Below are positions 1-30,594 of a DNA stretch of 30,594 nucleotides, piece by piece (position 1 is the stretch's first letter; every line of letters starts with the position of its first letter). The stretch is taken from positions 1-30,594 of the IMG/VR virus record IMGVR_UViG_3300027859_000057; one strand, given 5' to 3'. A model generated the notes under the pieces. It was given only the letters and a program-made list of their open reading frames with translations, was not told the origin of the DNA and made no database searches. Position numbers and translations under genes: made by a program. This DNA comes from a virus.

Positions 1-137
1 CCAATAGAAGGTGTGCCAGATCCTTGATTTAATGTACTAAGAGCAGCAATTATTTGATTTAACTTTGTACGAACAACAAGACCAGTACCATTATCAACTG
101 TAAAGCCACTTCCCCCAGTATTATCAACTCTTGCCAT
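1..137 (-). CDS. N-terminus of a tail fibre/tail tip-associated protein (partial)
   Basis: The reading frame opens with ATG at 137 and runs off the left edge of the window, leaving about 45 residues starting MARVDNTGGSG. The visible part is rich in Gly, Asn and Thr, followed by a short helical stretch (VRTKLNQIIAALSTLN). It is the next gene after the tail tip protein J homologue in the same leftward operon, where lambda-like phages usually encode tail fibre or side-tail-fibre proteins. That position is the only argument for function; no domain can be recognised from so short a fragment. The 35-base gap to J (138-172) is AT-rich and shows no convincing terminator, so the two genes are probably co-transcribed. 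Confidence 0.6.
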   Translation of the reverse strand, partial: MARVDNTGGSGFTVDNGTGLVVRTKLNQIIAALSTLNQGSGTPSI

Positions 138-172
138 TAGCTTTTACGTTTTTTTTAAGTATATCCTAAATT

Positions 173-3100
173 TTACCCTTTACCAAAACCAATGGCAGTA
201 AAGTTAAAGTTTCTATCAACAGAACTTCCAGAACTATTTTTGAAGTGAACAGTAAAACCTGTTGAAGCAATACTTGTTAATTCAAAGAAGTCACCAGAAG
301 CCATATTAAAAGCTGTAATTCCAATAGCTGGTGGGTTAGAGTTTGCACCTAATAAAGCACTTGTGCCTGTGAAAAATGGGCTGTTAAAAGTAACTGCCTT
401 TGCCCCTGCCCCTGATGCAATGGTTGTTGTACTTTGTTCAACCCTTCTTTGAAATTCTGCAATATATCCTAACTGACTAACTCTTATATCTTGGTTTGTA
501 TCTTGTGTAGTCAATACGCACTTAAATTTAAATGTTCTTGCTTTAAATGTTCCATTGGCAAACTTTTGAAAACCTGAATAACTACTGGCATCTTGAGAAG
601 TCTGGACAAAAACTTCTGCGTTTGTATCAACGCTAGAAGTACCATCAAAATCTTGTCTTGCGTCAATATTTCCAACAGAATCTATTAAATCAGCCGAATA
701 AACAGAATCAGTTAAAATATGTTTTCTTAAATCAAGACTGTAAACAGCACCTAAATCCAAAGTTTCATTAAATAAATATGTTCCAGTTGTAGATACTCCT
801 CCAATATCATCAATAGAAGTTTCAGAGTCAATATCTGTACTGCTGTCAAAATTACCTGTACCAGCCAAACTTATCGAAGCCGTACCAGAATCAAATCCAA
901 CATTAGTTTTTGTACCTTGAAATTTTGGATCATCTTGATCTTCTCTTCTGGTTTGTACTAATAATTTTGGTTGTGCATCTGGTAAATCTATTACAAGTGA
1001 TGTTTCTCCTGTGCTGAATCTATCACCATCGTCCTGTGCTTTAAGGATATATTCTCCTTCTAATAAGGGAACAACTTTTTCTGTAGAAGCACCACTCAAT
1101 GCAAAAACTAGGTCTGTTGCATCTGAAAATGTACCGCTACCGTCTGTCTTAGGTGAATGCCTAACGTGGATTCTTCCCCCTGCTCTTACGTCCGCAGCGT
1201 CTACAGCGTCCCATCTAAGTCTTATTTCTTTATCTGATATAGGTTCATATGTAAGATTTGTAATATCAGGGGGTGGGGCTGTTTTACCTACAGCAGTAAA
1301 TGTTAATTCCGCTGGTTGTCTAGAAGGTTGCCCTAATCCATTAAAACTAAATACTCTTATTTCATATATTCCAGCATCACTGTTAAATATTTCAGCATCA
1401 CTTGAAAGAGTTTCTATCTTTTTAAAATCACCATTAGCAAATCTGTATTGAACTTCATATTTACTTGCACCTGACTGTGTTTGCCAGTCAAGAATTAACT
1501 TTGATATTGCTTTATTGTTTATGGTTACAATTTTTTCACTAACTTGTAAACCTTCTGGCTTGTTTAAAACTGTTGTAAGGATTGATATCTTTCTTGTAGG
1601 TAAAGCTGTTCCGTCTTCAACAAAAGCATATTTTCCAGCGTCATGTAATAAGGCTGTAATTGCAAAAGTTTTATCTTCATTTTCTTTTACGCTGATAACC
1701 CTCCAAGTTGACGTAGTTAAATTGGAAGTTTCTAAAATAAATGGGGCGTGTTCATTTGGTGCTGTACTGAAGGCAGAAGAAACAGTAATTGTTGTACCAG
1801 AAATACCACTTATTGTTTTTTCTTCTAATGACCCATCAGGTAAAATAATTGATATTGTTGGACTATCACCAAGACTAGGAATATCTGTGCTATCAGAATC
1901 ATCTAAAACAACAACTGTTGTACTGGTAACACTCTTAAGCAATCCTCCTCGCCTTACACCAGCTTTCAGTCTGTCAGATATTTCTATTACATCACCGCAG
2001 CGTACTAATACACCAGCAGCCGCAGTTGTAGCAAAAGAACAAGTTTCACCAGAGTTTTGTTCATTATATAAAAACCATCTTCCTAATCTCCTCGCCTGAT
2101 TACGGCTTGTTGTAGCAAATGCTTTTATATTTTTTGTAACAATCCCATATTTTGTTTGAGTGGCAGAATCAGCTTCAACAGTTTCAACATCAATTTCTTG
2201 AGTTGTCATATCGAAATAACTAACATTAATTACTGTATGTCTTGTTTTTAAACTTGAGCCTGCATATAGAAATCCAGGTTCCGTAACGTTTGCATTTGTA
2301 AAAATATAACTTGCCGTTTTTGGTGAATCCTGAGATATCGCGATTCCACCCGCAGAATAAAAAGGCATCACTCTCATCACAGAACAAAGTGAATTAATTA
2401 ATGAATATGCCTCTCGTTGCTGCGTGATGTTCACATTGCAACTGAACCTTGGCTCTGTAGATCCATCACCATTTCCAGCATCAACAGATGCTCCACAATA
2501 TTCACTAACGGTTTTAAAACTAAATTTATCTAGATTTGCTTCAGCAATACCACAGCCCGCCCTTGTGTCTATAAGCAAGTCATATAAAATCCAAGCTGGA
2601 TCTGTTGTCCAAGCCTTATCTGTTTTGAAAGTTCCGTTAAAAGTACCAGAATAAGATATTGCGCCAGTTTGCAAATCAACAGTGGCATTGTGCGGAATCT
2701 TAATCTTGCGGCCTCTAATTCTATAAGCTCTTTTTGGTATTCTTGGGAACTGTTCAGCATTAAACCTTAATGCGACATGGGCAGTATTAGCATAAGCGTT
2801 CTGTTCAAAAATTATATTTGTTGCTTGATTAAACTGAAAAGCATTTACCAAAGTTGCATCTGTACTATCTGCTGTAACCCTTTCAACTCTTATCGCAACA
2901 GGAAAAGATGTTGTTGATTTTAGTTTGACTATATAATCCCTGAAATATGCGTTAGTTGATCTTCCTTTTACTGTGTCATCAATTACTGTGGTTGTTGTAC
3001 CATCATTTTCTATTGTTTTAATTAATAAATTAACTTCTACTCCATTTATATCACCATCATCTTCAAACTTTTGCATTGAAGGAAATCTAAGGGTTACTCG

Positions 3101-3523
3101 AACGGCATTAATATCACTTGAACTTACTGTATGAGTTACAGGGCTTGAGGTGGTTACAGTTGTACCAATAACAGTTTCTGTTTCAATATTCGATATTCCA
3201 TCAATAAATGTCTGACTTGAAGTTCCTAATCTAAAATCAAAGCCTACATCTTTAAAATTAAAATCACTATCAGTTGGTGCTGTATTACTTGCAGCTTCTT
3301 GTAAAACTTGAGTCTGATTTAAAAATATATCTTTTTTAAATGCGTTGAAGTATGCAGTTGATGTTTTATCTGTGATGCCAGCTTTTGATGCTGTTGCACT
3401 GCCCTCTAGTTCTCCCTCCCCTAGCAATTCCACGATTGTATTAAATTGCTTAGAAGATAATGCACCGCTAGGTAAATCGGGATTATTAAAAGTAGTGGTT
3501 TGGTCAAACTCTTGAATAGCCAT
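173..3523 (-). CDS. J: Tail tip attachment / host specificity protein J homologue
   Basis: At 1116 residues this is close to lambda gpJ in size. gpJ forms the central tail tip and contacts the host receptor. The hallmark gpJ stretch DPAWILYDLLID, followed by a Gly/Cys-containing turn, lies near residues 305-325 (lambda has a matching NPAW..DML..PRYG). About residues 654-745 and 745-855 look like two fibronectin type III domains (for example YEVQYR...YEIRVFSFNG in the first). The last 250 residues are Ser/Thr/Asp-rich and beta-like, as expected of the variable receptor-binding end. It starts with ATG in a TAATG overlap with the stop of the I homologue, so the pair is translationally coupled. 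It is the last of the M-L-K-I-J series. Family assignment is firm; the receptor cannot be inferred. Confidence 0.93.
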   Translation of the reverse strand: MAIQEFDQTTTFNNPDLPSGALSSKQFNTIVELLGEGELEGSATASKAGITDKTSTAYFNAFKKDIFLNQTQVLQEAASNTAPTDSDFNFKDVGFDFRLGTSSQTFIDGISNIETETVIGTTVTTSSPVTHTVSSSDINAVRVTLRFPSMQKFEDDGDINGVEVNLLIKTIENDGTTTTVIDDTVKGRSTNAYFRDYIVKLKSTTSFPVAIRVERVTADSTDATLVNAFQFNQATNIIFEQNAYANTAHVALRFNAEQFPRIPKRAYRIRGRKIKIPHNATVDLQTGAISYSGTFNGTFKTDKAWTTDPAWILYDLLIDTRAGCGIAEANLDKFSFKTVSEYCGASVDAGNGDGSTEPRFSCNVNITQQREAYSLINSLCSVMRVMPFYSAGGIAISQDSPKTASYIFTNANVTEPGFLYAGSSLKTRHTVINVSYFDMTTQEIDVETVEADSATQTKYGIVTKNIKAFATTSRNQARRLGRWFLYNEQNSGETCSFATTAAAGVLVRCGDVIEISDRLKAGVRRGGLLKSVTSTTVVVLDDSDSTDIPSLGDSPTISIILPDGSLEEKTISGISGTTITVSSAFSTAPNEHAPFILETSNLTTSTWRVISVKENEDKTFAITALLHDAGKYAFVEDGTALPTRKISILTTVLNKPEGLQVSEKIVTINNKAISKLILDWQTQSGASKYEVQYRFANGDFKKIETLSSDAEIFNSDAGIYEIRVFSFNGLGQPSRQPAELTFTAVGKTAPPPDITNLTYEPISDKEIRLRWDAVDAADVRAGGRIHVRHSPKTDGSGTFSDATDLVFALSGASTEKVVPLLEGEYILKAQDDGDRFSTGETSLVIDLPDAQPKLLVQTRREDQDDPKFQGTKTNVGFDSGTASISLAGTGNFDSSTDIDSETSIDDIGGVSTTGTYLFNETLDLGAVYSLDLRKHILTDSVYSADLIDSVGNIDARQDFDGTSSVDTNAEVFVQTSQDASSYSGFQKFANGTFKARTFKFKCVLTTQDTNQDIRVSQLGYIAEFQRRVEQSTTTIASGAGAKAVTFNSPFFTGTSALLGANSNPPAIGITAFNMASGDFFELTSIASTGFTVHFKNSSGSSVDRNFNFTAIGFGKG

Positions 3524-4122
3524 TAGTTGTTACCCTCCACTTGCACAGTATCAACACCATTAGAAACCACAATAGATCCAACCAAAATTTCACCGTATAC
3601 TAAATTAACTGGAACACCAGCATTACTTATATTTGTTAGCCCTGTAAAAGAATAGTTTGAAGCCAAAGCTGAAGGGTCTAAACTATCCTGTCCAGATACT
3701 GCTGAAGAAGTATTCTGTTGTGGTGTCAGCATACTTGTCACACCATCAATAACCATACTTGAACCAATAGCTGATAAAGCACTACCAGCAAGAGTTGACA
3801 AAAGTTTACTTCCTAAAAGTTTTGTTGGTAAGGCTGATGATCCTAATAATGAACCAATACCTAATAAAATTGTAAAAAAATTACCATGAACAACAGGAAT
3901 AATTTTTATATCTTCTTGTGTATTGAAATTTAATAAATCTTCTGTTATAACTTTTGCTCCAACTTGTATTGTGTAAAACTGTTCTGCCATATGTTTCTCA
4001 ATACCTTTAAAATTACAAACTAAAAAACTTATCGCCTCTCTAGGTGTATTAAGATCAACTTCAAATTCAGCTTGACCTAAAAATTTTCTTAAAGTGCCGT
4101 AAACTTTTATTTTTTTAAGCAT
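3523..4122 (-). CDS. I: Tail assembly protein I homologue
   Basis: This 199-residue protein matches the lambda gpI pattern. The N-terminal ~75 residues form a ubiquitin-like/ThiS-like beta-grasp fold (IKVYGTLRKFLG, PREAISFLVCNF, FYTIQVGAK). A Gly/Ser/Leu-rich hydrophobic segment follows (about residues 82-125, beginning FFTILLGIGSLLGSSA). A C-terminal segment ends in LVYGEILVGSIVVSNGV, which resembles the start of gpJ-type proteins. gpI works with gpK and gpJ in tail tip assembly and is not a major part of the mature virion. The start codon overlaps the stop of the K homologue by 8 bases (ATGCTTAA), and the stop overlaps the J start. The hydrophobic middle is typical of the family and need not mean membrane insertion. 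Confidence 0.9.
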   Translation of the reverse strand: MLKKIKVYGTLRKFLGQAEFEVDLNTPREAISFLVCNFKGIEKHMAEQFYTIQVGAKVITEDLLNFNTQEDIKIIPVVHGNFFTILLGIGSLLGSSALPTKLLGSKLLSTLAGSALSAIGSSMVIDGVTSMLTPQQNTSSAVSGQDSLDPSALASNYSFTGLTNISNAGVPVNLVYGEILVGSIVVSNGVDTVQVEGNN

Positions 4123-4462
4123 CTATTTCATCAGGTCTGATTACTCCTATTTTATCCGATTTCGGTGAAACAAGATAAAAAGTTAAATCTATTGATTTAC
4201 AACTATATTTATCAGATTCTGAAAACTCTAAAATATCTTGAGGGTGACTATGAACAATACCAATAATCTCATCAACAGAATCTTCAACATCTGCATAATC
4301 CAAAGGGTCAATTACAAAAGATTCTGCCTTAAATTCATTTGATATATTTTTACAAGGATAATATTTTTCTTGTTCATTTTTTATTCCAACAATTCCACAT
4401 GATTCTTCTGGGTCACATTGCTGTGCGTGTTTTATTGCATCTTGTTTCCATAAATAACTCAT
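4115..4462 (-). CDS. K: JAMM/MPN+ metallopeptidase-like tail assembly protein (K N-terminal domain only)
   Basis: The 115-residue protein carries a full JAMM zinc-protease signature: an upstream Glu in EESCGIVG, then HSHP, seven spacer residues and SESD (pattern H-S-H-x7-S-x2-D). In lambda gpK this domain is followed by an NlpC/P60 cysteine peptidase domain. Here the protein stops after the JAMM domain, so the NlpC/P60 half is absent and no other gene in the window supplies it. It sits between L and I exactly where lambda K lies and overlaps the I start. The likely role is processing or assembly at the tail tip; peptidoglycan cleavage by this domain alone is uncertain. All catalytic residues appear intact. 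Confidence 0.88.
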   Translation of the reverse strand: MSYLWKQDAIKHAQQCDPEESCGIVGIKNEQEKYYPCKNISNEFKAESFVIDPLDYADVEDSVDEIIGIVHSHPQDILEFSESDKYSCKSIDLTFYLVSPKSDKIGVIRPDEIDA

Positions 4463-4464
4463 TA

Positions 4465-5082
4465 TTAATTTATAAATGTACCTACACCGGCAAATTCATT
4501 TCTGGTTACTTGTCTAGCTGGTAGTTTTTTATTTGCCTGATCTAATGCTCCTACAAGCTCAAATTGAACTATCTCTCTTGATTCTGTAGTTTTTCTATCA
4601 ATAAAAAATATTTCTTGCGGTAATTCATTAGCTGAAGGTGTTCCAAATGGATTGCTACTACTAGGAAAATTAGCGGCATCAAGTTCACTCGCAAGCGTTG
4701 TTATGCGTGTTATTTTTGCATCTACCAAATCATTATGAGGTGTTGTTAAATTAACAATTATCATCAAATCAGTGACAGTAATAACTATCCCACTTCTAGT
4801 TATACCTCCTAAATTTGCAACAGTTAAAGTCGGTCTTGGAACCTGACCTCTCCCAGTGAACTCAGCACCTTCAAAAGTGATAGGAAATCTTTGATAAGAA
4901 TTACCTTGCCAAACTATTTCTGCATTTGAGTTCATACTAGAGCCAGCATGAAATCTATATGTTGTAGGAACACTAGATGGGTTTCCTGTGGCATAATGCA
5001 AACCCTCTACAAGTTCCATTACAAAAAGTTCTATTCTTGAACTAGGATTCAGCTTTTGTAATTCAGAAACTGGTATTGCCAT
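4465..5082 (-). CDS. L: Minor tail protein L homologue lacking the cysteine-rich tail
   Basis: A 205-residue homologue of lambda gpL, a tail tip hub protein. Family features are the N-terminal PVSELQKLNPSSRIELFVMEL, the central TFEGAEFTGRGQVPRPTLTVAN (residues ~73-95) and the LVGALDQANKKLPARQVTRN segment near the C-terminus. Lambda gpL goes on to a cysteine-containing C-terminal domain that binds an iron-sulfur cluster. This protein has no cysteine at all and ends 11 residues after the conserved QVTRN, at NEFAGVGTFIN. The overlapping frame that leads into K encodes Cys-Arg-Cys-Arg-Tyr at this point (see findings). It follows M with a one-base overlap and precedes K by two bases. Confidence 0.88.
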   Translation of the reverse strand: MAIPVSELQKLNPSSRIELFVMELVEGLHYATGNPSSVPTTYRFHAGSSMNSNAEIVWQGNSYQRFPITFEGAEFTGRGQVPRPTLTVANLGGITRSGIVITVTDLMIIVNLTTPHNDLVDAKITRITTLASELDAANFPSSSNPFGTPSANELPQEIFFIDRKTTESREIVQFELVGALDQANKKLPARQVTRNEFAGVGTFIN

Positions 5083-5429
5083 TATGGTTCTGCTACTTCT
5101 TCAAAGGTTAAATTCATCACTACTCTATTATCTAAAATTGCAGTTCGACTTCTTCTTGTACAAACAAATTTTAAAGCAGAAGAATGATGTGGCGGTGTAA
5201 AATCAAAGTTTGCCTGATCGTCAAATCTTGCATCTAAAAAAGTATCAATAGTTGTTGCGTCTGTTGTCGATACATTAAAAGTTAAATTTAAAGTAATTAA
5301 TCTTTTATTTGCTGGCAGTCCTTGAACAAATCGTTGTTGATAGCCGTCACCTAGTTTTACAACTATATTTTCTTGATTTACAGTTTCTTGTGTCGAATAT
5401 TGTGGAGTGATGCTTGGAAAAGTAGCCAT
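5082..5429 (-). CDS. M: Minor tail protein M homologue
   Basis: 115 residues, the usual length for lambda gpM, a tail tip component that joins the tape measure complex to the tail tube. Recognisable features are PQYSTQETVNQ, KLGDGYQQRF, the run of beta strands KRLITLNLTFNVS and the C-terminal VVMNLTFEEVAEP. The start codon shares a base with the tape measure stop, and its stop overlaps the L start, so expression is tightly coupled. The assignment is supported by both motif and order (tape measure-M-L-K-I-J). Confidence 0.9.
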   Translation of the reverse strand: MATFPSITPQYSTQETVNQENIVVKLGDGYQQRFVQGLPANKRLITLNLTFNVSTTDATTIDTFLDARFDDQANFDFTPPHHSSALKFVCTRRSRTAILDNRVVMNLTFEEVAEP

Positions 5430-7324
5430 TATGCAAGTAAACCTCCAGCACGTTTTTGTTTTATTAGTTCAGATTGTATAGCAATAGCGATTTGATTTCC
5501 TAATTGGTTTGCATCTGCATTATTACCAGATACATTACTTGAATTTGCATCAACATTCACAGTAACTACATTTGTAACACCACCACCACCCATTGCGCTG
5601 TTTGGAATAATATTGCCACCTCTTGAACCCATTTGTAAGATTTCTGGGCCTTTCTCACCCACTAAAAATGTACCACCAGCAGTTACTGGGCCGCCTCTTT
5701 CCCTTTTGAAAGGATTAGCAACACCATCTAAAAAACTTGAAGCTTTATTACCAACAAGACCGCCTCCACCACCTTTACCACCTCCAAAAATACCACCTAA
5801 GAAACCACCAATACTATTTCCAATACCAGACACTGCACGTTGCATTGCAACTTCAACAAGCTTTCTTTTTAAATCATTTAATACACCAATAGCAGCTTGA
5901 GCTAATGTTTTTGTTCCCATAACCGCATCAGTTAAGTTAGAAACTATGCCTTGCTCTATCCCTTGACCAATCTCCATAAACTTTTCTTTTAGTTGATCGG
6001 CTTCACTTTTTATGCCATTAACAAGAAAACTTGATTCTCCTAATTTGCCGTTAAATAAATCTGTTGCAGTTATTTGCTTTTCAATTATTGTTACAGTTTC
6101 TTCTTGGGTATTTTTGTTATCTTTATTAGTATTATTGCCACCTTTAAGTAAAAGATTTTTTCTATCAAGTAATTCATTTATTTTTTTTGTCAGTGTTTTT
6201 TGTGTACTTAATGATTGATTAATTTCTTTAACGCTAACTCTTCCACCTATTTGATTCATAACAGTATCTATTTGATTTTTTGTACCTCTTAACTGATCTA
6301 TTCTTAAATCTAAGGCACTAACATCCAAACCAAGTGGTTGAATATTTTTAGTAAAATCTTCTATCTTTTTTAAATCACTTAAAGTACCGCTTGGAACAAG
6401 TAAATTTGCTCTAAAGCCAGATATTTGTCTTTGAAATTCGCTTGAAAATAATCTATTTATTGAACCCAATAATTTATTTGCAGTTTTCAGACTACTCATT
6501 AAGGCAGGCTCTAATTGCTCACCAATAATTCTTGCAAGCGTTTCTATATTGTCCTGTAAAGTTGAAACTTGTCCATTTAAAGTTTTTGATTGTGCAGTAG
6601 CACCACCAAAAAATACACCACCTTCACTTGTTAGATTTATTAGTGCTTGATTAACAAGATCAGCACCTATCTTGCCTTTTCTCATAGCAGAATCAAACTC
6701 GTCACCTTGTAATTTTGTGATTCGTTTTAATTCACTTGTAATATCAACTCCTCTTTCCAATAACTGCAATTCTTCTTCTCTTTGTAATTTGCCTTTGGCT
6801 AATATCTGACCAAATGCTGTTGAGATCCCACTTAAATCTGCTCCTGTAGCACCAGCAACATCTGATAATCTTTTTACGGTATCAACTAAATTTTCAGTTT
6901 CAAAACCAAAAGCTTTTAAACGCTTTGATTGCTCTATCAATTCACTGCTTGTAAACGGAGTTACATTACCAAAAGCCTGTAATTCTTTTATTATTTTATT
7001 TGCATCTTCAACATCACCAGTTAATTGTGTTAATGCAGTTCTTTGTGTTTGAAGTTCAGCAGTTTTGACAAAAATAAATCTTGCTGTGGCAGCAACAGCT
7101 AATGCTTTTAAAAGTGGGCCTAAAGCTCCTGTAAGTGTTTTAACTCCTGTTGAAGCTTGTTTCGCTGACTTTCCAGTATCTTTTAGTGATCTACTACTTT
7201 TATCTAATCTGCCTTTTAATTTATCTGTACTACTGCTTAAAGCTTTGGTCTGTTCATTTACACGCTGCAATGGTCTTATTGCATTTTGAGCATCAACTAT
7301 TAATTTAACTGTCGATTGTGCCAC
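5429..7324 (-). CDS. H: Tail length tape measure protein
   Basis: 631 residues, starting with GTG at 7324; no ATG lies upstream in frame and an AAAGG lies about 12 bases before it. The N-terminal ~60 residues are helical and Lys/Ser-rich, followed by a hydrophobic Ala/Leu stretch (about 67-85). A long helical middle contains the FGNVTPF and ADLSGISTAFGQILAKGKL region common in tape measure proteins. Near 510-540 there is a Gly-rich segment, and then the C-terminal signature FLVGEKGPEI. Tape measure proteins set tail length at roughly 0.15 nm per residue, so about 95 nm would be expected if the protein is not processed. It follows the G/GT chaperone genes, the standard order. Confidence 0.93.
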   Translation of the reverse strand: MAQSTVKLIVDAQNAIRPLQRVNEQTKALSSSTDKLKGRLDKSSRSLKDTGKSAKQASTGVKTLTGALGPLLKALAVAATARFIFVKTAELQTQRTALTQLTGDVEDANKIIKELQAFGNVTPFTSSELIEQSKRLKAFGFETENLVDTVKRLSDVAGATGADLSGISTAFGQILAKGKLQREEELQLLERGVDITSELKRITKLQGDEFDSAMRKGKIGADLVNQALINLTSEGGVFFGGATAQSKTLNGQVSTLQDNIETLARIIGEQLEPALMSSLKTANKLLGSINRLFSSEFQRQISGFRANLLVPSGTLSDLKKIEDFTKNIQPLGLDVSALDLRIDQLRGTKNQIDTVMNQIGGRVSVKEINQSLSTQKTLTKKINELLDRKNLLLKGGNNTNKDNKNTQEETVTIIEKQITATDLFNGKLGESSFLVNGIKSEADQLKEKFMEIGQGIEQGIVSNLTDAVMGTKTLAQAAIGVLNDLKRKLVEVAMQRAVSGIGNSIGGFLGGIFGGGKGGGGGLVGNKASSFLDGVANPFKRERGGPVTAGGTFLVGEKGPEILQMGSRGGNIIPNSAMGGGGVTNVVTVNVDANSSNVSGNNADANQLGNQIAIAIQSELIKQKRAGGLLA

Positions 7325-7349
7325 AAATACAAATAACCTTTATTATATT

Positions 7350-7879
7350 CTACCTTGATTTTGCCTTTTGACGATTCATTTCTTGTTTTTGTCTTTCATT
7401 TTTAACTTCATAGTAAGCCGCCCAATGTATTAACTCTTCTTCCGTCATTGATTTTCTTAATTCTTGCACTGATTTTCCAAGTTCTGTTGCGAGAAAAAAT
7501 TCAAAATTTATCCAATTATCTCGCCTTATTCGTTTTTTGCTGTATTAATATCGACTTGAATATCCATCATAAATAACTCAAGTTCATTTAGAACGCTTTC
7601 TGGTAAAAATCGCTGTAAGTTTTCAGCATCAGCAGAAGCAAACGCTTTTGTACCATCTTCATTCTCTGCAAGTTGACAAAGAAGCCTAGTAGATATTGTT
7701 AAAGCGTCATCTGTACCAGCAGCAGCTTGGGCTTGCTTTCTATCAAATCTGGTAAGTGGTGGAAAAAATATTTCTTTTAGTATTTCGCCATTAGGATTTT
7801 TTAGTTCATATTTCCTTCTAGCAGTCATCACATCACTAAAAGCTTCAGTAATGAGGTCTACGTTTCTTTTTGTTGCCAT
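7350..7879 (-). CDS. GT: Tail assembly chaperone GT fusion made by -1 ribosomal frameshifting
   Basis: The G frame ends ...NTAKNE-stop at 7526. Just before that stop the minus strand reads GC A AAA AAC GAA TAA, a canonical -1 slippery heptamer (A AAA AAC, plus-strand 7532-7538) in the correct phase. After a -1 shift, translation continues CGA ATA AGG ... for 60 more residues to a TAG at 7350-7352. This gives a fusion of about 176 residues. The extension contains NFEFFLATELGKSVQELR and MTEEELIHWAAYYEVKNER, typical of the gpT part of phage tail chaperones. An inverted repeat GCGAGA/TCTCGC (7519-7524 and 7489-7494) begins seven bases after the heptamer, the normal spacing for a stimulatory stem. 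The fusion helps fold or load the tape measure during tail assembly. Confidence 0.85.
7489..7538 (-). promoter_or_regulatory. Programmed -1 frameshift signal: A AAA AAC slippery site plus downstream stem
   Basis: The slippery heptamer occupies 7532-7538 on the minus strand and is read as xxA AAA AAC. A seven-base spacer (GAATAAG, containing the zero-frame stop) is followed by a stem of GCGAGA (7519-7524) with TCTCGC (7489-7494). The 24-base loop can form an inner AAATT/AATTT hairpin. Heptamer, phase, spacing and the chaperone-like extension all agree. Confidence 0.8.
7526..7879 (-). CDS. G: Tail assembly chaperone G (unshifted product)
   Basis: 117 residues translated without frameshifting. 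It has the N-terminal helix-rich pattern of lambda-like G proteins (KRNVDLITEAFSDVMTARRKYELKNPNGE, where a substrate-protein-like N-terminus precedes the chaperone fold) and an acidic C-terminal half. It lies between the major tail protein and the tape measure gene, the conserved site for the G/GT pair. The G to GT ratio normally set by slippage controls tail assembly. Individual catalytic features are not expected in this family. Confidence 0.85.
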   Translation of the reverse strand: MATKRNVDLITEAFSDVMTARRKYELKNPNGEILKEIFFPPLTRFDRKQAQAAAGTDDALTISTRLLCQLAENEDGTKAFASADAENLQRFLPESVLNELELFMMDIQVDINTAKNE

Positions 7880-7907
7880 AAAAAATTAGGTAAGTTAACC
7901 TAATGTA

Positions 7908-8324
7908 CTATATAGCTGAAGTAATGGCACCGTTTGTTATGAATGAGATGTTCACAACTTGAATCTCTCCAAGCGTTGCACCATACTCAGCACCTGTAAT
8001 TATTCCTGCAAAGCCTATTTTTTTAGAGGCTGTTCCGCTATCTGGAAATAATTCAAACAATGCGTCACCAGCATCACCTGTTGTAAATACATCATCAATA
8101 AAAGCTTGGTAGTCTGAGTTGCCACTAGCATCATACAAAAGTTCTGCTGAACCTTCACCACTTATTAAACCACCAACAAAAGTCTTTGAAGTTGCCCCCA
8201 TTGCGGTTGTTTCTTGTGTATCTTTAGAAACAGATAAGGACCAAGACCGTAGCTCACCAATATCAGCTTCTGTACCACCAGCGTTTTCAAACATTAGTTT
8301 GCCTACATCACCTTTTACAGCCAT
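7908..8324 (-). CDS. V: Major tail tube protein
   Basis: 138 residues, beginning MAVKGDVGKLMFENAGG. Phage tail tube proteins of this type bind hexamerically around the tape measure. Supporting signs are the LRSWSLSVSKDTQETTAMGAT stretch (W-S-x-S and D-x-x-x-T-T pattern near residues 26-46), GEGSAELLYD and the C-terminal EIQVVNISFITNG strand. It is Gly/Ala/Thr-rich and beta-dominated. It sits directly upstream of G/GT and downstream of the tail terminator, the expected position. It lacks the Ig-like C-terminal extension seen in lambda gpV, so it is a minimal tube protein. Confidence 0.87.
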   Translation of the reverse strand: MAVKGDVGKLMFENAGGTEADIGELRSWSLSVSKDTQETTAMGATSKTFVGGLISGEGSAELLYDASGNSDYQAFIDDVFTTGDAGDALFELFPDSGTASKKIGFAGIITGAEYGATLGEIQVVNISFITNGAITSAI

Positions 8325-8353
8325 AACAAAAAAAAGAACTATTAAATAATATA

Positions 8354-8497
8354 TTAACCCTTTTTGGTGTTATTTACATTTTTTTTTAAATTTTGTTGTT
8401 CGGCATAATACTTACGGCATTTTGGATCCCAATAGGCAGCATCTCTTCTGCCTTTTACAGCTTCTACTGCGTCAAGTTGTTCTTCTGTTAGTTCCAT
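8354..8497 (-). CDS. Small conserved-looking protein between tail terminator and tail tube genes
   Basis: A 47-residue frame starting MELTEEQLDAVEAVKGRR and containing AAYWDPKCRKYY. Its ATG directly follows the TAA of the tail terminator gene, and it ends 29 bases before the tail tube start, so it fills an otherwise empty gap in the operon. The composition is helical with a basic C-terminus. I do not recognise the family. Position suggests a virion assembly accessory, but nothing in the sequence shows a function. Confidence 0.65.
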   Translation of the reverse strand: MELTEEQLDAVEAVKGRRDAAYWDPKCRKYYAEQQNLKKNVNNTKKG

Positions 8498-8920
8498 TTA
8501 AAGATCCTCATATATTTCAAAAGTAATTCTGATTTGTGTTTGGAATTTCCCCTCAGTACTTTGTGAAAATACCTCAGGACCAACAGGTGGATCAAAGATG
8601 ACATTTGAAACTGTAATATTATTGTAAAGGTCTCGGAGCCTTTTGCCAATTGTAAAGTTTGCTCCAGCACCTATACCTTCTGCTGTAAATATATTTAAGA
8701 GAACCAAACCAACAACACTATTAGTAGAGTTAGCAGACCCTCCCATGGTCAGATAACTGCCTGACCCAAAACTTGTAGAACATTGAACAAAAGAGTCTTG
8801 AGCAGAAGAATCAAATGGCATATTATTAAAAACAACAGGTATAGCTGGACTGTTCGCAAGTTCTGTAGCAAGTCTTGCTTCTATCGTTTGTCTGACTGTA
8901 TTTAAATTTACTGCTGCCAT
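8498..8920 (-). CDS. U: Tail terminator-like protein
   Basis: 140 residues. The start resembles the tail terminator/DUF4128 family: NLNTVRQTIEARLATELANSPAIPVVFNNMPFD, meaning an N-terminal helix followed by a strand ending in the new position of a short loop. A later part reads GLVLLNIFTAEGIGAGANF and GKRLRDLYNN, and the end is a strand TQIRITFEIYEDL. Terminators cap the tail tube at its head-proximal end and stop polymerisation. It lies between the HK97 gp10-like protein and the tail tube protein, as in lambda (Z-U-V). Assignment rests on pattern plus synteny. Confidence 0.8.
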   Translation of the reverse strand: MAAVNLNTVRQTIEARLATELANSPAIPVVFNNMPFDSSAQDSFVQCSTSFGSGSYLTMGGSANSTNSVVGLVLLNIFTAEGIGAGANFTIGKRLRDLYNNITVSNVIFDPPVGPEVFSQSTEGKFQTQIRITFEIYEDL

Positions 8921-8922
8921 AG

Positions 8923-9267
8923 TTATATATTAAATCTATTTTGTATGTCTGTAGCTATTTGTTTGCCTATTAGTTCTGGATAACCTTTAATTGTAGTCTG
9001 CCCTTCGCCTGTTCTAAACTGTCCACCCCAACTTGGTGGCAAGCTTGTACCGTAAGCAACTGGTTCTGCATATTCTACATTTGTAAAAACAGTACCAACA
9101 AAAGGCTCTATCTTATGATCCCAAGAACCTCGCAAGTTGTTTGTAACTACTGGAGTTGCTTTTATTACTTTTTCTTTCCAAGATAAGGTTGCTCTTTCTA
9201 CAGCGTCAACAATTTCTTTTTTGAATTTGTCATCAACAATACGATTAATCCTTATTTCTCTAGCCAT
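8923..9267 (-). CDS. HK97 gp10-like tail completion/neck protein
   Basis: 114 residues, with an N-terminal helix (VDAVERATLSWKEKVIKATPV) followed by the family pattern T-x-x-LRGSW and a strand/turn VFTNVEYAEPVAYGT. The VEYA..VAYGT motif with a following aromatic/Gly segment is typical of HK97 gp10/lambda gpZ-type proteins, which join the tail to the head connector. It overlaps the upstream head-closure gene by one base and leads into the tail terminator with a two-base gap. Confidence 0.8.
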   Translation of the reverse strand: MAREIRINRIVDDKFKKEIVDAVERATLSWKEKVIKATPVVTNNLRGSWDHKIEPFVGTVFTNVEYAEPVAYGTSLPPSWGGQFRTGEGQTTIKGYPELIGKQIATDIQNRFNI

Positions 9268-9623
9268 TATGCCCTCAAGAATAATTCAAAAGTTATCGGT
9301 ATATTATTTTGTTGATTTGTTACCACAGTAATAATTTTAAAAACAACAGAAGCAACTACAACTTTATCTTTGGGTGTTGGTACAAATGTAATGTCACCAG
9401 CAGATATTGTTAGTTTTTTATCTTCTGCCTGTATTAAATCATTTACTTCAGTATTATTTATATTTTCTAATAAACCTTTTACTACAGTATCACTATTACT
9501 TTCACTCACTGCACCAGTAGCGGTATCGTAGGAGCCGTTAGTAACTTGTCTTATAGTTACACTACCTCCAAGCTTTACTAAGCTTTTAGAGGCCACTTTT
9601 TTTAATGATGATGCAAGTCCCAT
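9267..9623 (-). CDS. Head closure / head-tail joining protein
   Basis: 118 residues. The opening LKKVASKSLVKLGGSVTIRQVTNGSYDTATGAV matches the small beta-barrel head-tail joining proteins (HK97 gp7/SPP1 gp16-like pattern 'G..vtir......YD..tG.v'). The following DTVVKGLLENI and AEDKKLTISAGDITFVPTPKDKVVV strands complete the fold. Such proteins close the connector after DNA packaging and form the site for tail attachment. It is coupled to both neighbours by one-base overlaps. Confidence 0.75.
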   Translation of the reverse strand: MGLASSLKKVASKSLVKLGGSVTIRQVTNGSYDTATGAVSESNSDTVVKGLLENINNTEVNDLIQAEDKKLTISAGDITFVPTPKDKVVVASVVFKIITVVTNQQNNIPITFELFLRA

Positions 9624-9859
9624 TAGACAAGATATGCAATGACTTGACCGCTGGCCAAAGTAATACTTGTAATGATACCTTCAATCTCTGATGCCACACC
9701 CATAGTAATACCATTAACAGTTGATGAACCATTCTCTGTAATTACTTCAGATACAAGAGTCACTTCTGCGGCAGCAAGACAATGAATCTTACCAAACCTT
9801 CCAGTATGTGCATTTGTGTCTGTGATAATAATTGCGGCTGGGTAGTTGTAGTTTCCCAT
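9623..9859 (-). CDS. Small beta-rich structural protein, unassigned
   Basis: 78 residues, beginning MGNYNYPAAIIITDTNAHTG and ending ITSITLASGQVIAYLV. It is almost entirely short beta strands with Ala, Thr, Val and Gly. An ASGQVIAY-type C-terminal strand is common in small phage virion proteins. It lies between the connector protein and head closure protein, has a good Shine-Dalgarno (AGGAG about 9 bases before ATG) and is four bases from the upstream gene. A decoration, fibre-base or connector-associated protein would fit; I cannot choose among them. Confidence 0.65.
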   Translation of the reverse strand: MGNYNYPAAIIITDTNAHTGRFGKIHCLAAAEVTLVSEVITENGSSTVNGITMGVASEIEGIITSITLASGQVIAYLV

Positions 9860-9863
9860 TTAG

Positions 9864-10424
9864 TTAACTCCTTTTAATAGCGACATTGCCGGGTCCACTT
9901 ATTCGTAGACCAGTAAAGTACCGTTCAAATAGTGGTGGTACTCTATCAGCACCAACAGCACCATAAAAATTAGGCTCTACATCAAGACTACCAAGTTTTA
10001 CCTTTTTGTAATCTTCAAGTCCTGATAATCCTAACCCATCTCGATTGTTATTCAAGTAAACAGCTAATATAACTTGTGCTTTTTTAACTTGTTCTGGTAT
10101 CTCTGTTTCAGAAAAATAATCTGTTGATATACGAAAAGGAAAGCCAACAGAATAAGTATTGATATATGTATCTGGTTTTCGTACACCTTGGCGAGGCCAT
10201 TGTAATGCTTGTGTATTAGTAACCCTTGCTCCTAAAAATCTTTCTCGGTCAACTCTAACTGCAGCAGTAAATAAAGCTCTGTTTTTATTATCATTACTAG
10301 AACCATCCCACGCAGAAACATCATCATCAAGTATTAAACCTTCAACAATAGAATTAGCCGCATCTAAAGTGACATAACTATTAGCTGAAGCACTACCTAC
10401 TGTCGCTGTTATTGTTATCGCCAT
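9864..10424 (-). CDS. Head-tail connector/adaptor protein (DnaT-like-named family)
   Basis: 186 residues, starting MAITITATVGSASANSYVTLDAAN. This opening, the all-helical body and the LQWPRQGV motif near residues 80-87 match the phage family often labelled 'putative DnaT-like ssDNA-binding protein'. By position that family corresponds to the head-tail adaptor attached to the portal (gp6/gp15-like). A helix with VKKAQVILAVYLNNN follows, and the C-terminus ends near GPGNVAIKRS. The label DnaT-like should not be read as a replication function here. It is located after the capsid genes and before head closure, consistent with an adaptor. Confidence 0.75.
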   Translation of the reverse strand: MAITITATVGSASANSYVTLDAANSIVEGLILDDDVSAWDGSSNDNKNRALFTAAVRVDRERFLGARVTNTQALQWPRQGVRKPDTYINTYSVGFPFRISTDYFSETEIPEQVKKAQVILAVYLNNNRDGLGLSGLEDYKKVKLGSLDVEPNFYGAVGADRVPPLFERYFTGLRISGPGNVAIKRS

Positions 10425-10527
10425 TTTTTAACTTAGGTTTTCGTTTGCGTTTTGTTTTGGGTTGAACAGAAGCCACCGCTTTGGCAGCTTCTTGTTCTTT
10501 TTTTCGCTTAAAAGCAAATAACCCCAT
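10393..10527 (-). CDS. Small basic protein, 44 residues, unknown
   Basis: The frame starts MGLFAFKRKKEQEAAKAVAS and continues with a Lys/Arg-rich stretch (QPKTKRKRKPKLKNG). Its ATG overlaps the stop of the beta-rich head accessory gene in a TAATG junction, and its 3' end overlaps the connector start by 32 bases. The overlap arrangement and clear coding-like composition argue that it is translated. A short hydrophobic N-terminal tip precedes a strongly basic body. Function unknown; charge suggests contact with DNA or with an acidic virion surface. Confidence 0.55.
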   Translation of the reverse strand: MGLFAFKRKKEQEAAKAVASVQPKTKRKRKPKLKNGDNNNSDSR

Positions 10528-10892
10528 TAACCAGCCTTAAGGATTTGGTAGTTAAGTACGATTGCTTCGCCTAATGAACCGCCAGATACGTTAGTAACTG
10601 TGATTGCAAAAGATCCAGCAGCAATAGTATTAGCTTGCACTAAATATGCGCCTGCTGTTCCACCACTTGCGTGATTAACAATAACAACATCACTTGCAGT
10701 ACATTTTGTGTTTGTAACTGCAAAAGATACTTCAGCCGCTGCTGCAAGAGCCGCGTCATCCATTGTTATAACACCAGCCACTTTACTTAAAGTGACACCT
10801 GTAGCTTTACTTGTTGCCTGCGTAACTGATCCTGTTTGATCTGAACTAACTCCAAGAGCCGTTCCCGCAGTAGCTTCAAAAACTGATGGCAT
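10527..10892 (-). CDS. Beta-rich head accessory / putative decoration protein
   Basis: 121 residues, dominated by Ala, Val, Thr and Gly, with alternating strands. Motifs include SKATGVTLSKVAGVITM, LAAAAEVSFAVTNTK and DVVIVNHASGGTAGAYL, then GSFAITVTNVSGGSLGEA and a final hydrophobic strand. It lies immediately after the major capsid gene (13-base gap), the usual place for decoration or head-stabilising proteins. I associate this strand pattern with virion proteins of many environmental phages, but the family has no name I can give with certainty. It carries a plausible AAGG ribosome site upstream. Confidence 0.7.
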   Translation of the reverse strand: MPSVFEATAGTALGVSSDQTGSVTQATSKATGVTLSKVAGVITMDDAALAAAAEVSFAVTNTKCTASDVVIVNHASGGTAGAYLVQANTIAAGSFAITVTNVSGGSLGEAIVLNYQILKAG

Positions 10893-10905
10893 AATTTAGT
10901 TACCT

Positions 10906-11937
10906 TTAGTCTTGTGTTGATACGTTAGTTGCCCTAACTATACCAATGTTTTTTGTCTCGTAGACTTTCGACCATTTGCCTACTGTTGCCAACTCTGCTC
11001 TAGTTGGGTTTACATCTGTTGTTGCCCACTTTGAACCAACTGGGTGGTAGCAATAATGAAGGTCAATAGCCATAGCATCAGATTTAGCCAAAATGTCTCT
11101 GTCTGTCTCTGTTGTTAAACCAGCTTGCTCTCCACTAGCAACTGCGCCTTGAGTAAAGAAGTATGTACTGTACTCTGTAGATGAACCACTACCAACAGTA
11201 GAAACATCATCAGAAACAATAACTCTTAAACCACAATATGTAGGAACAGTATCGTTTCCAGCGCCATAAGCAGGGGCAATAGTACCACCAGAAGCAGTAG
11301 CAGAACCTCCGTTACCATCAGATGCAAGAACATAGTCAACCATTTTTCTCTCAACGAGATCGTAGTAAACCTTACTGTGCATACAAACAGCAGTTAGCTT
11401 GTCGCCTTGATCGCCAAGAATAGCTTTTGCTTTTGCAACGTGTCTTGGAGAAAGAACAGTTGGAGTATCACCAGATCCACCATCTATTGTTAAACCAAAA
11501 AATGCTGCGTTGGAATCTGTTGTATTAACAGAACCGAAAACACCATCAAGACAAGAAAGTAAATCTTTTTGTCTTTGGTTTGCTATATAAGCACCAATCT
11601 TTTGACCGATTGCAGCCATTGGGTCTGACCCTGCTGCTAATGCTGCCAAATCTCTAGATTCAAATGCACGACCACGATGTAAAATAACTCCAACTTGTTT
11701 GTCAGTAGAAATTTTACCGGGTGTTAATGAAGATGAATCAGATAAAACCTCAAAGTCTCCGCTTAAGTTAGCTGAGAAAAAAGGTACGTTTACGAAATCA
11801 CCACCCTCTGTTGCATTTAGCTCAGCCATAGGTGCAACCACACCGCTTGCGAGAAAAGAATCTCGTGCAGTAGTTTGCTCTATGACATAAGGCGTAAATA
11901 TCTCAGGGATGATAATATCACTCCTTAGAACTGCCAT
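10906..11937 (-). CDS. Major capsid protein (gp13-like)
   Basis: 343 residues. The opening LRSDIIIPEIFTPYVIEQT and the conserved middle (RGRAFESRDLAALAAGSDPM, then IGQKIGAYIANQRQKDLL) match the 'major capsid protein 13-like' group of HK97-fold shells. Further signs are TDSNAAFFGLTIDGG, the helix with PRHVAKAKAILGDQGDKLTAV (residues ~160-180), and a C-terminal HPVGSKW...NPTRAELATVGKWSKVYE segment. No N-terminal delta domain is visible; a separate scaffold gene lies just upstream. A promoter-like sequence and a structured leader precede it (11938-12039), which would allow higher expression than its operon neighbours. Confidence 0.88.
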   Translation of the reverse strand: MAVLRSDIIIPEIFTPYVIEQTTARDSFLASGVVAPMAELNATEGGDFVNVPFFSANLSGDFEVLSDSSSLTPGKISTDKQVGVILHRGRAFESRDLAALAAGSDPMAAIGQKIGAYIANQRQKDLLSCLDGVFGSVNTTDSNAAFFGLTIDGGSGDTPTVLSPRHVAKAKAILGDQGDKLTAVCMHSKVYYDLVERKMVDYVLASDGNGGSATASGGTIAPAYGAGNDTVPTYCGLRVIVSDDVSTVGSGSSTEYSTYFFTQGAVASGEQAGLTTETDRDILAKSDAMAIDLHYCYHPVGSKWATTDVNPTRAELATVGKWSKVYETKNIGIVRATNVSTQD

Positions 11938-11966
11938 AAGTCCACAAATTTAAAATTTAACGGTGT

Positions 11967-12001
11967 GGGCGTAACCCTATATGGCTCTGCGTAGCTTTGC
12001 C
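11967..12001 (-). other. Structured leader of the capsid gene mRNA
   Basis: Within the 75-base gap before the capsid gene the minus strand holds two small inverted repeats. One is GGC-aaa-GC-tac-GC-aga-GCC (11983-12001), which starts at the predicted transcript 5' end. The other is GGG-TTACG-CCC (11967-11977). Neither is followed by a T-run, so neither looks like an intrinsic terminator. A stabilising or translation-controlling leader is the simplest reading. Confidence 0.4.
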
Positions 12002-12009
12002 TTTGTTCT

Positions 12010-12039
12010 ATACTAGCGTGTTTTGGCTATATCTCTCAA
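12010..12039 (-). promoter_or_regulatory. Predicted sigma70-like promoter for the capsid gene
   Basis: On the minus strand TTGAGA (12034-12039; five of six match to TTGACA) is separated by 18 bases from TAGTAT (12010-12015; four of six match to TATAAT). The element overlaps the 3' end of the scaffold gene, and transcription would start near 12003, just before the leader hairpin and capsid gene. Based only on consensus matching. Confidence 0.45.
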
Positions 12040-12702
12040 CTTTTGCCATGTTTCTTTGCCATGAACTTTATAAATGCGTCCTTGTTCTCCTAAATTTTCT
12101 GTTTCTCTAAGGAAAGGTTTTATCATATCTTCAGAAAAACTTGTTGAAGATGGTCTAGAAATAGGAGCACCTCCACCACTTATCGGTTTGTTTTTTAACA
12201 AGTAAGGCTTTTCTTTTTCTAATTTATTTTTTACATATTCTGCTACTGGTAATTGTTCATACCCATCTACCACAACAGGCTGACCATCTTTAATTTGTAT
12301 TTGGTCTTTAGGTACTAAATTATTTAATACCAACTCTGGATCGTGTGTTATTTCAGACAAAGCTTGTATTGCTGGTGTTATCAATTCCAGTTCTTTGTTT
12401 CTTGCTTCTAAGGTTTCTATTCTTTTTTTATCTTCAGCAGAACGATCTCGGTACTGTTGTTCAAGTGCTTGTGTAGCTTCTGTGTACTTCCCTTCACTTT
12501 CTAATTTTTCTTGATCTACTTTTTGTTTAAATGCTAACAAAGCATCATAATCTTCTGGTACAACCTTTTCTTCTTTTTGATTTTTTAACTTACCTATAAG
12601 TTCGTAGTTTTTTTGCTCTAACTTTTTGACTGATTCTTTTAACTGTTCAAGTTCGTTAGGGTTAACAGGTGGCGTAGCCACTGTTTCGTTTTCTTCTGAC
12701 AT
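12013..12702 (-). CDS. Head scaffolding protein
   Basis: 229 residues, very rich in Glu, Lys and Gln. An N-terminal coiled coil (about 15-100: PNELEQLKESVKKLEQKNYEL and so on, with heptad-like Leu spacing) is followed by ELITPAIQALSEITHDPELVLNNLVPKDQI. That acidic helical pattern, rigid rod then a short 'P.dqI' segment, is typical of phage minor structural GP20/scaffold proteins that template capsid assembly and then leave. A Pro/Gly/Ser linker (GGGAPISRPSS) leads to a C-terminal basic helix (~200-229) that would bind the capsid protein. It directly precedes the capsid gene. Confidence 0.83.
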   Translation of the reverse strand: MSEENETVATPPVNPNELEQLKESVKKLEQKNYELIGKLKNQKEEKVVPEDYDALLAFKQKVDQEKLESEGKYTEATQALEQQYRDRSAEDKKRIETLEARNKELELITPAIQALSEITHDPELVLNNLVPKDQIQIKDGQPVVVDGYEQLPVAEYVKNKLEKEKPYLLKNKPISGGGAPISRPSSTSFSEDMIKPFLRETENLGEQGRIYKVHGKETWQKLRDIAKTR

Positions 12703-12741
12703 AAATAAAGCGTAGCCTTTTTTTTATTTAATATATCAAAA

Positions 12742-13023
12742 TTATGACCATTTGACTTTATTCGCCCAAAAAGCTGCACTTGTTTTACCTTTTGCAATAT
12801 TTTTTGCGTGTCTAGCCTTAAAGGATCTTCTTTTTGCTTTATCTGCATCTGACTCGCCTTTTCTTGGCTTTTTAGTTTGTGCGCCCTGCATACCAAAACG
12901 TATTAATTTAAATCCATCTCCTTGTTTAATAACAACAGCATGGCTCTTACCACTCTTATGATTTGGTGTTCTAATTGGTTTATCAACACCAACAAATGTA
13001 TGTCCACCTCTTTCAATAGCCAT
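12742..13023 (-). CDS. Small basic conserved phage protein (RFGMQGAQ / KGKTSAAFWANKVKW type)
   Basis: 93 residues, strongly basic. Distinctive parts are RTPNHKSGKSHAVVIKQGDG, LIRFGMQGAQT, a Lys-rich GESDADKAKRRSFKARHAKNI and the end GKTSAAFWANKVKWS. I recognise this kind of sequence from many marine phage genomes, usually as 'hypothetical protein'. It starts in a TAATG overlap with the next small basic gene and ends 39 bases before the scaffold gene. The position inside the head module suggests a minor virion or packaging-associated DNA-binding role, but that is inference. A longer frame in another phase (12639-12896) lacks this conserved pattern and was not called. Confidence 0.75.
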   Translation of the reverse strand: MAIERGGHTFVGVDKPIRTPNHKSGKSHAVVIKQGDGFKLIRFGMQGAQTKKPRKGESDADKAKRRSFKARHAKNIAKGKTSAAFWANKVKWS

Positions 13024-13274
13024 TATTTTCTATAACTCCTATAAATAGCCATATCAACTGTTCTTGCTTTATCTCCTCTCATATAACTATTAACTCTGCC
13101 CATAGCCCAAGCAGCCATTGGTACATTTCTAGATCCACCAGACAAATAAGCACCTTGTCCTTTTCTGTAAACTTTTGCAAGTTCACCATATTTAAACTTA
13201 GTGCCTTCAGCCTTTTTTTTAAGGCTATTTTTTGTTGCGGCGCTTAGTGGTTTTCTTCTGCTTTTTTGTGACAT
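13023..13274 (-). CDS. Small basic protein with GxGAYxSGGSR / WAMGRVNSYxxGxKAR motif
   Basis: 83 residues from the ATG at 13274 (a TTG three codons upstream is possible but has less support). The core reads YRKGQGAYLSGGSRN, then AAWAMGRVNSYMRGDKARTVD. Short proteins with this Gly-Ala-Tyr...Ser-Gly-Ser-Arg followed by Trp-Ala...Arg-Val-Asn-Ser...Lys-Ala-Arg pattern occur in cyanophages, other marine phages and some large algal viruses, so the fold is old and widespread but of unknown function. It lies within a run of lysine-rich mini-genes between MuF and scaffold genes; overlap with the upstream gene is 50 bases. Confidence 0.7.
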   Translation of the reverse strand: MSQKSRRKPLSAATKNSLKKKAEGTKFKYGELAKVYRKGQGAYLSGGSRNVPMAAWAMGRVNSYMRGDKARTVDMAIYRSYRK

Positions 13275-13449
13275 CTTGAGCAACCCTTGATTTTTGTACA
13301 GCTTTTATATCAATAAATGCACCTTTTTTATAAAGTGCTGCTGTTCTTTTTATTTCAGCGGCCTTTGCCGATCTATTCTTTGAACCCGACAAGTATTTTT
13401 TTGGAATACCTGTTTTTTTATCTTTAGGAACCTTTCTTAGCTTTGGCAT
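13225..13449 (-). CDS. Lysine-rich small protein, 74 residues
   Basis: Starts with ATG at 13449: MPKLRKVPKDKKTGIPKKYL, then GSKNRSAKAAEIKRTAALYKKG and a very basic C-terminus (KKQKKTTKRRNKK). About one third of residues are Lys or Arg. It overlaps the downstream gene by 50 bases and the upstream 31-residue frame by 26 bases. The 'IPKKYLSGSKNRSAKAAEIKRT' pattern looks conserved-protein-like rather than random. No named family can be given; nucleic-acid or capsid-interior binding is plausible from charge. Confidence 0.6.
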   Translation of the reverse strand: MPKLRKVPKDKKTGIPKKYLSGSKNRSAKAAEIKRTAALYKKGAFIDIKAVQKSRVAQDVTKKQKKTTKRRNKK

Positions 13450-13519
13450 TTTTCTTAGGTTTACAAGTTTGGGCTGCCTGTTTTGCTTCAGACAATTTTT
13501 CTGCTAATGTTTTCGCCAT
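13424..13519 (-). CDS. Lysine-rich mini-protein, 31 residues
   Basis: A short frame MAKTLAEKLSEAKQAAQTCK followed by a Lys/Ala-rich end. Its ATG shares an A with the stop codon of the next upstream mini-gene (TAATG), and its 3' end overlaps the following lysine-rich gene. The first 17 residues form a clear amphipathic helix. Too short for family recognition; called because of the coupled start and because it is part of a series of adjacent basic mini-genes. Confidence 0.45.
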   Translation of the reverse strand: MAKTLAEKLSEAKQAAQTCKPKKNAKAKKGS

Positions 13520-13605
13520 TACTTTTTACCACCTTTTTTTACTTTCTTTTTCTTTTTAGGCGGTCTGCCTACTTTGGAACCATAAGTTCCTTTTCCCATG
13601 GGCAT
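13519..13605 (-). CDS. Mini-protein MPMGKGTYGSKVGRPPKKK-type, 28 residues
   Basis: The frame reads MPMGKGTYGSKVGRPPKK and ends in a Lys/Gly tail. The 'GKGTYGSKVGRPPKK' string is one I have met repeatedly as a tiny hypothetical protein in environmental phage genomes, which makes translation likely despite the length. The GRP-P-KKKK part resembles an AT-hook (minor-groove DNA binding, core GRP). It is the first of the basic mini-gene series after the MuF gene and is coupled to the next frame by TAATG. A role on packaged DNA is a guess. Confidence 0.6.
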   Translation of the reverse strand: MPMGKGTYGSKVGRPPKKKKKVKKGGKK

Positions 13606-13639
13606 AGTTTTAAAGCAACTACATTAATAATAACTGTTT

Positions 13640-14815
13640 TTATGCCTTAGGGTATTTTTCAATTAGTTTTTTTAAACTTAGCTCTGTACCGTCATCTTTA
13701 ATAATTAACCGCAAAGCCTCTCTCGGACTCTTTCTTTTTTTATCAATTAGATAATTAAAAAACTTTTTTTTATTTCCTAATGCTTTCTCTTGTATCGAAG
13801 GATTATCTTTTAACCACGTTGCATAATTAGTATTTTGCGGAACTCTACCAGTTGCACTCGGTCTAGTATCAGGGAACTTTCGTCTTAAATCATCATCATC
13901 AATAATAGGAACAGTGGTTGATCTACAATTAAAATGCTGTGGTGGTAATGGTCCTTCGTTATATTTAAATGTTCTACCATCTAAGTTTCCACAGATGGTA
14001 CTTGTTCTTGCATCTAAAGTTGCAACATATTCATACCTTTGAGTAACATTTCCATTAGAAGCATATGAAGCTTGACTTACCGCATTTTGTACTTGGTTAA
14101 CAGAAGTTCTAACAATAGTCATAACTTGCGTGTTAGCTAGTTTCATTCCATCGCCAGCAGCTAATCTCTGTGCCTTGGCAGTCATCTCTTGATTACGACC
14201 AAACTGCAAACGACCTCTTAATCTTTTTGCAATCTTTGGTATAGATTCGCCTTCTGTAATACCAATACGAATCTGACTTGATATTAGTTCTGTCTGTTTT
14301 TTAGAAATACCACGAAATGCTTTTGATACAACTTCGCCACTAGGTAATGTAATAGCAGAACCTTTAGCAGCAGTAAGGTTAAATGTTCTTTGGACAGTTG
14401 ATTCTAAATTATTTGGTAGGGTTAATATATTTACTTCTGTTGGATCAGTCATAACAATACTTCTTGCAAAGTCTGGTGAGACTTGTACTGTATTAACACC
14501 AACAGCACCTACTGGTAAAACTTTTTGTAATTCATCAGCAATAAAACCAGATTGAAATACAGCTAAACTTTGTAGTTCATCAACCATCAAAGCAGAACTA
14601 CTTGTAGACCAAGTTTCCAAACTTTCTTTCATTTGTACCAACATAGCCCTTATTCTTGCTACTGTTGCTGGTGCTGTTACTTCATCAATAGTTGCTAATT
14701 TATTCGTTAAATCTAAAATTACATTGTTGTAATTCGTAATAATTCTACGAGCAACTTGGTTGCTGTAGCGGTTTAAGTCAATCGCCTCTCTGTAAAAAGT
14801 TTCTGGTGTTGACAT
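13640..14815 (-). CDS. SPP1 gp7/MuF-like minor head protein
   Basis: 391 residues. The C-terminal MuF/phage head morphogenesis domain is clear: TLDARTSTICGNLDGRTF, then PPQHFNCRSTTVP (residues ~265-310), containing the conserved Cys, Asp and His-x-Asn-Cys-Arg-Ser pattern. The N-terminal two thirds is helical with a basic segment around residues 195-225 (RIGITEGESIPKIAKRLRGR). Proteins of this family bind the portal and enter the procapsid; in SPP1 they help DNA ejection. It begins just after the portal stop codon (three-base gap). There is no toxin or ADP-ribosyltransferase domain fused to it. Confidence 0.88.
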   Translation of the reverse strand: MSTPETFYREAIDLNRYSNQVARRIITNYNNVILDLTNKLATIDEVTAPATVARIRAMLVQMKESLETWSTSSSALMVDELQSLAVFQSGFIADELQKVLPVGAVGVNTVQVSPDFARSIVMTDPTEVNILTLPNNLESTVQRTFNLTAAKGSAITLPSGEVVSKAFRGISKKQTELISSQIRIGITEGESIPKIAKRLRGRLQFGRNQEMTAKAQRLAAGDGMKLANTQVMTIVRTSVNQVQNAVSQASYASNGNVTQRYEYVATLDARTSTICGNLDGRTFKYNEGPLPPQHFNCRSTTVPIIDDDDLRRKFPDTRPSATGRVPQNTNYATWLKDNPSIQEKALGNKKKFFNYLIDKKRKSPREALRLIIKDDGTELSLKKLIEKYPKA

Positions 14816-14818
14816 TGA

Positions 14819-16252
14819 TTAAGCAGCATTTTGTTCTGGCTCTGAACTTTCCTCTGGTTCTTGTGGTTCTGCTTCTTCTTTTGGTTGCGCCATTTCAATA
14901 AGACCACCATTTTGTGTTGCTTCTAATTCTTCCTCAACATCAAACTCATCTCCAAGAACCTCGCCCTCAGTAAGTTGGTCAAGTAATGTTTTCTGAGTAA
15001 TAGATCCAGAAGTGTACAAAGTAAGTAATGCTTGTATTTCTTGTGGTTCTAATCTTTGTGAGAGGAAGTCTCTGTTTACAAAACAACTACCAGCCTCTGA
15101 GTTTAGGTACTGGCCATGAAACATAAGACAGTTATCAATCATATCTTGCATCTGTTGGGCTACTACCATCATTGTTGAATCGCCTTGTGATCTATCAATA
15201 CGTTTTGCCTCTGCTGTTTCTGCTGATAACTTTTGTCCAAGTACTGCAGCAAGTCCTAATTCATTTATCTGGCTTTCTAATCTGTCTAATCTTCTGAACT
15301 GAGCATCATAACTTTTACCATCTGGTTCTATATATTCTGCTCGACCATCTGCTGGAAATGCAATAGCCTCTCCGGGGCCAGCACTAACCTCTTCAGCATT
15401 TTGTGGAAAACCATAAAAAGCAAGCATTGGTACTGCTGATATATGTAATTGGTTATCAAGATCAGATTGTATCTGATAAGCTTTTAAATTTAATTCTGCT
15501 ATATCAGCCATTGGTGGTCTTGATTCTAAAAGATTCACTCTGTTTGAATAAGCAACAGAAAAAGGGATTTTATTTAAAGGCATAGTGCCTTCATCTACTT
15601 TTACGAACTTTCCTGTCTTAGCTTTTCTGTGTATTTCAAAATTGCCCGGAGTTAATAACCTTACTTGCTCAACAATCTTTTCTCCATAAAGACCATCTGG
15701 TTCTGATACCTTTTCAAGAAGTCTTAACTGAGTAAATTGTAAAGAACCATCTACCATTTCTGTTCGCCAACCCAGAATATCTCTTGGTGTATATGTTACC
15801 CAATATGGTCTACCACTATTTCCAGTTGCTGGAGCATCTACCAATACTCCAATATGACCATAACGAATCATCTTGCGAGCAGTCTCATAAGTCCAAACAT
15901 TAAGATCATTTCCCTGCAAGTCCACATCAAATAACATCTCTCTTATATTGTCTGCCGTATCACTAAGCCTTACTGGTTTACGAGTTAACATACCAGCCAA
16001 CATTCTTTCTAATCTTAAAAAGTAAGGAGGACAAACAGAACGAGCTAATCTATTGTCATAACTCTCATCTAATTCTCGCGGCTCTTGTCCCAAATATTTT
16101 CTATGTTTTGCCCTCATCTGATATGTACCACCCAACAAATCTTCAATCAACATCCAATGGGGTTCTTGCTGATACCAGTTACTATTAGGGTCATTTATCT
16201 CAGTACCACTTGTTGCTGTCTGTCTGTTGTAATGGCTATATCCTGAGTACAC
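14819..16252 (-). CDS. Portal protein, DUF4055 family
   Basis: 477 residues with a GTG start at 16252 supported by GGAG about eight bases upstream. Family features are the N-terminal WMLIEDLLGGTYQMRAKH, KYLGQEPRELDESYDNRL, then LERMLAGMLTRKPVRL, GHIGVLVDAP and YTPRDILGWR, followed by the long helical stem. The C-terminus is very acidic (last 45 residues mostly Glu, Pro, Gln, Ser). Portals form the dodecameric DNA entry ring at one capsid vertex. The gene lies between the large terminase and MuF genes, the usual order. Confidence 0.9.
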   Translation of the reverse strand: MYSGYSHYNRQTATSGTEINDPNSNWYQQEPHWMLIEDLLGGTYQMRAKHRKYLGQEPRELDESYDNRLARSVCPPYFLRLERMLAGMLTRKPVRLSDTADNIREMLFDVDLQGNDLNVWTYETARKMIRYGHIGVLVDAPATGNSGRPYWVTYTPRDILGWRTEMVDGSLQFTQLRLLEKVSEPDGLYGEKIVEQVRLLTPGNFEIHRKAKTGKFVKVDEGTMPLNKIPFSVAYSNRVNLLESRPPMADIAELNLKAYQIQSDLDNQLHISAVPMLAFYGFPQNAEEVSAGPGEAIAFPADGRAEYIEPDGKSYDAQFRRLDRLESQINELGLAAVLGQKLSAETAEAKRIDRSQGDSTMMVVAQQMQDMIDNCLMFHGQYLNSEAGSCFVNRDFLSQRLEPQEIQALLTLYTSGSITQKTLLDQLTEGEVLGDEFDVEEELEATQNGGLIEMAQPKEEAEPQEPEESSEPEQNAA

Positions 16253-16292
16253 TTTTTGACTCCATAGTTTGTTTATAGTTTAGACAATAATC

Positions 16293-17633
16293 TTAATAAA
16301 GCCTAATACCAGTTTTGCGACCAGCGGACATATGTAAGGGATTGAACAATCGCCAAGTAATGTAACCAAGGGCATCATTCATATGATCGTACCCTGCATC
16401 TTTGTCTGGTTCACCTCTTTCGTTATAACTTTGTAATTCTAAACATTCAATTAATTTTATTGCTTTCTTTGAAATCATTAACCTAGTTTCACTTTTACCA
16501 TTTAATAATAAACCTTGAACAGAATTAACTCTATCTCTTACAGGGGGATTAGATAATGCAGACTGATTAACAAAGCCATAACTTTCTAATATTTGGATGT
16601 CGGTCTTTGAAGCATTTGTACTTCTGTTGCCACCTGACGCATCAGGATATACATAGATTTTGTTGAAAGGGTACCTTGCTTTAATTTCTTTAGCAATGGT
16701 ATCTGTGTCGTGACTCTTGGCGATTTCATCTATAACCATAAATTTATTACCAACTGCCACACCTATTACTGCATTCATATTGCCAATGTTAAAGTCAATT
16801 CCAATCCTTAATGGTTCATTATCATCTACATAAGGATCATTCTGTAATACATGGGTATTGCGATTAAATTTGTCATATACTTGACCGGTAGTTAAATTGC
16901 AGAAGTTACCGTTTAAGTATGCTTGTATTAGCTGTGGTGGGTAGTTTTCAAGTAATGAATCAATAAATCCGTCTGGAAGATAAGGGTTATCTGCTGTTCT
17001 TGCTTTTATTAACCGAGTGTCCTCTTTGGCGTTTTTTTCGAAGGTATCAAACGCCCATGAATGACCTTCTGGTGTAGTAGTTGCATAAAACTGCTGTACA
17101 TTACCTGAGCGCAGTCTAGCAAGTGCCATGTTCATTGCTTGTTCGGCATCCCGCTTTGCAACAGTATCTGCTTCATCAAAACCAACAGCACATAAGTTTT
17201 GACCACGCAATCTTTGGTAAGTAAGAATTGTCCTTAACAAGATCGTATGTACACCTTCCTTAAATTGCAGTTGGTACTCTGGCAATGGACTAGCTCTAAA
17301 TGTATATGGTATTTGCCATTCATCTAATAAATCATTCATAGTTCTCATAAGAATATCTCGAAGCATTGGTGCAGTTGGTTCAAAAATTGCTGAAATATGA
17401 CCAACATTCATTGAAGCTAACAATACAGATTTACTTACAAGTGCATATGTTTTACCAGCACCAAAACCACAAACAAGTGCTAACTTTCTATGCTCTGTAT
17501 CTGCGCAAAACTTTTCTTGATGCGGTAATAAATTAGAGGTAATTCTATCTTGGACTGCCTTTGCAGTAGGTATATCAAATAGACCATCGCCAAATAATAC
17601 ATGGCCTTTTTTAACTGTTTCAAGAATACTCAT
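16293..17633 (-). CDS. terL: Terminase large subunit
   Basis: 446 residues from the ATG at 17633, which overlaps the small terminase stop as ATGA; a TTG six bases further upstream is less likely. ATPase domain: Walker A GFGAGKT near residue 57, Walker B with LCAVGFDEAD near 150, coupling motif ATTTPEG near 190. Nuclease (RNase H-like) domain: first acidic strand IGIDFNIGNMNAVIG near 280, second YPDASG near 330, and the final acidic motif DHMNDALGYI near 425. All key residues are present, so the packaging motor should be functional. It recognises DNA with the small subunit and docks on the portal encoded next. Confidence 0.95.
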   Translation of the reverse strand: MSILETVKKGHVLFGDGLFDIPTAKAVQDRITSNLLPHQEKFCADTEHRKLALVCGFGAGKTYALVSKSVLLASMNVGHISAIFEPTAPMLRDILMRTMNDLLDEWQIPYTFRASPLPEYQLQFKEGVHTILLRTILTYQRLRGQNLCAVGFDEADTVAKRDAEQAMNMALARLRSGNVQQFYATTTPEGHSWAFDTFEKNAKEDTRLIKARTADNPYLPDGFIDSLLENYPPQLIQAYLNGNFCNLTTGQVYDKFNRNTHVLQNDPYVDDNEPLRIGIDFNIGNMNAVIGVAVGNKFMVIDEIAKSHDTDTIAKEIKARYPFNKIYVYPDASGGNRSTNASKTDIQILESYGFVNQSALSNPPVRDRVNSVQGLLLNGKSETRLMISKKAIKLIECLELQSYNERGEPDKDAGYDHMNDALGYITWRLFNPLHMSAGRKTGIRLY

Positions 17634-17953
17634 GAACAAAGATCAGCTAATTTTGCTGCTGTATTAATCGCACCAAGAGCAATATTTAGTTGTCCATTTC
17701 TTCTTGCTTCCATTTGTAAAGTACTGCACTGACTTAATAAATCAGCAATCATCTGTGGCCTTTCTATATCCCAATCTGCCCTAAGTTGTACCCTTGCTTC
17801 TTTTAAATAATTATCAACAGTTCGTTTAGTTACCCCCCAGTTTGTTGAAGCGTATTGAATACAATCAGACCTTCTACCTCCATTAGCAATTATCCTTGCG
17901 CATCTTGCAATACGCATTTCTGTTTCTGCTTGAGTTGTTAATGATGCTGCCAT
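17630..17953 (-). CDS. terS: Terminase small subunit
   Basis: 107 residues with an N-terminal helix-turn-helix: RIARCARIIANGGRRSDCIQ and WGVTKRTVDNYLKEAR form the DNA-binding unit. It is followed by a helical oligomerisation segment (IERPQMIADLLSQCSTLQME) and NGQLNIALGAINTAAKLADL. That layout, plus immediate coupling (ATGA) to the large subunit, supports the call. It starts in a TAATG overlap with the upstream methyltransferase gene, so the methyltransferase is in the same transcript as the packaging genes. Confidence 0.85.
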   Translation of the reverse strand: MAASLTTQAETEMRIARCARIIANGGRRSDCIQYASTNWGVTKRTVDNYLKEARVQLRADWDIERPQMIADLLSQCSTLQMEARRNGQLNIALGAINTAAKLADLCS

Positions 17954-18606
17954 TATGCTGGTTTTTCTATTAGGTATCCTGAGAAATCGCCAAATCTGAA
18001 CCAGTTAATAAATTCGCCAGCAAGTTGATCTTCTGTAATTGGTCTTTGTACACCTGACAATGATAATTCTTTTTCAATAATTTCATCAGCAGAAGTTCCA
18101 GATGCGGTTTTACCAGCAAGTGTAAGACGGTAGAAAACAGTTGAAGCGTAGCCACCAATTGGTTCTAACTTGTCAAAGACAATGATTGCCCCTCCGGGTT
18201 TACATTTCTCTCTTAGTCTTAGCATAAGATTAAATCTTTTGGCTGGTGGAATAAACATTAAACATAAAAATAAAACAGATAAATCAAAATCTTTTGCTAT
18301 AAATGTTTCTGCTTTGCTGCATATTATTTCGCCCGGAGCTTTGTACAGTTTTATCATTTCTTGACTTGGTTCTATACCAATTAAGTGTGCATTTCTTTTT
18401 TTAAGTATTGGTGCTAATGCTCTACCAATATTTCCAGTAGATGCACCAAAATCATAAACAAGGCCATTTTCTGGTATGTAATGTCTGGCTACATGAAGAA
18501 TCGCATTTGTTGCGAGGTCATACCAAGGCAGTTGTTCTCTTACATGACGATCAAAACCTTGAGCAACACCAGAGGTTTCAAAAGACCAGTTTGTTGGTAT
18601 ATCCAT
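17953..18606 (-). CDS. SAM-dependent methyltransferase, CmoA/TehB-like class I fold
   Basis: 217 residues. Motif I is VYDFGASTGNIGRAL (residues ~50-64; D-x-G-A-x-T-G-x), motif II LIGIEPSQEMI near 76-86, and the motif IV region LSVLFLCLMFIPPAKRF, with PGGAIIVFDKL as motif VI/strand 5. The N-terminal part (FDRHVREQLPWYD) resembles the CmoA family, which acts on tRNA wobble uridine via carboxy-SAM. The motifs only place it in the class I methyltransferase group, and the substrate could be a small molecule, tRNA or DNA base adduct. It lies between a 52-residue gene and the small terminase, at the end of the modification-type cluster 17953-21112. Confidence 0.8.
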   Translation of the reverse strand: MDIPTNWSFETSGVAQGFDRHVREQLPWYDLATNAILHVARHYIPENGLVYDFGASTGNIGRALAPILKKRNAHLIGIEPSQEMIKLYKAPGEIICSKAETFIAKDFDLSVLFLCLMFIPPAKRFNLMLRLREKCKPGGAIIVFDKLEPIGGYASTVFYRLTLAGKTASGTSADEIIEKELSLSGVQRPITEDQLAGEFINWFRFGDFSGYLIEKPA

Positions 18607-18765
18607 TTAAAACAAATCAGAAAGTGGGTTTAGTTTTTCATTAGTTATGTCATACCATTTATCATGGCCATTAAAATCTTCCAGAAATTCATAAGTTTTT
18701 TTGCTATATACACAATAAAAAATCATACCAACGTAAGGATTTGTAGGAAATTTTGTTTTCAACAT
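18607..18765 (-). CDS. Small protein between two methyltransferase genes, unknown
   Basis: 52 residues: MLKTKFPTNPYVGMIFYCVY, then SKKTYEFLEDFNGHDKWYDI, then a short tail ending in PLSDLF. Its ATG overlaps the stop of the cytosine methyltransferase by seven bases, and its stop is directly followed by the ATG of the CmoA-like gene. This perfect fit, together with the aromatic-rich non-random composition, makes it a real gene. The length and 'FYCVYSKKTYEFLEDFNG' pattern fit a small accessory domain; I do not recognise a family. Confidence 0.65.
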   Translation of the reverse strand: MLKTKFPTNPYVGMIFYCVYSKKTYEFLEDFNGHDKWYDITNEKLNPLSDLF

Positions 18766-19817
18766 TTTTCTAATATTTCTTTGGCAATAGTTTCTGCAAC
18801 TTTGGCCATCATAAGTGGTGGTACAGCCCTACCGACTCTTTCCCATTTTTGGTACAGATTACCATGCAAAATAAAATCGTCAGGAAAACTGCTGATTCGT
18901 TTTAGTTCTTGAATAGTAAACAAACGAGGTTCTGACCAATGGTATTTATCCATGGTTCCTTGTACAACAGTATTGGCAACACGAAATGGCGATTGCTTTA
19001 CATGAGAAAAGAATTTATTTTGTCCAGTAAGTTTTAATGCAGCTTTATAAAATTGGTCACCGGGCTTTGTAAGTTTCCAAAGGCGATATGTTTCTGTACT
19101 CGGATCAATTTTCTTATAATCATCAGATTTTTCTACACCAATTAAAGCTTCACCAACTGAATATTGATATGGCATAGGCTTAGGGTGTGCTGGTTCTATA
19201 TTTAAATCGTTTCTAACTCCTACAAAGATTGTTCTCTTACGCATCTGTGGCACACCAAGCCATTGAGCATCAAGTACTTTACATTTTACGTTATAACCAC
19301 AGTCTTTGAGTTTAGTAATAATGCGTTTAAAGTAACCTTTTGCTGTACCTTGAACAAGGCCAGCAACATTTTCTGCTACAAATACTTTAGGTTGTAGTTC
19401 ATTAAGAATACGAGCATATTCAAAGAATAAATCATCTACCCTTTGCGTTGTTTCGCTGTATTTTTTTTCTTTACCCCAACCAGCCTCACGTTTACCACCG
19501 ATAGAAAAAGCAGCACAAGGTGGAGATCCATCAAACAAATCTAGCTCACCTTTTTGGAGGTTAATCTTTTCAAGAATATCGTCTGCTGTAATTTTTCTTA
19601 TGTCTCTAGGATCAAGAAAACTGTTTGGGTGGTTAGCTTTGTAAGTTTGTCTTGCGGATTCTATAAATTCGTTTGCATAAATTACTTTATAACCAGCAAT
19701 ACGATAACCAAGACAAGAACCACCACAACCAGAGAATGTTGAAGCAACTTTAAAACCATTCCACGGTGTTGCTTCTATTTCTACCATAGAAGGAATTTTG
19801 TAGATTGGTTTAGGCAT
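18759..19817 (-). CDS. DNA (cytosine-5) methyltransferase
   Basis: 352 residues from the ATG at 19817, which has AAAGG six bases upstream and overlaps the preceding stop by eight bases; a start at 19865 would overlap by 56 bases. All core motifs are in order: motif I STFSGCGGSCLGYRIAG, motif II YANEF, motif IV DGSPPCAAFS (catalytic Cys in PPC), motif VI ENVAGL, motif VIII QMRKRTIFVGVR, a target recognition region (~215-290) and motif X ERVGRAVPPLM. It should therefore be active, transferring methyl from SAM to C5 of cytosine, or possibly serving as the first step of a larger modification. No partner endonuclease is encoded nearby, so self-protection is more likely than restriction. Confidence 0.92.
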   Translation of the reverse strand: MPKPIYKIPSMVEIEATPWNGFKVASTFSGCGGSCLGYRIAGYKVIYANEFIESARQTYKANHPNSFLDPRDIRKITADDILEKINLQKGELDLFDGSPPCAAFSIGGKREAGWGKEKKYSETTQRVDDLFFEYARILNELQPKVFVAENVAGLVQGTAKGYFKRIITKLKDCGYNVKCKVLDAQWLGVPQMRKRTIFVGVRNDLNIEPAHPKPMPYQYSVGEALIGVEKSDDYKKIDPSTETYRLWKLTKPGDQFYKAALKLTGQNKFFSHVKQSPFRVANTVVQGTMDKYHWSEPRLFTIQELKRISSFPDDFILHGNLYQKWERVGRAVPPLMMAKVAETIAKEILEKC

Positions 19818-20634
19818 AGATGCCTTTTGCGATTCTGTTATAGATACCAATGGGTGATTTAGCATTTAATTTATACTTAGAAATTACCGCATTACCTACT
19901 CTATGTGCAATCTTACTATCGCCTAGCTGTAAGTTTGTATGAGGTTTTATTTTAAGGAAATCTAATTCAGGATAATGCTTGCGAATAACCTCTTTTTGCC
20001 TTGGCTTGTTTAATTCTTCCCAGTTTTTGTCTATCCATAAAGAAAAAACAGAAGGCTCAAAATATGGGTTACAAAGTTGTATTTTGTTTAGTTCACATAG
20101 TTTTATAAGTCTTTTAGTACCAGCAGATTCTAAGTTTGAGAAATAATCTTGCCTAAATTTTTTAAACTTTTGGTCATCTTTTGAGTAATGAATCATTGCT
20201 TTTTTAGAAAGACCAAAGTGCCCATCAGCGGCAACACCTGTCACAAGTGTCTCATCTTCAAATTCTTTCATTATTTTAATCAAGTAATAAAAAGGGAAAA
20301 GGCACTCTATTGCAGTTTTTTTCTTACAACCTACTTTTTTTATAAGATGTTTTACTGTCTCAACAATCTCATCTCTGTCTGTCGGTAACCATACAGGAAC
20401 AAAAGTAAGATTAAATTGCCAAGCTAGTTTTCTTGCCGCTTCAAAATCTGATGAAAATTTATCACCGAAACTAAAAGAATATATTCTGACCTCTTTACCA
20501 ACATCAAGAGCAGAAAGAACAACAGATGATGAATCCATGCCACCTGAGGTTGCAACACAAATTTTATTTGGTAGTGGTTTGATTATGTCTTGTAGAACAG
20601 TCCGAATATTATTTTGCTTTGCCACTCCACTCAT
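19810..20634 (-). CDS. PP-loop ATPase of asparagine-synthetase C-terminal type
   Basis: 274 residues from the ATG at 20634 (26-base overlap with the ParB-like gene). The nucleotide-binding PP-loop reads ATSGGMDSS at about residues 28-36, the S-G-G-x-D-S signature of N-type ATP pyrophosphatases. A second site VTGVAADGHFG near residue 140 matches the Gly/Asp-rich loop of the asparagine synthetase synthase domain. The N-terminal glutaminase domain of AsnB is missing, so ammonia or another amine would have to come from elsewhere. PP-loop enzymes adenylate a carbonyl or carboxyl before amidation or thiolation. Placement between a ParB-like gene and a DNA cytosine methyltransferase suggests a nucleotide or DNA-base modification, not amino-acid metabolism; this is inference. 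Confidence 0.75.
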   Translation of the reverse strand: MSGVAKQNNIRTVLQDIIKPLPNKICVATSGGMDSSSVVLSALDVGKEVRIYSFSFGDKFSSDFEAARKLAWQFNLTFVPVWLPTDRDEIVETVKHLIKKVGCKKKTAIECLFPFYYLIKIMKEFEDETLVTGVAADGHFGLSKKAMIHYSKDDQKFKKFRQDYFSNLESAGTKRLIKLCELNKIQLCNPYFEPSVFSLWIDKNWEELNKPRQKEVIRKHYPELDFLKIKPHTNLQLGDSKIAHRVGNAVISKYKLNAKSPIGIYNRIAKGIYA

Positions 20635-21112
20635 ACCCACAAGAAGGACATCTATGTTCAGTTTCAATATCTTCGTCTACATCTTTAAAATCTTCGGGTG
20701 CTTCTGTATCTGTTCTATCGTCCATAAGCTCTGTTAAATCTTCTGGTTCAAACCAAGGGTCTATTTCATGTTCCATTGAAAGATGGTGCAGCATAGATGC
20801 GTCCCAATCAGAAAGATCAGAGGATCTGTTATCAGCTAAAGCTAAACCAACTTTTTGATCTTCAGTAAGACCAGTACGTTTTACAGCAATAATTTCGTTA
20901 CCATCAGATTCTATGATGCGAACATTCTCTAAACCAGCAGCTTTTGCACCTTCTACAGTACCGTTACCAGCTAAAACACGACCATCTTCATCAATAACAA
21001 TGGATCTTGCGGCACCATATCTTTTTAAGGATTCTTCAATAAGAGTGGCAGAACGGTCTGTCCTTTTTCTTGCGTTTTTGTGGTCTGCCTTTAGTTCGTT
21101 AATTTTGGTCAT
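20609..21112 (-). CDS. ParB/Srx-fold protein with C-terminal zinc-ribbon-like motif
   Basis: 167 residues. The N-terminal ~90 residues are a ParB N-domain: LKADHKNARKRTDRSATLIEESLKRYGAAR, then VIDEDGRVLAGNGTVEGAKAAGL, where the AGNGTVEGA loop corresponds to the ParB nucleotide-binding box. The middle LADNRSSDLSDWDASML is also typical. A long acidic linker leads to HRCPSCGYEWSGKAK, half of a zinc ribbon (only one Cys-x2-Cys pair, perhaps completed by His or by dimerisation). Phage ParB-fold proteins next to methyltransferases are often thought to act as nucleases or CTPase regulators in DNA modification or processing. It is the first gene of the modification-like cluster. Confidence 0.82.
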   Translation of the reverse strand: MTKINELKADHKNARKRTDRSATLIEESLKRYGAARSIVIDEDGRVLAGNGTVEGAKAAGLENVRIIESDGNEIIAVKRTGLTEDQKVGLALADNRSSDLSDWDASMLHHLSMEHEIDPWFEPEDLTELMDDRTDTEAPEDFKDVDEDIETEHRCPSCGYEWSGKAK

Positions 21113-21114
21113 AG

Positions 21115-21159
21115 TTATTTGTTTTTTAAAATTTTAGCAATATCAATAAGATTAGTCAT
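21115..21159 (-). CDS. Possible 14-residue leader peptide
   Basis: A frame MTNLIDIAKILKNK whose ATG overlaps the stop of the preceding gene by eight bases and whose TAA lies two bases before the ParB-like start. It fills the only gap at this point. It may be a coupling leader that hands ribosomes to the ParB-like gene. It could equally be chance. Confidence 0.3.
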   Translation of the reverse strand: MTNLIDIAKILKNK

Positions 21160-21430
21160 TATCAAAACCTCTGTTAAGTTTTATTGTCCAATTTTTTAAA
21201 CTCTGGAATGGTTTACCGTGTTTTTCTGTTTTACTAAATTCACCAGTTTGAATGTCTATAGGTACCAAAGTAACCCAAACATCATCGAATCTTGCAAAAT
21301 TATCTGTTCCAAGTCCATCAGACATATCAACAAAAAAATCATCAATGCGAAAGTTTTTTCCACTTTCATCAGATATCCATGCGCCTTTTAGATCATCTAA
21401 TGATAATAATGACTCAAAATTTAGTTTCAT
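21152..21430 (-). CDS. Hypothetical acidic protein, 92 residues
   Basis: MKLNFESLLSLDDLKGAWIS opens a mixed alpha/beta protein with FARFDDVWVTLVPIDIQTG and NWTIKLNRGFDND. It is acidic in the first half. The start overlaps the upstream gene stop as ATGA. I do not recognise the family. Location between the Cys-rich replication-associated gene and the ParB-like gene gives no clear function. Confidence 0.65.
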   Translation of the reverse strand: MKLNFESLLSLDDLKGAWISDESGKNFRIDDFFVDMSDGLGTDNFARFDDVWVTLVPIDIQTGEFSKTEKHGKPFQSLKNWTIKLNRGFDND

Positions 21431-21978
21431 GTTACCTCCTGTTTGTCTGCCATGGATTCAACGATAGCTTTTTCTGAAGTAAAAGAAAACATATTGCCTA
21501 TATTAGATAAATTTTCTTTGACAACTTGTATGTAGTAAGGAGTTTCTACTTTTTCACCATTTATTCTTTTTTTTCTTAGTTCGTTCATTTCTTTAGAAGT
21601 CTTTTCCCATGCTGCTTGTCTGTTTGTATGTATCTGCCTTATCTTTTCTTTTTCCATAGTAATACCGATTGGTTGTGGATCTCCTCTTAAAGTTTCTGTT
21701 GTTTTGACTTGACCATTAGATTCTCTGAAGCCTTGTTTTTCTTTATTGGTGCTGCTTTCATAGTCAGCATAAGCAGCTTTACAATGGCAGATTATCGCTA
21801 AATCTTGTCCACCATTTATCTTTCCATCTGATGTTCTGTCATAATCTGGTATAAATTGATTAATGGCATTATCGCCATTAGTAACAATACCAGAGTCGTA
21901 ACAGGCAAAACATTCTACTTTAGGGATATAAAACGTAGTGTCTCGATCAAGAGATTGCCTTCTGTAGCTTAAAGTCAT
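21427..21978 (-). CDS. Cys-rich protein next to the replication initiator, possible zinc finger
   Basis: 183 residues. Near the N-terminus CFACYDSG (C-x2-C at about residues 23-26) is followed by a segment to IICHCKA (about 63-68; C-x-H-C arrangement), a plausible four-ligand zinc site. The second half is a Glu/Lys-rich helix (about 107-145). In many phages, a short zinc-binding protein next to the initiator-like gene takes part in helicase loading, but no P-loop or DnaC-like motif is visible here, so that role is only a possibility. It begins six bases after the initiator-like gene and is coupled by ATGA to the next. Confidence 0.65.
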   Translation of the reverse strand: MTLSYRRQSLDRDTTFYIPKVECFACYDSGIVTNGDNAINQFIPDYDRTSDGKINGGQDLAIICHCKAAYADYESSTNKEKQGFRESNGQVKTTETLRGDPQPIGITMEKEKIRQIHTNRQAAWEKTSKEMNELRKKRINGEKVETPYYIQVVKENLSNIGNMFSFTSEKAIVESMADKQEVT

Positions 21979-21984
21979 AAGAGG

Positions 21985-22797
21985 TTAAAAAGGTAGACTG
22001 CCATTGGGTTTATCTTTTTCCCATGGCTTTTTATTAGTTGTATCAGTTTTTTTCTGTTTGTACAGGGCATCTTTCTCATCTTTTACATAGCCCTCGTAAT
22101 ATTCATCCCTTAACCATCTAAAACAATTAGGGAAACAAACGGCAAAGCCACCTTCTTGTTCTGTAGCTCTTTGTTGTTTAATGGCAGCTATAAGAGAAAT
22201 TTTTATATTAACTGGACTTGTTCTCTTTATAGCTTTTTTCCATTCTTCCCATGCTTTAGGTTTATTTTGGCCACTAGCCCTTTTTTTAATATCTAGATAA
22301 AGAAACCAAAATTCTAAAAATTCTTCAGAATAATCTTTTTTAGTATTTTTTTTATTTAGTTTAATTGGATCTAGTTTAGTTGTATCTAGTTTGGTAGCAT
22401 TTGCTGCTATGGGGCATGGCATTTCCTGCCATGGGGGCATAGCATCTGCTGCAGGGGTGCAGGATTTGCCACGCCTATCAATACTAGGTTCTGGAACATT
22501 AGCTAGATGCCAGACAGTTACTTTATATAAATTACTGCCTTGCTCTCCATTCTTACCCATCTGGTGGGTTCTTTCTAAGAAACCTAAAGACACTAATTGG
22601 TTAACAACTTTCTGTGCTGTTCTCTTACTTAGACAAGAATTAGCAGCGATTGTCTTTAAAGAAGGCCAGCATTTTTGGTCATCTTTATTAGCATAACTTT
22701 GTATGACCCAAAGTACTGCTAGTTGATTCGGTTGGATTTTTCCTCTAAGATTTGTAGGAAGTGCAGTAAATTGATACCCCTGTGGATTAAATGACAT
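21985..22797 (-). CDS. Phage replication protein with N-terminal winged helix (initiator-like)
   Basis: 270 residues. The N-terminal ~95 residues form a winged helix of the type found in phage replisome organisers: AVLWVIQSYANKDDQKCWPS, LKTIAANSCLSKRTAQKVV and LVSLGFLERT, then NLYKVTVWHL. The CWPS...T-A...S..T pattern is characteristic. The C-terminal part has FWFLYLDIKKRASGQNKPKA and AVCFPNCFRWLRDEYYEGY, resembling the region after the linker in DnaD/DnaT-like or phage O-like proteins. It probably binds the phage origin and recruits the host helicase. The start codon overlaps that of the divergent RusA gene by seven bases. Confidence 0.8.
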   Translation of the reverse strand: MSFNPQGYQFTALPTNLRGKIQPNQLAVLWVIQSYANKDDQKCWPSLKTIAANSCLSKRTAQKVVNQLVSLGFLERTHQMGKNGEQGSNLYKVTVWHLANVPEPSIDRRGKSCTPAADAMPPWQEMPCPIAANATKLDTTKLDPIKLNKKNTKKDYSEEFLEFWFLYLDIKKRASGQNKPKAWEEWKKAIKRTSPVNIKISLIAAIKQQRATEQEGGFAVCFPNCFRWLRDEYYEGYVKDEKDALYKQKKTDTTNKKPWEKDKPNGSLPF

Positions 22798-23216
22798 CTT
22801 TTAAATTTTCTGTAAATGGACTTGAGGCAGCACCACAGGGAAGTAAAAAGTATGTCGGTAAGGGTCGAATGATAGAAGTGAGTAAAAGGGTAAAACCATG
22901 GCGAGAATTAGTTAAAAGGGAAGCTAGTAAAATAAATCAACCACCAATAAAGGGTGCTTGTTCTGTTGAGGCCACTTTTAGATTTAAGCGGCCGAAAGCT
23001 CATTATTACTCAAATGGCAGTCTCCGTACAGGGTCTCCTTTAAATTTGACTATAAAAAGGAATGATATAGACAAGCTTGTAAGGTCTAGTTTAGACGCTT
23101 TAAGCGGAATTACTTTTAATGATGATAGTCAAGTAACATTTTTAACGGCAAAAAAAAGATATTGTTTAGAAGGAGAACCAGTAGGAGCAGATATTTTTGT
23201 TAAGTCACTTGAATAA
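22791..23216 (+). CDS. rusA: RusA-family Holliday junction resolvase
   Basis: 141 residues, the usual RusA length. The N-terminal strand SFKFSVNGLEAAPQGSKKY matches the family opening (G-x-P-x-x-Q-G/R). The catalytic acidic residues occur as KRNDIDKLVRSSLDAL (about residues 89-104) and FNDDSQV (about 109-115), the D-x-D-K...D...D-D-x-Q signature. RusA cuts four-way DNA junctions during recombination or before packaging. It is the first rightward gene; its ATG overlaps the initiator-like gene's start, so it needs a promoter lying inside that gene or must be read by a transcript that begins there. Confidence 0.92.
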   Translation: MTSFKFSVNGLEAAPQGSKKYVGKGRMIEVSKRVKPWRELVKREASKINQPPIKGACSVEATFRFKRPKAHYYSNGSLRTGSPLNLTIKRNDIDKLVRSSLDALSGITFNDDSQVTFLTAKKRYCLEGEPVGADIFVKSLE

Positions 23217-23217
23217 A

Positions 23218-23309
23218 AATCAGGGGATAGATCAGTCAACCTCTTTGTAACCGCCCTGCCATTACAGCTTTCAGCCCTCGTGTTGCAATGGGCATCAGGC
23301 TCCCTGATT
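23218..23309 (+). ncRNA. Candidate structured RNA, possibly C4-type antisense RNA
   Basis: This 92-base stretch is about 51% G+C, far above its surroundings, and has no coding gene. It is closed by a perfect 8-base inverted repeat, AATCAGGG (23218-23225) with CCCTGATT (23302-23309). Inside, TGCCATT (23257-23263) pairs with AATGGGCA (23287-23294, one bulge), and GCT-TTC-AGC forms a small hairpin (23267-23275). A local hairpin ATCAGG/CCTGAT (23294-23308) competes with the outer stem, giving two exclusive folds. The order CCGCC, GCCATTACAGC, TTTCAGCCC, GGGCATCAGGCTCC resembles my memory of C4/CI antisense RNAs of phages P1, P7 and P4; I cannot verify it here. The strand is uncertain: read leftward, the element ends in a T-run (CCCTGATTTTT). 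Confidence 0.45.
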
Positions 23310-23328
23310 ACTTTAATAATACACAATA

Positions 23329-23361
23329 AACAAAAAAAAGACCCTTTGTACAGGGTAGTTT
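23329..23361 (-). terminator. Intrinsic terminator, mainly leftward
   Basis: A 5-base-pair hairpin ACCCT-TTGTAC-AGGGT (23341-23356) is flanked on its left by a run of eight A's. On the minus strand it therefore reads as hairpin then TCTTTTTTTTG, a good rho-independent terminator for the leftward DUF3085-like gene. Rightward it is followed by AGTTTTAT, a weaker T-tract that could also stop RusA transcripts. Confidence 0.75.
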
Positions 23362-23446
23362 TATAGAAAGGCGGTAAGGTGGTTTTTTAAAGAAAGATTA
23401 CTTACGCTTTAATGATAACAATAGTACCTAGTCAACCTTAAGCTAG

Positions 23447-23830
23447 TTATTTTTTTACACCTGTAGCAGTTACAGTAATGTATTTGTCTGTAAGTTTTAC
23501 CTTAAGGTCGCCACCATTAATAAGAACATCAATGGCTTTATCACTAGCTGGTATAAACTCTGCAAAATCGTCGGGTGAAACATATCTTGCTTTTTCCCAT
23601 ACATCTTTACAAGTATTAGGGTTGTAACCTTTAGCATAGATTACCCAGTTATTGTTGCCACTTCTAGTGTTAAAAGCGTTCATTAGATAAATACCATCAT
23701 CTTTAACTAAATAAAAGCCTTTTTTCTCTGTGGTTTCTTTTATATAAGGTTGATTGAATACCTTATTGTTTTTAGTTAATTTTGCTAATTCAACAAGTGT
23801 TGGATTAGAACGAAATTTTAAAGTTGCCAT
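23447..23830 (-). CDS. DUF3085-like protein
   Basis: 127 residues. The central part, KGFYLVKDDGIYLMNAFNTR, then VIYAKGYNPNT, VWEKARYVSPDDFAEFIPA, follows the pattern I associate with DUF3085 (F-Y-L-V-x-D-x-G-I-Y-L-M and V-Y-A-x-G, W-E-x-A-R, D-D-F-A-E), small proteins found on plasmids, integrative elements and phages. The function is unknown. It is the only leftward gene between the two rightward blocks, is transcribed from the divergent region 23831-23977 and ends before a strong terminator, so it is an independent unit. Lone units of this kind in phages are often regulators or host-takeover factors; that is inference. Confidence 0.65.
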   Translation of the reverse strand: MATLKFRSNPTLVELAKLTKNNKVFNQPYIKETTEKKGFYLVKDDGIYLMNAFNTRSGNNNWVIYAKGYNPNTCKDVWEKARYVSPDDFAEFIPASDKAIDVLINGGDLKVKLTDKYITVTATGVKK

Positions 23831-23977
23831 TTTTAGTTGTTTGAGGTTTCAGGGATCTCTCCCTATATATCAATTATAATATATAGTTCCCCAGTTACTA
23901 CCCTATAGTGTTCGGTATCTGAACTGGTGTATGCACTGTTATTTCTTTAGAATATCTGATACATATAAAAATAAACT
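23831..23977. promoter_or_regulatory. Divergent AT-rich promoter/operator region
   Basis: 147 bases between two divergent genes, without a coding frame. It contains a perfect TATAAT (23875-23880, plus strand; its complement strand also reads TATTATAA), AT-rich runs (ATATATAG), and inverted repeats. AGGGA-TCTC-TCCCT (23861-23874 region) lies 15-30 bases before the leftward ATG, and CCAGTT (23891-23896) pairs with AACTGG (23922-23927). I found no well-spaced -35 partner for either direction, so the promoter positions remain open. Possible operator dyads suggest regulation by a phage repressor. Confidence 0.5.
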
Positions 23978-24163
23978 ATGAATAAAGAACAAGCTCAGTA
24001 TGTAAATGAATTGCTGAATGACAGAAACAAATTACTTGAAGAAAGAAAACTTGATAAGGACTATGATATGGATAAAGAACTTAAAGAAGCCACAGAAAAT
24101 GAACTTTCAGTTATATACCAAGTACATAAGTCTATGGATTATATAGAAGAGGAAAGCATTTGA
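23978..24163 (+). CDS. Hypothetical acidic helical protein, 61 residues
   Basis: MNKEQAQYVNELLNDRNKLL opens a strongly helical, charged protein (about 40% Asp, Glu, Lys, Arg) likely to be coiled. It heads the first rightward early operon, and its stop codon overlaps the TTG start of the methylase-like gene (TTGA), so it may act as a translational leader. No family recognised. Confidence 0.6.
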   Translation: MNKEQAQYVNELLNDRNKLLEERKLDKDYDMDKELKEATENELSVIYQVHKSMDYIEEESI

Positions 24164-24786
24164 GAGTACTTGTTGCCTGTGAATATTCGGGTATTGTTAG
24201 AGATGCCTTTGCAGCAAAAGGGCATGATGCTTGGTCTTGCGATATTTTAGAAACAGAAGCCCTTGGAAATCATTTAAAAGGTGATGTACTGCAATTTTTA
24301 GACATGGGGTGGGATTTAATGGTGGCGCACCCACCCTGCACCCATCTGTCGGTATCAGGAGCAAGATGGTTTACAGAGGGTAAAAAACCAATGCACTTAA
24401 GAGAAAAAGCACTTGTATTTGTACAAAAACTTATGGATGCACCAATAGAAAGAATCTGTATTGAGAACCCTGTCTCTGTTATTTCTTCTCATATAAGAGA
24501 GGCAGATCAGCTAATAAATCCTTACCAGTTTGGCGATATGGAGTATAAAAGAACTTGTCTGTGGTTAAAAAATTTACCTAAATTAAAAGATACTGATAAT
24601 GTTCTAGAAGAGACAAAAAAGCTTCCAGAGAAAGAATCAAAAAGAATTTGGTGGCTTGGTAGCGGTAAGGGAAAAGAACGCAGCAAGTTTTATAAAGGTA
24701 TAGCAGAAGCCATGGCAGAACAGTGGGGGGATGAGAGTAAACTGCCCGAACCAGTAGAACAACTTAATATATTCAGCCTTCTGTAA
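24160..24786 (+). CDS. Compact DNA cytosine-methylase-like protein without target recognition domain
   Basis: 208 residues with a TTG start overlapping the preceding stop. Motif I-like VLVACEYSGIVRDAF (residues 3-17), the acidic DIL after strand 2, a motif IV-like AHPPCTHLSVSGARWF (PPC with Cys near residue 60) and ENP (near 108, in place of ENV) follow the order of C5-cytosine methylases. A conserved YQFGDMEYKRTCLWLKNLP stretch follows. The usual motif VIII-TRD-motif X part of a 300-400 residue enzyme is absent. This family is common in phages; its activity is not settled, and it may act on free nucleotides or with a partner. It differs from the full enzyme at 18759-19817, so the phage carries two methylase-like types. 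Confidence 0.75.
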   Translation: MRVLVACEYSGIVRDAFAAKGHDAWSCDILETEALGNHLKGDVLQFLDMGWDLMVAHPPCTHLSVSGARWFTEGKKPMHLREKALVFVQKLMDAPIERICIENPVSVISSHIREADQLINPYQFGDMEYKRTCLWLKNLPKLKDTDNVLEETKKLPEKESKRIWWLGSGKGKERSKFYKGIAEAMAEQWGDESKLPEPVEQLNIFSLL

Positions 24787-24814
24787 CACCAATGTAAAGA
24801 CCGAACATTGTCCA

Positions 24815-24843
24815 TGTACATACACTGACCATTAATTTAGTAT
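24815..24843 (+). promoter_or_regulatory. Possible promoter for the 24884 operon
   Basis: TGTACA (24815-24820) and TAGTAT (24838-24843) are spaced by exactly 17 bases; each matches four of six consensus positions. Transcription would start near 24850, immediately before the hairpin GGGCA-GAGA-TGC(T)CC (24853-24867). The match is weak alone but is supported by the same hairpin-at-the-5'-end arrangement at two other predicted promoters. The rest of 24787-24883 shows no gene. Confidence 0.4.
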
Positions 24844-24852
24844 TGATTTATA

Positions 24853-24877
24853 GGGCAGAGATGCTCCCAACCTCAAA
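24853..24877 (+). other. 5' leader hairpin followed by AACCT(C)AAAA
   Basis: GGGCAGAGATGCTCC folds with a GAGA loop and one bulged T, followed by CAACCTCAAAAGG before the ATG at 24884. A very similar leader (GGGCGAGAGCCT then CAACCTAAAA) lies before the gene at 26354. The two are compared in the findings. Confidence 0.4.
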
Positions 24878-24883
24878 AGGCTA

Positions 24884-25258
24884 ATGACCGACCAAACACT
24901 AGAAGTTCTTACACAAGAACAATTAGTTTACAAACAAACAAGACTTTACCAAGACAAGCTAAACCAGCTTATATATGAAGAAGGTGGCGAAAGAGACTTT
25001 CTTATCCTTGAAGGTAGAAAGTATTTAAAGATAACCCATAACGAAGGTGCTTTTGCTTTTGTTGATAGGGAAACTGGTGATGTATTTAAACCAGCAAGTT
25101 GGAGAAAGCCAGCCAAAGGTGTTAGATATAACCTTTTACACGAAGGTAGTACAAAAGCTTTATTTTCAGCCCTTGATCTTTATGGTGGTCATCTTTATTT
25201 ACAAGATGCTGTTGCAGCACACATTAAAGTTGGTTCTGACATCAAAGAGGTAGTCTAA
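24884..25258 (+). CDS. Conserved phage protein with GDVFKPASWRKPAKGVRYNL motif
   Basis: 124 residues. The central strand-turn part YLKITHNEGAFAFVDRETGD is followed by VFKPASWRKPAKGVRYNL and, near the end, LDLYGGHLYLQ. The 'Gly-Asp-Val/Ile-x-Lys-Pro-Ala-Ser-Trp-x-x-Pro-Ala' string is a mark of a small phage family known from cyanophages and many other phages; function unknown. The C-terminus overlaps the next start by one base. An AAAGG sequence lies close upstream of the ATG. Confidence 0.65.
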   Translation: MTDQTLEVLTQEQLVYKQTRLYQDKLNQLIYEEGGERDFLILEGRKYLKITHNEGAFAFVDRETGDVFKPASWRKPAKGVRYNLLHEGSTKALFSALDLYGGHLYLQDAVAAHIKVGSDIKEVV

Positions 25259-25458
25259 TGGCTACCTTTTCTCTTTCTATTAACTTGGATAACTCTATGT
25301 TTGCAGATGATGCAGCACCAGAGATAAGTCGAATCCTAAAAGATTTATCAGAGTTTACCAAAGAAGCAACCATTACAGAAGATGTATTACCAATAGAAAA
25401 ACCACTTAAAGACCTTAACGGTAACAAAGTTGGTTATCTGCATATTAAAAATGACTAA
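25258..25458 (+). CDS. Hypothetical acidic protein, 66 residues
   Basis: Starts MATFSLSINLDNSMFADDAA and ends with a strand LNGNKVGYLHIKND. It is acidic, and the last part has the form of a beta hairpin. The ATG shares its A with the stop codon of the upstream gene, and the last bases overlap the next gene's start by eight bases. The pattern is common in small early phage proteins, but no function is visible. Confidence 0.6.
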   Translation: MATFSLSINLDNSMFADDAAPEISRILKDLSEFTKEATITEDVLPIEKPLKDLNGNKVGYLHIKND

Positions 25459-25594
25459 GAAAGAACTTGACGAAGCAATAAGTAGGTTAAATGATCGGTA
25501 CTTGTTCGACAACATGACCAATGAGTTATACCTACAGCTTCGTAAAACTATTGAAACAACTTATTTAAAATCAATCTACAAAAAAGAACAATGA
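25451..25594 (+). CDS. Small hypothetical helical protein, 47 residues
   Basis: The frame MTKKELDEAISRLNDRYLFD, then NMTNELYLQLRKTIETTYLK, then a Lys-rich end. It overlaps the upstream gene by eight bases and the downstream DUF2958 gene by an ATGA junction. Amphipathic helices with Leu spacing indicate a small folded protein. No family recognised. Confidence 0.6.
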   Translation: MTKKELDEAISRLNDRYLFDNMTNELYLQLRKTIETTYLKSIYKKEQ

Positions 25595-25917
25595 AACTTT
25601 TAACAAAAGAAATTCTAAAACAACTTCCAAAGCTTTATAGCCAACCAGCACATGATGACCTATCACAAGAAATAGTCTTTTATGTAAAGCTATTCACACC
25701 CGACAGTAATTGGACTTGGTTTATTGCCGAGTATGACCCAGAGACAGAAATTGCTTGGGGTCTTGTAAAAGGTTTAGAACAAGAGTTTGGTTCTTTCTCT
25801 ATGAAAGAAATAAAAGAGATAAGAGGTCGTTTTGGTTTACCAGTAGAAAGAGACATTTGCTTTGACCCTATAAAAGAAAAGGAACTTTTACTAAAAATCT
25901 CAGAAGGGACTGATTAA
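25591..25917 (+). CDS. DUF2958 protein
   Basis: 108 residues that fit DUF2958 along the whole length. It opens LLTKEILKQLPKLYSQ, followed by YVKLFTPDSNWTWFIAEYDP (the F-T-P-x-S-x-W-T-W box), GLVKGLEQEFGSFSMKEIKEIRG, and GLPVERDICFDP. This small domain is widespread on plasmids, integrative elements and phages; its biochemical role is unknown. It lies within the early operon, coupled to both neighbours by overlaps (ATGA before, TAATG after). Confidence 0.85.
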   Translation: MKLLTKEILKQLPKLYSQPAHDDLSQEIVFYVKLFTPDSNWTWFIAEYDPETEIAWGLVKGLEQEFGSFSMKEIKEIRGRFGLPVERDICFDPIKEKELLLKISEGTD

Positions 25918-26261
25918 TGGAAGAATTAGATAGCCTTCCTTTATTTAAACCAACCCACAAGAAAAGTAAACTTGCCCAGCAATGGGACGAATGTAAAGAG
26001 AAACAACCAGACCTTTTACCAAAGCTTGCCGAGATTGCTCGCAAGCTACAAGGTCGAGGTTATAGCCAATATAGTATAAGTGGCTTGTTTCATATCCTTA
26101 GATGGGAAACAGATGAGACAACTGGGGATCTAGGTTTAAAAGTTAATAATAACCATCAACCATTTGCTGCTCGTGAACTTATGGAAATTTATCCCGAACT
26201 AAAAGGGTTCTTTAAAACAAGAGAACAAAAACCAAAAGGGGTCTGGGGACAACTTTATTAA
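25917..26261 (+). CDS. Conserved hypothetical protein, possible small DNA-binding fold
   Basis: 114 residues, beginning MEELDSLPLFKPTHKKSKLA. The recognisable part is RKLQGRGYSQYSISGLFHIL, then RWETDE, LGLKVNNNHQPFAARELM and YPELKGFFKTREQK. The 'YS...LF..LRWE......KVNN.....AR..M..YPEL.GFF..R' layout recurs in phage and mobile-element proteins. The helix-turn-helix-like spacing (GRGYSQYSISGLF) is suggestive but not proof of DNA binding. The start overlaps the DUF2958 stop as TAATG, and it is the last gene before the 92-base promoter region 26262-26353. Confidence 0.65.
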   Translation: MEELDSLPLFKPTHKKSKLAQQWDECKEKQPDLLPKLAEIARKLQGRGYSQYSISGLFHILRWETDETTGDLGLKVNNNHQPFAARELMEIYPELKGFFKTREQKPKGVWGQLY

Positions 26262-26290
26262 CCTCATCAACAAACCGTACATGGTAGGGG

Positions 26291-26319
26291 TAGACATTGG
26301 GGAAACCCTAGACTATAAT
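26291..26319 (+). promoter_or_regulatory. Strong sigma70-like promoter of the recombination operon
   Basis: TAGACA (26291-26296; five of six to TTGACA) is followed by exactly 17 bases and a perfect TATAAT (26314-26319). The spacer contains GGG-GAAA-CCC, a short dyad that could be an operator. Transcription would begin near 26326 and read 26354 through 29801. This is the best consensus promoter in the window. Confidence 0.75.
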
Positions 26320-26325
26320 TGAAGT

Positions 26326-26351
26326 AAGGGCGAGAGCCTACAACCTAAAAA
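26326..26351 (+). other. 5' leader hairpin of the recombination operon
   Basis: Directly at the predicted transcript start is GGGC-GAGA-GCCT, a short stem with a GNRA-type GAGA loop, followed by ACAACCTAAAAACA and the ATG at 26354. It resembles the leader at 24853-24877. It could protect the mRNA 5' end or control translation. Confidence 0.4.
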
Positions 26352-26353
26352 CA

Positions 26354-26530
26354 ATGATTCAACTACAACAAGAGATAGACCAAGTAAAGTCTAAACTCCA
26401 AGAAGCCCAGAATGGTTACGCTTATTGCTGCGCTACTGGTGACTTTTCTCAACTCAGTAGAAACAAAAGAAATGTTTCTAAGTACACAAAGCAACTATCT
26501 GCTTTATTAAGACAAAGGGCAAACGCATGA
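26354..26530 (+). CDS. Small helical protein, 58 residues, unknown
   Basis: The frame MIQLQQEIDQVKSKLQEAQN continues through GYAYCCATGDFSQLSRNKRN to a basic helix ending LLRQRANA. An N-terminal coiled coil, a central Cys-Cys and a basic C-terminus are visible. It is the first gene after the strongest promoter, so it should be abundantly expressed early. It overlaps the next gene by ATGA. No family recognised. Confidence 0.65.
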   Translation: MIQLQQEIDQVKSKLQEAQNGYAYCCATGDFSQLSRNKRNVSKYTKQLSALLRQRANA

Positions 26531-26661
26531 GACACTTTTTCCTTTACTTAGTAGTAGGTGGTTTATTTTATACCACACTTAATACTTCACTAGCAGACAT
26601 GACCAAAGCAGATTGTCGTGCTGGTATCGAAGCGGCTTGCATAGAGGTAGCAAAATGGTAA
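26527..26661 (+). CDS. Small secreted protein with signal peptide and two cysteines
   Basis: A 44-residue protein. MRH is followed by a hydrophobic core FFLYLVVGGLFY and a signal-peptidase-type end TSLA before DMTKADC, so cleavage after residue ~23 is expected. The mature part would be only about 21 residues, DMTKADCRAGIEAACIEVAK plus Trp, with two Cys (residues 30 and 39) able to form a disulfide in the periplasm. It is coupled to both neighbours by overlaps. A secreted micro-protein in an early operon may alter the host envelope or exclude other phages; this is inference. Confidence 0.6.
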   Translation: MRHFFLYLVVGGLFYTTLNTSLADMTKADCRAGIEAACIEVAKW

Positions 26662-26948
26662 GAGACCTTAAGAAAATTCTTGAAACTTTAGAAGTTCATG
26701 AAGCAACGCAAGAACGAATTAAAACAATTCAACTAGCAGAAAACGCTAGTATGCAAGATACTCTGAAAGCTTTATCTGTTCTTACAGAATCAGTCCAAGG
26801 TATAGCAGTTGGTTCTAAGGGTAGTATTGAATGTCTTAATGACAAGATCAATATTATCAAAGACTTTGTTATCAAACAGGCCGAAGAAGCAACAAGCCTT
26901 AAGCTTCGCATTATTAACATAGAGGACAAACTCAATGGCAACATTTAA
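26655..26948 (+). CDS. Coiled-coil protein, 97 residues
   Basis: From the ATG at 26655 (seven-base overlap with the secreted protein gene): MVRDLKKILETLEVHEATQE, then long amphipathic helices with regularly spaced Leu, Ile and Val, ending RIINIEDKLNGNI. No catalytic motif is visible, and the whole protein is likely a coiled coil. It overlaps the exonuclease start by 14 bases, so it could be a partner or regulator of the recombination proteins. A longer start at 26613 lies within the preceding gene and is less likely. Confidence 0.65.
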   Translation: MVRDLKKILETLEVHEATQERIKTIQLAENASMQDTLKALSVLTESVQGIAVGSKGSIECLNDKINIIKDFVIKQAEEATSLKLRIINIEDKLNGNI

Positions 26949-27747
26949 ACAAACTAGACTAAAGCACTATGTACACCCAGAGGTTTACCATGCTGATCCT
27001 GCCTATAGTGCTTCTGATCTGAAGCTTATAACCAGCACTTGCCCACAAGTCTTTTATCAAAGTAAATACGAAAAGCAAAAAATAGAACACGAACCAGCAC
27101 TAAAAAAAGCTTTTAGAGTTGGTGAGCTATGCCACGCATTTACCTTAGAACCAGACAGAGCAAAGACATCCTATGGTGTTTGTCTTAGCAGAGCAACAAA
27201 AGCTGGCAAAGCACAAGCAGAAGAAATGGCTGCAAAAGGTATAGAACCTATATCAAATACAGAATACGAACTAGCATCTAGTGTTGCTAATGCTGTACAT
27301 AAACACCCTCTTGCCAAACAACTTCTTTCTAAAGGTTTTGCTGAACAAAGCTTTTGGAAAGATGACAAAGAAACAGGGCTGTCTTGTAAAGCAAGATGCG
27401 ACTTTATTAATGGCGATACTATTATCGACCTAAAAACAACTGGCGAGGGTAACAGCAACCCAGACAAGTTTATAAGGTCAGTTGCTAACTACCTTTACCA
27501 TCTGCAGGCTGCTCATTACTTAGAAGTAATAGGTGCAAAGCGATTTGTATTTATAGCAGTTGAAAAAGTCTTTCCTCATGCCATAAGCATTACAGAGTTA
27601 GACGAAGATGCACTTGCCGAAGGCAGATGGCTAAGACAAGAAGCACTTAAAAAGATTAGTCAATGCCATACAGATTCTTATTGGCAGGGCTACTCAGAAG
27701 AGATCCACAAACTCAGCTTACCAAGTTGGGCATACAAACAAACCTAA
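26935..27747 (+). CDS. RecE-like PD-(D/E)XK exonuclease
   Basis: 270 residues. The N-terminal YHADPAYSASDLKLI and FRVGELCHAFTLEPDR match the RecE/exonuclease VIII family (DUF3799-type). The catalytic PD-(D/E)XK core is GLSCKARCDFIN then DTIIDLKTT (about residues 146-167; acidic residue, then D-x-K), followed by the YLYHLQAAHYLEV helix (Q-x-x-x-Y box). It should digest one strand of double-stranded ends 5' to 3', giving 3' single-strand tails for the ERF protein encoded next (four-base gap). The pair forms a Red-like recombination module used for replication restart or genome circularisation. Confidence 0.9.
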   Translation: MATFKQTRLKHYVHPEVYHADPAYSASDLKLITSTCPQVFYQSKYEKQKIEHEPALKKAFRVGELCHAFTLEPDRAKTSYGVCLSRATKAGKAQAEEMAAKGIEPISNTEYELASSVANAVHKHPLAKQLLSKGFAEQSFWKDDKETGLSCKARCDFINGDTIIDLKTTGEGNSNPDKFIRSVANYLYHLQAAHYLEVIGAKRFVFIAVEKVFPHAISITELDEDALAEGRWLRQEALKKISQCHTDSYWQGYSEEIHKLSLPSWAYKQT

Positions 27748-27751
27748 AACA

Positions 27752-28432
27752 ATGACAGAAACAAACCCAAACGCTGCGGTTGCAGCAGCTTTACAAAAAG
27801 CACAAGCAGAATTTCCAACAATGGGTAAGACCAAACAAGTTGGTGTAGGTTCTTTTGGTTACAGCTATTTACCTTTGGAGCAAATGCTTTCTTTGGTTAC
27901 ACCTGTTCTTCTTAAGAATGATCTTTGTATTTCTCAAGGCTTTGGCTGTAGTTCTACAGGCGAAACACTTATAGTTACAAGACTTATTCATAAAGGTGGT
28001 GGCATGATTAAAAGCGAACTGCCAATATTTTTATCAGAAAAAGATATGGCTAATCCTAAGAAAAACCAAACTCATATATGGGGTGGTGCAGTTACATACC
28101 AAAGAAGATACAGCATTAAGTTGATCTTAGGTCTTGAAACAGATATGGATTTTAATATGGAAGAAGAAGAAAAAGTGCAAGAAAAAAATATAAATAAAGG
28201 CGAAGTTATAGAAACATTACGAGAACAAGTACAAGCAAAGGTATCTAACCAACCAGATACCGAAGCAACTTTTGGTCTAGCCAAAAAAGCTATCGAAATT
28301 GCTTCTTCTGAAGATCAATTAACAGATCATAAAAAAAATATTGCAACTAGATTCGCACAGGGTAAACTAACCCAACAACAAAAAATCGAACTAGACAGAG
28401 CAATTATTTCAAAACAAATGAAACTTAAATGA
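27752..28432 (+). CDS. erf: ERF-family single-strand annealing protein
   Basis: 226 residues. The N-terminal AAVAAALQKAQAEFPTMGK, then GSFGYSYLPLEQMLSLVTPVL is the ERF opening. The core ...THIWGGAVTYQRRYSIKLIL followed by GLETDMDFN (about residues 108-135) matches the conserved 'ERF' glycine/tyrosine/arginine box. The C-terminal third is charged and variable (EEEEKVQEKN), and it ends with a helix and Lys tail. ERF proteins anneal complementary single strands during phage recombination and circularisation. It works with the exonuclease encoded directly upstream. The end overlaps the next gene as ATGA. Confidence 0.9.
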   Translation: MTETNPNAAVAAALQKAQAEFPTMGKTKQVGVGSFGYSYLPLEQMLSLVTPVLLKNDLCISQGFGCSSTGETLIVTRLIHKGGGMIKSELPIFLSEKDMANPKKNQTHIWGGAVTYQRRYSIKLILGLETDMDFNMEEEEKVQEKNINKGEVIETLREQVQAKVSNQPDTEATFGLAKKAIEIASSEDQLTDHKKNIATRFAQGKLTQQQKIELDRAIISKQMKLK

Positions 28433-28662
28433 TTGACCAACCTTTTTTATCAACCAAAGACCTCGCAGAAAGATATGGTATTACACAAAGAACCATCAAA
28501 AAATGGCGAACTAATACCAGAAGAGGTAAAGCAGAAGGTCCAGAGTGGTACAACGTATCACGACAGGCTACTGCTATGGGGCAACCTCTAATAAGATATG
28601 CCCTTCCCCATGTTCTTGCATGGGAAGAAACAAATTCAATTACACCTCTAAAATCTTTTTAA
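28429..28662 (+). CDS. Small helix-turn-helix protein (MerR/excisionase-like)
   Basis: 77 residues. Residues 5-35 make a MerR/Xis-type helix-turn-helix: FLSTKDLAERYGITQRTIKK, then WRTNTRRG. A wing-like part with WYNVSRQATAMGQPLIRYAL follows, ending in a loop to the C-terminus. With no integrase in the window an excisionase role cannot be supported; early transcription control or recruitment of the recombination complex is as likely. The family is common in phage recombination cassettes. It overlaps the ERF stop as ATGA. Confidence 0.72.
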   Translation: MIDQPFLSTKDLAERYGITQRTIKKWRTNTRRGKAEGPEWYNVSRQATAMGQPLIRYALPHVLAWEETNSITPLKSF

Positions 28663-28664
28663 TT

Positions 28665-28949
28665 ATGGCTTACGAAACTTTATTTACAGGACGTTTAGTT
28701 CTTTTTAATAACTCTGAAAAAAAATCAGAAAAATCACCAGACTTAGGTGGCAACATAGAATACACTTTGCAAGATGCTATGGCATTGGCAGAATGGATTA
28801 CAGCCCAAGAAGGCGAAGATAATTATGCTGGCGAAAAAGTCATTAAAGTACCTGTAAGTGCTTGGCATAGAGAATCTAAAAACGGTACTTCATTCATATC
28901 GGGTTCAACTTCAGTATTGAAAACTGAAACAGAAGAATTACCTTTTTAA
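28665..28949 (+). CDS. Small protein with SSB-like acidic C-terminal tip
   Basis: 94 residues from the ATG at 28665 (two bases after the HTH gene). Residues 1-75 contain beta segments: LFTGRLVLFNN, VIKVPVSAWHRESKNGTSFI and SGSTSVL, with a central helix (DAMALAEWITAQEG). The protein ends KTETEELPF, an acidic tip with a hydrophobic dipeptide like the SSB C-terminus (DDDIPF) that recruits host recombination and replication proteins. Together with RecE-like and ERF proteins this suggests a single-strand-binding or recombination-accessory role. A possible OB-fold is inferred, not shown. Confidence 0.65.
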   Translation: MAYETLFTGRLVLFNNSEKKSEKSPDLGGNIEYTLQDAMALAEWITAQEGEDNYAGEKVIKVPVSAWHRESKNGTSFISGSTSVLKTETEELPF

Positions 28950-28950
28950 A

Positions 28951-29313
28951 ATGACAAAGATTTTAAAACAAATATCTAACCCTAAACTTCCAGCAAACGT
29001 CGCAGTATTTCAAGACCATCTCGCACTTGGTCTTGAGTGCTTTGATCTTGATTGGTTTGATTTTAGACCACATACTTGTAACAACAAAGAATATGGAGAT
29101 GGTATTTTGTTTAGTCAATTAAAAGATGTTTCTGCAGAATTTGCAGCAGAATTTTCTATAATTGTTTCTAACGAAGGGTTGCATCTACCAAATGAAAAAA
29201 TCTTGTTCTTCAGTAATGAACAACCACCAACTAAATTGGCCTTGCTTGTTTTATCAGCAATGGTCTTACATGAACCTTTAAATTTTGAGTGTCCAGAATG
29301 TGATAACCATTAA
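28951..29313 (+). CDS. Hypothetical protein, 120 residues
   Basis: Opens MTKILKQISNPKLPANVAVF and has a Trp/Phe-rich part (LECFDLDWFDFRPH), a helix PTKLALLVLSAMVLHEPLNF and a C-terminal CPECDNH, one C-x2-C pair. The pair at the end may bind zinc with another Cys/His set (for example HTCNN near residue 41). Family unknown. It begins one base after the SSB-tailed gene, so it is part of the same operon. Confidence 0.65.
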   Translation: MTKILKQISNPKLPANVAVFQDHLALGLECFDLDWFDFRPHTCNNKEYGDGILFSQLKDVSAEFAAEFSIIVSNEGLHLPNEKILFFSNEQPPTKLALLVLSAMVLHEPLNFECPECDNH

Positions 29314-29319
29314 GAATAG

Positions 29320-29529
29320 ATGAGTGATATTAAAAAACAAAAACTTATAAAAGAACTTCAAAGACAGGTTGCAGATTTGCGTAAATTTCAAGAAGATTTT
29401 AAAAAAAATATTCCCGATGGTGATAATATGAATTTAAGGGATTTACAATATATGAATGGGATAATGGAAAAAATGAAGTTAGAACATGAAACAGTTTTAA
29501 GAGAATATTACAACTTTAAAAAAACATGA
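29320..29529 (+). CDS. Hypothetical helical protein, 69 residues
   Basis: MSDIKKQKLIKELQRQVADL begins a Lys/Glu-rich helical protein with Met-containing segments (NMNLRDLQYMNGIMEKMKLE). It is probably a coiled coil. It is coupled by ATGA to the next gene. No recognisable domain. Confidence 0.55.
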   Translation: MSDIKKQKLIKELQRQVADLRKFQEDFKKNIPDGDNMNLRDLQYMNGIMEKMKLEHETVLREYYNFKKT

Positions 29530-29801
29530 GTGATCCAAAAAAACTTTTTCGATTAAAAGAAATAAGGCGTCAAAACCTTGAAAAAAATCTATTAGATGTT
29601 GAACTAAGAGGTTATGACCATTATGTTTTTATGAACGATAGAAACAAAGCTCAAGTGGTTAGTAAAGATGGTGCATGGGTTACTGAACATATAAGAACAG
29701 CAATCGTAAAATTTAATTATGAAGTGGATAAGCTAGAAAAATTAAAGGTTAAAGATTTTACAGATAAAGAAATTAAAGAATATGAAAAAACTTTTTTATA
29801 G
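29526..29801 (+). CDS. Hypothetical charged protein, 91 residues
   Basis: Starts MSDPKKLFRLKEIRRQNLEK, with a strand part (DVELRGYDHYVFMNDR, QVVSKDGAWVTEHIR) and a Lys/Glu-rich C-terminal helix (KLEKLKVKDFTDKEIKEYE). It is the last gene of the long rightward operon and runs 29 bases into the convergent gene 29773-30048. The function is unknown. Confidence 0.55.
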   Translation: MSDPKKLFRLKEIRRQNLEKNLLDVELRGYDHYVFMNDRNKAQVVSKDGAWVTEHIRTAIVKFNYEVDKLEKLKVKDFTDKEIKEYEKTFL

Positions 29802-30048
29802 GATTTCTTGGTTTTTTTTCTCTTATTTGTTTCACAACAAGGTTAGCTTCAAGTTCAACTAATCTACCTAATAAACTAGCAAGAAAAACATCTTGTTTCA
29901 TTTGATGTCTTACGAGATGAGTGCAATATCTTTTAATGTTGTCATAGTCATTGCTCTTCATAATTTCTCTACATCTCATCTCAACTGATAGTTGCAACTC
30001 TGCTGGAGCTTCCTCTATCTCAATGTTAAGAAATTTTTTAATGTTCAT
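29773..30048 (-). CDS. Hypothetical helical protein, 91 residues, leftward
   Basis: MNIKKFLNIEIEEAPAELQL starts an all-helical, Arg/Lys/Glu-rich protein with VEMRCREIMKSNDYDNIKRY and VFLASLLGRLVELEANLVVK. It overlaps the convergent gene by 29 bases. It is the last of a short leftward set that includes two more tiny genes, coupled by ATGA overlap. No family recognised. Confidence 0.6.
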   Translation of the reverse strand: MNIKKFLNIEIEEAPAELQLSVEMRCREIMKSNDYDNIKRYCTHLVRHQMKQDVFLASLLGRLVELEANLVVKQIREKKPRNPIKKFFHIL

Positions 30049-30206
30049 TTTACTGGAAAGAGTTTTTCTTCAAGCATCTTGACGATTGCATCATCAACAT
30101 CATTGTCAGACTTAGCAGCAAGATCCTTTAAAAGACTTAAAGCAGCTTTGCGCAGCGATTCAGATTTACCAAATTTAATAAATAAACCTATCAGGAATTT
30201 TGACAT
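30045..30206 (-). CDS. Small amphipathic protein, 53 residues
   Basis: MSKFLIGLFIKFGKSESLRK then AALSLLKDLAAKSDNDVDDA and a C-terminal VKMLEEKLFPVK. The first 13 residues are hydrophobic with Phe/Ile, the rest amphipathic. Short proteins with such an N-terminal hydrophobic tip and 'LLK.LA.KSDN.VDD..V..LE..LFP' layout are common near membrane or lysis-related phage genes, but function is unknown. It is coupled to the next leftward gene by ATGA. Confidence 0.6.
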   Translation of the reverse strand: MSKFLIGLFIKFGKSESLRKAALSLLKDLAAKSDNDVDDAIVKMLEEKLFPVK

Positions 30207-30220
30207 TGTTTTTTATGATC

Positions 30221-30241
30221 TTATCCAAACATACCACGCAT
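30221..30241 (-). CDS. Possible 6-residue mini-ORF
   Basis: Reads MRGMFG, with ATG in a TAATG overlap with the stop of the upstream membrane protein and a TAA 15 bases before the next ATG. It may simply couple the two neighbours. Weak evidence. Confidence 0.2.
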   Translation of the reverse strand: MRGMFG

Positions 30242-30402
30242 TACTGGATCTTGCCTTCTAACCTACTAACCGCCTGTGATAGCTTATTTAGTCTGGTATA
30301 TATATCTATAATTGTTTTTTCTCTGCGGTTGCTCATATTCGATAGCACCATAACAAAAGCGGTGGCTGCTGCCCCTATTAATGCACCATAAACCTCTGGC
30401 AT
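30241..30402 (-). CDS. Single-helix membrane protein, 53 residues (holin-like size)
   Basis: MPEVYGALIGAAATAFVMVL begins with a clear transmembrane helix (about residues 5-21, rich in Ala, Gly, Val), followed by a basic linker (SNRREK) and a coiled-coil-like tail (IIDIYTRLNKLSQAVSRLEG). By the positive-inside rule the N-terminus should be outside and the tail cytoplasmic. Size and layout are compatible with a small holin or a membrane-anchored helper, but no endolysin is visible next to it. It is the first gene of the leftward set and diverges from the next gene across a 46-base region. Confidence 0.6.
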   Translation of the reverse strand: MPEVYGALIGAAATAFVMVLSNMSNRREKTIIDIYTRLNKLSQAVSRLEGKIQ

Positions 30403-30448
30403 TTGCTTAAATTAGTAATTATGTCTAGTATGACTAATAAAACAAGTT
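30403..30448. promoter_or_regulatory. Short divergent region with a dyad
   Basis: 46 AT-rich bases between two divergent membrane-protein genes. ATTAGT and ACTAAT form an imperfectly centred inverted repeat that may be an operator. I found no promoter hexamers with good spacing. Confidence 0.25.
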
Positions 30449-30594
30449 ATGGCAGATAAAACGATCGAAAATAAAAAGCAATTAGATGATGATAAACCTG
30501 ACTATCAAGAAAAGATAATGTTTTTAGTCAGCACTACTGCACAAGGAGCTATCCTTGCATGGTGTTTGATAGTTCTGTCTCTTGGATATATTAA
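30449..30594 (+). CDS. Membrane protein, N-terminal part (partial at window end)
   Basis: The frame from ATG 30449 gives 48 residues before the window ends, without a stop. A charged N-terminus (MADKTIENKKQLDDDKPDYQ) precedes a transmembrane helix about residues 24-47 (IMFLVSTTAQGAILAWCLIV). Small phage proteins of this layout are often holins or host-membrane effectors. The C-terminus is outside the window, so the length and function stay open. Confidence 0.6.
   Translation, partial: MADKTIENKKQLDDDKPDYQEKIMFLVSTTAQGAILAWCLIVLSLGYI

Follow-up and report, generated by a model that had tools for sequence, protein, structure and literature searches.

A conserved structured RNA upstream of the late genes of marine cyanosiphoviruses, with copies in Synechococcus genomes

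A 30.6-kb virus record (30,594 nt in total, analysed over its whole length and referred to here as the window) carries on its minus strand, from position 23309 to 23218, a structured RNA for which IMG/VR yielded about 100 copies, on contigs akin to the Prochlorococcus siphoviruses MED4-117, MED4-184 and P-HS2. The phage RNA always lies upstream of the terminase or portal genes and on the same strand. The family is not in Rfam 15, the catalogue against which it was compared, and priority of discovery is not certain.

The first-pass annotation had singled out this 92-base stretch as a GC-rich non-coding element closed by an 8-bp inverted repeat, and inspection of the letters bears this out: AATCAGGG at 23218-23225 and CCCTGATT at 23302-23309 form the repeat, ATCAG is found at 23219, 23231 and 23294 and CTGAT at 23304, and the G+C content is 51.1% versus 35.6% for the window, a value equalled or exceeded in only 0.38% of the window's 92-base stretches. 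The 8-bp repeat on its own is unremarkable, since 16 perfect 8-bp inverted repeats with a span of 80-110 nt occur in the window, and folding of the single sequence against shuffles gave a weak signal, with z of −0.62 for the plus strand (no better than the shuffles) and −1.63 for the minus strand. That the element is more than chance follows from its homologues, in which the outer stem changes as pairs. The RNA and its helices in the window are as follows.

23218..23309, minus strand: structured RNA, 5' end at 23309 and 3' end at 23218; outer stem P1 pairs 23309-23302 with 23225-23218
23274..23293, minus strand: hairpin P3, GCCC (23293-23290) with GGGC (23277-23274)
23258..23268, minus strand: short helix P2', GCU (23268-23266) with GGC (23260-23258)
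23230..23255, minus strand: hairpin P5 with a bulged A, CGGUU (23253-23249) with GACUG (23237-23233)

The covariation that the first-pass annotation had proposed to look for in related phages is present. In a MAFFT alignment of 41 diverse sequences (A1), five helices are formed with 96.8% of cells paired and 15 pairs showing double changes; compensatory cells number 137 versus 41 in shuffles, none of the 500 shuffles reaching this value, and the signal is abolished when the helix partners are shifted in a sliding control. In a tree-simulated control, in which each alignment was refolded, the real data gave 21 pairs, 12 of them with compensatory change, and 116 cells, whereas the best of 100 simulations reached 12 pairs, 2 with compensatory change, and 16 cells. 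P1 occurs in the relatives as AATCAGGG/CCCTGATT, ATGAGGG/CCCTCAT, GUCGGGG/CCCCGAC and GCUGGGG/CCCCAGC. Compensatory changes are also found in P3 (helix 20-24/39-43 of A1), which is flanked by the almost invariant CUGAU (23298-23294) and UGAAA (23273-23269), and in four pairs of P5 (helix 99-104/133-139), which is paired in all 41 sequences. The P2' helix (GCY/RGC) exchanges C-G for U-A, with 31 CG, 6 UA and 2 UG in A1 and 59 CG, 10 UA and 4 UG in 75 phage and cell copies, and we preferred it over the helix P2 (AGC/GCY) proposed by RNAalifold, because P2 varies on one side only. In most relatives P2' encloses a AUACAACA loop and a further hairpin, P4, both of which are missing from the window copy. 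Five phage loci (L182, L188, L216, L244 and L260) carry tens of extra bases inside the P4 hairpin, so that P4 appears as a tolerant, variable arm. Comparison by eye of CUGAU..UGAAA with hammerhead and kink-turn motifs revealed no cleavage-site logic, and this candidate was dropped.

Read as the window's minus strand, the paired columns contain 89 G-U cells versus 3 A-C cells, and the RNA is therefore encoded by the minus strand (23309 to 23218). In the window's own P5, two pairs that are G-U when read on the minus strand become A-C on the plus strand. Of the two covariance models built, R1 matches the window at 23308-23219 on the minus strand with 71.9 bits (E 2e-14) and R2 scores the window copy at 60.1 bits, although both models were built with the window sequence included and its membership is by construction. 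The window copy carries P1, P3, P2' and P5, CUGAU/UGAAA and GGCAGGG as in the family (R1/R2).

The window's portal protein is 75% identical to that of cyanophage KBS-S-2A and 63% identical to those of MED4-117, MED4-184 and P-HS2. The first lead to homologues was a weak blastn match (E 0.08) to a syntenic copy that directly follows the RusA gene in P-HS2/MED4-184; a blastn query of the phage collection with one member RNA gave no match. Members were gathered by a RusA search, by two DNA pattern scans of IMG/VR, the first returning chance matches for the most part, and by covariance-model searches. The window type has a TCAGGG or ATGAGGG stem and a convergent RusA gene, the P-HS2 type a GUCGGGG stem and likewise a convergent RusA gene, and in a third, Synechococcus-phage-like type the RNA stands between two genes of the same strand. 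A single copy per genome was found in 24 of the 27 virus records searched, and none in KBS-S-2A and S-CBS1 within the same set, so that the RNA is dispensable in the wider group. In the window it sits between the stop codon of a plus-strand RusA-like gene, 1 nt from the RNA 3' end, and a minus-strand DUF3085 gene, with the following features around it.

23331..23365, both strands: bidirectional intrinsic terminator, stem 23341-23356, between the DUF3085 gene and the RNA
23316..23321, minus strand: TATTAT, a −10-like hexamer and putative promoter element judging from its sequence; the start is predicted at 23309, where P1 begins
22791..23216, plus strand: RusA-like resolvase gene, convergent (Pfam PF05866, E 1.8e-12); the arrangement recurs in 31 loci
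173..22797, minus strand: leftward operon of ORFs downstream of the RNA, virion genes included
21985-22797, minus strand: replication protein, HTH_36/DnaD-like
17630-17953, minus strand: small terminase-associated ORF of 107 aa, from the ORF list
16293-17639, minus strand: terminase large subunit, PHROG 2
14819-16252, minus strand: portal, assigned from portal relatives

The bidirectional terminator is retained in the window-type relatives, and in most of 13 of these T8 and a TATTAT, TACAAT or TATAAT hexamer occupy the equivalent position, the hexamer 6 nt before P1. The gene directly upstream of the RNA (23447-23830 in the window; DUF3085 or others) varies among close window-type relatives while terminator, −10 box and RNA stay constant, marking a local gene-exchange hotspot. 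Terminase or portal genes lie downstream on the RNA's strand in all 75 loci where either could be located, many of these loci being close relatives so that the counts are not independent events; the intervening genes vary and the terminase is 0.4-5.6 kb away. In one locus (G007/L277) the terminase belongs to PHROG 15, compared with PHROG 2 in the window, and the late-gene synteny holds there too. In the types other than the RusA types, the RNA begins 2-7 nt past a stop codon (64/75 loci).

When 84,980 species genomes were scanned for the pattern, further copies came to light in Synechococcus sp. AG-670-F04, which has about 20, and in one uncultured Synechococcus genome, in both cases flanked by bacterial genes. 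Within the family of AG-670-F04, 33 of 251 sampled genomes are carriers, with 1 to about 20 copies each, and a class-wide genome survey found no carriers beyond those of the family sample. The typical host order is stop codon, RNA and intrinsic terminator, many copies starting from a few to about 25 nt past the stop codon and being followed by a strong terminator. Host copies are both dispersed and clustered, some stand at contig ends (G180), and the ORFs upstream of them are unrelated, encoding small secreted or unknown proteins, RTX proteins and others. Units of gene and RNA, often with a terminator and with unrelated ORFs, follow one another at 0.5-10 kb spacing in a cassette-like manner in G255:C2 (2379-2405 kb), G228:C1 (1550-1579 kb) and G023:C10 (L337-L340, L290); neither integrase nor transposase was found among ten array ORFs scanned. 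Several of the host genes that end in the RNA (L290, L294, L317, L339, L343 and others) are preceded by a conserved 5' leader of about 110 nt (..GATGGTGTGTTCATCGGGGGGANGACCTCCACACA..ATG), which is possibly a second regulatory element forming a pair with the RNA, or else the opposite boundary of a mobile unit. In a Synechococcus genome (L286/L289), the RNA (L286, 2313-2216) follows a small-peptide gene with a double-glycine-type leader (..LNQLQQISGG), and both lie near TolC- and HlyD-like secretion genes.

Rfam searches at lax thresholds of the window, the phage members and the host copies returned no family above threshold; 6A (E 0.13, window 18380-18435, minus strand), mir-363 and Fungi_SRP were sub-threshold and at chance level. 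The first-pass annotation had read the element as a C4-type antisense immunity RNA, and the comparison is understandable, since C4 (RF01695; P1/P7/P4) is likewise a phage-encoded structured RNA of about 90 nt with an outer stem and nested pairings. However, neither the window nor the 151 bases at 23190-23340 matched RF01695 or any other C4-type model with E up to 10, the consensus and gene context differ, and the RNA is constantly accompanied by the late terminase/portal operon, not by an antirepressor or immunity gene. The proposed pairing of ACCGCC with GGCGGT at 23370 lacks its partner in some relatives, the element side varies (GGCAGUC, GGCGGAC), and the RNA has no conserved target; the ATCAG/CTGAT letters of the proposed two-fold switch are lacking from P1 in most relatives. 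What stands of that annotation is thus a structured RNA with compensatory changes, while C4 identity, to which we attach next to no probability, falls together with the switch and the target. The structured RNAs manA, wcaG and PhotoRC-II also come from marine cyanophages and metagenomes (PMC2864571), but none matched in the window or the member loci, and unlike them the new RNA is not linked to metabolic genes.

The nearest Rfam family is sRNA-Xcc1 (RF02221), a small RNA carried by integrons, plasmids and transposons and first found in Xanthomonas. There it was confirmed by Northern blot as an 88-nt transcript (PMC2996969) and is part of the most widespread integron cassette (PMC12444791). RF02221 scores 29.5-29.8 bits on cellular copies or loci like them, with 29.8 bits for a cell copy against a gathering cut-off of 53 bits, and none of 121 host-family genomes, nor the window, gave a match above this cut-off. 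In both families outer-stem letters GUCGGGA/UCCCGAC enclose a stem that holds the loop AUACAA and the hairpin CCC-GNAA-GGG; GAA and a second hairpin come next, and the core in common is AUACAA-A-CCCGNAAGGG-AA. True sRNA-Xcc1 members from plasmids share the outer-stem letters and AUACAA-A-CCCGNAAGGG-GAA and have no P3, whereas the cyanobacterial and phage family has the extra P3 hairpin with CUGAU/UGAAA; the AUACAA-x-ACCCGNAAGGG-GAA core in its stem is found in host copies and many phage copies, but the AUACAA/P4 core is absent in the window copy. R1 does not match true sRNA-Xcc1 members, and R2 ranks one of them first, its best match in a N. vulgaris plasmid locus lying at the RF02221 site (17.5 bits, E 0.025). 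From these sequence likenesses a distant kinship of the two families appears likely but is unproven. One host-family genome (L347, G100:C39:41785-41887) contains an sRNA-Xcc1-like RNA without P3, sub-threshold at 29.5 bits, which is possibly an intermediate between RF02221 and the new family.

With fold, strand, homology and synteny established, we infer the function of the phage RNA to be that of a cis-acting element, a reading that we hold tentatively and at somewhat less than even confidence. The RNA would act at the head of the late transcript in the window type, or within it in the other types, its fold governing elongation, processing or translation, and a host factor that recognises the cellular copies as well probably binds it. 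In the window, leftward transcription would begin at 23309, in all probability from the −10 box at 23321-23316 directly past the bidirectional terminator, which would place the fold at the extreme 5' end of an mRNA that crosses the RusA gene in antisense and continues into the genes for replication, terminase and capsid. We infer action in cis because an RNA working in trans could do without such constancy of position and strand, and the synteny in 75/75 loci, including the terminase of another family in G007/L277, is consistent with it; however, the synteny may be inherited or reflect timing, host copies at gene 3' ends are ill-suited to a leader element, and KBS-S-2A and S-CBS1 do without the RNA. 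No conserved sequestration of a ribosome-binding site and no conserved terminator follow the phage copies, and the window's late operon holds few intrinsic terminators, so that no expression platform emerged. The putRNA of HK022 is a structured RNA of similar size near a phage promoter, likewise heading a long operon, but it consists of two stem-loops of about 70 nt and acts in early operons (PMC9378689), whereas the present RNA forms a closed multihelix junction in a late operon. The few terminators argue against a need for put-like antitermination, which we retain as an idea only.

The main rival of a cis-acting element is a stable trans-acting sRNA of about 90-120 nt, with its own promoter or cut from longer transcripts and linked to late genes by timing only, because of the likeness to sRNA-Xcc1 and the terminators behind many host copies. 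The common core (GUCGGGA..AUACAAGACCCGNAAGGGRAA..UCCCGAC), the proven transcript in Xanthomonas and the −10-like box of the window-type phages agree with it, but R1 misses the true sRNA-Xcc1 members, the window copy lacks the core, and no conserved single-stranded seed is apparent outside the structural loops, nor a conserved target. Such an RNA would also not require its strand and place to be constant in 75/75 loci. We regard it as a possible but doubtful explanation.

A different origin is suggested by the multiple host copies behind unrelated ORFs, the second conserved leader upstream of some RNA-carrying genes and the G180 copies at contig ends, namely that the RNA belongs to mobile units of host genes (5' leader, ORF, RNA and terminator) of which phages captured one copy, its function there being incidental. 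This we consider improbable, as phage copies are single, strongly conserved and hold their place across large divergence, and the array ORFs scanned offered no mobility gene; an integron attC site was rejected, the GTTRRRY/RYYYAAC core boxes being absent and the ends GUCGGGG/CCCCGAC-like throughout. Less probable still is that the element works as DNA, as a packaging start, an origin or a recombination site, with a symmetry that mimics an RNA fold. Phage copies are close to replication protein and terminase genes, but their orientation is fixed relative to transcription, and host copies stand next to terminators without replication or terminase genes. P-HS2 is known to have direct terminal repeats (PMC7852597); its deposited record has ∼500-bp direct repeats at the ends (L281/L282) and the RNA 13.8 kb inside, at 13799-13914 on the plus strand of MT490303, and this excludes a packaging end for this phage.

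Taken together, these data add a conserved structured RNA family, beyond Rfam 15, for abundant marine microbes and their viruses. We see only a modest chance that it is a new RNA class that makes up the 3' end of units resembling cassettes (shared leader, variable small secreted-protein gene, RNA and terminator) in marine Synechococcus-type genomes, distantly akin to sRNA-Xcc1 and domesticated by siphoviruses as a fixed controller of late genes. No late-gene regulator of cyanosiphoviruses was identified in this analysis, and the association of the RNA with late genes throughout the loci examined provides an entry point to their control. The host copies suggest a multi-copy regulon or a cassette system open to testing in culture, and sRNA-Xcc1, given its likeness to the new RNA, could gain a wider family. 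The isolated carriers P-HS2, MED4-117 and MED4-184 make the RNA experimentally accessible.
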